Positions 1-64,000 of a stretch of DNA of 64,000 nt are shown here, piece by piece (the first letter of the stretch is position 1; every line of letters starts with the position of its first letter). Source of the DNA: Bacteroidia bacterium (lineage in GTDB: Bacteria > Bacteroidota > Bacteroidia > Flavobacteriales > Flavobacteriaceae). The stretch lies in the NCBI GenBank assembly GCA_030427735.1, contig JAUIBP010000003.1:1-64000 (forward strand), written 5' to 3'. Position numbers and translations under genes: made by a program. The notes beneath the pieces are model-generated. The model saw only the letters and a list, made by a program, of their open reading frames with translations, did not search any database and had not been told where the DNA came from.

Positions 1-965
1 TGTACAGCAAACACACGTTTCGCTTGAAGGTCTTTAGCAGCTTGTAAGGGCTGTCCGGGTAAATTATGAATGTAAGGCCAGGCTTCATTATATTGTCCGT
101 TTTCTAAAATGACCAAATCAAACGGTCCGTGCGCATCACCAATAGCTTTAAAATGCGTGTCGTAACCACTATCGCCACCTAAATATAACTTTAAACTTGG
201 GGTTTGTAGCACAAAAGAGGTCCAAAGGGTTTTGTTTCTTAGAAATCCACGTCCGGAAAAATGCCGCGCAGGGGTTAAGGTAACTGTAAAACCAGGATCT
301 AACGAAATTTGGTCGTGCCAATCTTTTTCAATAATCGTATTTGGTGTGTAGCCCCAACGTTCCAGATGCGCACCAACGCCTAAACCACAAATAACCTGTT
401 TTACTTTAGGTTTTAGAGCCGTTAACGTTTTGTAATCCACATGGTCGTAATGGTCGTGAGAAATAAAAAGATAGTCAATTTCTGGGAGGTCTTCAACGCC
501 ATAAGTATTGGTACCTTTAAAGGCTTTCATAGAACCTGGAATGGGTGATGCATTACCACTAAACACGGGGTCTACTAGCATCCGTTTTCCGTCTATTTGC
601 ATAAAATACGACGAGTGTCCAAACCAAACCAACACATCTTGGTTGCGGTCTAGTTTATGTAAATTGGTTTGAATATGCGGTAGGGCATGGGTGGGCTGCT
701 TTTTTGGTGTCGCCTTAAAAAACTGATTAATTATGATGCCTAACATCGAATAATTTTCTGCCAATGCCGGGGTGTGATGTAGGTTTTGGAATTGCCCATC
801 TCTGTAATTTGGCGATGCTTTAATGCGTTCTAGGCGTTCGCCTTTAGGTAACTCTCCAAATTGGGGCTGCTTCATAAAAATATAAGTAGCAGCTATAAGT
901 ATAATGACTATAAATAGAAAAATGATCATTGTTTTTTTTAATACTGAAGCTAAGGTTTTAGCCAT
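1..965 (-). CDS. MBL-fold metallo-hydrolase (UlaG/NAPE-PLD-like), C-terminus beyond window
   Basis: The reading frame opens at an ATG at 965 and runs without a stop off the left edge, so about 321 residues are visible and the C-terminus is missing. It begins with a membrane anchor or uncleaved signal (hydrophobic residues ~11-29). A metallo-beta-lactamase fold follows, with the zinc motif S-H-D-H-Y-D-H, a later H-F-S-G and a G-G-D-S. This architecture matches membrane-anchored L-ascorbate-6-phosphate lactonase/NAPE-PLD-like hydrolases. The substrate cannot be told from sequence; phospholipid-type or lactone substrates are family guesses. It faces away from the DUF892 gene with a 259-base spacer between. 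Confidence 0.85.
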   Translation of the reverse strand, partial: MAKTLASVLKKTMIIFLFIVIILIAATYIFMKQPQFGELPKGERLERIKASPNYRDGQFQNLHHTPALAENYSMLGIIINQFFKATPKKQPTHALPHIQTNLHKLDRNQDVLVWFGHSSYFMQIDGKRMLVDPVFSGNASPIPGSMKAFKGTNTYGVEDLPEIDYLFISHDHYDHVDYKTLTALKPKVKQVICGLGVGAHLERWGYTPNTIIEKDWHDQISLDPGFTVTLTPARHFSGRGFLRNKTLWTSFVLQTPSLKLYLGGDSGYDTHFKAIGDAHGPFDLVILENGQYNEAWPYIHNLPGQPLQAAKDLQAKRVFAV

Positions 966-1146
966 GAATAATTATATAATGTATTGTGATAAGGAGCTGT
1001 AGAAACAGCGGGCGAAAGATATAAAAATTAAAGCAGATAGCGTGTTGAAAACTATGGAGGAAAATGATATTAAGAACTTTTTATGATAAGGACTAATAGT
1101 TGTGTTAATCTTTTCTAAAAAACACGTTTACAGATAGTTTTACTAG

Positions 1147-1186
1147 CATTACAATTATGTAATGCCTGTTTATATGGCTATCTTTG
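1147..1186 (+). promoter_or_regulatory. Inverted repeat plus TAnnTTTG-type -7 element upstream of the DUF892 gene
   Basis: A perfect 7-base inverted repeat (cattaca / tgtaatg, 4-base centre) lies at 1147-1164. A match to the Bacteroidota -7 element (tatctttg) follows at 1179-1186, about 39 bases before the start codon. No TTG is found at the usual upstream spacing; the inverted repeat sits there instead. That would suit a promoter relying on an activator or an alternative sigma factor, which is inference. Confidence 0.35.
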
Positions 1187-1224
1187 ATAGACATTGACAT
1201 ATCTAATAACTAAAACAAAGTATC

Positions 1225-1713
1225 ATGAACCATTTAAAAGATTTATTTCTACATAGTATACAGGATATTTACAGTGCCGAACAGCAGTTAATAGAATCTA
1301 CTCCAGAGCTATTGGATTATGCTAGCGATTGTGGTATTAAAAGAACATTTAAGACCTTATTACATGATGTTAAAAAGCATAAACACAGAATAGAAGCTGT
1401 ATGTAAGTCATTGCATATACATCCAACTGGTCGGGTTTGCGAATCTATTAAAGGACTTATATCCGACACCCAAAACTTAGTAGCAACTGTAAAGGATAGA
1501 AATATTCTAGACGCAGGTTTGATAGCCAATGCCTTACGGGCTGTGCATTACGAAATTGCTGCGTATACGGTTTTAGTAAGGTATGCACAAGAATTATTAT
1601 ATTCAGGTGCGGCAGCAACTTTTCAAGACTCTTTAGACGAGGCGGAGCTTGCTGTACATGCGTTAGACAGTTTAAGCGCGTATCGTTTAGACCAAAGGGT
1701 TATTGCGGTATAG
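1225..1713 (+). CDS. DUF892 family ferritin-like protein (YciE/YciF type)
   Basis: The 162-residue, largely helical protein matches the DUF892 (YciE/YciF) family. The N-terminal pattern (L-K-D-L-F near residue 4, then Y-S-A-E-Q-Q-L) is typical, and further helices carry the E/H residues of a ferritin-like four-helix bundle (for example residues 49-58 and around 106-111). Family members are stress-induced with a presumed di-metal centre; their reaction is not established. The stop lies 9 bases from the stop of the convergent hydrolase gene. A TAnnTTTG-like element lies upstream. Confidence 0.8.
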   Translation: MNHLKDLFLHSIQDIYSAEQQLIESTPELLDYASDCGIKRTFKTLLHDVKKHKHRIEAVCKSLHIHPTGRVCESIKGLISDTQNLVATVKDRNILDAGLIANALRAVHYEIAAYTVLVRYAQELLYSGAAATFQDSLDEAELAVHALDSLSAYRLDQRVIAV

Positions 1714-1722
1714 CTTAACTAC

Positions 1723-3120
1723 TTATGGTTTTGTATTTGTAATGTTTAAATAACGCTGATAAAAATCATAGATTTCTTCAAGGTGATGAGCCTTTTGGGG
1801 CACAGCATGACCTGTACCATAATCTATCAAGCTATAAGTAGGAATGTCTAATTGATCAAGTTTCGATTTAAGGTGCTTAATTTGTTCATAATAATAAGGA
1901 GCATCTGTGGTATTGTAAAAAAAGAATACAGGTGACGTAGCTTTTGTTTCAACTAAATATGAAGCGCCCATGCGGTTCCAAGAGTCATAGTTGGTTTCTA
2001 AAGATCCCCATGCCCAAGGGCAACGTTGTTCTAAATTGTTGTCGCCGTCGTTTAAAGTGTTATAAATAATGGTGTAATCAAAAACGCCCGGTCCTAGTGC
2101 AGCGGCTTGTACGTGATCGTCTTCATTTAAATGTAAGCCCGCTTCTTCAAATTCAGGTACCGATTTATCTCCAATAGCCATAGCTCCAGCAGTAGCTCCT
2201 CTCGAAAACCCGTAAATTCCAACCGCATCAGATAAACCTAAATGCTTGCCCTCGGCGCGAAGCGTTCTGATAGCTGATTTTACTTTTTGGGCTGTATCGG
2301 GATTGGTGGCATACGATTTATAAGTGTCATTTTTACCATTTAAGGGTTTTCCGCCACCCCACGGACAATATTTAGGATGGTCTGCAATGGCCCAAGCCAA
2401 GCCGTTTGCAGGGGCGCCTTCTAATACAGAATCGTTAAAGCCTGCAAAAGTATAGGGCAAATGGATCCTTAAATCTTTATTAGCGTTAGTAAGCAAGCCA
2501 GTGTCTTCGTTAAATGTTGCATAGCTATTACTGTACGAAAACGATAAGATTACAGGTGTTTTTACTAAAGGATTTGCAGGATAAATAATATCCATATGTA
2601 ACGGATCGCCTTTGGTGTATTGGGGTGGCGTATTATATACCTTCGGATTGTCTATAAAGTACGTTACATCTCTTGCAATGCGGTAGCCTTCAAATAAGAT
2701 ATAACTTTTATATAACGAACAATCTTTTAGCCCAACAAAATCTGACTTCGCTAAAGCCTGATTAATAGCGATAATATCTTGATTTATATACGGCGCACAG
2801 GTTTTAGGGTGCTGATTGTAATTTAATTCTATTACCCGGTAGCCTTTGCTGAGTAACCACTCAACATCGGTTTGATTGCTGTTTTGTCCTATTTTTTTAA
2901 CGTTAAGATGTTCTAGGTATACTACAGTGAGTATGTTATGGCTTGCATCTGTAATAGGTGAATTCGGTTCGTTAATTTTAAAGGGAATCTCTTGTCCTGT
3001 AACTTTGCTTAGCCATGTTCCTGTTGAAGCTTCCAAGGTATTGCAATTAAATAGGCAACATAAATACAGGATTGCAGAATATAAGGTTGAATGAAATACG
3101 GTTAAATTGTTGTGAAACAT
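1723..3120 (-). CDS. Secreted alpha/beta hydrolase (esterase-like)
   Basis: The 465-residue protein starts with a hydrophobic segment (~10-28), probably a signal peptide. An alpha/beta-hydrolase fold follows. The nucleophile elbow G-F-S-R-G places the catalytic Ser at 306. Plausible triad partners are Asp406 (T-T-D-A-P) and His438 (G-T-G-H-A). The last ~150 residues resemble the dienelactone hydrolase/prolyl-oligopeptidase core, with a lid-like insertion before it. Likely a periplasmic or exported esterase; the substrate is unknown. No polysaccharide-utilisation genes adjoin it. Its stop nearly touches that of the DUF892 gene. Confidence 0.75.
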   Translation of the reverse strand: MFHNNLTVFHSTLYSAILYLCCLFNCNTLEASTGTWLSKVTGQEIPFKINEPNSPITDASHNILTVVYLEHLNVKKIGQNSNQTDVEWLLSKGYRVIELNYNQHPKTCAPYINQDIIAINQALAKSDFVGLKDCSLYKSYILFEGYRIARDVTYFIDNPKVYNTPPQYTKGDPLHMDIIYPANPLVKTPVILSFSYSNSYATFNEDTGLLTNANKDLRIHLPYTFAGFNDSVLEGAPANGLAWAIADHPKYCPWGGGKPLNGKNDTYKSYATNPDTAQKVKSAIRTLRAEGKHLGLSDAVGIYGFSRGATAGAMAIGDKSVPEFEEAGLHLNEDDHVQAAALGPGVFDYTIIYNTLNDGDNNLEQRCPWAWGSLETNYDSWNRMGASYLVETKATSPVFFFYNTTDAPYYYEQIKHLKSKLDQLDIPTYSLIDYGTGHAVPQKAHHLEEIYDFYQRYLNITNTKP

Positions 3121-3637
3121 GGTCTTTAAAATGCTGTTAGTACGACAGGGTAAATAAGAAAAAGCTAAATGTATTAATAAATTTTCGATTGTCTGTAATT
3201 AGACATGATTAACAATACAGTGTAAGGTTATTAGACGTGATAGTTCATTATGATAAATAGGTATGATTAGAATAAAGCTTTAGGGTTTTACATTGCATTT
3301 ATCGGCACTATTCAAGTGAAATATTGAACTTATCCTTTTTAAATTCCTTTATATAATAAGATTTGTAGTGATAATTAGGAATAAGTAGTTGTAGTGTTAA
3401 TGTGTTGTTTATTAATTGTTTATTTAGGTTTGAGTGTTTTTGTTGTGTACTAATTGTTGCAATGAGTGATTAAGTATGGGCAAGTTTTTTTCGTGTAGCA
3501 GATTCATGTTTTAGTTTTAGTTGCTCAACCTCAAACAGCATGGTTCTTGGTTGTTTTTTTGTAGTAAAATAATATGGAACTAGGTTTAAATTGTTAGAGG
3601 TTGAGATATTAATTATTAACTAATAACTCAAATTAAA
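3121..3637. other. A/T-rich intergenic region upstream of the T9SS protein
   Basis: These 517 bases between divergent genes contain no credible reading frame. A promoter match lies at 3405-3432. A perfect 9-base inverted repeat (ctcaacctc at 3524-3532, gaggttgag at 3597-3605) encloses 64 bases just before the start codon and could fold in the 5' leader or bind a regulator. Nothing else stands out. Confidence 0.5.
3405..3432 (+). promoter_or_regulatory. Predicted Bacteroidota promoter (TTG-N17-TAGGTTTG)
   Basis: TTG at 3405-3407 and taggtttg at 3425-3432 are separated by 17 bases, inside the TTG-N17-23-TAnnTTTG pattern described for Flavobacterium. It would give the T9SS protein mRNA a leader of about 200 bases containing the 9-base inverted repeat. 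Confidence 0.45.
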
Positions 3638-6208
3638 ATGATGAAAAAAACTACATTTTGGCTAATGGCCTTTTTTTTAATTCTATTTGGTTGGCAGGCG
3701 AAATCGCAAACGAGTTGCGAGACTGCAGTTGCTTTGTCCGATGGTTATTCGCAAACAGGAATAACTACCGATGGTAGTCAAGGCTGGATATCGGCACCTG
3801 GCGATACTTGTGGCGTAAATTGGCGCTTGTGGGGGGCAGACGATTATGTTTTTACCTACACCGCGGAAACCGCAGAAAGCCTTCAATTTAATATTTTAGT
3901 AAATAGTACTGGTATAGTATCTGGAATGTTTACAAGTTGCGATGGTACAACAATATCTGGTTGTTTAGGTGCTACTTATGCTCAAACAGACGGAACTATA
4001 GTTCTAGAAGCTAATGTAAATGCAGGACAGACGGTTTATGTATTGGTATCTGAAATAACTGGAGCTATAGGTGGATTAAATTTTGATGTTACCAGTTTTA
4101 ACGCTACAGAAATTGCTTGTCCAATACCTGTAGACCTTACGGTTTCGGATATTACTACTAAGGAAGCAACTCTGTCTTGGACAGCTGGTTCTGATGAAAC
4201 AAGTTGGATGTATGCCATTTTAGAAAGTGGTTCGGAAATTCCAACAGAAGCTACTGGCGAAATTACCGAAAATACCATAAGCTTAACAGCACTTACTCCA
4301 GATACGGCATACGATTTTTATGTGAAGGCGAATTGTGGCGAAGCGGATGGCGAAAGCGAGTGGGCTGGACCTGTTAGTTTTTCTACATTAATCGCTTGCC
4401 ATGTGCCAACAGCATTAGAAGTGACTGATGCCACTAAAACTACCGCTACAATGTCTTGGACTGCTGGTGGAGACGAAACCGAATGGTATTATGTGGTTCA
4501 GGAAAGTGGGCCAGGGCAACCAATAATGGCTTCTGTAAAGGTAGAAACACCTTCTGTAGCTTTAACAGACTTATCGGCGAGTACCATGTACGAATTTTAT
4601 GTAAAAGCCAATTGTGGCGAAGAAGATGGCGAAAGCGAATGGGCTGGTCCGTATTATTTTGCGACGGAATGCGATGTGTTCACAGAATTTTTTGAAGATT
4701 TTGAATCGACTACAGGAAGAGATTTTCCAGTATGCTGGCAAAAAGTAGGTGAAGCAGGTGATGCGTATCCGCAAACAAGTCCGGTTTTGGAGGGGTCAAG
4801 AAATTTATATATGAAAAGTAGTTCTGAGACCGATAGAGCTGTAGTAGCTTTGCCTGCTGTAAGCAATGCCAGTGCAGGGACACATCAATTAAAAATGAAA
4901 TTAAGAGCCATTGTACCTGCTCAGGCTGGTCAAACTCTAGAAGTTGGTTATTTAACCGATGTGGCAAATGCAGATAGTTTTGTGGTATTATCGTCTACTG
5001 TGGCTACAAGTACTACGGTTCAAGAATTTATTACAATTCCTCAAAATATGCCAGAAGGTACAGTAACCTTAGCTTTGCGTACAGGTGTTTTAAATAAAAA
5101 CCTAGTGGTGGACGATGTATCTTGGGAATTAGCACCAACTTGTCCTGCACCTGGTGGTTTGAATGTAGATAACATAACTGTAAATTCAGCAAGACTAAAT
5201 TGGGTTGAAAACGGTTCTGCAACTACATGGGATATAGAATTAGGGCAAGAAGGATTTGAACCAACAGGAGTGCCTACTTTAAGTGGGATTACGGAAAATC
5301 CATACACATTAAGTGCATTAGAATCTGCACAATCGTATGCCTTGTATTTACGATCTAATTGTGGCGAAGGCGATACCAGCGCATGGGTGGGGCCGTATTC
5401 GTTTACAACGCTTTGCGATATATACACATTACCTTATAATCAAGATTTTAATGAAGGCGCAGCTTTTACCTGTTGGACGGAGGGAAAAGATACCGACATA
5501 GCCACAGGACCTAATGGAAGTAATGGATTATGGACTAACGATGGCTTTTTAGGAGATGGTAGAATAGGAGCTGTATCTTATAATTTTTATGGAACGAATG
5601 CTAATAGAGATTGGTTAGTAAGTCCTACTTTAGACTTGTCTGGTGGAGCTAATGGTATTTCGTTTAGAGCAGCTATTAAAGCCCGTTCTGATGAGGATGA
5701 AGATACTATGAAAGCGGGGGATGAAGTAAGATTATTAATTAGCGAAGATGATGGGATAACTTGGGAAACCGTTTACACCTTTACATCCGACAACCAACCA
5801 AGTAATACGGGAGACCAAATGGTTATTGATTTATCAACATATGATTCTGCTACTGCAAAACTAGCATTCTGGTCTAATAACGGAACTGTGTCGCCAAAAG
5901 ATTATTTCTTTTACATAGATGATTTTACTGTAGATGCTTACGCGACATTATCTGTAAATGAAGCTGTTGTTTTAGATGACGAATCGTTTAAATTTTATCC
6001 AAATCCTGTGCAAAATATCTTAACATTACAAGCTAAACACAATATAGAGACTGTTGTAGTTTACAACATGTTAGGGCAAGAAGTTACATCGGCTGCTCCT
6101 AATCAGAAAAAGAGTCAGTTAGATATGTCTCATTTGCCAATAGGCGCTTATTTTGTAAAAGTATCTGCACAAGGTGTTGTAAAAACAGTGCGTATTATTA
6201 AAAAATAA
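3638..6208 (+). CDS. T9SS-exported fibronectin type III / adhesin-like protein
   Basis: The 856-residue protein is predicted to be secreted and surface-attached. It has a signal peptide (residues 1-23, ending near K-S-Q). An N-terminal beta domain (~25-157) is followed by two fibronectin type III domains (~159-251 and 252-342), a MAM/jelly-roll-like domain (~343-500), a third FN3 (~501-592) and a choice-of-anchor-J/cleaved-adhesin-like domain (~593-765). It ends in a type A T9SS sorting domain (~783-856: F-Y-P-N-P-V near its start, V-Y-N-M-L-G-Q, and a terminal V-R-I-I-K-K). No catalytic motif is visible. A role in adhesion or binding is inferred. The first two FN3 domains are close duplicates. 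ATG-ATG gives two adjacent possible starts. Confidence 0.88.
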   Translation: MMKKTTFWLMAFFLILFGWQAKSQTSCETAVALSDGYSQTGITTDGSQGWISAPGDTCGVNWRLWGADDYVFTYTAETAESLQFNILVNSTGIVSGMFTSCDGTTISGCLGATYAQTDGTIVLEANVNAGQTVYVLVSEITGAIGGLNFDVTSFNATEIACPIPVDLTVSDITTKEATLSWTAGSDETSWMYAILESGSEIPTEATGEITENTISLTALTPDTAYDFYVKANCGEADGESEWAGPVSFSTLIACHVPTALEVTDATKTTATMSWTAGGDETEWYYVVQESGPGQPIMASVKVETPSVALTDLSASTMYEFYVKANCGEEDGESEWAGPYYFATECDVFTEFFEDFESTTGRDFPVCWQKVGEAGDAYPQTSPVLEGSRNLYMKSSSETDRAVVALPAVSNASAGTHQLKMKLRAIVPAQAGQTLEVGYLTDVANADSFVVLSSTVATSTTVQEFITIPQNMPEGTVTLALRTGVLNKNLVVDDVSWELAPTCPAPGGLNVDNITVNSARLNWVENGSATTWDIELGQEGFEPTGVPTLSGITENPYTLSALESAQSYALYLRSNCGEGDTSAWVGPYSFTTLCDIYTLPYNQDFNEGAAFTCWTEGKDTDIATGPNGSNGLWTNDGFLGDGRIGAVSYNFYGTNANRDWLVSPTLDLSGGANGISFRAAIKARSDEDEDTMKAGDEVRLLISEDDGITWETVYTFTSDNQPSNTGDQMVIDLSTYDSATAKLAFWSNNGTVSPKDYFFYIDDFTVDAYATLSVNEAVVLDDESFKFYPNPVQNILTLQAKHNIETVVVYNMLGQEVTSAAPNQKKSQLDMSHLPIGAYFVKVSAQGVVKTVRIIKK

Positions 6209-6236
6209 TATAAACAAACAAACAATTAAATAAATG

Positions 6237-6370
6237 AAAAAGGCTGTCTAGAAAGTTAATTTTTCGTCAATCTGAATTTATTTCAGATTCTCATAATTAT
6301 TGTTTTCAATGTGATGAGATTCTGTGTCAAGCACAGAATGATGATTGTTAAACTTTTTAGTCAGCCTTTT
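6237..6370. repeat. Composite palindromic intergenic element with three stems
   Basis: Outer arms of about 23 bases (6237-6259 and 6348-6370) pair with few mismatches. Inside are two perfect 8-base-pair hairpins: 6269-6289 (aatctgaa / ttcagatt) and 6319-6339 (attctgtg / cacagaat). The element sits between convergent genes, where it could also end transcription from both sides. Sequences of this style recur between genes in flavobacterial genomes; that recurrence is recalled, not shown by a second copy here. Confidence 0.7.
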
Positions 6371-6488
6371 AATTGTAATAGCATTCATAGTATTTTTTAT
6401 GCAATACAATGATTCGCTAAAGAATAGCTAGCATATGGCCTTAAAAAGTAGGGGATTGTCAGATGTAAAAAATATTAAATAATTGATT

Positions 6489-6863
6489 TTACTCTAAAAC
6501 AGCAATATGTTTTACAGTAGCGATGGTTTCGCAATTTTCAACGATGACTTCGATATTTTGCTTATTGGCAGTTCCTTGTAAATGATAGGTTTTGCAAGGC
6601 TCGGATGTCGTATTGCTTTTAGAAAAATCTACATTGCCTTTTCTTAAAATATGACCTACAATAAGCGTGTCTAACTGTTTGTTTTGAATTACCGATTGCG
6701 CTTCATCGGAATATTGAATGGTTTTTGTGTTAATGTTTTTAAGCACTCGGGCTTCGGGACCGTAACTACACGATGTTTTTTTTCCGCTTAAAAAAAAAGC
6801 CAGAATTATTAAACCTATAGAAAAGCCCCCTAAATAGTAACCAATACGTTGTAAAAGCGTCAT
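6489..6863 (-). CDS. Small membrane-anchored protein, possibly DUF4258
   Basis: The 124-residue protein has one N-terminal membrane segment (~7-25) followed by a soluble domain with cysteines at 32, 89 and 110. From memory it resembles flavobacterial proteins labelled DUF4258; the match is not certain and no function is known. It starts one base after the alanine dehydrogenase stop, so the two are probably co-transcribed. Confidence 0.6.
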   Translation of the reverse strand: MTLLQRIGYYLGGFSIGLIILAFFLSGKKTSCSYGPEARVLKNINTKTIQYSDEAQSVIQNKQLDTLIVGHILRKGNVDFSKSNTTSEPCKTYHLQGTANKQNIEVIVENCETIATVKHIAVLE

Positions 6864-6864
6864 T

Positions 6865-8064
6865 TTAAAAAATTAGAAGATTGATATCGCTGTATTTTAA
6901 ATTAAACCATTCGCCAACGGAACGGTTGGTTAAAATACCGTGGTAAAAATACAATCCATTTTTTAAACCTTTCTCAAAACGCAAAGAATTTTCTAAACCG
7001 CCATCGTCTGCAATTTTTAAAAGATAAGGCGTAAAAATGTTACTCAGTGATATCGAGGCTGTTCTGGAAAACCTGGCAGGGATATTAGGTACGCAATAGT
7101 GAATAACATTGTGTTTTATAAAAGTAGGCATTTTGTGCGAAGTGACTTCACTGGTTTCAAAACAGCCACCCATATCTATACTTACATCTATAATAACCGC
7201 GCCCGTTTTCATGCTTTCCACCATTTTTTCGTTGACTAAAATGGGCGATCTCGATTTTCCGCGAACGGCTCCAATGGCAACATCGCAGCGTTTTAAGGCT
7301 TTTGTTAAGTTTTTAGGTTGCAAGGTCGAGGTATAAATGGGGCGTCCTAAATTGGTTTGAATGCGACGTAGTTTAGAGATTGAATTATCGAAAACTTTTA
7401 CATTGGCTCCTAAACCTATAGCACTTCTTGCGGCAAATTCGCCCACGGTTCCAGCGCCAATAATAACCACTTCGGCTGGAGGTACTCCACAAATATTACC
7501 TAATAAGAGTCCGTTACCTTGATTTATATTCGATAAGAGTTCTGATGCAATTATAACAGCGCCTGTACCAGCAATTTCACTTAACGAGCGTACTGCTGGG
7601 TAATGTCCGTCATCGTCTTTAATAAATTCAAAAGCAAGAGCAGTAATGCGTTTAGAGGCTAGGGCTTCAAAATATTTTTTGTGTTGTGTTTTTAGCTGAA
7701 GCGCAGAAATGATGATGGTTTGCGGATTAATTAAATCGATTTGATCTAAAGTTGGAGGCTCCACTTTTAAGATCATGGGGCAAGAAAATACCTTGGCGGT
7801 GTCTTTTGTTATTTCGGCTCCTGCTTCGCTATAATCTTTATCTGTAAAATTTGCGCCTAAACCAGCACCTGATTCTAATAATACTTGATGTCCGTTACTC
7901 ACTAAAGCCGATACGGCATCTGGAGTTAAGCAAACACGCTTTTCCTGGTAAGCAGTTTCCTTAGGAATACCAATAAATAAATTGCCTTTGTGTTTTAAAA
8001 TTTCAAGGGTTTCTTCTTGTGGTATAAGCTGTTGATGGGTAAACGGCGAGAACGATGTAGACAT
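6865..8064 (-). CDS. ald: Alanine dehydrogenase
   Basis: The 399-residue protein has the AlaDH/PNT N-terminal domain (around 33-165, with G-I-P-K-E and a conserved K near residue 75) and the NAD-binding domain (around 180-330, with G-A-G-T-V-G-E-F-A-A-R-S). The family catalyses NAD-dependent interconversion of L-alanine and pyruvate plus ammonia, in the cytoplasm. It is slightly longer than typical bacterial Ald (~370) and somewhat divergent, like the common Bacteroidota paralogue, so a related amino-acid dehydrogenase activity is possible. It precedes the small membrane protein at 6489 in one transcription unit. Confidence 0.85.
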   Translation of the reverse strand: MSTSFSPFTHQQLIPQEETLEILKHKGNLFIGIPKETAYQEKRVCLTPDAVSALVSNGHQVLLESGAGLGANFTDKDYSEAGAEITKDTAKVFSCPMILKVEPPTLDQIDLINPQTIIISALQLKTQHKKYFEALASKRITALAFEFIKDDDGHYPAVRSLSEIAGTGAVIIASELLSNINQGNGLLLGNICGVPPAEVVIIGAGTVGEFAARSAIGLGANVKVFDNSISKLRRIQTNLGRPIYTSTLQPKNLTKALKRCDVAIGAVRGKSRSPILVNEKMVESMKTGAVIIDVSIDMGGCFETSEVTSHKMPTFIKHNVIHYCVPNIPARFSRTASISLSNIFTPYLLKIADDGGLENSLRFEKGLKNGLYFYHGILTNRSVGEWFNLKYSDINLLIF

Positions 8065-8128
8065 AGTAAATTGGCTCTGGTTTAAAGAGTCAAATTACAA
8101 ATAAAAATTTGAATGTTTTTACCAAAAA

Positions 8129-8671
8129 TTAAAAATAATCTTTGAGTTTACCGAAGAAGCCTTTCGGACTTAGTTTAAACTCATCCTCTAATTCCTGCAT
8201 GCTTTTATTCGCTGTATTTACTTCGTTAAAAATACGTGCACGTATTAAGTAAATTGAAGGGATAATGATAGCCATAATAGGAATGAGATAAAAAATCTGG
8301 TTACTATCTACATATTGCATATCATCATTGAATACTGTGAAAATTTGAAAACAATACATGGCTATTGGTACTATTAACACGTGATACCACCAATGTCGGC
8401 AAGTGAAAAACCATATTATAAGTAATAATAAAGGGACTAGTTTTCCTGTTAATGTCCAAGCTACGATATCAATACCTCCATAAAAAGTACTTTCATATCT
8501 AAATAAAAAAGTGTCCCAAACTTGTTGGTTTGGAACACTTTCATATAAGTAAAATAAATAAGGAGTAGCCGCTATAAAAGTGGCTATAAAGCTTCCTAAA
8601 ATGAGGCTTTTATTATCCGTGCGTTGGAATTTTGATTCTCCATTTCTCGATTTGTGGTGCTTGTTGGTCAT
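8129..8671 (-). CDS. Conserved hypothetical multi-pass membrane protein
   Basis: The 180-residue protein has a polar N-terminus (1-22), then about four hydrophobic segments (~25-44, 70-88, 92-110 and 122-142), and a charged C-terminal tail (~146-180). I recognise no domain. It lies 64 bases before alanine dehydrogenase on the same strand, so they may share a transcript. Its first 59 bases overlap a short upstream frame encoding a signal-peptide-like sequence. Confidence 0.6.
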   Translation of the reverse strand: MTNKHHKSRNGESKFQRTDNKSLILGSFIATFIAATPYLFYLYESVPNQQVWDTFLFRYESTFYGGIDIVAWTLTGKLVPLLLLIIWFFTCRHWWYHVLIVPIAMYCFQIFTVFNDDMQYVDSNQIFYLIPIMAIIIPSIYLIRARIFNEVNTANKSMQELEDEFKLSPKGFFGKLKDYF

Positions 8672-8756
8672 TTAGGTTAATTAGGTTTGCAGCTTGAGCA
8701 GTAAATAACATGCCTCCAAAAATCGCGATTGCGATAACGTACTTTTTAGTTTTCAT
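8613..8756 (-). CDS. Possible 47-residue secreted peptide overlapping the next gene
   Basis: An ATG at 8756 opens 47 codons ending in TAA at 8613. The product has a textbook signal peptide (residues 1-22: K-T-K-K, a hydrophobic core, then A-Q-A) and a short polar mature part ending P-T-H-G. It overlaps the start of the downstream membrane-protein gene by 59 bases in another frame. It could be a genuine small exported peptide, a leader that couples translation, or the remains of a longer gene. Confidence 0.4.
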   Translation of the reverse strand: MKTKKYVIAIAIFGGMLFTAQAANLINLNDQQAPQIEKWRIKIPTHG

Positions 8757-8861
8757 AATTTAAGGGATTTAATTAATTAATGATTCAAATATAGATAAAG
8801 CATTAATTCAAAATCCGCTAAAACGTTAAAATTGTGTTAAAATCGCTTGTTTTAAGGCTTG

Positions 8862-8887
8862 ATCGTTACGGTTTTACCGTAATCGAT
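8862..8887. other. Hairpin downstream of tsaE
   Basis: An 11-base-pair stem with a single bulged base and a short loop lies just after the tsaE stop. It lacks a clear T-run on the minus-strand exit side, so it is not a convincing intrinsic terminator. It may stabilise the 3' end of the tsaE transcript. Confidence 0.35.
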
Positions 8888-8895
8888 TGCTTTTT

Positions 8896-9351
8896 TTAAT
8901 TATACATTTCAAATTCTGCTAAATTTTGGCTTTCGTTAGTATTAAATTTTAATATACGGGTATCTTGGTTTTCAATTTCAATAACTACACTATTACTAAT
9001 TTCTTGGGCTAGTAAATCTTTTAATCGGTTAGGCCATTCTATAAAAATCCAGGCATCTGCCGATAGGTAATCTTCAATTCCAAAATTATAGGCTTCCTCT
9101 TCATCTTCTATCCTGTATAAATCGAAATGGTATACCAAGCCACTGTCGGTTTGGTATTCGTTTACCAAAGAAAAGGTAGGGCTGCTAACATCGTCTTGGC
9201 AGCCTAATTCGGTGACTAAAGATTTAATTAAAGTGGTTTTTCCTGCGCCCATATGGCCATAAAACAATATGGTTTTAGAAGTAGCTGTTTGTATAATATA
9301 TTGGGCTACTTCTTTAATATTATTAATATGGTAGGTTCTTGTAATAGACAT
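8896..9351 (-). CDS. tsaE: tRNA threonylcarbamoyladenosine biosynthesis ATPase TsaE
   Basis: TsaE is the ATPase partner of the TsaB/TsaD complex that makes t6A37 in ANN-decoding tRNAs. The Walker A motif (G-H-M-G-A-G-K-T-T), the S-S-P-T-F-S-L-V-N-E-Y segment, H-F-D-L-Y-R and the late E-W-P motif are all present. The length (151 residues from M-S-I-T-R) fits the family. The start at 9351 is preferred over an ATG five codons upstream, because family members begin just before this point. It follows porX on the same strand with an 85-base gap, a common flavobacterial neighbourhood. Confidence 0.92.
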   Translation of the reverse strand: MSITRTYHINNIKEVAQYIIQTATSKTILFYGHMGAGKTTLIKSLVTELGCQDDVSSPTFSLVNEYQTDSGLVYHFDLYRIEDEEEAYNFGIEDYLSADAWIFIEWPNRLKDLLAQEISNSVVIEIENQDTRILKFNTNESQNLAEFEMYN

Positions 9352-9436
9352 AGTATATGTATGCAATTATAAGTATTATATATTAAAATTACTAATGCTT
9401 TTTTAGCTAGCAGTTTAAGGATTTGTATTTTTTAAC

Positions 9437-10990
9437 TTACTTCGGGTTTAAAACTACAAACGGAATAATCATTTCTTCTAGCGAAACGCCACCGTGCTGA
9501 TATGTATTTCTGTAATAGCTTACATAATGGTTATAATTGTTGGGATACGCAAAAAACAAATCGTTTTTAGCAAAGATAAACGAGCTGCTCATGGTAATGT
9601 TTGGTAAGTGAATAGACTTTGGGTCTTTGGCTTCTAAAACATCTTTGCTTTCGTAACTTAGACTTCGGCCTGTTTTATATCGTAGGTTGAGGCTGGTATC
9701 GCGATCGCCAACAACTTTAGATGGGTTTTTAACATTAATCGTACCATGGTCGGTTGTTAATATGAGTTTGAAACCTTGTTGTTGTGCCTGCTGAATCATT
9801 TCGAATAAGGGCGAATTTTTAAACCAACTTTGTGTTAAAGATCGGTAAGCTTTGTCGTTTGAAGCGAGTTCCTTAACGACATCCATTTCCGTTTTGGCAT
9901 GCGATAACATGTCTACAAAATTGTAGACAACAACTGTAAGGTCGTTGCTTTTAAGGGCTTTAAAATTATCTACAAGCTTTTTGCCGTTTTTAAGACTTGT
10001 AATTTTGTGGTATTCGTGTTTTAAATGGGTGAGGCCAAGGCGTTTCATTTGTGCTTCCAGAAATTCGGCTTCGTAAAGATTTTTTCCGCCTTCATCGGTG
10101 TCGTTTTTCCAGAATTCAGGATGCATTTTTTCCATATCCCTTGGCATCAATCCAGAGAAAATGGCATTTCTGGCATATTGTGTGGCTGTAGGAAGAATGC
10201 TGTAAAACGGCTCTTCGGATTCTTTTTTATAATAATTACTAATAAAAGGCTCGAAAGCTTTCCATTGGTCGTATCGTAAATTGTCTATTACCACCAATAA
10301 CGTTGGTTGTTCTTTGCTGAGCTGAGGTACGATTTTGTCTTTAAACAAGGTATGCGACATGGTTGGTGCTTCGGTATGCGATTGAAACCAGTCTTCGTAA
10401 TTTTTCTCTATAAATTTACCAAACAAGGCATTGGCTTCGGTTTTTTGCGATTCTAGTATTTCGAACATGCCGGCATCTTCGATATTTTCTAATTGAATTT
10501 CCCAATAAATTAATTTTTGATATAAGTTGGCCCAGTCTTCAAAGGTGTTAACCATGGCTAAATCCATAGCAATTTTCCTGAATTCTTGTTGATAATTAGA
10601 GGTGGTCTTTTCGGAAATTAATCGCGAATGGTCTAAATTCTTTTTGAGCGATAGTAGAATCTGGTTTGGGTTTACGGGCTTAATAAGGTAATCGGCAATT
10701 TTATTTCCAATAGCCTCTTCCATAATATATTCTTCTTCACTTTTGGTAATCATTACCACCGGTAGGTTGTTGTTTTTTTCCTTTATTTCGTTAAGGGTTT
10801 CTAAGCCTGTAAGACCGGGCATGTTTTCGTCTAGAAACACGATATCGAAAGATTGGGCTTCTAACACTTCTAAAGCTTCTGTGCCACTGGTACAGGTACT
10901 TACTTTATAATTTTTTTTTTCTAGAAATAAAATATGGGGCTTTAGTAAATCAATTTCATCGTCTACCCAAAGTATATTTATGTTGTTCAT
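9437..10990 (-). CDS. porX: PorX-type response regulator with PglZ/alkaline phosphatase-like effector
   Basis: The 517-residue protein has an N-terminal receiver domain (~1-120: an acidic D-D-E pocket near residue 10, phospho-acceptor Asp in F-L-D-E-N-M-P, conserved T-K) and a PglZ/alkaline-phosphatase-superfamily domain (~200-517: V-V-I-D-N-L-R-Y-D-Q-W, T-A-T-Q-Y-A-R-N-A, T-T-D-H-G). This is the PorX architecture. In Porphyromonas and Flavobacterium, PorX acts with histidine kinase PorY to control type IX secretion, and the effector is a zinc phosphodiesterase acting on oligonucleotides. The ATG at 10990 is preferred because the receiver domain starts there; the open frame extends 22 codons further up without homology. 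Confidence 0.9.
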   Translation of the reverse strand: MNNINILWVDDEIDLLKPHILFLEKKNYKVSTCTSGTEALEVLEAQSFDIVFLDENMPGLTGLETLNEIKEKNNNLPVVMITKSEEEYIMEEAIGNKIADYLIKPVNPNQILLSLKKNLDHSRLISEKTTSNYQQEFRKIAMDLAMVNTFEDWANLYQKLIYWEIQLENIEDAGMFEILESQKTEANALFGKFIEKNYEDWFQSHTEAPTMSHTLFKDKIVPQLSKEQPTLLVVIDNLRYDQWKAFEPFISNYYKKESEEPFYSILPTATQYARNAIFSGLMPRDMEKMHPEFWKNDTDEGGKNLYEAEFLEAQMKRLGLTHLKHEYHKITSLKNGKKLVDNFKALKSNDLTVVVYNFVDMLSHAKTEMDVVKELASNDKAYRSLTQSWFKNSPLFEMIQQAQQQGFKLILTTDHGTINVKNPSKVVGDRDTSLNLRYKTGRSLSYESKDVLEAKDPKSIHLPNITMSSSFIFAKNDLFFAYPNNYNHYVSYYRNTYQHGGVSLEEMIIPFVVLNPK

Positions 10991-11069
10991 ATCTTTATTT
11001 TTGTAGTGTTTTTTAGGTTTTTTAATGTATTTTAGAACCTTATTTTCAAGGTGCAATTAAACATTTTTA

Positions 11070-12290
11070 ATGAATAAACTTAAAATATTAAACGACCCAA
11101 TTTACGGATTTATTACCATACCAAATTCGTTAATTTTCGATTTAATTGAACATAAATATTTTCAGCGGCTTCGCCGAATCACCCAAATGGGGATGTCGTA
11201 TTTGGTCTATCCGGGAGCGCATCACACCCGATTTCATCATGCTATAGGTTGTATGCATTTAATGCAGAAAGCCGTGAATGTGCTTCGTTTTAAAGGGGTT
11301 ATCATTTCTGAAGACGAAGAAATTGCGTTGTATATTGCTATTTTATTACACGATATTGGTCATGGGCCTTTTTCGCATGCTATGGAGCATAGCATAGTAA
11401 ATGGCGTGTCTCACGAGCAAATATCGTTGTTGTTTATGGAGCATTTAAACGATGAATTTAACGGAAGTTTAACGCTGGCGATTTCAATTTTTAAGCGCGA
11501 GTATCCCAGAAACTTTATGTGTCAACTAATTTCCTCGCAATTGGATATGGACCGAGCCGATTATTTAAAACGCGATAGTTTTTACACAGGAGTAGCCGAA
11601 GGAAATATTAATAGCGAGCGTTTAATTACCATGTTACACGTGGTTGACGACGAATTGGTGGTAGAGAATAAAGGGATTTATAGTGTAGAAAAGTTTTTAG
11701 TAGCTAGACGCCTCATGTACTGGCAGGTGTATTTGCATAAAACCAGTTTGGTGGCCGAACAATTATTAATACGTGTTTTAAAACGCGCTAAAGAGTTGAC
11801 TAGACAACATGTAGAATTAAAGGCGAGTAGGGCTTTAATGTATTTTTTGAAGCACGATATTTCCGAAGCTAATTTCAATACAATAACTCTGGAGTCGTTT
11901 TCTAAATTAGACGATTACGATGTGGTGTCGGCTATGAAAGAGTGGCAATACCACAGCGATTTTGTGTTGCGTAATCTATGCGAAATGATCTTGAACCGGG
12001 ATTTGCTGAAAATTAAAATGAAACGGAAAAAAATAAAGAAGACTGTGTTAGCGGAGCATATAAACACGTTAATGGAGAAATATAATATTAGTGCAGCAGA
12101 GGCCGAGTATTTTGTGTTTACGGGCGAAATTTCTAATCAGGCTTACCAGCAACAAGGGCAACGCATTAATATTCTGCATAAATCTGGAAAGATTGAAGAT
12201 ATTGTAAAAGCATCCGATCAATTAAACTTAAAAGCATTGTCTAAACCCGTAACCAAATATTTTATATGTTATCCTAAAGTCAAACTTTAG
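11070..12290 (+). CDS. HD domain phosphohydrolase (dNTPase/SAMHD1-like)
   Basis: The 406-residue protein carries an HD metal site: His near 56-57 (T-R-F-H-H-A-I-G), H94-D95 (L-L-H-D-I-G-H-G) and a later Asp in D-M-D-R-A-D-Y. The surrounding sequence (Q-R-L-R-R-I-T-Q-M-G) matches the deoxynucleoside triphosphate triphosphohydrolase-like group. The substrate is unproven; nucleotide or dNTP hydrolysis is the family expectation. It diverges from porX across an 79-base spacer and precedes lpxD by 24 bases, separated by a weak hairpin. Confidence 0.85.
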   Translation: MNKLKILNDPIYGFITIPNSLIFDLIEHKYFQRLRRITQMGMSYLVYPGAHHTRFHHAIGCMHLMQKAVNVLRFKGVIISEDEEIALYIAILLHDIGHGPFSHAMEHSIVNGVSHEQISLLFMEHLNDEFNGSLTLAISIFKREYPRNFMCQLISSQLDMDRADYLKRDSFYTGVAEGNINSERLITMLHVVDDELVVENKGIYSVEKFLVARRLMYWQVYLHKTSLVAEQLLIRVLKRAKELTRQHVELKASRALMYFLKHDISEANFNTITLESFSKLDDYDVVSAMKEWQYHSDFVLRNLCEMILNRDLLKIKMKRKKIKKTVLAEHINTLMEKYNISAAEAEYFVFTGEISNQAYQQQGQRINILHKSGKIEDIVKASDQLNLKALSKPVTKYFICYPKVKL

Positions 12291-12299
12291 GACATTTTT
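12273..12299 (+). terminator. Weak terminator-like hairpin at the end of the HD gene
   Basis: A perfect 7-base-pair stem (cctaaag / ctttagg) with a 5-base loop overlaps the HD-gene stop codon and is followed by a T-rich stretch. A TAnnTTTG-like octamer (tatttttg, 12302-12309) comes just after but lacks an upstream TTG. Partial readthrough into lpxD is likely. Confidence 0.4.
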
Positions 12300-12314
12300 C
12301 ATATTTTTGCGACG

Positions 12315-13328
12315 ATGAAATTTACAGCAGCACAAATAGCAGGTATTTTAGAAGGCGATGTGGTAGGAAATCCAGAAATTGAAGTTTCTAAATTATCTAA
12401 AATTGAAGAAGGGACAGAAGGTGCATTAACCTTCTTAGCAAACCCTAAATACAAGTCACATATTTATTCTACCAAGGCCTCTATTACCATTGTAAATAGA
12501 AGTTTTGAACCAGAACACAGTATACAAACTACACTTATAAAAGTTGATGATGCTTATAAGGCATTTTCAAAATTATTGGAGTATTACAACGCGGTTAAGT
12601 TAAATAAACAAGGCATAGAGCAACCCTCGTATATTTCGGATTCTGCTACTTTAGGAAACGATATTTATATTGGTGCCTTTGCATATATTGGCGATAATGT
12701 AAAACTTGCCGATCAGGTGAAAATTTTTCCAGGTGCTTATATTGGCGATAATGTTACTATAGGTAAAAACACAATTATCTTTGCCGGTGCAAAAATATAC
12801 TCAGAGAGTGTTATTGGCGAAAATTGTGTAATAAACTCAGGTTGTGTTATTGGTGCCGACGGATTTGGTTTTGCGCCTAATGCCGATGGCGAATACGATA
12901 AAGTACCACAAATAGGTAATGTTATTATTGAAGACTTTGTAGACGTAGGTGCAGGAACAACCATAGACCGCGCCACACTAGGCTCTACTATAATACGTCA
13001 AGGCGTTAAGCTAGACAACCAAATACAGATAGCACATAACGTAGAAGTTGGTAAAAATACCGTTATAGCAGCCCAAACAGGTGTTGCTGGATCTACAAAA
13101 ATAGGCGAGCATTGCCAGATAGGAGGGCAAGTTGGTATAGTTGGTCATATTACTATTGGTAATCACGTTAAAATTCAGGCACAATCTGGTATTATTAGAA
13201 ATATAAAAGATAACGAAGTATTACAAGGCTCGCCAGCGTTTAATTTAGTAGACTTTAATAAATCGTATGTGCACTTTAAAAATTTACCAAAACTAGTTAA
13301 AGAAATAAACGAAATAGATAAAAAATAA
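12315..13328 (+). CDS. lpxD: UDP-3-O-(3-hydroxyacyl)glucosamine N-acyltransferase LpxD
   Basis: LpxD adds the N-linked 3-hydroxyacyl chain in the third step of lipid A synthesis. The 337-residue protein has the N-terminal UDP-GlcNAc-binding domain (~1-100) and a left-handed beta-helix of hexapeptide repeats (~105-300). The catalytic His is in Q-I-A-H-N-V, and the second conserved His is in V-G-H-I-T-I-G. The gene overlaps the lpxC/fabZ start by one base (TAATG), indicating translational coupling. Both active-site histidines are kept here, unlike in the paralogue at 16112. Confidence 0.93.
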
Positions 13329-14734
13329 TGGCTATAGTTACTACTGAAATCAAACAAAAAACCATTAAAAAAGAAATCTCTTTAAATGGAGTAGGATTAC
13401 ACACTGGTAAAAATGTAACCTTAACATTTAAGTCGGCTCCAGAACACTTTGGATTTGCATTCAAGCGTGTCGATTTAGAAGGAGCGCCAGTTATAGAAGC
13501 CGATGCTAGTTACGTAACCAATACCGAACGCGGTACCGTAATTGAAAAAAATGGTGTAACTATTCAAACCTGCGAACATGTTTTAGCAGCTTTAGTTGGC
13601 CTAGATTTAGATAATGTTTTAATTGAATTAGATGCATCCGAACCGCCAATTATGGACGGGTCGTCTAAGTTTTTTGTAGAAGCATTGGAGCAAGCCTTAA
13701 TTGTAGAGCAATGTGCTTTTCGTGAAGAATATGTCGTTACCGATGTGATTTCTTATACTAACGACGAAACGGGTAGCGAAATTTTGTTAATGCCTGCAAA
13801 AGAATATCAAATTACCACTATGGTAGATTTTGGCACAAAGGTTTTGGGTACGCAAAATGCGACTCTAAATCAGATGTCAGATTTTAAATCTACAATATCT
13901 AACGCGAGAACGTTTAGTTTTTTGCATGAAATAGAAATGCTGTTAGAGCATGGATTAATTAAAGGTGGCGATTTAAATAACGCCATTGTTTATGTCGATA
14001 AAGAATTGTCGGCTGCAACTATGGAAAAATTAAAAGTTGCATTTAATAAAGATAGCATTGCGGTTAAACCCAATGGTATTTTAGATAACTTAACCTTGCA
14101 CCATCCTAACGAAGCTGCTCGCCATAAACTATTAGATGTTATTGGGGATCTATCTTTAATAGGTACCAGAATAAGAGGAAAAGTAATAGCCAATAAGCCG
14201 GGACATTTTGTAAACACACAGTTTGCAAAAAAAATGGCTAAGATTATTAAAAACGAAAGAAGAAATAATGTTCCTGTGGTTGATTTAAATCAGGAGCCTT
14301 TAATGGATGTTAATCAGATTATGAACATGTTGCCACACAGGCAACCGTTTTTATTGATCGATAAAATTTTTGAGCTTACAGATACAGGGGTTATAGGCAT
14401 GAAAAACGTAACGATGAACGAACCGTTTTTTGCCGGACATTTTCCAGGTGCCCCAATCATGCCAGGAGTTTTAATTGTAGAAGCAATGGCACAAACCGGG
14501 GGTATCTTAATATTAAGTTCTGTACCAGATCCAGAAAATTACTTAACATTTTTCATGAAAATAGATAACGTTAAGTTTAAGCAAAAAGTAGTGCCTGGCG
14601 ATACCGTAATCTTTAAATGCGATTTAATTACTCCAATCCGTCGCGGTATTTGCCACATGCAAGGTTATGCCTATGCCAATGGTAAATTATGTGCAGAAGC
14701 CGAATTAATGGCGCAAATTTCTAAAGTAAAATAA
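13328..14734 (+). CDS. lpxC-fabZ: Bifunctional LpxC deacetylase / FabZ dehydratase fusion
   Basis: Residues ~1-305 are LpxC, the zinc UDP-3-O-acyl-GlcNAc deacetylase that commits lipid A synthesis. They include G-V-G-L-H-T-G, the zinc His84 in C-E-H-V-L-A-A, and H-H-P-N-E-A-A-R-H-K-L-L-D with further zinc and catalytic residues. Residues ~320-468 are FabZ, the hotdog-fold 3-hydroxyacyl-ACP dehydratase: L-P-H-R-Q-P-F-L-L-I-D and the catalytic H-F-P-G-A-P with a later Glu in V-E-A-M-A-Q. This fusion is characteristic of Bacteroidota. It joins two enzymes that compete for the 3-hydroxyacyl-ACP pool. Confidence 0.95.
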   Translation: MAIVTTEIKQKTIKKEISLNGVGLHTGKNVTLTFKSAPEHFGFAFKRVDLEGAPVIEADASYVTNTERGTVIEKNGVTIQTCEHVLAALVGLDLDNVLIELDASEPPIMDGSSKFFVEALEQALIVEQCAFREEYVVTDVISYTNDETGSEILLMPAKEYQITTMVDFGTKVLGTQNATLNQMSDFKSTISNARTFSFLHEIEMLLEHGLIKGGDLNNAIVYVDKELSAATMEKLKVAFNKDSIAVKPNGILDNLTLHHPNEAARHKLLDVIGDLSLIGTRIRGKVIANKPGHFVNTQFAKKMAKIIKNERRNNVPVVDLNQEPLMDVNQIMNMLPHRQPFLLIDKIFELTDTGVIGMKNVTMNEPFFAGHFPGAPIMPGVLIVEAMAQTGGILILSSVPDPENYLTFFMKIDNVKFKQKVVPGDTVIFKCDLITPIRRGICHMQGYAYANGKLCAEAELMAQISKVK

Positions 14735-14744
14735 TAAAGAATTC

Positions 14745-15530
14745 ATGAATCAGCCATTAGCATACGTACACCCAGGCGCAAAAATTGCCAAAAATGTGGT
14801 GATAGATCCATTTACAACCATACATAATAATGTGGTTATTGGCGAAGGTACTTGGATAGGTAGTAACGTTACCATTATGGAAGGGGCGCGTATTGGAAAA
14901 AATTGTAATATTTTTCCAGGAGCGGTTATATCAGCTGTGCCGCAAGACCTTAAATACAACGACGAAGATACTTTAGCTATTATAGGAGACAATGTTACGA
15001 TTAGAGAATGTGTAACTATAAATAGAGGTACCACAGATAGAATGAAAACCGTTATAGGCGACAATTGTTTAATTATGGCTTATTGCCATGTTGCGCACGA
15101 TTGTATAGTTGGTAATAACTGTATTTTTTCTAACAACAGTACTTTAGCAGGACATATTACAGTAGGCAATTATGTGGTGTTAGCAGGAATGACGGCTGTG
15201 CATCAATTTTGTTCTATTGGAAATCATGCCTTTGTAACCGGAGGATCTTTAGTAAGAAAAGATGTGCCTCCTTTTGTTAAGGCAGCCAGAGAACCATTGT
15301 CTTATGTAGGTATTAATTCTGTAGGTTTACGCCGTCGTGGTTTTACAACCGAAAAAATTAGAGAAGTACAGGATATTTACCGTGTACTGTATCAAAAAAA
15401 TTACAACAATACCCAAGCGGTAGAAATTATAGAAGCAGAGTGGGAAGCTACTCCTGAGCGCGATGAGATTCTTCAATTTATTAGAGATTCGCAACGCGGG
15501 ATAATGAAAGGATATTTTAAATCAAATTAA
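14745..15530 (+). CDS. lpxA: Acyl-ACP--UDP-N-acetylglucosamine O-acyltransferase LpxA
   Basis: LpxA carries out the first step of lipid A synthesis. The 261-residue length is standard. Hexapeptide repeats fill residues ~1-190 and the family C-terminal helical domain follows. The catalytic His lies in the segment C-H-V-A-H-D-C. It sits 10 bases after lpxC/fabZ and 9 bases before efp, within one operon. Chain-length preference cannot be read with confidence. Confidence 0.95.
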   Translation: MNQPLAYVHPGAKIAKNVVIDPFTTIHNNVVIGEGTWIGSNVTIMEGARIGKNCNIFPGAVISAVPQDLKYNDEDTLAIIGDNVTIRECVTINRGTTDRMKTVIGDNCLIMAYCHVAHDCIVGNNCIFSNNSTLAGHITVGNYVVLAGMTAVHQFCSIGNHAFVTGGSLVRKDVPPFVKAAREPLSYVGINSVGLRRRGFTTEKIREVQDIYRVLYQKNYNNTQAVEIIEAEWEATPERDEILQFIRDSQRGIMKGYFKSN

Positions 15531-15539
15531 AACATAATA

Positions 15540-16106
15540 ATGGCAACAACATCAGATATCAGAAACGGTTTATGTATTAGATATAACCACGATATTTTTA
15601 AAGTAATAGAATTTTTACACGTAAAACCAGGTAAAGGTCCTGCGTTTGTAAGAACTAAATTGAAAAGTGTAACAACTGGTAAAGTTATCGACAACACCTT
15701 TTCTGCTGGGCATAAATTAGAAGATGTTCGTGTAGAAACACATAAATTTCAATATTTATATCCAGAAGGCGATTTGTATCATTTTATGAATGTTGAAGAT
15801 TTTACACAAATTACTTTAAATGTAAATGCACTAGACAATCCAGGCTTATTAAAAGAGGGCGAAGTGGTTACTGTACTTATCAATTCAGAAGACAACATGC
15901 CTTTATCTGTGGATATGCCAGCTAGTGTTATTTTAGAAGTTACTGCTACCGAACCAGGCGTTAAAGGCAATACAGCTACCAATGCTACAAAGCCAGCTAC
16001 GGTAGAAACTGGAGCCATAATTAATGTTCCTTTATTTATAAATGAAGGCGACAAAATTAAAGTAGAAACCGATAAAGGGACTTACAAAGAAAGAGTCAAA
16101 GAATAA
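15540..16106 (+). CDS. efp: Elongation factor P
   Basis: The 188-residue protein has the three beta-barrel EF-P domains. The tip of the first domain is P-G-K-G-P-A with Lys32 at the position that other bacteria modify. EF-P relieves ribosome stalling at polyproline stretches. Being embedded between lpxA and an lpxD-like gene is an arrangement often seen in Flavobacteriaceae. No modification enzyme is encoded in this window. Confidence 0.95.
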   Translation: MATTSDIRNGLCIRYNHDIFKVIEFLHVKPGKGPAFVRTKLKSVTTGKVIDNTFSAGHKLEDVRVETHKFQYLYPEGDLYHFMNVEDFTQITLNVNALDNPGLLKEGEVVTVLINSEDNMPLSVDMPASVILEVTATEPGVKGNTATNATKPATVETGAIINVPLFINEGDKIKVETDKGTYKERVKE

Positions 16107-16111
16107 TTCTG

Positions 16112-17047
16112 GTGAAGTTTCCTAAACCCTATACCTTGAAGGAAATCGCAAGCGTATTGCATTGCGAATTTGTAGGCGCAGACGATTTTCCTGTTTTGGG
16201 CATGAATGAAATTCATGTGGTCGAAACAGGAGATATCGTTTTTGTAGACCATCCTAAGTATTACGATAAAGCGTTGCAGTCTGCAGCAACTGTGGTGTTA
16301 ATCAATAAAAAAGTTACCTGCCCAGAAGGCAAAGCCTTATTGGTTTCAGACGATCCATTTCGCGACTTCAACCGATTAACACAACATTTTAAACCCTTTC
16401 AATCGGCGCATCAAAGTATTGCAGATTCTGCTATTATTGGAGAAAATACTATTATTCAGCCCAATTGTTTTATCGGTCACAATGTAAGCATTGGTAATAA
16501 TTGTGTTATTCATGCCAACGTAACTATTTACGACGATGCCGTTATAGGCGATAATGTTGTAATTCATTCTGGCACTGTTTTAGGAGCTTCGGCATTTTAT
16601 TATAAAAACAGACCAGAAGGTTTCGATCAATTACAATCTGGTGGCCGTGTAGTTATAGAAAACGATGTACATATTGGAGCCTTGTGTTCTATAGATAAAG
16701 GTGTATCGGGCGATACAATAATTGGTGAAGGTTCTAAATTAGACAATCAAATACAAGTCGGTCACGACACAGTTATTGGAAAAAAATGTTTAATAGCCTC
16801 GCATGTTGGTATAGCGGGTTGTGTGGTTGTAGAAGACGAAGTTACCCTTTGGGGGCAAGTAGGAACCACTAGCGGCATTACCATTGGTGCCAAAGCCGTT
16901 GTTATGGGGCAAACAGGTGTTACGAAGTCTTTAGCAGGCGGAAAAACCTATTGGGGTACACCAGCCGAAGAAGTTCGTGCCCATTTAAAAGGATTGGCAT
17001 TAATTAAACAATTGCCAAAGCTAATAGAAAAGTGGAATACGAAATAA
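16112..17047 (+). CDS. LpxD-like acyltransferase paralogue
   Basis: The 311-residue protein has an LpxD-like N-terminal domain (~1-95) and a hexapeptide beta-helix (~100-280). By eye it keeps the His of Q-V-G-H-D-T, aligned with catalytic His239 of E. coli LpxD. At the second conserved position it reads T-S-G-I-T-I-G, with no His. It may have altered acyl selectivity, a different nucleotide-sugar substrate or reduced activity. The start is GTG at 16112, 5 bases after efp; no in-frame ATG fits better. It is the last gene of the lpx-efp run. Confidence 0.85.
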   Translation: MKFPKPYTLKEIASVLHCEFVGADDFPVLGMNEIHVVETGDIVFVDHPKYYDKALQSAATVVLINKKVTCPEGKALLVSDDPFRDFNRLTQHFKPFQSAHQSIADSAIIGENTIIQPNCFIGHNVSIGNNCVIHANVTIYDDAVIGDNVVIHSGTVLGASAFYYKNRPEGFDQLQSGGRVVIENDVHIGALCSIDKGVSGDTIIGEGSKLDNQIQVGHDTVIGKKCLIASHVGIAGCVVVEDEVTLWGQVGTTSGITIGAKAVVMGQTGVTKSLAGGKTYWGTPAEEVRAHLKGLALIKQLPKLIEKWNTK

Positions 17048-17164
17048 TTAAATCTTTTTCGTGTAAAATTGAAATTGATAGGCAATAAAAGTTAAAAAAA
17101 TACTTTATAAATACTTGTTAAAACTTTACATTTGTAAAGCTTTAAAAAAATAAAACTTACAAAA

Positions 17165-18052
17165 ATGAGCGTTTTAGTAAATAAAAATTCAAAAATAATA
17201 GTTCAAGGATTTACTGGAAGTGAAGGTACTTTTCACGCTAGTCAAATGATTGAATATGGAACAAATGTAGTAGGAGGTGTAACTCCAGGAAAAGGTGGTC
17301 AAACACATTTAGACAAACCTGTATTCAACACTGTAAAAGATGCTGTAGACCAAGTAGGAGCAGATACAACCATCATTTTTGTACCACCAGCATTCGCAGC
17401 CGATGCTATTATGGAAGCAGCCGATGCCGGTATAAAAGTTATTATTACAATTACCGAAGGTATTCCGGTAGCAGATATGATTAAAGCAGCCGATTACATT
17501 AAAGGCAAAGATTGTCGTTTAATTGGTCCTAACTGTCCAGGGGTCATAACTCCAGGAGAAGCAAAAGTAGGTATTATGCCAGGTTTTGTATTTAAAGAAG
17601 GTAAAGTTGGTATTGTTTCTAAATCTGGAACATTAACTTACGAAGCCGCAGACCAAGTTGGTAAGCAAGGATTAGGAATTACAACAGCTATAGGTATTGG
17701 TGGAGATCCAATTATCGGAACAACCACAAAAGAAGCTGTAGAGTTATTAATCAACGATCCTGAAACAGAAGCTGTAGTTATGATTGGTGAAATAGGTGGA
17801 CAGTTAGAAGCCGACGCAGCACAATGGTATAAAGCTAGTGGTAGCAAAAAACCAGTTGTAGGTTTTATAGCTGGCGAAACGGCTCCAGCAGGACGTACTA
17901 TGGGACATGCTGGTGCTATAGTTGGTGGTAGCGACGATACTGCCCAAGCTAAAAAAGCAATTATGAGAGCGTGTGGTATTCACGTGGTAGACTCTCCAGC
18001 CGAAATCGGTAAAAAAGTAGCCGAAGTTTTAGCTCAAGTTGCTTCAGTATAA
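17165..18052 (+). CDS. sucD: Succinyl-CoA ligase subunit alpha
   Basis: This is the TCA-cycle enzyme that couples succinyl-CoA and succinate to nucleotide triphosphate formation. The 295-residue protein has the CoA-binding Rossmann domain (G-F-T-G-S-E-G-T near residue 15) and the ligase domain with the phosphorylated His in M-G-H-A-G-A-I (~248). The beta subunit gene sucC is not adjacent; separation of sucC and sucD is common in Bacteroidota. A -7-like octamer (tacatttg, 17127-17134) lies upstream. A strong terminator follows. Confidence 0.96.
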
Positions 18053-18102
18053 GATAAACAGTAGGTATTCTGTTAAAAAATATCTAATATTAGTATAAAA
18101 TT

Positions 18103-18137
18103 AATCCGTTGACACTATTTTGTTGACGGATTTTTTT
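18103..18137 (+). terminator. Intrinsic terminator after sucD
   Basis: A 12-base-pair stem, including two G-T pairs, has arms at 18103-18114 and 18121-18132. It closes a 6-base loop and runs into seven T residues. Confidence 0.85.
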
Positions 18138-18160
18138 ATTTCAACCCTAACCCCTATAAA

Positions 18161-21133
18161 ATGAAACAATTAAAAAGCTTCACAATGCTTTGTTTGTTGC
18201 TGGTATTGAACTACAGTTGCAAACAAGAAACTACCACAACCGAATCTGCTAAAATAGAACAACAGACCGATGCGAACGGATTTACATACGAAACTGTTGC
18301 TAACGATCCTACAGGCCTACGCTTATATACTTTAGATAACGGATTTCAAGTGTATTTAAGTAAAAATGATGATGAACCAAAAATTCAAACCTATATCGCC
18401 GTAAGAGCAGGTTCTAATTACGACCCGAGTAACTCTACAGGTTTAGCACATTATTTAGAGCACATGGTATTTAAAGGTACCGATGAAATTGGAACCTTAG
18501 ACTGGGAGAAAGAAAAAGTATATCTTCAGGAAATATCAGATTTGTATGAAGCTCATCGTGCCGAAACCGATGCCGATAAAAAAGCGGCATTGTACAGAAA
18601 AATAGACGAAGTGTCTTTAGAAGCTTCAAATTACGCTGTTGCTAACGAATACGATAAAATGACAAGCGGAATGGGAGCAACGGGTACTAATGCCCATACG
18701 TGGTTTGAGGAAACTGTTTATAAAAATAAAATACCAGCCAACGAGTTGCATAAATGGTTAACTTTAGAACGCGAACGTTTTGGGCAGTTGGTACTAAGAC
18801 TTTTTCATACTGAGTTAGAGGCAGTTTTCGAAGAGTTTAATAGAACACAGGATAACGATGGCAGAAAGGTGTATACTGCTATGTTAGACGGTTTGTTCCC
18901 TAATCATCCTTACGGGCAGCAGCAGACTATTGGTACAGCCGAGCATTTAAAAAATCCATCGTTGGTAGATATCAATAATTATTTTAACACCTATTATGTG
19001 CCAAACAATATGGCTATGGTATTAGTAGGCGATTTAGATTTTGATGCTACAATCAAAGCCGTAAACGAGACTTTTGGAACTTTAGAACGCAAAGCTGTTA
19101 CACACCCAGAGTTACCAAAAGAACAGCCTATTACGGCACCAATTACTAAAGAAGTATTTGGCCCAACCGCCGAAAATATTTGCATCGCTTTTAGAAGTAA
19201 TGGTATAAATACTGCCGATGAAAAACTGGTAACCTTAGCAGATATGATATTGGCCAATGGTGAAGCCGGATTGATCGATTTAAACTTAAATCAACAGCAA
19301 AAGGTGCAAGGTGCAGGTAGTTATACCATGTTTTTAAACGATTATGGACTTCAGCAGTTTTATGGCATGCCTAAAGCAGGACAAAGTTTAGACGAGGTGA
19401 AAGATTTAATATTTAGTCAAATCGATAAACTTAAAAAAGGAGAGTTCGACGATTGGTTGTTAGATGCCGTTATTAACGATTTAGAGTTAAGTCAAACCAA
19501 GCAATACGAAAATAGTACAGCTTTAGCTTCAGCTTATTATAATGCGTTTATCCATCATCAAAGTTGGGCTGATAAAGTGGCATTTTTAAACGATTTAAGA
19601 GCCATTACCAAAGACGAATTAGTAGCTTTTGCTAATGATTTTTATAAAGATAATTACGTTGTTGTATATAAAAAACAAGGCGAAGATAAGCATGTTGTTA
19701 AAGTAGAAAACCCAGGAATTACTCCTGTAAACTTAAATCGAGATAAAAGTTCAGACTATTTAAAAGCGTTTCAGGCTATAGAACCCGATGCACTGCAGCC
19801 AAAATTTATCGATTACAAATCGGCTATACAAACTACGCAAATGGCAGATGGCACGGAAGTATCGTATATAGAAAATGAAACAAACGATTTATTTAACCTC
19901 AATATTATTTTTGATATGGGGAGCGATAATAATAAAAAATTAAGTCTTGCAGTAGGATATTTAGAGTATTTGGGCACAGATACTATGACTGCAGAAGCAG
20001 TGAAAAAGGAATTTTACAAATTAGGTATAAATTATTATGTAAGTACAGGAAACGATGTAACCTATGTAGGGTTAAGTGGTTTAAAAGATAATTTACCAAA
20101 AGGTCTGGCCTTATTAGAAAACCTATGGACGAACGCTGTTGCCGATCAAGAGGCTTATCAAAAATATGTCGATAAAATTTTAAAGGGGAGAGACGATGCT
20201 AAAACCCAAAAAGGTAATATTTTATGGAATGGTTTAGTAAGTTACGGACAATATGGCGAGCATTCGAGATTGAGAAACATAAATAAAGCTTCGGAATTGA
20301 AACAACAAGATCCAGAAGAACTGGTTCGTATTTTAAAGGATTTAAAAGATTACAAACAGCGTATTTTCTATTACGGAAAAGACTACCAAAAGGCTGTTGA
20401 AGCTTTAAATGAAAACCATAAGCTTAATCAGCCATTAAAAGATTATCCTGAAGCCATGAGTTATGCCGAAAAAGAAACTGGCGGACATGTGTATTTTGTA
20501 GATTACGACATGGTGCAGTCCGAGATGGTATTTTTAGCCAAAGGCCAGCCTTTCGATCCCGAAAATTTAGCAGCGGCAAGTCTATTTAACGCTTACTTTG
20601 GTAGTGGTTTATCGTCTATTGTGTTTCAGGAAATTCGCGAATCTAAATCTTTAGCGTATTCTGCATATGCTAAATACGATACGCCATCCAGACAAGACGA
20701 ATCGAATTACGTTATGGCGTATATTGGTACACAAGCCAATAAAATGGATCAGGCTGTAAATGCTATGATGGATTTAATGTCTGATATGCCGGAAGCAGAA
20801 AAACAATTTGAAGCAGCAAAAGATGCGGCATTAAAGAAAATTGCAGCACAGCGAATTACTAAAGATAATGTGTTTTGGAGCTACGAGCGTTTAAAGAAAT
20901 TAGGGATAGACAACGATAACAGAGAAGCGATGTATAATACCATAAAATCTATGACTTTAAACGATTTAAAGCAGTTCTTTAATACAAACATTAAAGGGCA
21001 ACACTACAATGTTATGGTAGTTGGTAATAAAAAAGATATCGATTTTAAGGCCTTGAGCAAGTTAGGCGAAGTTAAAGAAATGGATGTAGATTATTTATTT
21101 AACTACGAAACAGCTAAAGACATACAACTTTAA
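18161..21133 (+). CDS. M16 family zinc metallopeptidase lipoprotein
   Basis: The 990-residue protein has a lipoprotein signal with lipobox L-N-Y-S-C, so the mature N-terminus would be Cys20. The inverzincin motif H-Y-L-E-H (His97, Glu100, His101) and the downstream E-A-V-F-E-E-F indicate an active first M16 domain. The second half carries the usual inactive M16 domains, with R-E-S-K-S-L-A-Y-S-A near residue 827. Such envelope peptidases are thought to degrade small peptides; the substrate is unknown. It is transcribed alone, between two clear terminators. Confidence 0.9.
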   Translation: MKQLKSFTMLCLLLVLNYSCKQETTTTESAKIEQQTDANGFTYETVANDPTGLRLYTLDNGFQVYLSKNDDEPKIQTYIAVRAGSNYDPSNSTGLAHYLEHMVFKGTDEIGTLDWEKEKVYLQEISDLYEAHRAETDADKKAALYRKIDEVSLEASNYAVANEYDKMTSGMGATGTNAHTWFEETVYKNKIPANELHKWLTLERERFGQLVLRLFHTELEAVFEEFNRTQDNDGRKVYTAMLDGLFPNHPYGQQQTIGTAEHLKNPSLVDINNYFNTYYVPNNMAMVLVGDLDFDATIKAVNETFGTLERKAVTHPELPKEQPITAPITKEVFGPTAENICIAFRSNGINTADEKLVTLADMILANGEAGLIDLNLNQQQKVQGAGSYTMFLNDYGLQQFYGMPKAGQSLDEVKDLIFSQIDKLKKGEFDDWLLDAVINDLELSQTKQYENSTALASAYYNAFIHHQSWADKVAFLNDLRAITKDELVAFANDFYKDNYVVVYKKQGEDKHVVKVENPGITPVNLNRDKSSDYLKAFQAIEPDALQPKFIDYKSAIQTTQMADGTEVSYIENETNDLFNLNIIFDMGSDNNKKLSLAVGYLEYLGTDTMTAEAVKKEFYKLGINYYVSTGNDVTYVGLSGLKDNLPKGLALLENLWTNAVADQEAYQKYVDKILKGRDDAKTQKGNILWNGLVSYGQYGEHSRLRNINKASELKQQDPEELVRILKDLKDYKQRIFYYGKDYQKAVEALNENHKLNQPLKDYPEAMSYAEKETGGHVYFVDYDMVQSEMVFLAKGQPFDPENLAAASLFNAYFGSGLSSIVFQEIRESKSLAYSAYAKYDTPSRQDESNYVMAYIGTQANKMDQAVNAMMDLMSDMPEAEKQFEAAKDAALKKIAAQRITKDNVFWSYERLKKLGIDNDNREAMYNTIKSMTLNDLKQFFNTNIKGQHYNVMVVGNKKDIDFKALSKLGEVKEMDVDYLFNYETAKDIQL

Positions 21134-21161
21134 AACGCAGTAAAGTCAGACGGCTACTTTA

Positions 21162-21190
21162 AAAACCTCACAAATTTGTGAGGTTTTTTT
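21162..21190 (+). terminator. Intrinsic terminator after the M16 peptidase gene
   Basis: A perfect stem (aaacctcac / gtgaggttt, extended by A-T pairs across the centre) is followed by a run of T. The T-run also supplies the TTG of the next promoter. Confidence 0.85.
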
Positions 21191-21220
21191 GTACTGTCAA
21201 TATAGTAATTAGTATCTTTG
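21189..21220 (+). promoter_or_regulatory. Predicted promoter of fabG (TTG-N21-TATCTTTG)
   Basis: TTG at 21189-21191 and tatctttg at 21213-21220 are separated by 21 bases, a full match to TTG-N17-23-TAnnTTTG. Transcription would begin about 20 bases before the fabG ATG. The upstream element lies in the T-tail of the preceding terminator. Confidence 0.65.
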
Positions 21221-21246
21221 GTTATCAAAATTTTATTTAATTACAC

Positions 21247-21993
21247 ATGAAATTATTAGAAGGAAAAACAGCAATTATTACAGGTGCAAGTCGCGGTATT
21301 GGTAAAGGAATTGCTCAAGTTTTTGCACAACAAGGTGCAAATATTGCATTTACATATAGTGCTTCTGTAGAAGCTGCCCAAGCTTTGGAAGCCGAATTAA
21401 ATAGTTTAGGAATTAAAGCAAAAGGCTACCAAAGTAATGCCGCTAATTTTGAAGAAGCTCAAAGTTTAGCAGAAGATGTTGTTAAGGAATTTGGAAGTAT
21501 AGATATACTGGTAAATAATGCAGGAATCACGAAAGATAATTTGTTAATGCGTATTAGCGAGGAAGATTTTGATAAGGTTATTGAAGTTAACCTAAAATCT
21601 GTTTTTAATATGACTAAAGCGGTGCAACGCACTATGTTGAAGCAACGTAAAGGTTCGATCATAAATATGAGCTCTGTTGTAGGAGTTAAAGGAAATGCAG
21701 GGCAAACCAATTATGCAGCGTCTAAAGCAGGTATTATAGGATTCTCAAAATCTGTTGCTTTAGAGTTGGGCTCAAGAAATATTAGAAGCAATGTTGTCGC
21801 TCCTGGTTTTATTGAAACCGAAATGACTGCAAAATTAGACGAGAATACTGTAAAAGGCTGGCGCGATGCCATTCCATTAAAGCGTGGTGGTACTCCAGAA
21901 GATATAGCAAATGCATGTGTGTTTTTAGCTAGCGATATGAGTGCATATGTAACCGGGCAAACGTTAAATGTAGATGGCGGAATGTTAACCTAA
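21247..21993 (+). CDS. fabG: 3-oxoacyl-[acyl-carrier-protein] reductase FabG
   Basis: The 248-residue short-chain dehydrogenase has the NADP motif G-A-S-R-G-I-G (~14-20), N-N-A-G (~90) and the catalytic set Ser in S-S-V-V-G with Y-A-A-S-K. The C-terminal G-F-I-E-T-E-M and the closing V-D-G-G-M are typical of FabG. It reduces beta-ketoacyl-ACP in fatty acid elongation. The next gene begins 3 bases after the stop. Confidence 0.93.
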   Translation: MKLLEGKTAIITGASRGIGKGIAQVFAQQGANIAFTYSASVEAAQALEAELNSLGIKAKGYQSNAANFEEAQSLAEDVVKEFGSIDILVNNAGITKDNLLMRISEEDFDKVIEVNLKSVFNMTKAVQRTMLKQRKGSIINMSSVVGVKGNAGQTNYAASKAGIIGFSKSVALELGSRNIRSNVVAPGFIETEMTAKLDENTVKGWRDAIPLKRGGTPEDIANACVFLASDMSAYVTGQTLNVDGGMLT

Positions 21994-21996
21994 TTT

Positions 21997-24024
21997 ATGG
22001 CTGTAAACACCATATTATATATTATTCTTGCTGGAATAGTAGCACTTCTATTAGCTCTTTTTCAATATAAATTTAAAGTGAAAAGCATGTCAAAACAGCA
22101 CATGCTTTTTGCTTTTTTAAGGTTTCTATCGATTTTTTTGGTTCTATTACTATTAATTAATCCAAAGTTCGAACAACTTAATACAGTTACAGAAAAACCT
22201 AAGTTATTGGTTGTAACCGATAATTCGGAATCGGTTGTGCATTTAGAGCAGGATGCTAATGCAAGAAAAGTTAGAAGTTTTTTTAAAACCGACACCGATT
22301 TAAACGCTAGTTTCGATATACAATATTACACCTTCGGTAATGTATTACAGCAGAATGATAGTCTAACGTTTTCTAGTAAGCAAACCGATATTTCTAAAGC
22401 TTTTTCAGATCTTAATACAATTCATGGTCAAGATGTAGCTCCAATAGTTTTAATAACCGATGGCAATCAGACCTTTGGGGATGACTATACGTTTACTACA
22501 GTTAAGCAACCTGTTTACCCTATCATTTTAGGAGATACTACAACGTATTTAGATCTTCATATCAAGCAATTACAGGTAAATAAATATGCATATTTAAATA
22601 ATAAATTTCCTGTTGAGACTATTTTGGTTTATACAGGAAACCGTCCAGTAACTTCTACTTTTACAGTAAAATCTGGATCGCACATTGTGTTTTCTAAGAC
22701 CGTACAATTTTCAAAACATAATAATTCCGAAGTTTTACAATTTACCTTACCCGCATCGCGTGTAGGGGTAACAACTTACGAAGCAGAACTAGCACCGCTT
22801 CCGCAAGAAAGAAACACTATAAATAACCGAAAAAGTTTTGCTGTTGAAGTCATCGACGAACAAATGAATGTTGCTTTAGTTTCTAATTTTTATCATCCAG
22901 ATTTAGGCATGTTTAAAAAAAGTATAGAAAGTAATAAGCAGCGTTCTGCACATATTTTGAAGCCTAGAGAATATCTGAGTAAAATTAATGATTTTCAGTT
23001 GGTTATGTTGTATCAGCCTAACAATCAGTTTAAAGGTGTTTTAGATGACATTAAGAAAACTAACAAGCATGTGTTTGTAGTTTCTGGATCGCAAACCGAT
23101 TGGCATTTTCTAAATCAGAATGGTTTACATTTTAAGCACGACATTTCAGGTCAAACCGAATGGTACCAACCAGCTTTAAATTCTAATTTTTCTACTTTTA
23201 TTGTAGATGATTTAGATTTCGAATCGTTTCCACCTTTAGAGTCCGCTTTTGGCGAGCTTACTGTGGACGTGCCTTACGAAACTTTATTGTATAAAAAATT
23301 AGGTAATGCGGTAACCGAACAGTCCTTATTACTTACGTTAGAAGAGGATGGCCAGCGTGAGGTGTTACTACTGGGAGAAAATATTTGGCAGTGGCGAGCA
23401 GAAAGTTTTTTAAATACTAATGATTTTCAGGCGTTTGATAATTTTATAGGCAAATTGGTACAATATCTGGCCTCTACACAACGCAAGAGTAGATTGGTGC
23501 TAGATTATGAATCTTTTTATGAAGATGTAAGTAATGTAGTAGTTAAGGCACAATACTTTAACAAAAATTACGAATTTGATGCATCCGAATCGCTTCAATT
23601 AACACTAACGAACAAAGTTGATGGTACTACGGTAACTTTACCTTTTGTATTAAAAAACACTAATTATCAGGTCGATTTAAGTCATTTGCCAGCTTCAGAA
23701 TACGATTTTACAGTAAAAGCTTTGCATGCCAATATTTCAAAATCAGGTAGTTTAACTATTTTAGATTTTAATATCGAGCAGCAATTTTTAAATGCCAATG
23801 TAACAAAATTACAACAATTAGCGACCAATACTAATGGTATGTCTGCTTATGTAAGCGATTATACAGCATTAAAAGAGAATCTTTTAAAAGACCAACGTTA
23901 TAAACCCATTTTAAAAAGCACAAAAATCACACAAGCCTTAATAGACTGGAAATATTTACTAGGACTTTTGGTATTAACGCTTTCTGCAGAATGGTTTTTA
24001 CGTAAATATTACGGACTAATATAA
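21997..24024 (+). CDS. Membrane protein with VWA-like segment (BatA-like architecture)
   Basis: The 675-residue protein has two N-terminal membrane helices (~5-22, 38-55), a long extracytoplasmic region and a C-terminal membrane helix (~653-667). Just after the second helix it reads T-D-N-S-E-S (75-79), matching the D-x-S-x-S metal-site motif of VWA domains, followed by V-L-I-T-D-G-N-Q-T. The remainder is beta-rich without a recognised domain. The layout recalls BatA/BatB-type or DUF4159-like proteins, but I cannot assign a function. It is tightly packed between fabG and the SPFH gene. Confidence 0.65.
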   Translation: MAVNTILYIILAGIVALLLALFQYKFKVKSMSKQHMLFAFLRFLSIFLVLLLLINPKFEQLNTVTEKPKLLVVTDNSESVVHLEQDANARKVRSFFKTDTDLNASFDIQYYTFGNVLQQNDSLTFSSKQTDISKAFSDLNTIHGQDVAPIVLITDGNQTFGDDYTFTTVKQPVYPIILGDTTTYLDLHIKQLQVNKYAYLNNKFPVETILVYTGNRPVTSTFTVKSGSHIVFSKTVQFSKHNNSEVLQFTLPASRVGVTTYEAELAPLPQERNTINNRKSFAVEVIDEQMNVALVSNFYHPDLGMFKKSIESNKQRSAHILKPREYLSKINDFQLVMLYQPNNQFKGVLDDIKKTNKHVFVVSGSQTDWHFLNQNGLHFKHDISGQTEWYQPALNSNFSTFIVDDLDFESFPPLESAFGELTVDVPYETLLYKKLGNAVTEQSLLLTLEEDGQREVLLLGENIWQWRAESFLNTNDFQAFDNFIGKLVQYLASTQRKSRLVLDYESFYEDVSNVVVKAQYFNKNYEFDASESLQLTLTNKVDGTTVTLPFVLKNTNYQVDLSHLPASEYDFTVKALHANISKSGSLTILDFNIEQQFLNANVTKLQQLATNTNGMSAYVSDYTALKENLLKDQRYKPILKSTKITQALIDWKYLLGLLVLTLSAEWFLRKYYGLI

Positions 24025-24034
24025 ATAATTGAAC

Positions 24035-24850
24035 ATGGAAAAATTACCAAAAATTGCATTGCCATTTGTTATCCTTATTGTGGCACTAATTATTTTAATA
24101 TCTAAATCGGCTATAACCATAGGTTCTGGTGAAGCGGGTGTATTATATAAAACCTTTGGTGGCGGTGTCGTAACCGATGAACCTCCTTTAGGCGAAGGTT
24201 TTCATGTGGTGGCACCTTGGAATAAGGTTTTTGTTTACGAGGTAAGGCAACAGGAAATTTACGAACGTATGAATGTGTTATCGTCTAATGGTTTAGATAT
24301 TAAACTTGAAGCTTCGGCATGGTTTCAGCCACAATACGAGAATTTAGGAAAATTACACAAAGAAAAGAGCGAAATGTATAAAGAACGTATTTTATTGCCA
24401 GCTATTCGTTCGGCTGCCAGAAGCGTTGTGGGGCGTTATACGCCAGAGCAACTGTATTCGAGTAAGCGAGATGCCATTCAAAAAGAAATATTTGAAGAAA
24501 CAAAAAGTATAGTAGACGACCAATACATCCAACTTAACGAAATTTTGGTGCGCGATGTAGCTTTACCGCCATCTATAAAAGATGCCATAGAACGTAAACT
24601 AAAGCAGGAACAAGAGTCTTTAGAATACGAATTTAGACTGGTGACAGCGCAAAAAGAAGCTCAAAAACAAATTATTGAAGCTCAAGGTAAAGCCGATGCC
24701 AATAAAATATTAAGCGAATCTTTAAACGATAAAATTTTGCAAGATAAAGGTATAGAGGCTACTGTAAAATTATCGGAATCTGCTAATGCGAAAGTGATAG
24801 TAATCGGTTCTGGAGATAGCGGCTTACCAATAATTTTAGGAAACCAATAA
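24035..24850 (+). CDS. Prohibitin/SPFH-family membrane protein
   Basis: The product has one N-terminal membrane helix (~7-24), an SPFH/Band 7 domain (~28-205: G-E-A-G-V-L-Y-K, G-F-H-V-V-A-P-W-N-K, R-S-A-A-R-S-V-V-G) and a helical, charged C-terminal part rich in Glu, Gln and Lys. Prohibitin-like proteins form membrane-bound rings that organise lipid domains or regulate FtsH-type proteases. The ATG at 24035 (272 residues) is preferred over a TTG two codons upstream. It is probably co-transcribed with the VWA-like membrane protein. Confidence 0.88.
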   Translation: MEKLPKIALPFVILIVALIILISKSAITIGSGEAGVLYKTFGGGVVTDEPPLGEGFHVVAPWNKVFVYEVRQQEIYERMNVLSSNGLDIKLEASAWFQPQYENLGKLHKEKSEMYKERILLPAIRSAARSVVGRYTPEQLYSSKRDAIQKEIFEETKSIVDDQYIQLNEILVRDVALPPSIKDAIERKLKQEQESLEYEFRLVTAQKEAQKQIIEAQGKADANKILSESLNDKILQDKGIEATVKLSESANAKVIVIGSGDSGLPIILGNQ

Positions 24851-24877
24851 AAACTTTTTAATTTTTAATTGAAAAGC

Positions 24878-24909
24878 TTGCATAAGTGTTTTTAATTTCT
24901 GAATATTTG
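24878..24909 (+). promoter_or_regulatory. Predicted his operon promoter
   Basis: TTG at 24878-24880 is followed after 21 bases by aatatttg (24902-24909), one mismatch from TAnnTTTG. Transcription would begin a few bases before the hisL start codon, leaving almost no untranslated leader, as suits an attenuator. Confidence 0.5.
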
Positions 24910-24927
24910 TAAAAGAAAAACAAAAAC

Positions 24928-24984
24928 ATGTTATTTATTCAAGTACATCATCATCATTTTCATACTTGCACTCAAGCGAGCTGA
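24928..24984 (+). CDS. hisL: his operon leader peptide
   Basis: An ATG at 24928 opens an 18-codon frame ending in TGA at 24982-24984. Codons 7-10 are four consecutive CAT (His), codon 11 is Phe and codon 12 is another CAT, so five of 18 residues are His. It lies directly upstream of an intrinsic terminator and the complete his operon. This is the signature of ribosome-mediated attenuation: stalling at His codons when charged tRNA-His is scarce would change folding of the downstream RNA. The sequence after the His codons can pair with the terminator's first arm. Confidence 0.85.
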   Translation: MLFIQVHHHHFHTCTQAS

Positions 24985-25081
24985 AAATGTATTGGATAAA
25001 TTCAGAATAATATATTTTTAAACCCCGTTTGAGTAAATCAGATGGGGTTTTTATTTTACTGCCCATGGATTTACTCAAGCG
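24970..25081 (+). promoter_or_regulatory. his attenuator: competing RNA segments
   Basis: Segment A (24970-24978, inside hisL after the His codons) can form nine pairs with segment B (25026-25034). B is also part of the terminator's ascending arm. With the ribosome stalled at the first His codons, A:B could form and block the terminator; with it at the stop codon, A is covered and the terminator folds. A second copy of A's sequence (25073-25082) lets 25068-25081 form a 14-base-pair helix with 25026-25039, overlapping both terminator arms. These pairings were worked out by eye. Confidence 0.7.
25020..25056 (+). terminator. Attenuator terminator upstream of hisG
   Basis: A stem of up to 12 pairs (25020-25031 with 25039-25050), whose base is seven uninterrupted pairs (aaacccc / ggggttt), closes a 7-base loop and is followed by a T-rich tail. 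It lies between hisL and hisG, so it ends transcription before the structural genes unless prevented. Confidence 0.85.
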
Positions 25082-25097
25082 ATATTAATCAACTAAA

Positions 25098-25955
25098 ATG
25101 AGTAAACTAAAAATTGCTGTTCAAAAATCTGGTCGTTTGTACGACGACTCTATGCAAATACTAAAAGACATTGGTATTTCTATAGATAACGGAAAAGATC
25201 AACTGAAGGCTTCGGCTAGAAATTTCCCTATTGAAGTATTTTATTTAAGAAATGGCGACATTCCACAGTATTTAAAAGATGGTGTTGTAGATGCCGCGAT
25301 TATTGGAGAAAATGTACTTATAGAAAAAGGTGGAAACATTCAAATTAAAGAAAAACTGGGTTTTTCTGCCTGTAAAGTTTCAGTCGCTGTTCCAAAATCA
25401 GTTAAATATAAAAGCATTCAAGAGCTGGAAGGTAAACGTATCGCAACGTCGTACCCCAATACGGTTCAGCAATATTTAGAAAAAAATAAAGTAAAAGCCA
25501 ATATTCATATTATTAATGGATCGGTAGAAATTGCGCCAAATATAGGTCTGGCCGATGCCATAGTAGATATCGTTTCGAGCGGTAGTACCTTGTTTAAAAA
25601 TGGTTTGAAAGAAGTAGAAGTATTATTAAAGTCTGAGGCCGTTTTAGCTGCGTCTCCTTTAATTTCTGAAGCTAACGAGGCCATACTAAATAAAATTCAA
25701 TTCAGAATACAATCGGTATTAAAAGGCCGACAATCCAAATATGTGTTATTAAACGCACCCAATGAGAAATTAGATACTATAATTTCCATTTTGCCAGGCA
25801 TGCGAAGTCCTACAGTTTTGCCGTTAGCCGAGCAAGGATGGAGTTCTGTGCACACAGTTATTAATAAAAATAAATTTTGGGAAATTATAGACGAACTGAA
25901 GCTTCATGGAGCAGAAGGAATTTTAGTTTGCCCAATAGATAACATGGTTTTATAA
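25098..25955 (+). CDS. hisG: ATP phosphoribosyltransferase HisG (long form)
   Basis: HisG catalyses the first committed step of histidine synthesis, ATP plus PRPP to phosphoribosyl-ATP. The 285-residue length and a C-terminal ACT-like regulatory domain (~210-285) identify the long, HisZ-independent form, usually feedback-inhibited by histidine. The N-terminal pattern (Q-K-S-G-R-L, D-A-A-I-I-G-E-N) and the PRPP-binding stretch D-I-V-S-S-G-S-T-L are present. It is the first structural gene after the attenuator. Confidence 0.96.
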   Translation: MSKLKIAVQKSGRLYDDSMQILKDIGISIDNGKDQLKASARNFPIEVFYLRNGDIPQYLKDGVVDAAIIGENVLIEKGGNIQIKEKLGFSACKVSVAVPKSVKYKSIQELEGKRIATSYPNTVQQYLEKNKVKANIHIINGSVEIAPNIGLADAIVDIVSSGSTLFKNGLKEVEVLLKSEAVLAASPLISEANEAILNKIQFRIQSVLKGRQSKYVLLNAPNEKLDTIISILPGMRSPTVLPLAEQGWSSVHTVINKNKFWEIIDELKLHGAEGILVCPIDNMVL

Positions 25956-25976
25956 ATTGATTTAAGACGAAAGACG

Positions 25977-27263
25977 ATGAATATTATAGAAAATCCCAAA
26001 CCTAGCGAATGGGGCAATATTTTGCAAAGACCTACACAAACGGTTAATGATATCGAAAACACCGTAACTCAAATTTTTGATGATGTAAAGCGTCATGGAG
26101 ATGAAGCTATCACGAAATACACGTCTATTTTTGATGGTGTTACGTTAGAATCTAATTTAGTTACCGATAAAGAAATTGAAACAGCTTCTGCCGCTGTAAA
26201 CGATACGTTAAAGGCGGCAATCCAAACAGCTTACAATAATATTGAGCGTTTTCACGCGGCTCAAAAAACACAAAAAGTTGAAGTTGAAACGACAAATGGT
26301 GTACAGTGTTGGCAAGAAAAACGCCCCATCGAAAAAATAGGTTTGTATATTCCGGGTGGAACAGCTCCTTTATTTTCTACCGTTTTAATGTTGGCTATAC
26401 CTGCTAAAATTGCAGGTTGCAAAGAAATCGTGTTGTGTACGCCTCCAAGCAAAACAGGTGCGATTGCCAACGAAATTTTGTTTGCAGCACAATTGTGTGG
26501 GGTTTCCAAAATTATAAAAGTTGGCGGTATTCAGGCTATAGCAGGTTTAACATTTGGAACCGAAACGATTCCACAAGTGTATAAAATATTTGGTCCTGGT
26601 AATCAGTTTGTAACTGTGGCCAAGCAGTTAGCAACCAAATATGGTGTGGCGATCGATATGCCTGCCGGACCAAGCGAATTATTGGTTTTTGCAGACGATA
26701 GCGCCAATGCCAATTATGTAGCATCCGATTTGTTGAGTCAGGCGGAACACGGAGCCGATAGTCAGGTGATTTTGGTAACGACTTCCAAAGCAATCATCGA
26801 TCAGGTTTTAAAAGCCTTAGAGAGGCAAATTTCATTATTGCCACGACAAGACATTGCGAAAAAAGCGATTGCCAATTCCAAAATGATTTATGTCGAAAAC
26901 GAAGCGGTAGCTTTAGATTTAATCAACGAATACGCTCCGGAACATTTTATTATTTGTTCTAAAAATGAAGCTGTTTTTGTAGATGGTATTGTAAATGCTG
27001 GTTCGGTATTTATTGGCAATTACACGCCAGAAAGTGCTGGCGATTATGCCTCGGGAACCAATCACACTTTACCGACCAACGGGTTTAGTAAAGCCTATTC
27101 GGGTGTGAATTTAGATAGTTTTTCTAAGAGTATTACCTTTCAGAAAATATCGGAACAAGGCCTTTTAGATTTAGGACCAGTTATCGAAAGTATGGCCGAA
27201 GCCGAAGGTTTGCAAGCACACAAAAATGCGGTAACTTTACGTTTAAATGATTTAAAAAAATAA
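25977..27263 (+). CDS. hisD: Histidinol dehydrogenase
   Basis: HisD is the zinc enzyme that oxidises L-histidinol to L-histidine in the last two steps of the pathway. The 428-residue length is standard. Family motifs include the G-L-Y-I-P-G-G-T-A-P region, G-P-G-N-Q, D-M-P-A-G-P-S-E, S-Q-A-E-H-G and a late Y-A-P-E-H. The stop is one base from the hisC start codon, so the two are probably coupled in translation. Confidence 0.96.
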   Translation: MNIIENPKPSEWGNILQRPTQTVNDIENTVTQIFDDVKRHGDEAITKYTSIFDGVTLESNLVTDKEIETASAAVNDTLKAAIQTAYNNIERFHAAQKTQKVEVETTNGVQCWQEKRPIEKIGLYIPGGTAPLFSTVLMLAIPAKIAGCKEIVLCTPPSKTGAIANEILFAAQLCGVSKIIKVGGIQAIAGLTFGTETIPQVYKIFGPGNQFVTVAKQLATKYGVAIDMPAGPSELLVFADDSANANYVASDLLSQAEHGADSQVILVTTSKAIIDQVLKALERQISLLPRQDIAKKAIANSKMIYVENEAVALDLINEYAPEHFIICSKNEAVFVDGIVNAGSVFIGNYTPESAGDYASGTNHTLPTNGFSKAYSGVNLDSFSKSITFQKISEQGLLDLGPVIESMAEAEGLQAHKNAVTLRLNDLKK

Positions 27264-27264
27264 C

Positions 27265-28305
27265 ATGGCTAGTGTTCAAGATCTTTTAAGACCTTCCATT
27301 AAAGCTTTAAAAGCTTATTCGTCTGCACGAGACGAATTTCAGGAAGAAACCAGCGACATGGTGTTTTTAGACGCTAACGAAAATCCCTTTAACAATGGCA
27401 TTAATAGGTATCCCGATCCGTATCAAAATGAAGTGAAAGCTATTTTGTCAGACATAAAAGAGGTTTCGAAATCTAACATCCTTTTGGGCAATGGTAGCGA
27501 CGAAGTTTTGGATTTAATTGTTCGAGCTTTTTGCGAACCCAACCAAGATAATGTCATTATTTTACCACCAACCTACGGCATGTACGAAGTGTTGGCAAAT
27601 TTGAACGCTGTTGGAATTAAGAAAGTATTGTTGACGGAAACATTTCAACCAGAAACGGATCAGATTTTAGAAGCAGCCGATGCACATAGTAAAATCTTAT
27701 TCTTATGCTCGCCGAATAATCCGTCTGGAAATAGCTTTATCGATACTGATGTAGAAGTGTTGTTGAAAAAATTTGAAGGCATCGTGGTTATTGACGAAGC
27801 GTATATCGATTTTTCGTCGAAAGACAGTTGGTTGCAGCGATTGGATGAATTTCCAAATCTAATCATCACCCAAACTTTGTCTAAAGCTTATGGCATGGCG
27901 GGCATTCGCTTAGGAATTTGCTATGCGTCTACCGAAATTATTTCTGTACTAAATACTATCAAACCGCCTTACAATATCAATGTGTTAACGCAAAATAAAG
28001 CGGCAGAATTACTAAAACAAACCGATCTTGTTAGTAACGAAATTGATGCTATTTTAATAGAACGCAGTCAGTTAATTTCAGACTTAAAGCAGATCAATTA
28101 CATCAGCAAAATTTACCCAACAGACACCAATTTTGTACTGGTAAAGGTAGATGATGCAACCCAACGTTATAATCAATTAATTAAAAAAGGCGTAGTTGTT
28201 AGAAACCGAACAACGCAACCCCTATGCGAAAATTGCTTAAGGCTAACCGTAGGAACAAGCGTAGAAAATGAGACATTACTAACAGCTCTTAAAAGTTTAC
28301 AATGA
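27265..28305 (+). CDS. hisC: Histidinol-phosphate aminotransferase
   Basis: The 346-residue fold-type I PLP aminotransferase converts imidazole-acetol phosphate to histidinol phosphate. It shows D-A-N-E-N-P near the start, S-P-N-N-P-S-G, D-E-A-Y-I-D-F, the PLP lysine in T-L-S-K-A-Y-G, and R-L-G-I. The 3' end overlaps hisB by four bases, a coupled arrangement. Confidence 0.96.
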
Positions 28306-29438
28306 AACAAAAAGTATTATTTATAGATCGTGATGGCACGATTATTAAAGAACCAGCAGATGAGCAGATAGACGGGTTTGATAAATTGGAATTTTACCCA
28401 AAAGTGTTTCAATATTTAAGTAGAATTGCGAAAGAATTGGATTACGAATTGGTGATGGTTACCAATCAGGATGGTTTAGGAACCGAAGCGTTTCCTGAAG
28501 ACACCTTTTGGCCGGTTCATAATTTTATAATTGATACTTTTAAAAATGAAGGTATCACATTTAAAAATCAGGTTATCGACAGAACTTTCGCTAAAGATAA
28601 TGCACCAACACGGAAACCAAATACTGGTTTGTTGACCGAATATTTCTCAGAAGCTTACAATTTGGAAAATTCTTTCGTTATTGGCGATCGTTTAACCGAT
28701 GTGGAATTAGCGAAAAACTTAGGATGTAAAGGTATTTTTATCAACGATAATACCAATCTTGGAACCGACGAAATTACTGTGAATCGAGGCGATTTAAACG
28801 AATTTATTGCCTTAGAATCTAACGATTGGGAAGCTATTTATAAATTTTTAAAAGTTGACGATCGCACCGGAAGTATCGAACGCAATACCAACGAAACGAA
28901 AATTAAAATCGATTTAAATCTAGACGGAACCGGTAAAAGTAACATTGAAACAGGCATTGCTTTTTTCGATCACATGCTCGATCAAATAGCACGTCATGGC
29001 CAATTGGATTTGAATGTAAAAGTGGATGGCGATTTAGAGGTGGACGAACACCATACTATTGAAGATACAGCCATTGCTTTGGGAGAATTGTTCAATACGG
29101 TTTTGGGCAACAAATTAGGCATTGAGCGCTACGGATTTTATTTGCCAATGGACGATTGTTTAGCGTCTGTGGGGATTGATTTTGGCGGTAGAAACTGGCT
29201 GGTTTGGGAAGCCGAGTTTAAACGCGAAATGGTAGGTAAAATGCCAACCGAAATGTTTTTTCACTTTTTTAAATCCTTCACCGATGGCGCGAAATGCAAT
29301 TTAAATATTAAAGCAGAAGGCACCAACGAACATCACAAAATAGAAGCTATTTTTAAAGCCTTTGCAAAAGCCATTAAAATGGCTGTCAAACGCGATGTAG
29401 AAAAAATGATTTTACCATCAACCAAAGGGATGCTGTAA
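28302..29438 (+). CDS. hisB: Bifunctional histidinol-phosphatase / imidazoleglycerol-phosphate dehydratase
   Basis: Residues ~1-165 are the HAD-type histidinol-phosphatase (D-R-D-G-T near residue 8, T-N-Q, G-D-R-L-T-D). Residues ~185-378 are the manganese-dependent imidazoleglycerol-phosphate dehydratase ([23 protein letters not shown]). The fused enzyme performs pathway steps seven and nine. The fusion is known from enterobacteria and Bacteroidota. It is followed by an unusual 160-base gap containing a dispersed repeat. Confidence 0.96.
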
Positions 29439-29479
29439 CTCGAAATTATTTTAATTAAATTAATTACTGTTGAAATTCA

Positions 29480-29525
29480 TTCTATTTTGTCTTTTCGAGC
29501 GCAGTCGAGAAATTGTCATTTAAAA
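29480..29525. repeat. Dispersed-type repeat in the hisB-hisH spacer
   Basis: The spacer contains tcgagcgcagtcgaga (29495-29510), a near-palindromic motif that I recall as frequent between flavobacterial genes, flanked by T-rich and A-rich runs. The other his gene gaps are at most about 22 bases. Element boundaries are approximate. Confidence 0.5.
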
Positions 29526-29600
29526 AAAAACAACCTTTTCAAATGATAAGTAGTATTGTTTGTGAATAGAGAATTATTGCAGTTAAAAAATCAAAAACCA

Positions 29601-30191
29601 TTGAAAGTAGTAATAATAGATTACGGTGCGGGCAACATCAAAAGTATTCAGTTTGCGTTTAAACGCTTAGGAATCGATGCGGTTTTAAGCAATAATCCAG
29701 ACGAAATTATAGCGGCCGACCGTGTGATTTTCCCTGGTGTTGGCGAGGCGAGTTCGGCTTTAAAAATGCTTCAAAATAGCGGGTTGGATACACTGATTCC
29801 GACACTCAAACAGCCTGTTTTAGGGATTTGTTTGGGTATGCAATTACTTTGTAACTACACTGAGGAAGGCGATACCAAGGGTTTAGGTGTTTTTCAGGTA
29901 GCTGTTAAACGCTTTCCAAATACGGTAAAAGTGCCGCAAATGGGCTGGAATACGGTTTCGAATTTAAAATCGGATTTATTTAAGGATATTCCTGAAAATT
30001 CCTATATGTATTTAGTACACAGTTATTATGCAGAACATTGCGACGAAGCCATTGCGATAACCAATTATAACGGTAATTATGCCTCGGCTTTACAGCATAA
30101 AAATTTTTACGGCGTTCAGTTTCACCCAGAAAAAAGCAGTACAGCAGGAGAGCAAGTATTGCGTAATTTTTTAAATATTAAATCATATTGA
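29601..30191 (+). CDS. hisH: Imidazole glycerol phosphate synthase, glutamine amidotransferase subunit
   Basis: HisH hydrolyses glutamine and passes ammonia to HisF. The class I amidotransferase triad is present: Cys in G-I-C-L-G-M-Q and His/Glu in F-H-P-E-K-S. The start is uncertain because no in-frame ATG precedes the conserved K-V-V-I-I-D-Y-G-A-G-N. TTG at 29601 (197 residues) begins exactly where the family does. Other in-frame starts are TTG at 29556, GTG at 29562 and TTG at 29577. The gene follows the repeat-bearing spacer, so its native 5' end may have been altered. Confidence 0.92.
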   Translation: MKVVIIDYGAGNIKSIQFAFKRLGIDAVLSNNPDEIIAADRVIFPGVGEASSALKMLQNSGLDTLIPTLKQPVLGICLGMQLLCNYTEEGDTKGLGVFQVAVKRFPNTVKVPQMGWNTVSNLKSDLFKDIPENSYMYLVHSYYAEHCDEAIAITNYNGNYASALQHKNFYGVQFHPEKSSTAGEQVLRNFLNIKSY

Positions 30192-30204
30192 TCAATAAAT
30201 AACC

Positions 30205-30933
30205 ATGAGAATCATACCAGCCATAGATATTATAGACGGTAAATGTGTGCGCTTAACCAAAGGCGATTACGATACTAAAAAAATTTATAACGAAAACCCT
30301 TTAGAAGTCGCTAAGCAGTTTGAAGATGCTGGCGTAGAGTATCTGCACTTAGTAGATTTAGATGGTGCAAAAGCCAGTACTATTGTAAATTATAAGGTGT
30401 TAGAACAGATTGCCACGAAAACGAATTTAAAAATTGATTTTGGAGGAGGCTTAAAAACTAACGAAGACCTTTACATAGCATTTAATTCGGGTGCCAAACA
30501 GATCACCGGAGGGAGTATTGCTGTTAAAAATAAAGATATATTCGAAAAATGGATTCAGAAATATGGGAGTCAGAAAATTATTTTGGGTGCCGATGCCAAA
30601 AACGAAAAAGTCGCTATTAGCGGCTGGTTAGAAGAAAGCAGTTTGGAAGTGGTTCCGTTTATAAAAGGGTATATGCATAAAGGCATTCAGTATGTTATTT
30701 GCACCGATATTTCTAAAGATGGTATGTTGGAAGGTCCGTCTTTCGATTTGTATAAAAAAATCATTTCAGAAAATCCGAGTATCAAATTAATAGCTTCTGG
30801 AGGCATTTCGAGTAAAGAAGAATTACCAAAGCTTAAGGAAATTGGCTGCGAAGGTGTGATTATTGGCAAAGCGATTTACGAAAATAAAATAAGTTTAAAA
30901 GAATTAGAACAACTTGTAGTAAACTCACAATAA
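30205..30933 (+). CDS. hisA: Phosphoribosylformimino-AICAR phosphate isomerase HisA
   Basis: This 242-residue TIM-barrel isomerase acts in the fourth step of the pathway. The N-terminal [14 protein letters not shown] carries the catalytic Asp. D-F-G-G-G and a C-terminal A-S-G-G-I phosphate-binding loop are present. It lies 13 bases after hisH and 3 bases before hisF. HisA and HisF share an ancestral half-barrel duplication. Confidence 0.96.
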
Positions 30934-30936
30934 ACT

Positions 30937-31692
30937 ATGCTTACAAAACGAATCATTCCGTGTTTAGATATTAAGAATGGGCGAACTGTAAAAGGCGTTA
31001 ATTTTGTAGATTTAATAGATGCTGGCGACCCTGTAGAACAAGCCAAACAATATGCTCTTGAAGGGGCAGACGAGTTGGTTTTTCTGGATATTGCGGCAAC
31101 TTTGGAGGGGCGAGGCACTACTTTAGATATGGTATTACATGTTGCAGAGCAAGTTAATATTCCGTTTACAGTAGGTGGTGGTATCTCGTCTGTAGAACAT
31201 GTTGATGCGTTGTTAAAATGTGGAGCCGATAAAGTGTCTATCAATTCCTCCGCTGTAAAACGCCCGGATTTGGTTAACGAATTAGCTAATAAATTTGGGA
31301 GTCAGTGTGTGGTTGTGGCCATTGATGCGAAACAAATTAACGGGCAGTGGAAAGTGCATTTGGCGGGAGGAAGTATTCCTACCGAAATCGATTTGTTCGA
31401 CTGGGCAAAAGAAGTGGAATCGCGTGGTGCAGGCGAAATTTTATTTACTTCTATGGATCACGACGGGACTAAAAACGGATTTGCTAACGAAGCTTTGGCG
31501 AAACTTTCAAGTCTTTTAAATATTCCTATAATTGCTTCAGGTGGGGCAGGAAATGTTCAGCATTTTGTGGATACCTTCAACCGAGGAAAAGCCGATGCTG
31601 CTTTGGCGGCCAGCGTGTTTCATTTTGGAGAAATTCCTATTTCAGAATTAAAACAAAAACTTAATAAAAATAATATTCCTGTAAGGTTATAG
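30937..31692 (+). CDS. hisF: Imidazole glycerol phosphate synthase cyclase subunit HisF
   Basis: The 251-residue TIM-barrel cyclase pairs with HisH to form imidazole glycerol phosphate and AICAR. It has the N-terminal [10 protein letters not shown] with the catalytic Asp, the V-G-G-G-I phosphate loop, the second catalytic Asp in S-M-D-H-D-G-T, and a C-terminal A-S-G-G-A-G. It is followed by hisIE. Confidence 0.96.
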
Positions 31693-31714
31693 CTTACAGT
31701 TAAAATAGAATATC

Positions 31715-32314
31715 ATGACGATTGATTTCAATAAAAATAATGACGGTTTAGTGCCAGCAATCATTCAAGATGCGAGTACTAAAAACGTATTAATGTTAGG
31801 CTATATGAATGCCGAGGCGTATCAAAAAACAAAAGACACCAAATTAGTAACCTTTTTTAGTCGCACAAAAAACAGATTGTGGACGAAGGGTGAGGAAAGT
31901 GGCAATGTGTTACATTTGGTAGACATTAAACTAGATTGCGATAACGACACCTTGCTAATTACCGTGCACCCAAAAGGTCCAACGTGCCATACTGGAACCG
32001 ATACGTGTTGGGCAGAAACTAATGCAACGAATTACGGATTTATTTCGCATTTAGAAGAAGTAATTGAAGACCGGCGTTTAAATTTTAAACCAAACGAGTC
32101 GTATGTATCGTCTTTATTTGCAAAAGGTATTAACAAAATAGCCCAAAAAGTAGGCGAGGAAGCTGTAGAAGTGGTGATTGAAGCCAAAGATAACGACGAC
32201 AATTTGTTTTTAAATGAAAGTGCCGATTTGTTATTTCATTATTTAATGCTTTTACAAGCCAAAGGCTTTAAAATAAACGATGTGGTTAATATTTTAAAGG
32301 AGAGAGAAAAATAA
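31715..32314 (+). CDS. hisI: Bifunctional phosphoribosyl-AMP cyclohydrolase / phosphoribosyl-ATP pyrophosphatase
   Basis: The 199-residue HisIE fusion carries out steps two and three of the pathway. The N-terminal HisI domain (~1-105) has zinc ligands in D-C-D-N-D and G-P-T-C-H-T-G. The C-terminal HisE domain (~108-199) has the helical K-V-G-E-E-A-V-E motif. It is the last gene of the operon and is followed directly by a hairpin. Confidence 0.95.
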   Translation: MTIDFNKNNDGLVPAIIQDASTKNVLMLGYMNAEAYQKTKDTKLVTFFSRTKNRLWTKGEESGNVLHLVDIKLDCDNDTLLITVHPKGPTCHTGTDTCWAETNATNYGFISHLEEVIEDRRLNFKPNESYVSSLFAKGINKIAQKVGEEAVEVVIEAKDNDDNLFLNESADLLFHYLMLLQAKGFKINDVVNILKEREK

Positions 32315-32345
32315 GCACTAGAAAACCTAGTGCTATCCGTTTAAG
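32314..32345. terminator. Hairpin at the end of the his operon
   Basis: A perfect 8-base-pair stem (agcactag / ctagtgct, arms 32314-32321 and 32327-32334) with a 5-base loop begins at the last base of the hisIE stop codon. The T-run is weak. It lies between convergent genes and may act on both strands. Confidence 0.65.
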
Positions 32346-32754
32346 AAATCCAACCTTTAGCCATAGCTGTTTTAGAAAACCATAGTAGAAACACCGAAAA
32401 TACTAAAACAAATAGCGGCAGTATTATATTGCTTGGTGTACTGCCAAAAAACAAGTAACTCATTTGGGCAATTACGGCAATTAAAGAAATTAGAGCGATA
32501 ACATAGGCAAATCTCTTGCGTAGCAATAGTAAAATACTGGCTAGAAACCCAAAAAATACAGCAACAGCAAAAGCGCCCATTACCCAAGACGGTGTGTTTA
32601 ACACTGTTTTTAATTCTTCGGCGGTGTATTGTGCCCTAAAACTTTCGGTGTTGTAGGCTTGTTGTAAATAGGCGTAAACACCCATGCCATTCCATAACAG
32701 CGCAATTATGCTAGCAACCCAGAACCAAATAGGAGGTTTAATAGTGTTTGTCAT
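32341..32754 (-). CDS. Conserved hypothetical four-helix membrane protein
   Basis: The 137-residue protein has four hydrophobic segments (~10-28, 57-78, 84-102 and 108-126). The loop after the first contains a conserved-looking Y-N-T-E-S-F-R-A-Q-Y pattern. Similar small proteins are common in Flavobacteriaceae, but no function is known to me. It converges on the his operon and stands alone. Confidence 0.6.
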   Translation of the reverse strand: MTNTIKPPIWFWVASIIALLWNGMGVYAYLQQAYNTESFRAQYTAEELKTVLNTPSWVMGAFAVAVFFGFLASILLLLRKRFAYVIALISLIAVIAQMSYLFFGSTPSNIILPLFVLVFSVFLLWFSKTAMAKGWIS

Positions 32755-32862
32755 AAAAAAATAAAGTTAGTTAGTAAAATCAGCATTTAAGATACTAATT
32801 TTTTTGTGATGTCTATCAAAATAAGTTACTTGCCGTACTTTTTAAAATAAACAAGTTTCCAG

Positions 32863-33645
32863 TTGAAAAAGCGTTTTTTTTACCTTATTGCAATTCAATA
32901 TTTAGGCTATCGTTTTCATGGTTGGCAAAAACAACCCAATTTAAAAACGGTACATTTAATGATTGATAAAACCATGCGTTATGTGATGGATGGTAAAACA
33001 TTTAAAACCATGGGAGCTGGTCGTACAGATGCCATGGTATCTGCAGAGCAAGGTGCTTTCGAATTGTTTTTGGAAGATCCTATAGAGGATTTAGACGCGT
33101 TTTTAGCTGTTTTCAATTATAACTTACCACAAGATTTAAGAGCTTTATCTATCAAAGAAGTCGATAGTACATTTAATATTATTCAAACTTCAAAAATGAA
33201 GGAATATGTTTATGTTTTTGCTCAAGGCAATAAATTCCATCCGTTTTGTGCGCCGATTATGACGACAATTTTAGATGAACTGGATATCGAATTAATGCAA
33301 GCTGGGGCTAAATTATTTGAAGGAACCCATAATTTTAAAACGTATTGTTATAAACCCACCGAAACAGGTGTGTTTAATCGTACCATAGATACTTGCGAAA
33401 TTGTAGAAAACAGGTTGTATACTGCAAGTTTTTTTCCTGAACGGTCGTACATTTTACGTGTAAAAGGTCAGGGGTTTATGAGGAACCAAATCCGACTCAT
33501 GATGGGAGCACTTATAAAATTGGGGAAGCATGAAATTCCGCTTCATTATATTTCAGATAGTTTAAAACCTGAAAGCAAGGAAGTAATGGATTATATTGCT
33601 CCTGCATCTGGGTTAATACTTCATAAAGTAGAATACGATTTGTAA
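32863..33645 (+). CDS. truA: TruA-type tRNA pseudouridine synthase
   Basis: TruA converts uridines 38-40 of tRNA anticodon stems to pseudouridine. The 260-residue protein has the catalytic Asp56 in G-A-G-R-T-D-A and two repeated alpha/beta domains, with F-H-G-W near residue 19 and F-M-R-N-Q-I-R near 205. The start is TTG at 32863, immediately before K-K-R-F-F-Y-L-I, with no suitable in-frame ATG nearby. It is somewhat divergent from the housekeeping TruA of other phyla, so it may be one of two TruA-like proteins in this genome. Confidence 0.85.
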   Translation: MKKRFFYLIAIQYLGYRFHGWQKQPNLKTVHLMIDKTMRYVMDGKTFKTMGAGRTDAMVSAEQGAFELFLEDPIEDLDAFLAVFNYNLPQDLRALSIKEVDSTFNIIQTSKMKEYVYVFAQGNKFHPFCAPIMTTILDELDIELMQAGAKLFEGTHNFKTYCYKPTETGVFNRTIDTCEIVENRLYTASFFPERSYILRVKGQGFMRNQIRLMMGALIKLGKHEIPLHYISDSLKPESKEVMDYIAPASGLILHKVEYDL

Positions 33646-33766
33646 ATAGTCTTGGCTCTGTTTACAGACAAGTTATTAAAGACGTGTTCTATTTCTTTCA
33701 TTGGTCTCAGTCGTTAGTTGAAACTATGCACTTTTAGTGCAAGACTTTCAGTTTCTATAAATATTT

Positions 33767-33832
33767 TTTGCCACGAATGCACGAATATTTGACATAGTTT
33801 TTATAAAGATTATTCGTGTATTTGTGGCTAAA
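33767..33832. repeat. Inverted repeat of a flavobacterial dispersed type
   Basis: The left arm (33768-33786, containing gccacgaatgcacgaat) and right arm (33812-33830, containing attcgtgtatttgtggc) are inverted copies differing at about three positions, with a 25-base centre. I recall this gccacgaat/attcgtggc pair from many Bacteroidota intergenic spacers; no second copy is visible in this window. Confidence 0.6.
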
Positions 33833-33917
33833 ATAAATACAAATAATCGGACTTTCAGTCTGTTTTCAAACCTATAGACTTCCAGTCCACAGTGGTTTGG
33901 TTTAAATTTCAAAAATA

Positions 33918-33962
33918 TTAATGTTAATACACGTTAAAACAATAGCTACGTATTAACATTAA
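33918..33962. repeat. Perfect 13-base inverted repeat
   Basis: Arms ttaatgttaatac (33918-33930) and gtattaacattaa (33950-33962) are exact inverted copies around a 19-base centre. They could form a hairpin or bind a dimeric regulator. They lie about 220 bases upstream of the DUF1328 gene. Confidence 0.6.
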
Positions 33963-34183
33963 TTAACGCTTTAAAGTGTTTTTTACGTTAAAAGGTGTTA
34001 AGCTATAGCAAGGTGTAAATGTAACTTCATAATTTAACTATATGATGTAATTCGTTAGTGTGATTTGAAACTGTTTATAGCGATAGTGTCAAAAAAAATC
34101 ACTAACTTACATGTAATGAGGTGATTGTGTTTGTTTCTGTAAAACACGCAATTGCAATTAATTAATCTTTAAATTTTAATATT

Positions 34184-34345
34184 ATGTTACGCTGGACAAT
34201 TGCATTTATTATTATTGCAATAATAGCAGGAATATTAGGTTTTGGTGGTATTGCAGGAGCTTCTGCAGGTATTGCTAAAATTACATTCTTTGTGTTTCTG
34301 GTATTATTTGTAATTACGCTTATGAGAGGTGCCTTATCTAAATAA
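34184..34345 (+). CDS. DUF1328 / YtjA family small membrane protein
   Basis: The frame encodes 53 residues, two short hydrophobic helices around a glycine-rich turn: [11 protein letters not shown] at the start, [13 protein letters not shown] in the middle and F-F-V-F-L-V-L-F-V near the end. This is the DUF1328 (YtjA) pattern. These proteins are inner-membrane, often stress-induced, and of unknown function. It precedes a small secreted protein. Confidence 0.85.
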
Positions 34346-34450
34346 ATCTGTATTTAGAGTATTGCACAAGGTTTATCCAGCTCTTTTTATGTTTTAAAAT
34401 GAGATTGGATAAGTCTTTACATGAATTTTTTTAATTATAATAAAGAACAA

Positions 34451-34987
34451 ATGAAACAAGTATTAATAATTACTGGGTTGTGTGTTTGTAGTTTTGTAAC
34501 TGCACAAACCGAGCCTAAAGATATTCAAGAAGAAACCAAAACAGTAACCACAAAAATTAATGATGGAAGTACAATAACAGAAGAAACTGTAGAGTACAAC
34601 ACTAAAAAAGTTCAGGAGGTCAAATTATCGGAAGATGATAAAAATAAGATTAATCAGGATCGTGCAAATGCGCCTGTAGAAGTTACAGAAACGGTTAGAA
34701 TAACCAATAATAGTCCGTTTACCCAAACACAGCAGGTTAAGCATTATACTTTAGACGGTAAACGTTGTGTATTTACTATGAGCGAGGATGGTTTTTTAAT
34801 TTCCGACCCTTATAATACGTATACTCCTAAAACTGTAAAACAGTCTGCCGATAGTAAACAGTTTGTTATTGAGGAAGATGGTACTTCTGGTATTGGTTTT
34901 TTTGACGATAAGGGCAATTTTATTGTGCAACAATTCGATAAAAATACCAATAAGGTCGAGTCTAAAGTCTACACTTTAGTAGAGTAG
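34451..34987 (+). CDS. Secreted hypothetical protein
   Basis: Starting at the ATG at 34451 gives 178 residues with a clear signal peptide (1-19, ending F-V-T-A-Q). The mature part is charged and rich in Thr, Lys, Glu and Asp, with beta-rich stretches; I recognise no domain. An ATG ten codons upstream would place polar residues before the signal and is less likely. A terminator follows. A periplasmic role is all that can be inferred. Confidence 0.6.
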   Translation: MKQVLIITGLCVCSFVTAQTEPKDIQEETKTVTTKINDGSTITEETVEYNTKKVQEVKLSEDDKNKINQDRANAPVEVTETVRITNNSPFTQTQQVKHYTLDGKRCVFTMSEDGFLISDPYNTYTPKTVKQSADSKQFVIEEDGTSGIGFFDDKGNFIVQQFDKNTNKVESKVYTLVE

Positions 34988-35010
34988 AGGTCGTCACTTA
35001 AATTTATTTA

Positions 35011-35037
35011 AGGCTTCGTAAATACGGAGCCTTTTTT
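35011..35037 (+). terminator. Intrinsic terminator
   Basis: Arms aggcttcgta and tacggagcct pair with one G-T pair around a small loop and run into six T residues. It closes the transcript of the secreted protein ending at 34987. Confidence 0.8.
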
Positions 35038-35068
35038 GTATTTTTAATGTTTTAAATACTTCAAAAAT

Positions 35069-35737
35069 ATGATTTCTCAAAACGTACTGGATTTTTTAAA
35101 GTTATTAGAACAGCATAATGATAGAACTTGGTTTCAAGATCATAAATCGGAATTTAAAGCTGTAGAGGGCGAAGTTAAATTGGCTTATCAAAAATTGTTC
35201 GACACTATAAAATTACACGACGATGTTGATGCTTTAAAACTATTCAGAATTTACAGAGATGTAAGATTTTCTAAAAACAAACAACCGTATAAAACGCACT
35301 TTGGAGGTAGTATACATAGGAAAAAACCACAATTGCGTGGGGGCTATTATTTGCAAATTCAACCCGATAACAAATCGTTTATAGCCACAGGGTTTTGGGA
35401 TCCGAATAAAGCAGATTTACACCGTGTTAGAAAAGAATTTGAAGTTGATACACAAGAAATGCGAGACATTTTAAACCATTCAAAATTTAAATCCGTTTGG
35501 GGCAATTTGGTTGGCGATGAACTTAAAACTGCCCCAAAAGGATTCGATAAAAATCACCCAGATATCGATCTTATAAAGAAAAAGCAATATATTTTTACAA
35601 AATCGTTTACAGACCAAGAGGTTACTAGTCCGGATTTTATTACTAAAATCGATGAAGATTTTAAAACCATTAGGCCTTATTTTGATTATATGAGCGACGT
35701 ATTAACCACTAATATAAATGGCGAATCTTTGCTTTAA
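35069..35737 (+). CDS. DUF2461 domain-containing protein
   Basis: The 222-residue protein matches DUF2461 (TIGR02453) along nearly its full length: N-D-R-T-W-F near residue 17, F-R-I-Y-R-D-V-R-F-S-K-N-K-Q-P-Y-K-T near 62, and G-G-Y-Y-L near 93. The family is widespread and conserved but has no known function; no catalytic site is obvious. Its stop overlaps that of the convergent gene by four bases. Confidence 0.85.
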   Translation: MISQNVLDFLKLLEQHNDRTWFQDHKSEFKAVEGEVKLAYQKLFDTIKLHDDVDALKLFRIYRDVRFSKNKQPYKTHFGGSIHRKKPQLRGGYYLQIQPDNKSFIATGFWDPNKADLHRVRKEFEVDTQEMRDILNHSKFKSVWGNLVGDELKTAPKGFDKNHPDIDLIKKKQYIFTKSFTDQEVTSPDFITKIDEDFKTIRPYFDYMSDVLTTNINGESLL

Positions 35738-36147
35738 ATAACGTCGGCCAACGGAGTGTCGAATAACTGAATATTATTTAAAAGTTGTTCTTTTGTAATG
35801 TTCATCATTCGTTTATTTAGTGCCGAAGAATTTTCGATATAACGTAAATATTCTTCAACAGTAAATTGTCCAATAATCATACCCTTTACCGAGTTACGAA
35901 ATTTCATGTCTTTTTGAATGGCATTTTCTACATACGCTATTTTTTTTGGCAGACTTAAACCATAAAACACATTTTTGTGTTTGGCGATGTAGTTTTTAAG
36001 TACTTCAATAAATAGGTCTTCTTGAAATTTGATGATGGGCCGCAATGTTTCGTTTTGAAAACGTTCGTCACTACTCATGTTTTCGCTTAACGTCCCTAAA
36101 GAGGTTTCAGGTCGAATAGCTTTCAGATTGTTGTGTCTTGTTGTCAT
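35734..36147 (-). CDS. Conserved hypothetical protein (often labelled glyoxalase without support)
   Basis: The 137-residue cytoplasmic protein starts at M-T-T-R-H (36147), four codons inside the longest frame. It is mostly helical, with conserved-looking K-A-I-R-P-E near the start, F-Q-N-E-T-L-R-P-I-I-K-F-Q, and I-G-Q-F-T-V-E-E-Y and S-A-L-N-K-R-M-M-N near the end. I recall flavobacterial homologues carrying the name glyoxalase, but no metal-binding vicinal-oxygen-chelate motif is visible, so that name is not supported. Confidence 0.6.
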   Translation of the reverse strand: MTTRHNNLKAIRPETSLGTLSENMSSDERFQNETLRPIIKFQEDLFIEVLKNYIAKHKNVFYGLSLPKKIAYVENAIQKDMKFRNSVKGMIIGQFTVEEYLRYIENSSALNKRMMNITKEQLLNNIQLFDTPLADVI

Positions 36148-36267
36148 AATTTTAAACATTTTTCTTAAAATTATTAATTATCTCTAATCAAATAAATGTT
36201 AATGCTATTACTTGTTAACGTGGTTATGAACAATTAAAGAATTATCTTTATACAAAATTATTCCATT

Positions 36268-37164
36268 ATGAAGTTTGGAAGCGTAAGCCACCCAGAACAT
36301 ATTGATTTTTCGTTACCAGAAGACCATCCTAAAACACGTTTGGTTTTAGAGCAATTTAAAGATGATAATGTGCCTGAAATTTACGTAGGTTGTGCAAAAT
36401 GGAATAAAGCCGATTTAAAACATTTTTATCCCAAAGGCACCAAAGACGAACTTGGTTATTATGCTTCGCAATTTAATAGTATAGAGCTTAATGCAACCTT
36501 TTATCGTATTTTTAGTGCAGAGCAATTTGCTGTATGGAAGCATAAAACACCTCAATCGTTTAAGTTTTTTCCAAAAATTAATCAAACCATTAGTCATTAC
36601 AAAAGACTTACAGACGTTAAAGCCGAAACTGAATTACTTTTAACAAACGCAAGCCAATTAGAAGATAAATTGGGATGTTTTTTCTTACAATTACACACGA
36701 ACTTTTCGCCTGATAATTTTAGAGTATTATCAGAATTTTTAAATTTTTGGCCAGAGCAATATCCGTTAGCAGTTGAGTTTAGGCATAGCGATTGGTTTAA
36801 TGATGTGGAAGTAGCGAATAACTTATACCAATTGTTAGAAACGCATAACATTTCCAATATTATTGTAGACACGGCTGGCCGTCGCGATTTGTTACACATG
36901 CGATTAACCAACGCGAGAGCGTTTGTTCGCTATGTAGGAGCTAATCACTCCAGCGATTATAAGCGATTAGACGATTGGGTAGAACGTTTAAAGTTATGGC
37001 AAGACCAAGGGATTAAAGAAATAGATTTTTTTATTCATCAAAATACAGAAAAAGAATCTCCTTTGCTAGCAGCATATTTTATAAAAGCATTAAATAAAGC
37101 ATTAGGAAGTCAGTTGAAAATTCCTAACGATAATACAAATTCACAACAAAATTTATTTACATGA
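36268..37164 (+). CDS. DUF72 domain-containing protein
   Basis: The 298-residue protein belongs to DUF72 (YecE-like), a TIM-barrel family of unknown activity. Matching segments are V-G-C-A-K-W near residue 40, F-N-S-I-E-L-N-A-T-F-Y near 70, K-F-F-P-K-I near 98 and V-E-F-R-H-S-D-W near 169. It overlaps the downstream thioesterase gene by four bases (ATGA), so the two are translationally coupled. Confidence 0.88.
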   Translation: MKFGSVSHPEHIDFSLPEDHPKTRLVLEQFKDDNVPEIYVGCAKWNKADLKHFYPKGTKDELGYYASQFNSIELNATFYRIFSAEQFAVWKHKTPQSFKFFPKINQTISHYKRLTDVKAETELLLTNASQLEDKLGCFFLQLHTNFSPDNFRVLSEFLNFWPEQYPLAVEFRHSDWFNDVEVANNLYQLLETHNISNIIVDTAGRRDLLHMRLTNARAFVRYVGANHSSDYKRLDDWVERLKLWQDQGIKEIDFFIHQNTEKESPLLAAYFIKALNKALGSQLKIPNDNTNSQQNLFT

Positions 37165-37559
37165 GATTTCACACCAGAAAATGGGTTAAACCCGAAGATT
37201 TAAACGCTAACGAAACTTTATTTGGAGGCAAATTACTTGCATGGATAGACGAGGAAGCAGCCTTGTATTCTATCATTCAATTAGAAAATAATAGAGTCGT
37301 TACTAAATACATGTCCGAAATTAATTTTTTAAGCTCGGCAAAAAAAGGCGATATCGTAGAGATTGGTATCGAAGTCGTAAAATTCGGTAAATCGTCTTTA
37401 ACGTTAAATTGTGAAGTTAGAAATAAAATGACACGGGAAACAATTATTAAAGTAGACAATATTATTATGGTTAATTTGGGTGAAGATGGTAAACCAAAAC
37501 CTCATGGAAAAACCAAAATAGAGTATGTAAAAGATCGATTGGAAAGTAATTCTAAATAA
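37161..37559 (+). CDS. Acyl-CoA thioesterase (hotdog fold, YciA-like)
   Basis: The 132-residue hotdog-fold protein has the acyl-CoA hydrolase pattern: N-E-T-L-F-G-G-K-L-L-A-W-I-D near residue 17, which carries the catalytic Asp, and a later V-E-I-G-I-E-V-V-K-F-G-K-S-S. It should hydrolyse acyl-CoA to acid and CoA in the cytoplasm; chain-length preference is unknown. It is coupled to the DUF72 gene. Confidence 0.85.
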   Translation: MRFHTRKWVKPEDLNANETLFGGKLLAWIDEEAALYSIIQLENNRVVTKYMSEINFLSSAKKGDIVEIGIEVVKFGKSSLTLNCEVRNKMTRETIIKVDNIIMVNLGEDGKPKPHGKTKIEYVKDRLESNSK

Positions 37560-37659
37560 ATGTTATAAATTCTTACTTTTTTCAGCTGTTAAGCATTAAA
37601 ATGAAAAATAGAATTATTAACTTAGTAGAACTGTTAATCAAACCATTAATTAAAATAAT

Positions 37660-38163
37660 ATGAAAAAAATTCTTTACATCACGTTAGCGATGCTTGTGCT
37701 ATCCTGTTCAGGATCTAAATCTACAACTGCTCAAGCTCCAAGTAAAAAAATGTTAAAAGGCACTTGGGAAGTCACAGATATTAAATTTGTAGGCGATAAA
37801 GGGTTATACAAGGCTTTTTTATTCGATTTAGCCGACTCGTCTTGCTTTAAAGGCGGCGAATGGGTGTTTATACCAAATAACGGTTCTGGTAAATTTTCAA
37901 CTAAAGCGAATAGTTCGATTTGCGAAGCTTACACCAATAGCATCCATTGGTCGTTTTTAGAAGGAACAGATGGGTACACGCAATTTCAGTTTAAATATGT
38001 AGGCGACGATATAAAAGCCAAACACGTTACTTCTGGTTATCGCGCCACAATTCAGGATATTAGCGATAACGTAATGGTTATTAAAGTACCAACAACTTAC
38101 GAAGGAAATCCTTTTGATGTTATTATGACGTATAACAAAACTTCCGATAACATCGATTTATAA
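37660..38163 (+). CDS. Lipocalin-like lipoprotein
   Basis: The 167-residue protein has a lipoprotein signal (lipobox L-S-C, Cys16) and a small beta-rich domain beginning L-K-G-T-W-E-V-T-D, the typical opening of the lipocalin-like family in Bacteroidota. A hydrophobic-ligand role is only a family guess. It lies 24 bases before the OmpA-family lipoprotein gene on the same strand and is probably co-transcribed with it. Confidence 0.75.
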   Translation: MKKILYITLAMLVLSCSGSKSTTAQAPSKKMLKGTWEVTDIKFVGDKGLYKAFLFDLADSSCFKGGEWVFIPNNGSGKFSTKANSSICEAYTNSIHWSFLEGTDGYTQFQFKYVGDDIKAKHVTSGYRATIQDISDNVMVIKVPTTYEGNPFDVIMTYNKTSDNIDL

Positions 38164-38187
38164 TTAACAATTTAATATTTACAAAAC

Positions 38188-38862
38188 ATGAAACAAACAA
38201 CAAGTATATTTGTAGCTATAGCTTTGGTATTTTCAATATCGTTTGTAAGCTGCGATTCTTTAAAAAATGCTAATAGCACCCAAAAAGGTGCAGGTATTGG
38301 TGTTGCAGGTGGTGCATTAATAGGAGGCCTTATTGGTGGTAACGTTACTGGTGCACTTATTGGTGCTGCCGTTGGTGGTGCTGCTGGTGGTATAATAGGT
38401 AACCAAATGGATAAACAAGCCGATAAGATTGAAGAAGCGCTTCCTGGAGCCGAGGTTAATCGTGTTGGAGAAGGCATTCAAGTGGTTTTCGATGATAAAA
38501 GTGGTGTAACTTTTGCCATAAATAAAGCCGATTTAACAGCTAGCGCTAAAGAAAATCTAGATGCTATCGCAGAAATTTTCACAGAATTCCCAGATACTAA
38601 CTTATTAGTAGAAGGTCATACAGACAGTTCTGGAGACGATGCTTATAACATGACTTTATCTAAAAAAAGAGCACAGTCTGTAGTTGATTATTTAGAAGGA
38701 AAAGGTATTTCCAGCGATCGTTTTACAGTTACAGCTTATGGCGAAACCAAACCTAGATTTGATAACGCTACAGAAGAAGGTAGAGTGAAAAACAGACGCG
38801 TAGAAATTGGTATTTCTGCAAACCAAGAAATGATAGACGATGCTAAGGCACAAGCCAACTAA
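38188..38862 (+). CDS. OmpA-family lipoprotein with glycine zipper
   Basis: The 224-residue protein has a lipobox (V-S-C, Cys22), a glycine-zipper segment (~32-74, repeated G-G-x-I-G-G pattern) and a C-terminal OmpA peptidoglycan-binding domain (~105-215: E-G-H-T-D-S, then N-R-R-V-E-I near the end). It probably links the outer membrane to peptidoglycan. The architecture resembles YiaD-type proteins. It ends at a strong bidirectional terminator. Confidence 0.88.
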   Translation: MKQTTSIFVAIALVFSISFVSCDSLKNANSTQKGAGIGVAGGALIGGLIGGNVTGALIGAAVGGAAGGIIGNQMDKQADKIEEALPGAEVNRVGEGIQVVFDDKSGVTFAINKADLTASAKENLDAIAEIFTEFPDTNLLVEGHTDSSGDDAYNMTLSKKRAQSVVDYLEGKGISSDRFTVTAYGETKPRFDNATEEGRVKNRRVEIGISANQEMIDDAKAQAN

Positions 38863-38884
38863 TATCGTTTTAATTATATTGCAT

Positions 38885-38915
38885 AAAAAAGTCGCGTATT
38901 ACACGCGACTTTTTT
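38885..38915. terminator. Bidirectional intrinsic terminator
   Basis: A perfect stem (gtcgcgt / acgcgac, extended by six A-T pairs) around a 5-base loop has a T-run on both strands. It lies between the convergent OmpA lipoprotein and MscS genes. Confidence 0.88.
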
Positions 38916-38931
38916 ATGTTTATAAATAATG

Positions 38932-40170
38932 TTATTCTGTAATGTAATTACTAAGTTCGAATATTTCAAGATCAAAATATTGCACTGCGGCCAGGGTATG
39001 ATCAAAAATATCCGACATGATATATTCGTAATTTTGCCAACGTTTATCGCTACTAAAAGCATAAATTTCTAAAGGGATTCCTTGAGGTGTAGGCGCTAAT
39101 TGTCGCGTCATAATCGTCATATCCTTATTTATGGCCGAATGGGTTTCTATATAACTTTGAAGATACTTCCTAAACACACCTAAATTAGTCATGTTTCTCC
39201 CGTTAATTAATAAGGTTTTATCGGCATTGTTATTTTCGTTATACTTATTAATATCGTTTTGTCTATGTTCTAAATAATCAGAAATTAACTGTATTTTTTT
39301 AAGGGCATCAACACGTTCTTTTGTTAAGTAATGAACGCTAGTAGCCTTAATAATAATAGCTCTTTTAATGCGTCGGCCACCAGAACTATTCATTCCGCGC
39401 CAGTTTTTAAAAGAATCAGAAATTAAAGCATAGGTAGGAATGTTGGTTATCGTCATATCAAAGTTCTGAACTTGGACTGTAGAAAGGTTAATTTCTATAA
39501 CGTCGCCATCGGCACCATATTTATCCATAGTAATCCAATCTCCAATTCTAACAGTATCGTTTATTGCTACTTGAATACTTGCAACAAAACCCAGAATTGT
39601 GTCTTTAAATATTAAAAGTAAGACTGCAGATGCGGCACCTAATGTGGTAAAGAAGGTTTTAATGTCTATACCGGTAATCATTACAAAAATAAGCGCGATG
39701 CCTATTGCCCATAGAAAAAGCATAAGTACTTGTATATAACTATCTATAGGTTTGTCTTTTAAGCGGGGGAGTGTTTTAAAGTACGATTCTAAAGTATTAA
39801 GAACGCTTCTTATAATCCAAATCACTAAAACAACACAGTATAGTTTTAGGAGTAATTCTACTGCATGTTCGAATACAGGAAAATCTGAAAATACAGTTGG
39901 TAAACACTTTAACGTAATTGCCAACGGAACAATATGCGCTATATTTCTTGGTACTTTGTGGTTGACTAATAAATCGTCGAATTTAGTTTTAGATTTTGCT
40001 GCAAATGACGAAAATGCCTGAATTAAAATCTTTCGCGCAATAAAATCAGATATAAAAACAATAATTAGAAGCAACACCAAAAGGCTAATCATATTCAAAT
40101 AGATTGCCGTTGCATCGGAAATATTTAAGCTTTTAAAATAATTAAAGAAATAATGATTGAAGTTTTGCAT
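38932..40170 (-). CDS. MscS-family mechanosensitive ion channel
   Basis: The 412-residue protein has about five membrane segments in its first 190 residues. The pore-lining helix and beta domain of MscS follow (~165-240: T-T-L-G-A-A-S-A, F-K-D-T-I-L-G-F-V-A-S-I, R-I-G-D-W-I-T, V-I-E-I-N-L-S-T-V). A long soluble C-terminal part follows. Closest in style to the YbdG-like group. Expected to release osmolytes on membrane tension. One base separates it from the DUF3817 gene upstream. Confidence 0.9.
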   Translation of the reverse strand: MQNFNHYFFNYFKSLNISDATAIYLNMISLLVLLLIIVFISDFIARKILIQAFSSFAAKSKTKFDDLLVNHKVPRNIAHIVPLAITLKCLPTVFSDFPVFEHAVELLLKLYCVVLVIWIIRSVLNTLESYFKTLPRLKDKPIDSYIQVLMLFLWAIGIALIFVMITGIDIKTFFTTLGAASAVLLLIFKDTILGFVASIQVAINDTVRIGDWITMDKYGADGDVIEINLSTVQVQNFDMTITNIPTYALISDSFKNWRGMNSSGGRRIKRAIIIKATSVHYLTKERVDALKKIQLISDYLEHRQNDINKYNENNNADKTLLINGRNMTNLGVFRKYLQSYIETHSAINKDMTIMTRQLAPTPQGIPLEIYAFSSDKRWQNYEYIMSDIFDHTLAAVQYFDLEIFELSNYITE

Positions 40171-40171
40171 A

Positions 40172-40459
40172 TTAAGCTACCTTAAAATACTTTTTATCTG
40201 CTATAAAAGTTCCAAACGGGATTACTGAAGCTAATAACACAAAAGCAAAAGTCTTTTTATCCCATTTTAGTTCCATGCCTACCATAATGGCCAAAACAAC
40301 ATAAGCAACAAACAGTAAACCGTGTGGCATACCAAGTAATTTTACATATTGCGGATCTTTTAAAAGATATTTAATAGGTACAGCAACAAAGAGTAATAAA
40401 ATGTACGAGATACCTTCTAGAGCACCAACAATTCGTAAAGTTTTTAATAATGAATTCAT
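40172..40459 (-). CDS. DUF3817 domain-containing membrane protein
   Basis: The 95-residue protein has three hydrophobic segments and the DUF3817 pattern: L-R-I-V-G-x-L-E-G-I-S-Y near the N-terminus, a central M-P-H-G-L-L-F, and P-F-G-T-F near the C-terminus. The family is of unknown function. It is one base from the MscS gene and clearly in the same transcript. Confidence 0.8.
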   Translation of the reverse strand: MNSLLKTLRIVGALEGISYILLLFVAVPIKYLLKDPQYVKLLGMPHGLLFVAYVVLAIMVGMELKWDKKTFAFVLLASVIPFGTFIADKKYFKVA

Positions 40460-40526
40460 AAGAATATAGATTTTTGCAAATATACTAAAGCTTAATATAT
40501 TGGACGTGCTTGGCAGATATTAAAGC

Positions 40527-40552
40527 AAAAAAAAGACTGCTCGAAAGCAGTC
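40527..40552 (-). terminator. Intrinsic terminator of the OmpA/coiled-coil gene
   Basis: Read on the minus strand, a perfect 7-base-pair stem (gactgct / agcagtc) with a 4-base loop is followed by eight T residues. It lies about 30 bases after the stop at 40581. Confidence 0.85.
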
Positions 40553-40580
40553 CTCTTCTATGGATAATGAAATGAAGGTT

Positions 40581-41426
40581 TTATTGATTTGCAACTTCGT
40601 TAGAGTTCATAAGTGCAAAAAACTTATTAATATTTGGAAGAATTACTATACGTGTTCTTCTGTTTTTTGCTTGGTTTTCTCTGGTATCGTTTTCGGCAAT
40701 TGGATGGTAACTACTACGTCCGGCTGCTATCATTTTTTCTGGAGCAACATCGTAATCGTCTTGTAACTTACGTACAACCGAAGTTGCGCGCAATACACTT
40801 AAGTCCCAGTTGTCTTTTACAGTCGCAGTGTTAATACTTCTAGAGTCAGTATGGCCTTCTACCATAACTTCTATACTCGGTTCGGAGTTAATAACGTCGG
40901 CCAATTTTTGTAAAATGTTGTTTGCTTTACTACTTACTCTGTAACTTGCGGTATTAAATAACATTTTATCTGAAATAGAAATCATAACAACAGTTTCGTT
41001 AATATCTATCGCAATATCTTCATCTTCGTTAAGTGAACTGCTGTCTAAAGATTTTTGTAAGTTATAAGCCACTGCCAAATTCATAGAATCTTTTAGTGTT
41101 TTGGCTTCGCTTAATTTAGCAGGATCTACATGTTTTAAAGTTTCTCGCATGCTTTTTTTAGTGTCGTTAGAGATGACTGCAACATCGCCAACGGCTACAA
41201 GTTTAGCATCATTTTCTTCGGTTAAAGAGTTTATTTTAGAATTGTAAGCATCTACACGTGCTTGAATTTCATCAAATTTAGCTTCTAAATCTTCTTTCTC
41301 TACAGTTGTTTTTTGCAACTGACTTTTTATTTGTCCGTTTTCTTCTTGTAAAGCCACATATTTCTTTTTAGAAACACAAGATGCCATTAGACATAAAGCT
41401 AATACTCCGATTGAAATTTTCTTCAT
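40581..41426 (-). CDS. OmpA-family lipoprotein with coiled coil
   Basis: The 281-residue protein has a lipobox (M-A-S-C, Cys17), a coiled-coil segment (~22-75, rich in Glu, Gln and Lys) and an OmpA/MotB domain (~150-265: V-E-G-H-T-D-S-R-S and N-R-R-T-R-I). It is expected to tether the outer membrane to peptidoglycan. It is a separate gene from the glycine-zipper OmpA protein at 38188 and is transcribed alone. Confidence 0.88.
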   Translation of the reverse strand: MKKISIGVLALCLMASCVSKKKYVALQEENGQIKSQLQKTTVEKEDLEAKFDEIQARVDAYNSKINSLTEENDAKLVAVGDVAVISNDTKKSMRETLKHVDPAKLSEAKTLKDSMNLAVAYNLQKSLDSSSLNEDEDIAIDINETVVMISISDKMLFNTASYRVSSKANNILQKLADVINSEPSIEVMVEGHTDSRSINTATVKDNWDLSVLRATSVVRKLQDDYDVAPEKMIAAGRSSYHPIAENDTRENQAKNRRTRIVILPNINKFFALMNSNEVANQ

Positions 41427-41744
41427 AATTTTTAATTTTTGGTTTATATATGTACGCTTAAAAGCATGATTATGGTTTTTAAAACAACTTACTTTTTTAA
41501 CACATTTTGTCTAATTATTTGATTTATTGTAGGATAAGTCTTTAAAAAAATGATAAAAAATCCGATTAAAATCTAATTTTATAGATAATGTGGTTAATTG
41601 AAATCGTGTTAATTCAAAATTAATATAGCAAAGGCAGTTAGGTGTATGCGTTCATAAAAAAATTTAACTCTAATGCTATTTATACTTCTTGCGACTTATA
41701 AATATGTGTATTTTTGACATGCATTAGATAAACTATTATAATTT
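41427..41744. other. Intergenic region between divergent genes
   Basis: These 318 A/T-rich bases contain no convincing reading frame or repeat. The only clear signal is the promoter match at 41689-41716. Confidence 0.5.
41689..41716 (+). promoter_or_regulatory. Predicted promoter of the SDR gene (TTG-N17-TATTTTTG)
   Basis: TTG at 41689-41691 and tatttttg at 41709-41716 are 17 bases apart, matching TTG-N17-23-TAnnTTTG. It lies 28 bases before the start codon of the reductase gene. Confidence 0.55.
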
Positions 41745-42461
41745 ATGAGATCTTTAAAAGGACAACGCGCTTTAATAACCGGAGCAGGTAGAGGAATAGG
41801 AAAAGCTTTAGCTTTGGCATTGGCAAAAGAAGGTGTACATATTGCCTTATTGGCAAGAACGACAGCAGATATAGAAGATGTTGCTAAAGAAGTAAGAAAA
41901 CTTGGTGTAGAAGCCATAACGGTAACCGCAGACGTATCGTCTATAGATGATGTAAATACCGCCGCAAAAACAATTTTATATCAGTTTAAAACCATAGACA
42001 TTCTTATAAACAATGCTGGTATTGCTAAATTTGGGTCGTTTTTAGCTTTAGAACCCGAAGAATGGGAACATATAATTAGAGTAAATGTTATGGGAATTTA
42101 TTATGTAACCCGTGCATTTTTACCACAAATGATTGATAATAAATCTGGTGATATTGTAAACATATCTTCTACTGCAGGTCTAAAAGGTAATGCCGCTACT
42201 AGTGCTTACAGTGCCTCTAAATTTGCTGTATTAGGACTTACAGAGTCTTTAATGCAAGAAGTGAGAAAACATAATATTAGAGTTACAGCATTAACACCAA
42301 GTACTATTGCAACAGATTTGTCTGTAGATTTAAACTTAACAGATGGTAATACCGAAAGTGTAATGCAAGCCGAAGATTTTGCCGAGTTAATTATAGCACA
42401 ACTTAAACTGAACAGACGCGTATTTATAAAAGAGTCTAGTATTTGGTCTACAAACCCGTAA
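41745..42461 (+). CDS. Short-chain dehydrogenase/reductase (FabG-like)
   Basis: The 238-residue SDR protein has the cofactor motif G-A-G-R-G-I-G (~12-18), N-N-A-G (~89) and the catalytic Ser in S-S-T-A-G with Y-S-A-S-K. It resembles 3-ketoacyl-ACP reductases but differs from the fabG at 21247 and lacks the usual V-D-G-G end, so its substrate is open. It is a single-gene transcript with its own promoter match and terminator. Confidence 0.85.
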
Positions 42462-42526
42462 CAATAATTTCCATAAATAGAATAATTCCATATCTGTTTT
42501 ATTCTGAAGACATCACTATTTAAATG

Positions 42527-42570
42527 AATCTCTGTCGCGCTCAATAAAGTTGGGTTTGACAGAGATTTTT
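42527..42570 (+). terminator. Intrinsic terminator after the SDR gene
   Basis: A perfect 10-base-pair stem (aatctctgtc / gacagagatt; arms 42527-42536 and 42558-42567) with a 21-base loop ends in T residues. It insulates the arsenic operon. Confidence 0.75.
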
Positions 42571-42634
42571 GTTTATTCATCAAGATTAAATTAGTGTTAA
42601 TTTTAAGGTTGAGTAATGATTCAAAATATTATTT

Positions 42635-42650
42635 ATCGTAATATTGCAAT
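42635..42650 (+). promoter_or_regulatory. Palindromic operator upstream of arsR
   Basis: The sequence atcgtaatattgcaat is palindromic at 12 of 16 positions and lies 15 bases before the arsR ATG. It is repeated with two changes at 43020-43035, upstream of the DUF6428 gene. ArsR-type repressors bind such imperfect palindromes, so autoregulation is likely. Confidence 0.65.
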
Positions 42651-42665
42651 AAATAAATTAATAAG

Positions 42666-43001
42666 ATGGGAATCACAAAATCTGAAATATTTTCGGAGCA
42701 GCAAAACGAAATTGCAAGTTTGGCCAAAGTATTAGGGCATCCTGCGCGAATTGCTATTTTGGAATATCTGTTTAAATCGGAATCTTGTATTTGTGGCGAT
42801 TTGGTAGAAGAAATTGGTTTGGCACAACCTACCATTTCTCAGCATTTAAAAGAATTAAAAAATGCAGGCATTATTAAAGGCACTATAGAGGGGACAAGTG
42901 TTTGTTATTGTATCGATAGTAACAGATGGCAGGCTATACAGCTTAAACTAACACAATTTTTAAATCAGGAAACGCCTAGATCGCCGACAGATTGTTGTTA
43001 A
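42666..43001 (+). CDS. arsR: ArsR/SmtB-family metalloregulator
   Basis: The 111-residue winged-helix protein has the ArsR pattern: L-G-H-P-A-R-I-A-I-L near residue 23, the recognition helix region P-T-I-S-Q-H-L-K-E-L (55-64), and a wing. Cysteine pairs at 41/43 (C-I-C), 80/82 and the terminal 110/111 are candidate As(III) or metal ligands; C-I-C sits where classical ArsR carries its E-L-C-V-C-D-L motif. It heads an arsenic-type operon and is flanked by two matching operator palindromes. Confidence 0.88.
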   Translation: MGITKSEIFSEQQNEIASLAKVLGHPARIAILEYLFKSESCICGDLVEEIGLAQPTISQHLKELKNAGIIKGTIEGTSVCYCIDSNRWQAIQLKLTQFLNQETPRSPTDCC

Positions 43002-43019
43002 AAAAATTTACTTTCATTC

Positions 43020-43035
43020 ATCGTAATATTACAAT
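43020..43035 (+). promoter_or_regulatory. Second ArsR-type operator, upstream of the DUF6428 gene
   Basis: The sequence atcgtaatattacaat is palindromic at 14 of 16 positions and matches the site upstream of arsR at 14 of 16. It lies 15 bases before the DUF6428 ATG, the same distance as in front of arsR. Confidence 0.65.
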
Positions 43036-43050
43036 TAAATATAAATAATC

Positions 43051-43524
43051 ATGACACTTCAAGACATTCAAACGCACTTAGGGGCACTAGAGCAATTAGA
43101 GTTTCAGTTGCCAAACGGACAATTAGTACCAAGACATTTTCACGTTACCGAAATAGGTAAAGTTTCAAAAGATTTTATAGACTGTGGTGGCACATTAAGA
43201 CACGAAACGGTTATTAATTTTCAGCTGTGGCAGGCTAACGATTACGACCATAGGTTGCATCCCGAAAAATTAACTCACATTATAGAATTATCTAAATCTG
43301 CTTTAGAATTGCCAGAGGATTTAACTATTGAGGTAGAGTACCAAGGCGACACGATACAAAAGTATGGTTTAGACTTCGATGGCACCCGTTTTTTATTAAC
43401 GACCACACAAACCGATTGTTTGGCAAAAGACCAGTGTGGCATTCCTGCAGATAAACCAAAAATTAAACTTTCAGATTTAAACTCAAATTCAGCCTGTTGT
43501 TCACCTAATTCAGGATGTTGTTAA
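43051..43524 (+). CDS. DUF6428 family protein with cysteine-rich tail
   Basis: The 157-residue protein resembles, from memory, the DUF6428 family found in flavobacterial arsenic operons. The core (~1-140) contains R-H-F-H-V-T-E-I-G, D-C-G-G-T and several His and Asp residues. The C-terminus ends A-C-C-S-P-N-S-G-C-C, two vicinal cysteine pairs suited to binding As(III) or a soft metal. Its function is not known; chaperone or sensor-like roles are inference. It has its own operator and precedes the reductase gene by 10 bases. Confidence 0.7.
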   Translation: MTLQDIQTHLGALEQLEFQLPNGQLVPRHFHVTEIGKVSKDFIDCGGTLRHETVINFQLWQANDYDHRLHPEKLTHIIELSKSALELPEDLTIEVEYQGDTIQKYGLDFDGTRFLLTTTQTDCLAKDQCGIPADKPKIKLSDLNSNSACCSPNSGCC

Positions 43525-43534
43525 TTCAATTATT

Positions 43535-44143
43535 ATGTATACTAAACTTTCAAATTTAATCGCGTCTTTCAATTATCAGTCTATAAGTGAAGATCGCAAA
43601 ACAACCTTACAGCCTTTAGTGGATTATATTCAAGAAAAATTCACGAAAAAGGAAACTATTCGACTTAACTTTATATGTACACACAATTCCAGACGCAGTC
43701 ATTTGTCTCAAGTATGGGCACAAACCGCGGCATTGTATTTTAAAATTCCATCAGTAGTATGTTTTTCGGGTGGGACAGAAGCCACTGCTTTATTTCCTAA
43801 AGTTGCCGAAACTTTAGAAGCTACCGGATTTAAAATTCAGCAATTATCGCAAGAGCAAAATCCTGTGTATGCGATAAAATATGCAGAAAACGAACATCCG
43901 GTTATTGGTTTCTCGAAACGATTTGATGCTGATTTTAATCCGGAAGCGCATTTTGCAGCTATCATGACCTGTTCTCAGGCCGATCAAGGTTGTCCGTTTA
44001 TAGCTGGTGCAGAAAAGCGTATTCCTATTACTTTTGAAGATCCTAAAGCATTTGATGGTACACCACAACAAACCGAACAATATAATGCACGTAGCTTACA
44101 AATTGCAGAAGAATTATGTTATGTGTTTTCTAAAATAAACTAA
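43535..44143 (+). CDS. Arsenate reductase-like low-molecular-weight phosphatase family protein
   Basis: The 202-residue protein has the LMW-phosphatase P-loop C-T-H-N-S-R-R-S with catalytic Cys48, inside [14 protein letters not shown]. Further cysteines in [10 protein letters not shown] and near the C-terminus could serve thiol relay. Within this operon, arsenate reduction is the natural role, feeding arsenite to the ACR3 pump. It ends 2 bases before the transporter gene. Confidence 0.85.
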
Positions 44144-44145
44144 TT

Positions 44146-45183
44146 ATGGCAAGTAGTAAACGATTAAGTTTTTTAGATAATTATTTAACTTTATGGATAT
44201 TTATAGCCATGGCCATTGGAGTAGGTATAGGCTATTATTTTCCGAGTTTTCCAGAGTTCATCAATAGTTTTAACAAAGGCACGACCAATATACCTATAGC
44301 TATTGGTTTAATTTTAATGATGTATCCGCCTCTAGCGAAAGTTAATTATGCCTTATTACCAAAAGTATTTAAAGATACTAAGCTACTCTCTGTTTCACTG
44401 ATTTTAAATTGGGTAATAGGCCCTTTACTGATGTTTGCTTTGGCATTAACATTTTTACACGATTATCCAGAATACATGGTAGGTCTTATCTTAATAGGTC
44501 TTGCACGTTGTATAGCCATGGTTTTGGTTTGGAATGATTTAGCAGATGGAAACAGCGAGTATGGTGCTGGATTGGTGGCTTTAAACAGTATTTTTCAGGT
44601 GTTTGGCTATAGTTTTTATGCTTGGATTTTTATAACTGTTTTACCGCCATATTTTGGTTTTGATGGCGCTATTGTAGACATTTCAATAAGTACCATAGCT
44701 GAAAGTGTTGCTATATATTTGGGGATTCCTTTTGTATTAGGTTTTTTAAGTCGGTTTATTTTGGTTCGATTAAAAGGCGAGCAATGGTATACAAATACAT
44801 TTATACCAGCTATTTCTCCGCTAACCTTAATCGCTTTATTGTTTACTATTGTTGTAATGTTTTCGTTAAAAGGCGAGTTGATTGTTCAAATACCAATCGA
44901 TGTTTTAATTATAGCTGTACCATTGTTAATCTATTTTACTATCATGTTTGTAATAGGATTTTTTGTTAGCAAAGCCGTTGGTGCACCTTACGATAAAAAT
45001 GCAGCTGTGGCGTTTACGGCTGCAGGCAATAATTTCGAATTGGCCATAGCAGTAGCTATCGCAGTATTTGGTTTAAATTCGGGGCAGGCTTTTGCGGGGG
45101 TAATTGGGCCTTTAGTAGAAGTGCCGGCATTAATTTTGCTAGTCCGTGTCTCATTTTGGTTAAAAAACAAATACTACAAATAA
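44146..45183 (+). CDS. arsB: ACR3 family arsenite efflux transporter
   Basis: The 345-residue protein has about ten membrane helices and ACR3 signatures: [13 protein letters not shown] in helix 2, G-L-A-R-C-I-A-M-V containing the essential Cys, and the late [15 protein letters not shown]. It exports arsenite, and in some members antimonite. It closes the operon formed by the regulator, the DUF6428 protein and the reductase. Confidence 0.92.
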
Positions 45184-45260
45184 AACAGTAATAATTGTAT
45201 CTGTGTTAATTTCACTTTAATAAAATAGTTATTTTTACACTAAAATTTTACGGTTAAAAA

Positions 45261-46151
45261 ATGTCAAAAAAGAAATATAACATAGCGGTAGTTCAGCTTA
45301 ATCTGAACAATACTCCAGAAAACAATTTAAAGAAATGTTTAAGTTGGGTAAGCGATGCAGCCAAACAAGGCGCAGAGATTATTCTTATTCCAGAATTGTA
45401 CAGTAGCCACTATTTTTGTCAGACTGAAGATGTTGATAATTTCGCTTACGCGGAACCTTTGTATAGTACCTCTTTTAAAGCATTTAGCGCTTTAGCAAAA
45501 GAGTTGGGCGTGGTAATAATTGTGCCGTTTTTCGAAAAACGTATGGCAGGTATTTATCACAATAGTGCTTATATTATTGATGCCGATGGAACTGAAGCTG
45601 GATTGTACAGAAAAATGCACATTCCAGACGATCCTCATTTTTACGAGAAATTTTATTTTACACCAGGCGATTTAGGTTTTCAAGCCATCGAAACCCAAAA
45701 AGGCAAAATCGGCACACTAATTTGCTGGGATCAGTGGTATCCAGAAGCAGCACGATTAACAGCTTTAAAAGGTGCCGAAGTATTGTTTTATCCAACAGCT
45801 ATCGGTTGGCATCCTAAAGAAAAAGAAGAGTTTGGAGCTAACCAACACGGTGCTTGGATGAATGTTATGAAAGGCCATGCTGTAGCCAATGGTGTTTTTG
45901 TAGCTGCCGCTAACCGTATTGGTTTAGAACAATATGTGCCAGATACCGATGGTATACAATTTTGGGGTTCATCGTTTATAGCTGGGCCTCAGGGCGAAAT
46001 ATTAGCTCAGGCGTCGCACGATAAAGAAGAAATCTTAATTGCCGAAGTCGATTTGGATTTACAGGAAAATGTGCGTCAGAATTGGCCGTTTTTTAGAGAC
46101 CGCCGAATAGATGCTTTTGGAGATATTACTAAACGCGCAATAGATAAATAA
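45261..46151 (+). CDS. aguB: N-carbamoylputrescine amidase
   Basis: The 296-residue nitrilase-superfamily protein has the triad Glu in I-P-E-L-Y, Lys in Y-R-K-M-H-I-P-D-D and Cys in L-I-C-W-D-Q-W-Y-P-E. The K-M-H-I-P-D-D-P segment is typical of N-carbamoylputrescine amidases. It converts N-carbamoylputrescine to putrescine, CO2 and ammonia. The next gene, starting directly after its stop, encodes the preceding step. Confidence 0.93.
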   Translation: MSKKKYNIAVVQLNLNNTPENNLKKCLSWVSDAAKQGAEIILIPELYSSHYFCQTEDVDNFAYAEPLYSTSFKAFSALAKELGVVIIVPFFEKRMAGIYHNSAYIIDADGTEAGLYRKMHIPDDPHFYEKFYFTPGDLGFQAIETQKGKIGTLICWDQWYPEAARLTALKGAEVLFYPTAIGWHPKEKEEFGANQHGAWMNVMKGHAVANGVFVAAANRIGLEQYVPDTDGIQFWGSSFIAGPQGEILAQASHDKEEILIAEVDLDLQENVRQNWPFFRDRRIDAFGDITKRAIDK

Positions 46152-47192
46152 ATGAGCGAATTAGGGTATAGATTTCCAGCCGAATGGGAGCAGCAACAGG
46201 GTGTATTATTGTGTTTTCCATACAATGGCAACGATTGGCCAGGAAAATTCAAGGCCATACAATGGGCATTTGTAGAGTTTATAAAAAAAGTAGCACAGGT
46301 AGAAACGGTGTTTCTTGTGGTTAAAGATGGAAAGCAAGAGATGTTTGTTACCGAACTTCTGGATCAGGCTCATGTTAACATGAAACAGGTCGCTTTTTTA
46401 CAACATAAGACCAATAGGAGTTGGATGCGCGATTCTGGACCAATTATTGTAAAAAAAGGAAACGAGCGCATTGCTTTAAATTTCAATTTTAACGGTTGGG
46501 CTAAATATAAAAATTTCACTCTAGATCGTGGTGTTCCACAAAAAGTGGCAACGGCATTAAACATGCCTTTAGAGCAAGTAACATACAAGGGTAAACCTGT
46601 AGTTTTAGAAGGAGGTGCAATAGATGTTAATGGTAAAGGGACTTTATTAACTACAGAAGAATGTTTGTTGCATCCTGACATTCAGGTAAGGAATGGTGGA
46701 TTCACTAAAACGGATTATGAAGCCATTTTTAAAACGTATTTGGGCGTTTCTAATGTTATTTGGTTAGGAGACGGTATAGTGGGCGACGATACCCATGGGC
46801 ATGTAGATGATTTATGTCGATTTGTAAACGAAGATACCATTGTTACTGTTGTAGAAGATAACCCTGACGACAAGAATTACAAAGTGCTTCAAGATAATTT
46901 AAAACGCTTAAAGGCTTCGACTTTAGAAACAGGAAAAACACCAAATATTGTAACCTTGCCAATGCCTAAACCGTTGTTTTTTGATGGTTTGCAAATTCCG
47001 GCTAGTTATGCGAATTTTTTAATTTTAAATACATTAGTGTTGGTGCCTGTATTTAATGATAGTAACGATAGAATAGCTTTAAATACCATTGCCGATTGTT
47101 TTCCAAATCATGAAGTTATCGGCATGAGCGCGATTGATTTAATTTGGGGATTTGGCACCTTACATTGCTTAAGTCAGCAAATTCCATCGTAA
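46152..47192 (+). CDS. aguA: Agmatine deiminase
   Basis: The 346-residue peptidyl-arginine-deiminase-like protein carries the family pattern: R-F-P-A-E-W-E near the start, W-M-R-D-S-G-P near residue 91, E-G-G-A-I-D near 155, D-D-T-H-G-H-V-D-D near 212, and the nucleophilic Cys in G-T-L-H-C-L-S-Q-Q near the C-terminus. It converts agmatine to N-carbamoylputrescine. Together with aguB it makes putrescine without ornithine decarboxylase. Confidence 0.94.
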   Translation: MSELGYRFPAEWEQQQGVLLCFPYNGNDWPGKFKAIQWAFVEFIKKVAQVETVFLVVKDGKQEMFVTELLDQAHVNMKQVAFLQHKTNRSWMRDSGPIIVKKGNERIALNFNFNGWAKYKNFTLDRGVPQKVATALNMPLEQVTYKGKPVVLEGGAIDVNGKGTLLTTEECLLHPDIQVRNGGFTKTDYEAIFKTYLGVSNVIWLGDGIVGDDTHGHVDDLCRFVNEDTIVTVVEDNPDDKNYKVLQDNLKRLKASTLETGKTPNIVTLPMPKPLFFDGLQIPASYANFLILNTLVLVPVFNDSNDRIALNTIADCFPNHEVIGMSAIDLIWGFGTLHCLSQQIPS

Positions 47193-47212
47193 TTTTATAG
47201 CTAAATAATATT

Positions 47213-47264
47213 AAAAAGCCGTCTTAAAATTGTAATTGGCTTCAATTTTAAGACGGCTTTTGTA
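47213..47264. terminator. Long bidirectional intrinsic terminator
   Basis: An exact 19-base-pair stem (arms 47214-47232 and 47243-47261) around a 10-base loop has A- and T-runs on either side. It lies between convergent aguA and nhaA. Confidence 0.9.
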
Positions 47265-47282
47265 TTGAATTAAAATGATTTG

Positions 47283-48599
47283 TCATTTAGAAGACGATGC
47301 ATTAAACCTTAATATTAAATAACCAATAAGCCCAGAAATTAACGAACCAGCTAAAATACCTATTTTAGACGATGCCGTAAAAATAGCATGGTTCTCGAAA
47401 GCTAAATTGGTTACAAAAATAGACATAGTAAAACCTATACCAGCTAAAAAACCAGTTCCTAAAATATGAACAAAAGTTATGTTTTCTGGTAATTCGGCTA
47501 ACTTAGATTTGATTCCTATAAAGGTGAAAATTAATACGCCTAGACATTTACCGATTACTAAAGCTAAACCTATACTCCAAGACAATGCAAAATCTAAGTT
47601 TAATTCTGCTTTTGTACTAAACGTTATTCCTGCATTGGCAAGGGCGAATAATGGTATTATAAAATAGGCTACCCAGCCGTGTAAAATATGTTCGGAATAT
47701 TGTAATGGCGATTGTACTTTTCCTGTCCAAACCTGTATGTCGTCAATTAAATAAATTTGCTTTCGAGATAAAATAGGGCTATTGCCATTTGATATTTTAA
47801 AAAGTTTATTTACAATACCTTCTAATTTATAAATGTTTGATGCTAATTCCATCTTTTGATGAATAGGAATTGTAAGTGCTACCAATACACCAGCAATAGT
47901 AGGATGAATTCCGGATTTTAAAAACAAAAACCAGATAGAAAACCCAAAAATAGCATATACAAATTTGCTGAAATAGCGTTTATAGCTCATAAAAAACATG
48001 ATGGCTAAAAGTATAAAAGAGTAGAGAATAAGCATCCAATCTATGGTCGAGCTATAAAAAATAGCAATTGCCAAAACTGCAACCAAATCGTCTACAATGG
48101 CAAAAGCTGTTAAAAATATTTTTAAAGCTAATGGTACACGACTGCCCAGTACTTGTAAAACAGCTAGCGAAAAAGCAATATCTGTAGCCATTGGTATGCC
48201 CCATCCAGCAACAGTTTCAGGATTCTTGTTAAGCATTAAAAATAGGGTTATAGGAACAACAACTCCTCCTAATGCTGCGAAAATGGGTAGAGAAGCCTTT
48301 TTAATGGTATTTAATTCGCCCATTAAGATTTCTCGTTTAATTTCTAGACCAATTAAAAAAAAGAATACGGCCATTAAGCCGTCGTTAATCCAATGTATTA
48401 GGTCTTTTTTTAATGCGAAATTGCCAAATTCAAATCCAACGGTGTAATGCCAAATGTTGTAATACGATTCTGCAAATGGAGAATTGGCCCAGATTAAAGC
48501 CACAACTGTGGCTATAAAAAGGAGTATTCCTGCAAAACTTTCTATCTGAACAAATTTTGTAATCGGGGTAACAACTAAATTCTGAATGGAACTCTTCAT
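47283..48599 (-). CDS. nhaA: Na+/H+ antiporter NhaA
   Basis: The 438-residue protein has the 12-helix NhaA layout and its signature segments: H-W-I-N-D-G-L-M-A-V-F-F-F near residue 68, and the paired Asp residues of the transport site in M-A-T-D-I-A-F and V-D-D-L. It exchanges sodium for protons across the inner membrane, consistent with a marine or salty habitat. It is transcribed alone. Confidence 0.94.
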   Translation of the reverse strand: MKSSIQNLVVTPITKFVQIESFAGILLFIATVVALIWANSPFAESYYNIWHYTVGFEFGNFALKKDLIHWINDGLMAVFFFLIGLEIKREILMGELNTIKKASLPIFAALGGVVVPITLFLMLNKNPETVAGWGIPMATDIAFSLAVLQVLGSRVPLALKIFLTAFAIVDDLVAVLAIAIFYSSTIDWMLILYSFILLAIMFFMSYKRYFSKFVYAIFGFSIWFLFLKSGIHPTIAGVLVALTIPIHQKMELASNIYKLEGIVNKLFKISNGNSPILSRKQIYLIDDIQVWTGKVQSPLQYSEHILHGWVAYFIIPLFALANAGITFSTKAELNLDFALSWSIGLALVIGKCLGVLIFTFIGIKSKLAELPENITFVHILGTGFLAGIGFTMSIFVTNLAFENHAIFTASSKIGILAGSLISGLIGYLILRFNASSSK

Positions 48600-48762
48600 T
48601 TTTTGGATTTTTTAATTCCTTAAAATTACAAAGGATCTCGAAGCTTTCAAAAGACAAAAGTCATGAAAACCTAAAGTTTAGCACGTTATCAACTTTAAGC
48701 GTATTCCGTATTGAAATATGTGAGCTTAGTTAATAAGCATAATGATGTTTTTATAAATTAAT

Positions 48763-48802
48763 TTAACACGATTTAAAGGAAAACTGACAAAAATCATGTT
48801 AA
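48763..48802. other. Inverted repeat upstream of the USP gene
   Basis: Arms ttaacacgattt (48763-48774) and aaatcatgttaa (48791-48802) pair at 11 of 12 positions around a 16-base centre, about 56 bases before the USP start codon. It may be an operator or a hairpin in the leader. Confidence 0.35.
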
Positions 48803-48857
48803 TTTTATAAGATAATGAGTACCTTGAGGTATAAAAATAATCAGAAATTTTACGATA

Positions 48858-49709
48858 ATGAAAAAAATACTTTTACCAACAGATTTTTCAGACAATGCAT
48901 GGAATGCGATACAATATGCATTGCAACTGTTTAAAAATGAAACATGTACATTCTACTTGTTAAATTCATTCAGTGAGGCTATGTCTACCCCAACGTCGGG
49001 CATTATTTCTACTAAAGTTAAAGAGTCTGTTTACAAGGCGCAGGTAGAAATAAGTAAAACAGGTTTGGTAGATTGTTTAAATACAGTTACGGCCAATTTT
49101 AATAACGACAAACATAAATTTGTAACCGTTTCTATTTACGATAGCTTTCCTAATGCTATAAAAAAAGTGATTAAAGAGCGAGAAATCGATTTAATCGTTA
49201 TGGGAACTAAAGGAGCAACAGCTTTAAAAGAAATGACAATTGGTAGTAACACCTCTGGTCTTATAGGTGTGGCTTCGTGCCCTATTTTGGCAATACCTCA
49301 AAATGTAGAATTCAAACCTTTAGAAGAAGTTGGCCTGTCTACAGATTTTGAAATTGATTTTAATGCTCAAGGTTTGGCTACCTTATTATATTTACTAAAA
49401 CAATTCCAGGCTAAAGTGTCTGTTGTAAATATCATGGAAAAGCCTAGAGCTTTAACGGCGTTACAAGAATCTGGAAAACAAAAATTAACCCAAGTGTTTG
49501 AAGATTTAGACACTCAATTTTTTACCTTAACCGATATTGGCGTATCGTCTGGAGTTCGTGCTTTTGTAGAAAGCCGTCATTTAGACATGCTTTGTGTGGT
49601 GGCTAAAGAACAAGATTTTATGAAACGTTTTTTAGGAATGTCTTACAGTAAGTCTATAAGTAACCACGCGAGCATTCCGTTACTCATATTAAATATAAAA
49701 ATGTTTTAA
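48858..49709 (+). CDS. Tandem universal stress protein
   Basis: The 283-residue protein has two USP domains (~1-147 and ~150-283). The first has the N-terminal L-P-T-D-F-S-D-N-A-W and the nucleotide-loop pattern M-G-T-K-G-A-T-A-L near residue 117 with G-S-N-T-S-G-L. The second lacks a clear G-x-x-G loop, so ATP binding is likely only in the first. A cytoplasmic stress role is the family expectation. A terminator follows. Confidence 0.88.
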   Translation: MKKILLPTDFSDNAWNAIQYALQLFKNETCTFYLLNSFSEAMSTPTSGIISTKVKESVYKAQVEISKTGLVDCLNTVTANFNNDKHKFVTVSIYDSFPNAIKKVIKEREIDLIVMGTKGATALKEMTIGSNTSGLIGVASCPILAIPQNVEFKPLEEVGLSTDFEIDFNAQGLATLLYLLKQFQAKVSVVNIMEKPRALTALQESGKQKLTQVFEDLDTQFFTLTDIGVSSGVRAFVESRHLDMLCVVAKEQDFMKRFLGMSYSKSISNHASIPLLILNIKMF

Positions 49710-49720
49710 ACACATAATTA

Positions 49721-49752
49721 AAACTCCTGGTTAACATGCCGGGAGTTTTTAT
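49721..49752 (+). terminator. Intrinsic terminator after the USP gene
   Basis: A nine-base-pair stem with one G-T pair (aactcctgg / ccgggagtt) and an 8-base loop ends in five T residues. Confidence 0.85.
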
Positions 49753-49843
49753 TTTAAGGTATAATTTTCGTTATATTTGGGTTTTTCAAGCATGCTCTTA
49801 AGGAGCTTGTTCTACGTTAATTTTAGATTTCAAACGCGCTTTA

Positions 49844-51112
49844 ATGAAAAACGAAACCCAAATAAAATGCCCGAATTGCGGTACGAGTATCGATGTTCAA
49901 GATATATTAGCTCATCAATTAGAAGATGAAATAAAACAAAAGTACCAAGCCCAGATTGCTGAAACCAAAAAAGCTTTCGAAGCCAGTCAAAATCAATTGC
50001 AACAAGAGCGATTAGCTTTCGAAGACAAAAAGAAACGAGAGAACGAATTGTTTCAGCAGCGTTTAGAGCAGACATTAAAAGAAGAAAAAAAGCGAATAGA
50101 GCTGGTGTTGAAGCATAAAATATCAGAAGAACAATCCGAACAGTTTAAAGCTTTACAAAACGAATTAAATGAAAAATCGGAGCAGGTTAAAGAACTCAAT
50201 CGATCTAAAGCCGAAATAGAAAAATTAAAACGCGAAAAAGGCGAACTTAAAGCTGAAGCTGAAGCCGAAGCCCAAAAGCGATTAAACGAAGTACTTTTAG
50301 CAGAGCGCGAGAAAATACGAAAAGCCGAAGAAGATAAAAATGAGTTGCGTTTTAAAGAAATGCAAATGCAATTGGAAGCGCAAAAAAAGCTTACCGAAGA
50401 AATGAAACGCAAGCAAGAGCAAGGTTCTATGCAATTGCAAGGCGAAGCTCAAGAATTAGCAATAGAGGAGTGGCTGGCTTCAAAATTTCCGTTAGATACC
50501 ATTCAGGAAATTAAAAAAGGGGCTCGCGGTGGCGATTGTATACAAATTGTACACACCAGAACCGAACAAAATTGCGGTTCTATTTACTACGAAAGTAAGC
50601 GCACAAAAGATTTTCAGCCAAGTTGGATCGAAAAATTTAAGGCAGATATTCGCGACAAAGGTGCTAATATTGGTGTTTTGGTTACCGAAGTTATGCCTGC
50701 CGATATGGACCGTTTAGGACTTAAAGATGGCATCTGGATTTGTAATTACGACGAGTTTAAGGGCTTGTGTTCGGTTTTAAGGGAGTCAATTATTCAATTA
50801 AACCGTGCCATGGTTGCCCAAGAACATAAAGGCGATAAAATGGATTTACTTTACGATTACCTAACAAGTACAACTTTTAGAATGCAAATTGAAGCCATTG
50901 TAGAAGGGTTTACTCAAATGAAATCCGATTTAGAAAGCGAAAAGCGTTCTATGCAACGCATTTGGAAACAGCGCGAAAAGCAAATAGAAAAGGTCGTAAC
51001 CAATACTATAGATATGTATGGCTCTATAAAAGGTATTGCCGGAAATGCGATACAATCGGTAAAAGCTTTAGAATTACCTGGCGCCGAAGAAGATGATAAT
51101 TTATTGTTGTAG
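49844..51112 (+). CDS. DUF2130 domain-containing coiled-coil protein
   Basis: The 422-residue protein starts with a C-P-N-C-G motif (residues 9-13) that resembles a half zinc ribbon, followed by a long highly charged coiled coil (~25-205). The C-terminal DUF2130 domain (~215-410) contains G-A-R-G-G-D-C-I-Q and Y-Y-E-S-K-R-T-K-D-F, a pattern reminiscent of a restriction-endonuclease-like E-x-K core; that resemblance is inference. The family's function is unknown. It stands between a terminator and a toxin-antitoxin pair. Confidence 0.85.
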   Translation: MKNETQIKCPNCGTSIDVQDILAHQLEDEIKQKYQAQIAETKKAFEASQNQLQQERLAFEDKKKRENELFQQRLEQTLKEEKKRIELVLKHKISEEQSEQFKALQNELNEKSEQVKELNRSKAEIEKLKREKGELKAEAEAEAQKRLNEVLLAEREKIRKAEEDKNELRFKEMQMQLEAQKKLTEEMKRKQEQGSMQLQGEAQELAIEEWLASKFPLDTIQEIKKGARGGDCIQIVHTRTEQNCGSIYYESKRTKDFQPSWIEKFKADIRDKGANIGVLVTEVMPADMDRLGLKDGIWICNYDEFKGLCSVLRESIIQLNRAMVAQEHKGDKMDLLYDYLTSTTFRMQIEAIVEGFTQMKSDLESEKRSMQRIWKQREKQIEKVVTNTIDMYGSIKGIAGNAIQSVKALELPGAEEDDNLLL

Positions 51113-51186
51113 AGACTGAAAATAATTGTATTCTAGTAAGATATGATGAAATTTAATACGTGTGATATGATAATTAAAAATACGTG

Positions 51187-51210
51187 AATTACAAATTATT
51201 TGTAATTTTG
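51187..51210 (+). promoter_or_regulatory. Operator-like palindrome overlapping a -7 element before the toxin-antitoxin pair
   Basis: A perfect palindrome with 9-base arms (aattacaaa-tta-tttgtaatt, 51187-51207) overlaps taattttg (51203-51210), a match to TAnnTTTG. No TTG is found at the right distance. It lies 30 bases before the antitoxin gene, where antitoxins usually repress their own operon. Confidence 0.6.
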
Positions 51211-51239
51211 TTAGAAGCGAATTCTAAACTCATTAAAAA

Positions 51240-51491
51240 ATGAATACAAAGTTGACTTTAACAATAGAGAAAGAAATTATAGAACGAGCAAAAAGCTATG
51301 CGAAAGAAAAAAATCGTAGTTTGTCAGATATTATAGAAAACTATCTAAAAATTCTTACAGAAAAAGAACAAAAAAATAAAGACCAAAAACTTAATCCTAT
51401 TGTAGAGTCTTTGAAAGGTTCTTTTAAAATGCCTAAGAATATGGATTATAAAAAAGAGCTAAGAAATCGTATAGAAGAAAAGTATCTATAA
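51240..51491 (+). CDS. DUF6364-type antitoxin
   Basis: The 83-residue protein has a ribbon-helix-helix-like N-terminus (K-L-T-L-T-I-E-K-E-I-I-E-R-A, then N-R-S-L-S-D-I-I-E-N-Y) matching DUF6364, and a charged C-terminal tail suited to wrapping a toxin. It should dimerise, bind the upstream palindrome and neutralise the PIN protein encoded one base after its stop. Confidence 0.8.
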   Translation: MNTKLTLTIEKEIIERAKSYAKEKNRSLSDIIENYLKILTEKEQKNKDQKLNPIVESLKGSFKMPKNMDYKKELRNRIEEKYL

Positions 51492-51492
51492 A

Positions 51493-51915
51493 ATGGATAA
51501 GGTTCTGATAGATATGGATGTGCTGATGGATTTCTTTTTTAACAGAAAACCATTTGCGAAATATGCTGCCGAATTGATGAATCTTTGTGCGAAAAAACAA
51601 GTACAGGGTTACATAACACCAGTTATTATTTCTAACGTTTATTATTTGCTTCGCAAAACGGCGAAACATGATATCATTGTTGAAAAATTAAAACAGTTAT
51701 TAACTATTATTTCAATTATCGAAATAGATGAAAACTCTGTAATGAATGCTTTAAATTCAGAGTTTAAAGATTTTGAAGATGCTTTACAAAACTTTTCGGC
51801 AATCGAAAACGGAAAGATTAATATAATTCTCACTAGAAATTTGAAAGATTTTAAGAAAAGCGAATTAGCGATATTGACTCCAGAAACATATTTAAAAGGA
51901 AAAGTATTTGACTAA
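51493..51915 (+). CDS. PIN domain toxin (VapC-like)
   Basis: The 140-residue PIN-domain protein has acidic residues at the expected positions: D-M-D near residue 7 in L-I-D-M-D-V-L-M-D, D-F-E-D-A near 96, and a late T-R-N-L-K-D-F where the fourth acidic residue is expected. VapC-type toxins cut tRNA or rRNA. Gene order, antitoxin first with one base between, is typical of type II systems. The RNA target is unknown. Confidence 0.82.
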   Translation: MDKVLIDMDVLMDFFFNRKPFAKYAAELMNLCAKKQVQGYITPVIISNVYYLLRKTAKHDIIVEKLKQLLTIISIIEIDENSVMNALNSEFKDFEDALQNFSAIENGKINIILTRNLKDFKKSELAILTPETYLKGKVFD

Positions 51916-51955
51916 ACGATGATAGCTAGTATCAAATAACATTAAACTCAAGTCA

Positions 51956-52864
51956 TCAAACATCAGTAGCGTACAAAATAAGCATCACACCTAGTAAAAT
52001 ACCAAATAGGGGTACTAATTTTTTACGCTTGTTTTGTTCTTTAAAAATAATACCACCTATTATAACTGCAATAAGAATCTGGCTGCGTTTGATGGCCGAT
52101 AGTAGCATAATTAGAGCTTCGGGGTCTTGCAGTCCTTTAAAATAAAAGTAATCGGCGGTTTGTAGTAAAATACCAACTGCTGGTATGCTCCATCGCCAAG
52201 AAAAAGCAGCTCGTTTTTTGGCTTTAGGAAACCAAGTAAAGGCCAAGATTATTAGCAAAATAATTACTACATAAAAGCAAAACCAAAATTGTAAGGTCTG
52301 TGGTTGTAAAGCTAAATTTTGGATGAGGAATTTATCGTACAATCCGCTGGAAGCTCCTAAAAAAGTTGCGGCCATAATGGCGAAAATCCAAATGTTATTT
52401 TTAAAATCAATTCCTTCCTTTTTACCTACTTTAGAGTATCCTATTACCGAAAAAATAATAATAAAAAATCCCAACCACTGCCAAGTGTTCGGATGTTCCT
52501 TATAGATAACTAAAGCCCCGATAAATGTAAAAAACGGACCCGCAGAGCGTATGGGAGTTACTATGGTTATAGGTAAGTGTTTTAGTGCTTGGTAGGCGAG
52601 TAACCATGAAGCCGCCATAATAGCCGATTTTATAAAAATATAACCGTGTTTACTCCAAGATATAGGGGTAATGTACAAGTCAATCTGTTTCGCCATTTCG
52701 GGTTGATATCGCGAGAGTAAGAAGAAGGGCAACAATGTTAGTAATCCAGCAAAGGTAGTGCCTAATAACACCGGAAACACTTCGTTGTTTTGTACAGCGT
52801 GTTTCTTGCATAAATTGTGTAATCCTAAAAATAAAGCCGAAAGTAAACCTAAATAAATCCACAT
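51956..52864 (-). CDS. EamA/DMT family transporter
   Basis: The 302-residue protein has about ten membrane helices in two EamA repeats (~1-135 and ~150-300). The first repeat ends with P-I-R-S-A-G-P-F-F-T near residue 105. Such permeases export metabolites or amino acids, but the substrate cannot be predicted. It diverges from the Old Yellow Enzyme gene. Confidence 0.82.
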   Translation of the reverse strand: MWIYLGLLSALFLGLHNLCKKHAVQNNEVFPVLLGTTFAGLLTLLPFFLLSRYQPEMAKQIDLYITPISWSKHGYIFIKSAIMAASWLLAYQALKHLPITIVTPIRSAGPFFTFIGALVIYKEHPNTWQWLGFFIIIFSVIGYSKVGKKEGIDFKNNIWIFAIMAATFLGASSGLYDKFLIQNLALQPQTLQFWFCFYVVIILLIILAFTWFPKAKKRAAFSWRWSIPAVGILLQTADYFYFKGLQDPEALIMLLSAIKRSQILIAVIIGGIIFKEQNKRKKLVPLFGILLGVMLILYATDV

Positions 52865-53045
52865 GGCGCGAAGATACTAGTTTCAACAGAGTTTAAAAAA
52901 GCAATTTTGTGTCGCGTGTTTCGGTTAATAAATTTAGCGATTCCATACATTTTACAATCGCATAGCTTGTACCTTTATAAGCATTAGGAGTTTAGCTTTA
53001 TTTTTTGTGTAAACTTCTATATTCTAAACCAAAAACTTTTTAAAA

Positions 53046-54155
53046 ATGGACAAAAATAGTGTTGTTAGCCCTTATCATAAACATCATTTAAATTTATCAA
53101 ATCGTGTAGTTATGGCACCCATGACTCGGAGTCGAGCAGCAAACGATGCTCATAAACCAACTGATGCCCTACACGGCACATATTACGAACAAAGAAGTTC
53201 GGCCGGTTTAATTATTACAGAAGGAACTCAGGTCTCTAAAGAAGCTGTGGGCTATATTAATACACCGGGGATTTACAGTGAAGCACAGGTTGAAGGTTGG
53301 AAAAACGTTACTAAGCGTGTACACGACCAAGGCGGAAAAATTTTCGCGCAACTGTGGCATGTCGGGCGTATTTCGCACCCTGATTTTCATAATGGGGAAT
53401 TACCTTTAGCGCCATCAGCTATCAATCCGAATGAAAAATCGTTTACACCTGAGGGCTTTAAACCCACAGTAACTCCAAAAGCAATGACTATAGCAGATAT
53501 AGAACGTACCGTTTCAGATTTTAAGCAAGCGGCAAAACATGCTGTCGAAGCTGGTTTTGATGGGGTAGAAATTCATTCTTCTAATGGATATTTATTTCAT
53601 CAGTTTTTCTGTAATTGTTCTAATAGTCGAACTGATGCCTATGGGGGTTGTATAGATAATAAAACGCGATTCTTTTTTGAAGTATTAGAAGCCGTTAAAA
53701 CAGAACTATCTGAAGACAAAATAGGAGTTCGATTTAACCCGTCGCTTAACGGATTGTTCGGGATTACCTTAGATGAAGACACGATACCTACTTTCGAAAA
53801 CATTATAACCAAACTGAACGACTATAACCTGGCATATGTTCATTTATCTCAACCTTTTACAGATGTATCGAATGTGCGTCATGCGGTGCAGGATGTCGCT
53901 AAACATTTTCGACCTTTATATAACGGCACTTTAATGATTAATGGTGGATATACAAAAGAAAAGGCAAACAAGGTAATACAAAATGGCCATGCCGATTTGG
54001 TGTCTTTTGGGAAATTATTCATTTCAAATCCAGATTTAGTAGCGCGTTTTAAAACCGATGCAGAATTAGCCGATTGGAATGAAGACACTTTTTACACTCC
54101 AGGTCCGGAGGGCTATACAGATTATCCCAAAATGAACGAAACACAAAAAGTATAA
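53046..54155 (+). CDS. Alkene reductase (Old Yellow Enzyme family)
   Basis: The 369-residue FMN TIM-barrel protein has M-A-P-M-T-R-S-R near residue 23, Q-L-W-H-V-G-R-I-S-H near 105, and H-S-S-N-G-Y where most relatives have H-G-A-N-G-Y; the substrate-binding His and Asn are kept. The next segment reads F-F-C-N-C-S-N-S-R-T-D rather than the usual L-R-D-G-S-N-x-R-T-D. Family members reduce activated C=C bonds with NAD(P)H. It is followed after 16 bases by an OsmC gene, suggesting a shared role against reactive electrophiles. Confidence 0.88.
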   Translation: MDKNSVVSPYHKHHLNLSNRVVMAPMTRSRAANDAHKPTDALHGTYYEQRSSAGLIITEGTQVSKEAVGYINTPGIYSEAQVEGWKNVTKRVHDQGGKIFAQLWHVGRISHPDFHNGELPLAPSAINPNEKSFTPEGFKPTVTPKAMTIADIERTVSDFKQAAKHAVEAGFDGVEIHSSNGYLFHQFFCNCSNSRTDAYGGCIDNKTRFFFEVLEAVKTELSEDKIGVRFNPSLNGLFGITLDEDTIPTFENIITKLNDYNLAYVHLSQPFTDVSNVRHAVQDVAKHFRPLYNGTLMINGGYTKEKANKVIQNGHADLVSFGKLFISNPDLVARFKTDAELADWNEDTFYTPGPEGYTDYPKMNETQKV

Positions 54156-54171
54156 CTTAAAATACAACATC

Positions 54172-54588
54172 ATGAAAATTACAAGACAAGCAAGTGCTGT
54201 TTGGAAAGGCAGCGGAAAAGAGGGCAAAGGTACATTAACAACAGCCAGTAAGGTGTTAGACGAAACGCCTTATGCATTCAACACCAGGTTTGAAGATGGC
54301 AAAGGCACCAATCCCGAAGAATTATTAGGTGCAGCTCATGCGGGATGTTTTGCTATGCAGCTTAGCTTTTTATTAAGCGAGAAGGCTTTTGTGCCTGAGA
54401 CTTTAGATGTTAAAGCAAAGGTAACTTTAGAAGATGGCGGTATTACCCATATCTTACTTCAATTACAGGCCGATGTACCACATATTAAATCGCATCAATT
54501 TGAAGAAATCGCCATGCATGCAAAAGAAATCTGCCCAGTTTCTAAACTGTTTGATACTACTATAGATTTAGAGATTCATTTAGAATAA
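54172..54588 (+). CDS. OsmC family peroxiredoxin-like protein
   Basis: The 138-residue protein has the OsmC pattern: G-T-N-P-E-E-L-L-G-A-A-H-A-G-C-F-A-M-Q with the peroxidatic Cys near 61, and I-C-P-V-S-K-L with the second Cys near 122. It reduces organic hydroperoxides. It sits in one unit with the Old Yellow Enzyme gene. Confidence 0.88.
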   Translation: MKITRQASAVWKGSGKEGKGTLTTASKVLDETPYAFNTRFEDGKGTNPEELLGAAHAGCFAMQLSFLLSEKAFVPETLDVKAKVTLEDGGITHILLQLQADVPHIKSHQFEEIAMHAKEICPVSKLFDTTIDLEIHLE

Positions 54589-54850
54589 TACATTAATAGA
54601 TTTTAATATGACTGTGTAATTGTATCTAAACGAATGTTTTGTGTACAAAGTATTGAGTTACGAGTTGCAATTTATTAAAATGAAGATAATTTATACTTTA
54701 AAAAATAGTAAAACAGAAACGGAAGTAGAGAGAAATTATCATTTCAATAATAATTAGTAAAAGTTTAGTAAACATGTGTTTAAGTGTTGATTTTGGAAAG
54801 AAATTACTGTAAATTTATCAGAGTACCACCTAATTAACACCAATATAACT

Positions 54851-56317
54851 TTGAAGACACTAGACACCCTTCCTTTATTCTCATCGTATAGTTTCGATTC
54901 CAGATTTTATGACGAATTACTAGACGACAATCAGGATATAAGAGATATTTACAAAAGGCTTTTTAAAATGTTTAGTGCCTATTCTGTAAACGAATTTGCA
55001 CAGCTTAATAAACGGGCAAAAGATTCATTCTTTAATTTAGGAATTACTTTTCAGGTGTATGGTGAAAATGAAGTTCAGGAAAAAATTTTTCCATTCGATT
55101 TGTTTCCACGTATCATCAATGAAAAAGATTGGAATCATATAGAAAGAGGCGTTTTACAACGGTGTAAAGCGCTAAACTTGTTTTTATGGGATGTGTATCA
55201 CGAACAAAAGATTATTAAACAAGGTATTGTTCCGATAGAGCTTATAAGTTCTTCTGTTAATTATTTAAAGCAAATGAAAGGGCTTAATCCGCCCGAAGGC
55301 ATTTACAATCATATTTCTGGTACCGATTTAATTAAACATTCCGACGGCCAATATTATGTGTTGGAAGATAACATTAGATGCCCGTCGGGTGTAAGTTATG
55401 TTATTGGGAATAGGCAAGCAGTAAAGCATGCGCTTTTTGGTGTATTCAATCAATACAAATTACATACGGTTGTAGATTATGGAGCCAATTTGTTGGAAAC
55501 CATGGAGTCTGTAAAACCATCTGGAGTAGATAATCCTGTATGTGTTGTAATTACGCCAGGAGTTTACAATTCGGCATATTACGAGCATTCGTTTTTGGCT
55601 AAACAAATGGGAGTGGCTTTGGTAGAAGGAAGGGATTTACTGGTTGAGAACGATTTTGTGTACATGCGAACTATTTACGGTTTAGAGAAAGTAGATGTTA
55701 TTTACCGCCGTATAGACGACATGTTTATAGATCCGTTAGTCTTTAATAAAGAGTCTTTATTGGGTGTTCCTGGATTGTTTTCTGTTTATAAAAAAGGCAA
55801 TGTTACATTGGTTAATGCGCCGGGAACTGGCGTGGCAGACGATAAGGCGATTTACACTTACATGCCAGAAATTATTAAATACTATCTTGATGAAACGCCT
55901 ATTTTAAATAATGTTAACACCTATCATTGTAGCAGAGCAACAGACCTAGCGTATGTGCTAGACCATATTCACGAATTGGTGGTAAAACCTGTAGACGAGT
56001 CTGGAGGTTATGGTATTTCTATAGGAAACACCTTAACTAAAGAAGAGATAGAGAAGGTAAAAACTACAATACAATCAGATCCTAGAAAATATATCGCACA
56101 ACCTATTATGTCGTTGTCTACACATCCTACATTTGTGCACGAAACAGATTCTTTCGAGTCACGACATGTCGATTTAAGAACCTTCACTTTATTAGGAAAA
56201 GATAAAGATTTTGTTCTAAAAGGAGGACTTACTAGAGTTGCTTTAAAAAAGGGGAATTTGGTAGTGAATTCTTCGCAGGGTGGTGGTTCTAAAGATACTT
56301 GGGTTTTAAAAAAATAA
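54851..56317 (+). CDS. Circularly permuted ATP-grasp protein (stand-alone)
   Basis: The 488-residue protein matches the circularly permuted type 2 ATP-grasp family. Landmarks are V-L-E-D-N-I-R-C-P-S-G-V-S-Y (~175), Y-R-R-I-D-D-M-F-I-D-P (~290), the glycine loop V-V-K-P-V-D-E-S-G-G-Y-G (~377), and the C-terminal G-G-L-T-R-V-A with N-S-S-Q-G-G-G-S-K-D. ATP-grasp enzymes activate a carboxylate to form amide bonds; this family is predicted to ligate or tag peptides. The start is TTG at 54851. It precedes the alpha-E gene by 6 bases. Confidence 0.88.
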   Translation: MKTLDTLPLFSSYSFDSRFYDELLDDNQDIRDIYKRLFKMFSAYSVNEFAQLNKRAKDSFFNLGITFQVYGENEVQEKIFPFDLFPRIINEKDWNHIERGVLQRCKALNLFLWDVYHEQKIIKQGIVPIELISSSVNYLKQMKGLNPPEGIYNHISGTDLIKHSDGQYYVLEDNIRCPSGVSYVIGNRQAVKHALFGVFNQYKLHTVVDYGANLLETMESVKPSGVDNPVCVVITPGVYNSAYYEHSFLAKQMGVALVEGRDLLVENDFVYMRTIYGLEKVDVIYRRIDDMFIDPLVFNKESLLGVPGLFSVYKKGNVTLVNAPGTGVADDKAIYTYMPEIIKYYLDETPILNNVNTYHCSRATDLAYVLDHIHELVVKPVDESGGYGISIGNTLTKEEIEKVKTTIQSDPRKYIAQPIMSLSTHPTFVHETDSFESRHVDLRTFTLLGKDKDFVLKGGLTRVALKKGNLVVNSSQGGGSKDTWVLKK

Positions 56318-56323
56318 GATTAT

Positions 56324-57325
56324 ATGTTAGCAAGAGTCGCCAATAATTTATTTTGGATGGGACGCTATTTAGAGCGCTCAGAACATTTGGCAAGATATTT
56401 AAGTGTGAATTACTTTTCGTCTTTAGATGCACCAGACGACATGTCGCAATCTAAACAGTTTGTATTTCGGTCTGTTATGTATATGAGTGCTAATTTAATT
56501 GTAGCGCCCGAAGTAGAACTAAAAGAAGAAGAGGTGTTGTTTAATGTGGGCTTAAATACCAATGCCCCTTATTCTATTATTAACTCTATGTTTAAAGCTT
56601 ATGAAAATGCACGAAGTTCCAGAGATTTAATTTCTACCGAGCTTTTTGAAGCTATAAACACTATAAGAAACGATGTTAAAAACTATTCGGTCGAAGATTT
56701 TATTAAAAGTAATTTATATGATTTTACAACGCTAGTCACCAATGCGACTTCTAGTATACGAACCAAAATACAAAGTACTTTATTGCACGACGAGGTGTAT
56801 GCCATAATTATGTTGGGTATATATTTAGAGCGCGCTATGCAGGTGTCCAGAATTATAAATTCTAAAGTAAGCGATGCATCGGCCGAAAAGGAATATTACA
56901 GTTCTACTATGGGCGAAACACATGGCTACCAATGGAGTACCTTGTTAAAATGTGTGTCTTCTTACGATATGATGCGACGGTTTTATAAAAAAACACCCCA
57001 ACGTAAAAACACATTGGAATTCATCATTTTAAATAGTCAGTGTCCACGCTCTATAAAGAATTGTTTGAACGAAATACATAAGTATATTGCTATCATTTCA
57101 AAAGAAAAAAATCCTTCAAACCCTTCGGCATCGTTTTCAATTGCAAAAATGAAATGTGAATACGATTATAAACTTATTGAAGATATAGATGATAATTTAC
57201 AAGAATGTATAGGCCAATTGGTGACTAAGTTGGAAATTATAGCCGAACAGTTAGAGGAAGATTATTTCAATATTTCGAATGCCTGTATCGTAAAACCGCA
57301 TCAAAAACAAGAGTTTATTTATTAA
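56324..57325 (+). CDS. Alpha-E domain protein (stand-alone)
   Basis: The 333-residue all-helical protein has the alpha-E opening L-A-R-V-A-N-N-L-F-W-M-G-R-Y-L-E-R, followed by the family's scattered conserved acidic and aromatic residues. Alpha-E proteins accompany circularly permuted ATP-grasp enzymes almost invariably; their role is unknown, perhaps as substrate adaptor. The last 11 bases overlap the 3' end of the convergent transglutaminase gene. Confidence 0.85.
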   Translation: MLARVANNLFWMGRYLERSEHLARYLSVNYFSSLDAPDDMSQSKQFVFRSVMYMSANLIVAPEVELKEEEVLFNVGLNTNAPYSIINSMFKAYENARSSRDLISTELFEAINTIRNDVKNYSVEDFIKSNLYDFTTLVTNATSSIRTKIQSTLLHDEVYAIIMLGIYLERAMQVSRIINSKVSDASAEKEYYSSTMGETHGYQWSTLLKCVSSYDMMRRFYKKTPQRKNTLEFIILNSQCPRSIKNCLNEIHKYIAIISKEKNPSNPSASFSIAKMKCEYDYKLIEDIDDNLQECIGQLVTKLEIIAEQLEEDYFNISNACIVKPHQKQEFIY

Positions 57326-58214
57326 CATCGGCAGGTCTAATATCTACAGCAACGTCCATATCGTTTTTTCCTGTAGTGTAAATTATACCTTTTAAAGGCG
57401 GAACATCGTAATAATCTCTACCATGTGCCACAATTAAATGTTGGTTTTTAGGAATTTGATTGTTGGTTGGGTCAAAGTCAAACCAGCCTAAAGTTGGTAT
57501 AAACACCGAAAACCAAGCGTGCGAAGCATCTGTGCCCACTAATTTTTCTTTGCCTGGCGGTGGCAGGGTTTCTATATAACCACTTACATAACGTGCGGGT
57601 AACCCCATAGCGCGAACGCAGGCTATAGCAATTTGAGCAAAATCTTGGCAAACACCTTTTTTTTCGTTCATTACGTCTTGTAATGGTGTAGAAATGTTGG
57701 TGAATCCCGATACAAAATCAAAATCGGTGTAAATGCGCTGCATGAGTTCTAAAGCCGCATCGTATAAGGGCCTATTTGGTTTAAACGATACTTTGGCATA
57801 CGCTCTAATATCTGTAGAGATTTCAGAGATGAGAGGCGATTTTAAAGTGTATTGTCTGGCATCAATAAGTTCTGGCTCTATACCGCGTAATAATCGTTTT
57901 GCTAAATCGACTGTTATTATTTTTCGGCTAGAAAGGTCGATGTCTTCAAATTGTAAATCGAAATTCCTATCCACTTTACTTCTCGCCGTTACCTTTAATT
58001 CGTCATGTAATTGACCTATTGAAAAATGCGTTATTGTGTTTCCAAAAAAATCGATGCGCTCGGAAAAATCTGCAGGCTTTGGGCTAATTTCTAATGTGTA
58101 ATCTAATAGCGAATGGCCTTTAAAGTCTTTTGGTTTTAAAGTGGCTAAATTTTGGCAGTAAGACACGCCATTTTCGTATTTATAGGTTGTGGTATGCGAA
58201 ATATTAAAAACCAT
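57315..58214 (-). CDS. Transglutaminase-like cysteine protease family protein
   Basis: The 299-residue protein has an N-terminal beta-barrel domain (~1-100) typical of bacterial transglutaminase-like proteins (Y-K-Y-E-N-G-V), then the transglutaminase core with Cys189 (K-G-V-C-Q-D-F), His232 (D-A-S-H-A-W) and Asp248 (D-F-D-P-T). Such proteins are usually peptidases rather than cross-linkers. It is the third gene of the minus-strand operon, two bases after the ATP-grasp/alpha-E fusion. Confidence 0.9.
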   Translation of the reverse strand: MVFNISHTTTYKYENGVSYCQNLATLKPKDFKGHSLLDYTLEISPKPADFSERIDFFGNTITHFSIGQLHDELKVTARSKVDRNFDLQFEDIDLSSRKIITVDLAKRLLRGIEPELIDARQYTLKSPLISEISTDIRAYAKVSFKPNRPLYDAALELMQRIYTDFDFVSGFTNISTPLQDVMNEKKGVCQDFAQIAIACVRAMGLPARYVSGYIETLPPPGKEKLVGTDASHAWFSVFIPTLGWFDFDPTNNQIPKNQHLIVAHGRDYYDVPPLKGIIYTTGKNDMDVAVDIRPADVNK

Positions 58215-58216
58215 GT

Positions 58217-60766
58217 TTAATTGGAAGCTTTACGGTTTACTAATTGCTTTTGCTGATAAGAATGATTGAAATAAGTGTTTGCGATAGATGAAGAAATATC
58301 GAATAATAATTCACTTAAATCTGCCAACAACTTTTCTAAATTTAAATACATGTTTGAAGCTTGGTCTACCTTAAGTAAAAAATTAAGGTCTATATTTTCT
58401 ATTTTCTGCAATGCCAAGCTAATTTGCTTTTGGCTGGCAGAACGTCCTAAGTTAGAGGTATTGTTAGGCAATTGGTCTATGTCTTTCTTCAAGCGGTGTA
58501 TTTGGTACGTTAATGAGCGCGCATAGTCTTTATCGAGCAATAATAGATTTATAACGTTTTCTATACTCAAATACGATTGGTAGCTGTATCTGTAAATGTT
58601 TAAACTTTCATGACTGGCCAAGAGTGCTTCTAAAATTTCGTATTCCAACTCTTCGTCGTGCTTTACAATAATTAAAGCCCTGAATTTTGAAATGGTAATT
58701 GTGGCTTGTTCTAATTGCAAACCAATAAAATAGAGTAGCAGCCCTTGTTTTACCAAAATACTTTCTTCGGTTAAGGCCATGAAGGCGATTAATCGTGTGA
58801 TAATTTTATCGAAAAACTTAATAAGCGATTGTACAGTGTATTGCTCGTCGTCTTTTAAGTTGCTCCATAAACGCTGAATATCATCAGATACGCGCCACAT
58901 GTCTTTAGACCATAAATTTCTGAGCGAGTAATACGAGTTGTTAAAACTCATTAAGGTTTGGGCAAAACTGCCTATTCTGGTATCGTCTAAAACCAAGTTT
59001 TGTATTTCTTTTAAAGGCTGTTTTAGGGTGTCTTCATCTTCTATAAAACCAGGATAAGTAGAGGTGATGGCTGTAATAGACTTAAATAATAAGGTTAAAC
59101 TTTCCGATTCAGACTTTCTAATATTGTATTGTACATTGGCCATTTGGTTTAACACCATTCTTAAATAACGTGCAGTTAACATGGTACGCCCTAAATATCT
59201 GCCAGACCAAAATAAATTTTCAGCGGTATAGCTAGGTACGTCGTTTATATTGGAGGTGTAATTAGATATGGTTTTATTCCACGCATATAATTGAATATTG
59301 TGTTGGTCGTCATCGCTAATAATCCAAAAATCTTTGCTAGTGCCACCACGTTGGTTAGATACGATTAGCTTTTCGCGCTCTGCGGCAACACGAACTAGAC
59401 CACCAGGCATAACACTGTAACTGTCGTTTTTGGCTATTGCAAAAGTACGCGATACTATTTTTCTTGGCTCTAATGCTCCATTAACGAAATTTGGTGCGGT
59501 AGAAAAATAAATTTTTTCTTGAGCAACATATTGGTAAGGGTTGGCCAGGATTTTTAGTTTTAATGTTTTTAATTCTTGTTCCGATAAAAACTCGCAGAAA
59601 AATAAACTTTCTCTATGCAGTCGGTCTATGCGTTTTACGACAAACGACTTCATATTGTTAATCACATAGTGTCGTTCTTTTTCTTGCCCACACCACCAAG
59701 ATGCAATTTGCGGTAAGATTAAGTCTTCGTTTAAAAAATACTTACAAATATTTTTCATAAACGGAATAAGACCAGGGTTTTCTAAAACACCGCTGCCAAT
59801 AGGGTTTACTACCGTAACGTTTTGCATTCTAACCGCTTCAAGCAAGCCTGCTACCCCTAAATACGAATCTTCTCTAAGTTCTAATGGATCTACAAAAATA
59901 TCGTCTACACGCCTTAAAATAACATCTACTTGGCGTAAACCATTTAAGGATTTTAACCAGACCTTACTGTTTCTAACCACTAAATCGTTGCCTTTTACTA
60001 GGGGATAACCCAATAAAGACGATAAATAAGAGTGCTCGAAAAAAGTTTCGTTGTGTGGTCCGGGTGTTAAAATAACTACTGTAGGATTGTCTTTGTTTGA
60101 TGGTGCAGCATTAAATAGCAACTGATTAAAATCGTTAAAAAAAACAGATGGGTGTATAACGTTTATATTGCTATACAATTCGGGTAAAATTTTACTGGTA
60201 GAGAACCTGTTTTCTAAGGCATAGCCCATTCCCGAAGGCGCTTGCGACCTATCGTTAACTACCCACATTCTACCATCTGGTCCTCTTGCCAGATCTGCAG
60301 CATAGATAAGTAATTGCTTTGCTGTTTTGTATTGTATATTATCGCAGGCTCTTAAAAAACCTCGGTGGGCGTACACCACTTCGGGAGGCAAGATGCCTTG
60401 TTTTAGTAATTCTCGTTTGCCGTATAAATCTTTTAAAATTAAATTTAGAAGTTCGGCACGTTGGGTAATACCTTGCTCTACTGTTTTCCATTCTTTTTGG
60501 TGAATGATAAACGGAACAATATTTAAATTCCAAGGTCTATTAAGGCCTTTAGGGTCGTTGTAAACATTGTAAGTTACACCGTTTTCTGAAAGTAACCAAT
60601 CTAAATCGGCCTGTTTAGTGGTTAAAGCTTTGCTTCCTATTTTTGTAAGATTAGTTAAAAGCACTTTCCAATCGTCTTTAGTAGATAGATTGACGTTTAA
60701 TAATTCGTCGTAATTATTAAAGTCTTTAAAATAGTTTTGAAAAATGGTGTGCTCTTTTGTATCCAT
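58217..60766 (-). CDS. Circularly permuted ATP-grasp / alpha-E fusion protein
   Basis: Residues ~1-490 are a circularly permuted ATP-grasp domain (V-V-N-D-R-S-Q-A-P-S-G-M-G-Y ~180, L-R-R-V-D-D-I-F-V-D-P ~290, G-G-L-V-R-V-A, N-Q-R-G-G-T-S-K-D). Residues ~510-830 are an alpha-E domain (A-E-N-L-F-W-S-G-R-Y). At the position of the stand-alone paralogue's glycine loop E-S-G-G-Y-G it reads V-V-K-R-I-D-R-L-H-R-E-S, without glycines, so its nucleotide chemistry may differ. It is one operon with the two flanking transglutaminase genes (12- and 2-base gaps). Confidence 0.88.
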   Translation of the reverse strand: MDTKEHTIFQNYFKDFNNYDELLNVNLSTKDDWKVLLTNLTKIGSKALTTKQADLDWLLSENGVTYNVYNDPKGLNRPWNLNIVPFIIHQKEWKTVEQGITQRAELLNLILKDLYGKRELLKQGILPPEVVYAHRGFLRACDNIQYKTAKQLLIYAADLARGPDGRMWVVNDRSQAPSGMGYALENRFSTSKILPELYSNINVIHPSVFFNDFNQLLFNAAPSNKDNPTVVILTPGPHNETFFEHSYLSSLLGYPLVKGNDLVVRNSKVWLKSLNGLRQVDVILRRVDDIFVDPLELREDSYLGVAGLLEAVRMQNVTVVNPIGSGVLENPGLIPFMKNICKYFLNEDLILPQIASWWCGQEKERHYVINNMKSFVVKRIDRLHRESLFFCEFLSEQELKTLKLKILANPYQYVAQEKIYFSTAPNFVNGALEPRKIVSRTFAIAKNDSYSVMPGGLVRVAAEREKLIVSNQRGGTSKDFWIISDDDQHNIQLYAWNKTISNYTSNINDVPSYTAENLFWSGRYLGRTMLTARYLRMVLNQMANVQYNIRKSESESLTLLFKSITAITSTYPGFIEDEDTLKQPLKEIQNLVLDDTRIGSFAQTLMSFNNSYYSLRNLWSKDMWRVSDDIQRLWSNLKDDEQYTVQSLIKFFDKIITRLIAFMALTEESILVKQGLLLYFIGLQLEQATITISKFRALIIVKHDEELEYEILEALLASHESLNIYRYSYQSYLSIENVINLLLLDKDYARSLTYQIHRLKKDIDQLPNNTSNLGRSASQKQISLALQKIENIDLNFLLKVDQASNMYLNLEKLLADLSELLFDISSSIANTYFNHSYQQKQLVNRKASN

Positions 60767-60778
60767 GATAAAGAAACC

Positions 60779-63700
60779 TTATTTTTTCCTTAGGTCTAAA
60801 GTGTAAGGGAATTCAAAATTAATAGGTAATTCTTTAAATTTAAAATGTTTAGTACTGGTTTTTTTTACAACATTTCGGGTTGGGTTATCGTGCGAGAAAT
60901 TAAGTTTCGAGGCTAGTTCTAATTCTCCTTGGGTATGGCCAAACTCCCAAAAACGATTAATACGTCTAGATTCGGCTTCAAAACTATTTACAGGATACGT
61001 GTCGTATGAACGTCCGCCAGGATGAGACACAAAATACGTACAGCCACCAATAGAGCGATTGTTCCATAAATCGACAATATCAAAAACTAAGGGAGTGTCT
61101 ATAGGAATAGTTGGGTGTAATGCCGAATACGGATTCCAAGCTTTATATTTTATGCCAGCAACAAACTCACCTTTTACGGCGGTATTGTTTAGTTGTACTT
61201 TAACTCCATTACAGGTTAAAACATAGCGTTCTTCTGTGAAATTTGAAACCTTAACTTGTACACGCTCTACAGACGAATCGACATAACGAGACGTACCTGC
61301 TCCAGTCATTTCTTCACCTAAAACATGCCAAGGTTCTATGCCCGACCTTAGTTCTAAATGGATATTGCTTATAGTTACCATACCATGTAGAGGGAATCGA
61401 AATTCAAAAAATGGATTAAACCAATCTTCTTTAAAGGCATAGCCAGCTTTGTTTAATTGAGAAACAATGTCTTTTATGTCTTCTCTAACATAGTGTTCTA
61501 TTAAAAACTTGTCGTGCAGCTCGGTACCCCAACGTACTAAATTATGTTCGTATGGCGATTTCCAAAACCAAGCAACTAGAGTTCTTACCAATAGCATTTG
61601 CATTAAACTCATCTGTGGGTGTGGCGGCATGTCGAAACCACGAAGCTCTAAAATTCCTAAGCGGCCAGAAGAGGAGTCTGGCGAATATAATTTATCGATA
61701 CAAAACTCGGCACGGTGAGTATTTCCTGTAAGATCTGTAAGTAAATGTCTAAACAATCTGTCGGTTAACCAAAAAGGCACTTCTCCTGTCTTTGGAATTT
61801 GATTGAAGGCAATTTCGAGTTCGTATAAATTTTCCATTCGGGCTTCGTCAATTCTAGGTGCTTGACTTGTTGGCCCAACAAAAGCGCCAGAGAACAGGTA
61901 AGTTAAGCCAGGATGGTGCTGCCAAAAAGTTAATAAACTGCGCAATAAACTTGGTTTTCGCAATAAAGGACTGTCATTTGGGGTTGTACCGCCCAATGTA
62001 ACATGGTTGCCACCTCCTGTACCTGTATGCTTGCCATCGACCATAAATTTTTCTGTGCCTAAGCGTACATGTTTAGCTGCATTGTATAGGGTAAATGTAT
62101 TATTACATAGGGTTTCCCAATTAGCAGAAGGATGTATGTTAACTTCTATAACACCTGGGTCTGGAGTAATTTTAAGCGATTCTAATCGGTTGTCTTTAGG
62201 CGGTTCGTAGCCTTCTAAAATAACTGGAATATTAAGGTGCTTAGCTGTTAATTCTATGGCTGTAATTAAATCCAGAAAACTTTCGGCTGTCCCTAAGGGT
62301 GGTAAAAATAGGTATAGATTTTCATTTCTTATTTCAGCACAAATAGCTGTTCTTACAAAATAATTAGGACTTTCTGGATCTACCCCAGCGTCATTAAAAT
62401 CTTTATAACGTTTAAGTACTTTCGTTTTATAACTAGGTAAAGGTTTCTGTTTAGAAAATAAATTAGGTTCGTAATTAGGAAACACTTCGTGCTCGGGTTT
62501 TGCCATTAAAGAGTTTAGTGGCAAGCGTAAACCAAGCGGAGAATTTCCAGGCGTTAAAAACAAAAAATTGCGCCTAAACGTCCAAGCGCTTGTATACCAA
62601 GTATTGTTATTAGTATTTAAGGGTAATACATAGCCAACAGTTTTAGACGTGCCATTTGCTAGTATTTCTTTGAGTTTTTTTTGTACTAAAGAAGCATCTT
62701 TGTCCGTTGCAGGGTCTACATCTACAGGTAGATTGCCTTGTTCCCACATAAAATAAAAAGCATCTTCGTAGGCAGGTAAAATATGATCATTGGTAATGCC
62801 CAAATATTGGGTAAGCGTATTTAAAAATAACTTATCGGCATCTTGTGGTAATGTAGGTGTTTTGGTATAAGCGGCCAATAGGTTTGTGTCGTGCCAAATA
62901 GGTTTTTCGTCTTTGCGCCAGCATAATTCTATTTGCCATCGGGGTAAAGGTTCGCCAGGGTACCATTTCCCTTGGGCATGATGTAGTACACCACCTTTGC
63001 CGAACTGGTTTAGTAATTGCTTAGACAGGTCTGAGGCGAGTTTTCGTTTGTGTTCGCCATCGGCTTCAGTATTCCATTGTGGCGATTCCATATCGTCTAT
63101 AGACACAAATGTGGGTTCGCCTCCCATGGTTAATCTAACATCGCGTTTTTGGAGTTGCTTTTCTACTTTTTGCCCTAGATTATAAATGGCTTGCCATTGA
63201 TGTTCGGAATACGGCTTGGTAACTCTTGGAGATTCGAAAATGCGTTTTACTGTGTTTTCGAAAAAGAATTCTGTTTCGCAAACATCGGTTAAACCAGAAA
63301 CTGGTGCAGCACTTTCAAATGAAGGTGTGCAAGCTAATGGAATATGACCTTCGCCAGCGAGTAAACCAGAGGTGGCATCAAAACCAATCCAACCAGCGCC
63401 GGGAATATAAACTTCGGCCCAAGCATGTAAATCGGTAAAATCTTCTTCAGGACCAGAAGGGCCGTCTAACGATTTTTCATCTGATTTTAATTGCACTAAA
63501 TATCCCGATACAAATCGAGCTCCAAAACCTAAATGTCTTAGTACTTGAACAAACAACCACGCATAATCTCTGCAGGATCCACTTTTTAATTGTAAAGTAT
63601 CTTCACAAGTTTGTACCCCTGGATCTAAGCGGATGTTGTAATTGAGATAATTATAAATTTTTTGGTTTAGATCTACTAAAAAATAAATGGTTTTACGTGG

Positions 63701-64000
63701 GGTGTAATCAATCGTTTTAATAAAATCGAGTAATAAAGGCCCTTGCTCTTTAATTTCTAAATATGGTAGTAATTCTTTTTTTACGGCATCTTCATAACTA
63801 AATGGATATTCTTCGGCGTAGTCTTCCACAAAAAAATCAAAAGGATTTATAGTGGTTAGATCGGCTATAATTTCGACATCTATAACAAGTTCATCTGTCT
63901 TTTCAGGAAACACCAATCGGGCAACGTAATTACCAAAAGGATCTTGTTGCCAATTAAAAAACTGGTTTTCGGGTTTTATTTTTATGGAATACGCTTCTAT
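60779..64000 (-). CDS. Transglutaminase-like / DUF2126 protein, N-terminus beyond window
   Basis: The open frame enters from the right edge and ends at 60779; 1073 residues are visible. The sequence upstream of an internal GTG at 63916 (P-E-N-Q-F-F-N-W-Q-Q-D-P-F-G-N-Y) is conserved family sequence, so that GTG is not the start. A bacterial transglutaminase N-domain leads into the core with Cys (S-G-S-C-R-D-Y, codon 63572-63574), His (D-L-H-A-W) and Asp (G-F-D-A-T-S-G). The remaining ~770 residues are DUF2126, a large domain found with this core. Predicted peptidase/amidase partner of the ATP-grasp proteins. Confidence 0.92.
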   Translation of the reverse strand: MEAYSIKIKPENQFFNWQQDPFGNYVARLVFPEKTDELVIDVEIIADLTTINPFDFFVEDYAEEYPFSYEDAVKKELLPYLEIKEQGPLLLDFIKTIDYTPRKTIYFLVDLNQKIYNYLNYNIRLDPGVQTCEDTLQLKSGSCRDYAWLFVQVLRHLGFGARFVSGYLVQLKSDEKSLDGPSGPEEDFTDLHAWAEVYIPGAGWIGFDATSGLLAGEGHIPLACTPSFESAAPVSGLTDVCETEFFFENTVKRIFESPRVTKPYSEHQWQAIYNLGQKVEKQLQKRDVRLTMGGEPTFVSIDDMESPQWNTEADGEHKRKLASDLSKQLLNQFGKGGVLHHAQGKWYPGEPLPRWQIELCWRKDEKPIWHDTNLLAAYTKTPTLPQDADKLFLNTLTQYLGITNDHILPAYEDAFYFMWEQGNLPVDVDPATDKDASLVQKKLKEILANGTSKTVGYVLPLNTNNNTWYTSAWTFRRNFLFLTPGNSPLGLRLPLNSLMAKPEHEVFPNYEPNLFSKQKPLPSYKTKVLKRYKDFNDAGVDPESPNYFVRTAICAEIRNENLYLFLPPLGTAESFLDLITAIELTAKHLNIPVILEGYEPPKDNRLESLKITPDPGVIEVNIHPSANWETLCNNTFTLYNAAKHVRLGTEKFMVDGKHTGTGGGNHVTLGGTTPNDSPLLRKPSLLRSLLTFWQHHPGLTYLFSGAFVGPTSQAPRIDEARMENLYELEIAFNQIPKTGEVPFWLTDRLFRHLLTDLTGNTHRAEFCIDKLYSPDSSSGRLGILELRGFDMPPHPQMSLMQMLLVRTLVAWFWKSPYEHNLVRWGTELHDKFLIEHYVREDIKDIVSQLNKAGYAFKEDWFNPFFEFRFPLHGMVTISNIHLELRSGIEPWHVLGEEMTGAGTSRYVDSSVERVQVKVSNFTEERYVLTCNGVKVQLNNTAVKGEFVAGIKYKAWNPYSALHPTIPIDTPLVFDIVDLWNNRSIGGCTYFVSHPGGRSYDTYPVNSFEAESRRINRFWEFGHTQGELELASKLNFSHDNPTRNVVKKTSTKHFKFKELPINFEFPYTLDLRKK

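Follow-up and report, generated by a model that had tools for sequence, protein, structure and literature searches.

The combination of a circularly permuted ATP-grasp (CP-ATP-grasp) protein, an alpha-E protein, a transglutaminase-like (TG) protein and the NTN-hydrolase Anbu in one operon is attributed to Iyer 2009 by citing papers. Making or tagging of peptides by such sets is a prediction of the literature, and we know of no product for this widespread enzyme set. In a related family a TG domain is fused to a carboxylate-amine ligase, and its example Rv2566 is presumably a DUF2126 protein. This fusion family was presented in 2008 with a glutamine synthetase (GS)-like fold assigned by sequence (PMC2588565), and the operon with Anbu is covered in PMC5666114 and PMC6376114. 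The Y. bercovieri homologue of the split ATP-grasp protein frees phosphate from ATP, which could be plain ATP hydrolysis instead of ligation, and a pull-down with the co-expressed proteins of that operon gave no specific result (PMC6376114). In P. putida the comparison of nitrate with ammonium yielded log2 changes of 4.44 (about 22-fold) for PP_2685 and of 3.99 (about 16-fold) for PP_2688, a type 2 CP-ATP-grasp (PMC8050072); PP_2685 is proteasome beta subunit-like and was taken here as Anbu. The rlo operon of Pseudomonas comprises the protease RloA, the inactive transglutaminase RloB and the ATP-grasp protein RloC (PMC12239564).

The locus analysed here is a member of the kind of set predicted in 2008-2009 and not a new kind. 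As in the Anbu operon, a split ATP-grasp, an alpha-E and a TG-like protein are encoded side by side, whereas DUF2126 and a fused ATP-grasp-alpha-E protein are extra here and Anbu was not found in the genome. The rlo operon likewise combines an ATP-grasp with a TG-fold protein, but RimK is the protein to which RloC is likened there, RloB sits in the membrane, and the text mentions neither 'alpha-E' nor DUF2126 (PMC12239564). The Rv2566-type family has the same two-domain layout as the TG-DUF2126 protein of this locus; for that family sequence was the basis for assigning a GS-like fold, which structure comparison suggests here, and the protein is described here together with its partner set and linkage.

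Gene content of the convergent locus

The window, i.e., the whole stretch of 64,000 nucleotides that was analysed, carries on its plus strand the split CP-ATP-grasp gene (54851..56317; 488 aa, TTG start; CP_ATPgrasp_2, 529.7 bits) and, next to it, the alpha-E gene (56324..57325; 333 aa; Pfam Alpha-E, 222 bits). This pair converges on a minus-strand operon consisting of the free TG gene (57315..58214; 299 aa; Bact_transglu_N and Transglut_core), the adjacent gene of the fused CP-ATP-grasp-alpha-E protein (58217..60766; 849 aa; CP_ATPgrasp_2, 481.8 bits, and Alpha-E, 175.6 bits) and the TG-DUF2126 gene (60779..64000, the window edge; Bact_transglu_N, Transglut_core and DUF2126, 1265.4 bits), of which the DUF2126 part occupies 60782-63286. 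The last gene extends past the window and starts on the contig at C12:64111, giving a protein of 1110 aa. Open reading frames and Pfam matches thus confirmed what the first-pass annotation had claimed for these nine kilobases, namely two CP-ATP-grasp, two alpha-E and two TG-like domains, one of the latter fused to DUF2126, in a plus-strand pair meeting a minus-strand operon; the claimed 11-base overlap of the convergent 3′ ends lies at 57315..57325. The Pfam domain scores are far over the curated cut-offs, so that chance is excluded, and no NCBIfam match was obtained for any of the five proteins at E ≤ 0.001. A third CP-ATP-grasp set is present in the same genome on contig C13.

The genes that follow the TG-DUF2126 gene up to C12:85000, called by eye from their translations, comprise two EamA-type transporters, an FKBP-type and an ArgK-type protein, followed by metabolic and transport genes, and judged in this way they do not look like further members of the system. 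An NTN-hydrolase, for which the first-pass annotation had proposed to look beyond position 64,000, was not found on the contig or in the genome: neither PF00227 nor an Anbu protein query gave a match in this genome (G000). PF00227 barely detects an Anbu of the Flavobacteriaceae (22.6 bits against a cut-off of 22.4). The protein query was positive in 6 of 57 genomes, and Anbu occurred in 4 of 52 DUF2126-positive Flavobacteriaceae.

Candidate ligases and transglutaminase-like domains

The E-x-N motif as metal motif, an ATP-binding Lys and a Gly-rich loop are what we take to be the catalytic motifs of ATP-grasp ligases. All of them are present in the split protein, which keeps the 8 signature residues E172, N174, K379, G385, G386, G388, D441 and R443. 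It aligns over residues 18-487 to PDB 3n6x (E 1.2e-150), the sole PDB match of the corresponding profile and a putative glutathionylspermidine synthase, putative also by name; the likeness covers nearly the full length and the signature residues agree, whereas the window protein is without a fused amidase domain. The AlphaFold2 model of the alpha-E protein is all-helical (mean pLDDT 83.6) and matched no PDB fold at E ≤ 0.001. The Cys-His-Asp triad is intact in both TG domains of the window, and the free TG is similar to PDB 3isr and 6g49.

Sequence rows of homologues were compared at the signature positions, with the broken fused gene of G005 and the interrupted split gene of G333 left out by length, and some genomes appear twice, under a named locus and under a G handle, so that row counts are not genome counts. 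All 8 residues were kept in 135 of 135 split rows (131 distinct sequences), and two rows sorted by length as split and low in residue counts, L098 and L101, are contig-cut fused proteins. The 69 fused rows (63 distinct) each keep 1-3 of the 8. Equivalents of E172, N174, G385 and D441 occur in none of them, in contrast to all 135 split rows, G386 is found in 4 and G388 in 3, whereas 65 retain the K379 equivalent and 68 that of R443. In all 69 the E-x-N metal motif and Gly-rich loop have been lost or disrupted, and the ATP-grasp part of the fused protein in the window (59384-60514, minus strand) has neither. The fused rows come from several phyla.

With so few signature residues kept, the fused ATP-grasp is probably no ligase, judged from sequence, and the claim of the first-pass annotation that the locus uses two ATP-grasp ligases of different specificity is not supported. 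It had been the lead reading and was dropped on the residue loss. Loss of the signature does not prove that all catalysis is gone, and both proteins match the whole length of CP_ATPgrasp_2; the conserved motifs of its own and the kept K379 and R443 equivalents argue that the fused protein is under constraint. The fused rows are also more divergent than any compared split row (21-34% identity to the window ATP-grasp versus 41-83%), so that a shifted active site is possible, and as the comparison is not matched for divergence, some of the lost residues may simply reflect it. In the alpha-E part, 8 of the 25 positions conserved to at least 95% in the split alpha-E proteins are found in none of the 69 fused rows, which also counts against an active fused protein. 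Taken together, a pathway with two active ATP-grasp ligases that differ in specificity appears quite unlikely. Two of the 8 lost alpha-E positions are the start of the protein.

The second ligase is probably DUF2126 rather than the fused ATP-grasp, since its structural model is like glutamine synthetase. The best 50 of 335 Foldseek matches of the model in the PDB were all glutamine or gamma-glutamylmethylamide synthetases. The top match had an E-value of 5.8e-3 (probability 0.98), none reached E ≤ 0.001, TM-scores of only 0.17 (by query) and 0.29 (by target) were obtained, and mean pLDDT of the model was 75.9; a DUF2126 profile retrieved nothing of use from the PDB. Invariant E, H and R columns were present across 28 DUF2126 sequences. 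The model suggests a GS fold with modest strength. The Pfam title of DUF2126 is 'Putative amidoligase enzyme', and neither 'DUF2126' nor phrases for an inactive ATP-grasp occurred in the open-access papers searched, a body outside which most subscription papers lie.

Co-occurrence and layout in relatives

CP-ATP-grasp matches were present in 104 of 397 Flavobacteriaceae genomes, including 52 of 52 with DUF2126 (a split protein was read in all of these) versus 52 of 345 without it. In the phylum of genome G439, 161 of 299 genomes had such a match, which scored above the curated cut-off in 157; they comprise 84 of 84 with DUF2126, G498 and G674 being matched and assigned neither to the split nor to the fused type, versus 77 of 215 without DUF2126. 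The control genome of Synechococcus elongatus matched both families. The converse fails in both samples, many CP-ATP-grasp genomes being without DUF2126. We also searched the DUF2126 genomes of 24 loci, chosen by us from the 63 named ones; all 24 had a CP-ATP-grasp match, in reading frames 459-525 aa long. A second, fused one was not seen in G443 and G453, so that these genomes may do without the fused protein or be incompletely assembled. A distance of no more than 12 kb separates the halves in at least 17 of 52 DUF2126-positive Flavobacteriaceae and at least 39 of 84 DUF2126 genomes in the phylum of G439, lower bounds because only pairs on the same contig were typed (32 of 52 and 49 of 84) and the rest were counted as unlinked; in all, linkage was not seen in 35 of 52 and 45 of 84.

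The convergent layout is also present in Lacinutrix, Oceanihabitans, Polaribacter, Tamlana, Lutibacter and Aquimarina; from the first 98 relatives it had seemed unique to this genome, a reading rejected on this recurrence. Where the convergent genes directly adjoin in relatives they are separated by 7 to 176 bp, and the 11-bp overlap was not seen in the relatives' loci that were read. Loci L089, L091, L092, L102 and L110 carry the split ATP-grasp, alpha-E, TG-DUF2126 and fused genes, and the free TG gene where seen, in one colinear run; these single-run loci belong to other phyla. On trees, the split ATP-grasp, the fused and the TG-DUF2126 proteins of the window group with other genera, away from the genus mates, and the genera with which they group have the convergent layout. 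Close OsmC and EamA homologues are 37-70 kb apart in the genus mates G002, G003 and G004, away from the DUF2126 operon, and the OsmC match is only weak in G001 and G005; a clean empty insertion site was not shown in the genus mates.

These data bear on whether the halves form one pathway, as the first-pass annotation had claimed, or are separate pathways with common enzyme folds for which the convergence is merely a favourable neighbourhood. The latter would fit the 52 of 104 CP-ATP-grasp Flavobacteriaceae without DUF2126, the genus mates G001-G005, in which the halves are at least 200 kb apart or on separate contigs, and the DUF2126 operons of Winogradskyella, which adjoin a distant type of split pair. 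It is nevertheless unlikely, given the dependence of DUF2126 on CP-ATP-grasp without exception in the samples, a linkage far above chance in several layouts and two phyla, and the TG-less split pairs of the Flavobacteriaceae, which are always (13 of 13) linked to a DUF2126 operon. Unlinked phylogenetic profiles of the halves, named beforehand as the contrary result, were looked for and not seen; co-occurrence in every sample, the 12-kb linkage, the colinear runs and the shared tree position of the three window proteins support the claim of one pathway.

Proposed system and possible transglutaminase sharing

Our preferred reading, which we hold tentatively and at slightly less than an even chance, is one enzyme system with an active ATP-grasp, a GS-fold ligase, two thiol TG domains and a non-catalytic fused partner. 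The five genes would act, probably in the cytoplasm, to make an amide-linked product and then to trim or transfer it. The split ATP-grasp with alpha-E would activate a carboxylate with ATP and couple an amine to it, and the GS-fold DUF2126 would form a second ATP-dependent amide bond beside its fused TG domain; the Cys-His-Asp enzymes of the TG fold would cut or transfer those bonds, with the single free TG serving both halves. The fused ATP-grasp-alpha-E protein, presumably no ATP-dependent ligase now, would most likely be a non-catalytic coupler of DUF2126 to the active pair. In a more speculative and somewhat doubtful form, a conserved ATP-grasp pseudoenzyme-alpha-E protein in several phyla may dock DUF2126-TG on the active pair, so that two unrelated ligase folds would act one after the other on one product, with a shared TG as editor. 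An obligate two-ligase machine would explain why no DUF2126 was found without CP-ATP-grasp in the sampled genomes.

Tagging of proteins, like pupylation or glutamylation by RimK, instead of making small molecules is a rather unlikely function. It has been put forward for the related Anbu operon (PMC6376114), and PafA is a precedent among GS-fold ligases (PMC2588565) as RimK is among ATP-grasp ligases (PMC12239564), but Anbu was not found in this genome and PMC2588565 argues for peptide metabolites, as no small Pup-like open reading frame lies near the TG-ligase fusion. For the preferred system the candidate ligases are narrowed, on sequence and model, to the split ATP-grasp and DUF2126 as probable ones, the fused protein being probably none, and a named product could lead to a metabolite or tagging pathway connected with nitrogen, in view of the changes on nitrate in P. 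putida.

Sharing of one free TG was assessed in 112 split sets, which include those of G001, G003 and G005 from outside the 397 genomes; the contig of G313 ends about 2 kb past its alpha-E gene. Of the 59 sets in DUF2126-positive genomes, 38 had an intact TG, 13 had none and 8 had a broken triad, while the triad was intact in 53 of 53 sets of DUF2126-negative genomes. A Fisher test gave p 1.9e-7 with related genomes treated as independent; as it ignores kinship, the weak tree result was relied on instead, in which the pattern amounts to 4-5 changes and the independent-pairs test, with at most 3 informative pairs, was not significant (p ≥ 0.25). The intact TGs kept in many split sets of DUF2126-positive genomes count against sharing: 17 of the 38 are of the window ATP-grasp type, and among the 17 Flavobacteriaceae with linked halves, 4 have an intact TG of their own in the split set.

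Gene content and layout of the locus

ORF and Pfam analyses placed a stand-alone (split) CP-ATP-grasp gene (54851-56317) and a separate alpha-E gene (56324-57325) on the plus strand, convergent with a minus-strand operon transcribed in the order TG-DUF2126 (60779-64000, continuing to contig position 64111; 1110 aa), fused CP-ATP-grasp-Alpha-E (58217-60766) and TG (transglutaminase-like; 57315-58214). The 3′ ends of the alpha-E and TG genes have 11 bp in common, and the gene list of the first-pass annotation was borne out, this overlap included. Further members, which it had suggested looking for past position 64000, were not apparent when translations were inspected by eye up to contig position 85000. 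From the absence of an obvious signal peptide in all five proteins, likewise judged by eye, a cytoplasmic location would be expected. About 7.7 kb from the set, a PAD_porph (peptidyl-arginine deiminase) family member is encoded at 46152-47192 on the plus strand. Agmatine deiminases are members of this family, and a polyamine connection of the set via this gene is possible.

The host genome (3.64 Mb, 20 contigs) contains three CP-ATP-grasps, the third on contig C13, where it is accompanied by a separate alpha-E of the set and by a TG-like gene (locus L006, C13:172000-190000, at 9049-9894, plus strand), in which the catalytic Cys position is Ala and His and Asp are kept. Among the genus mates, the TG Cys position is Ser in G001-G004, with His also changed in G002-G004, and G005 is intact. 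The first-pass annotation had also named an NTN-hydrolase as a possible further member. An NTN-hydrolase of the Anbu type was not found in the host genome: the Pfam proteasome profile PF00227 yielded no proteasome-like gene and the Anbu protein of a relative, used as query, yielded no Anbu. The latter negative is the stronger one, because PF00227 barely detects the relative's Anbu (22.6 bits versus a cut-off of 22.4). An Anbu-like protein is encoded between alpha-E and TG in locus L123 of genome G345 (3402-4124, plus strand), and a relative of it is present in 4 of 52 DUF2126-positive Flavobacteriaceae.

By a TG-DUF2126 search, 63 named loci were gathered. The TG-DUF2126, fused and TG genes are convergent with alpha-E and ATP-grasp also in Lacinutrix, Oceanihabitans, Polaribacter, Tamlana, Lutibacter and Aquimarina; Winogradskyella has a convergent layout too, but with a more distant ATP-grasp/alpha-E pair. 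In five loci from other phyla (L089, L091, L092, L102 and L110) ATP-grasp, alpha-E, TG-DUF2126 and fused genes all run in the same direction, with TG after the fused gene in the four whose contig continues; in L102 TG-DUF2126 is split across two frames. No split pair was present within the 10 kb read in many named loci, and in G001-G005 the two halves of the set are at least 200 kb apart or on separate contigs. In the Winogradskyella locus L084, a zinc metallopeptidase-like gene (16850-17902, minus strand; Peptidase_Mx, PF15887, plus zinc ribbon by Pfam, run on L084 alone) lies between the DUF2126 operon and the split pair of the distant ATP-grasp type, and L106 and L108 from the same genus have similar frames.

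Association of the two halves

Of the 397 Flavobacteriaceae genomes searched, 104 gave a match to CP-ATP-grasp and 52 a match to DUF2126. Every DUF2126-positive genome (52/52) carries CP-ATP-grasp, and split ATP-grasp followed by alpha-E was read in all 52, compared with CP-ATP-grasp in 52 of the 345 genomes lacking DUF2126. In a second sample, comprising 299 genomes from the phylum to which G439, the source of Bordetella locus L112, belongs, all 84 genomes with DUF2126 gave a CP-ATP-grasp match, as did 77 of the 215 without; its position was among the matches listed for 82 of the 84, and split and fused forms are not distinguished in the other two, G498 and G674. A CP-ATP-grasp frame of 459-525 aa was present in all 24 DUF2126 genomes hand-picked from the named loci, and G443 and G453 gave no second CP-ATP-grasp match, hence no fused protein was seen there. 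In the genomes sampled, the dependence of DUF2126 on CP-ATP-grasp runs one way; the Fisher values for this co-occurrence treat genomes as independent although they are related. A count of this dependence was not found in the literature searched.

The nearest split ATP-grasp was located within 12 kb of DUF2126 in 17 of 52 Flavobacteriaceae, with 12 convergent, 3 divergent and 2 colinear cases. In the G439 phylum, 39 of 84 genomes had it this close (1 convergent, 18 divergent, 20 colinear). Less than 1% is expected by chance for a 24-kb stretch in a genome of about 4 Mb. In some genomes of this phylum (e.g. G464, G480, G519) DUF2126 is matched in two segments with no stops between, and about 30-40 profile positions (roughly 290-325) have no counterpart; this is local variation within the domain.

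The gene set is real and conserved and, given the one-way co-occurrence and the linkage, probably one system, so that the earlier proposal of a complete set serving one pathway is supported; its kind had already been predicted. The peptide-synthesis prediction reportedly originates from Iyer 2009. The available part of PMC2588565 describes a family of proteins that combine TG with a carboxylate-amine ligase and favours the synthesis of peptide metabolites. The Anbu operon is described in PMC5666114 and PMC6376114, in whose available parts the Y. bercovieri ATP-grasp releases phosphate and interaction attempts were unsuccessful. The accessible text of three further sources covers marine metagenomes in which domains of urea metabolism are associated with alpha-E, CP-ATP-grasp and a TG-like domain (PMC3597751), nitrogen response data for P. 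putida (PMC8050072) and the rlo operon (PMC12239564), and that of PMC12096838, PMC8407117 and PMC13207237 holds nothing decisive on the set.

Candidate ligases

Eight ATP-grasp signature positions, which we take to be the E-x-N metal motif, the ATP-binding Lys, the Gly-rich loop and D-x-R, were scored in split and fused rows. PDB entry 3n6x matches the window ATP-grasp at these eight positions, and 135 of 137 rows classed as split retain all of them, the other two being fused proteins cut by contig ends. Among the 69 fused rows, two positions are retained in 63, three in four and one in two. E172, N174, G385 and D441 are each kept in 0/69, G386 in 4/69 and G388 in 3/69, and K379 and R443 are kept in 65/69 and 68/69, respectively. 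Rows from Bacteroidota, Campylobacterales, Verrucomicrobiota and proteobacteria all show this pattern. One caveat is that identity to the window ATP-grasp is 21-34% for fused and 41-83% for split rows, so that no split row is as divergent as the fused ones. In the fused alpha-E part, 8 of 25 positions conserved in split alpha-E are kept in 0/69 rows, and A6, W11, R14, Y15, R18, G165 and E169 are kept in 69/69. The fused proteins carry conserved motifs of their own and are thus under constraint.

The first-pass annotation had envisaged two ligases, one of them the fused ATP-grasp. Judged from its residues, the fused ATP-grasp is unlikely to act as an ATP-dependent ligase, most of the signature being lost in 69/69 rows; no description of it as a pseudoenzyme was found in the literature searched, and Iyer 2009 may already note the degeneracy. 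A second ligase is nevertheless probably present, DUF2126 being the most likely candidate. The model of this domain (835 aa, mean pLDDT 75.9) gave no PDB match at E ≤ 0.001 among the matches listed, and the best 50 of 335 matches were all glutamine or gamma-glutamylmethylamide synthetases (top match E 5.8e-3, probability 0.98; TM-scores low). The glutamine synthetase-like model, its consistency with the 2008 sequence-based assignment for TG-ligase fusions in the available part of PMC2588565, and many invariant acidic, His and Arg columns argue for DUF2126 as this second ligase. The alpha-E model is all-helical (mean pLDDT 83.6) and had no significant fold match in the PDB (best E 0.55).

Possible sharing of the transglutaminase, and descent of the set

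In total, 112 split sets were read, namely those of the 104 genomes and of genus mates G001, G003 and G005. The TG triad is intact in 53/53 sets of DUF2126-negative genomes and in 38/59 of DUF2126-positive genomes, where it is broken in 8/59 and no TG lies on the same strand within 2.6 kb in 13/59. All 13 TG-less pairs belong to the 17 linked (≤ 12 kb) Flavobacteriaceae, the remaining four of which keep TG, and none of the eight broken-triad sets is linked to the DUF2126 operon. The association of TG loss with DUF2126 gave a Fisher p of 1.9e-7, relatedness of the genomes being ignored; on the ATP-grasp tree just 4-5 changes explain the pattern, and in an independent-pairs test significance was out of reach. 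The pattern, statistically weak and not found in the literature searched, is suggestive of the TG of the DUF2126 operon being able to replace that of the split set.

In quick trees, which carried long-branch warnings, the window ATP-grasp clusters with those of G156, G387, G127 and G333 (support 100), away from the genus mates, whose ATP-grasps relate to the C13 copy of the host genome (support 99). For the window fused protein, the tree shows a group of 15 rows shared with Lutibacter, Tamlana, Polaribacter, Lacinutrix, Oceanihabitans and Winogradskyella (support 99). The group that holds the window TG-DUF2126 likewise has 15 rows, with Aquimarina replacing Lutibacter (support 91, under the 95 mark); in both trees the genus mates are outside the group. 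Because all three trees place the window with other genera, the five genes appear to have moved jointly. G333 has a second set whose split ATP-grasp gene (L164, 4929-6380, minus strand) is broken by a stop codon, and another, uninterrupted split set adjoins the DUF2126 operon. G005 is the sole genus mate of the five with an intact split-set TG, and its fused gene (L041, 7969-10529, minus strand) is interrupted by a frame break, either real or an assembly error.
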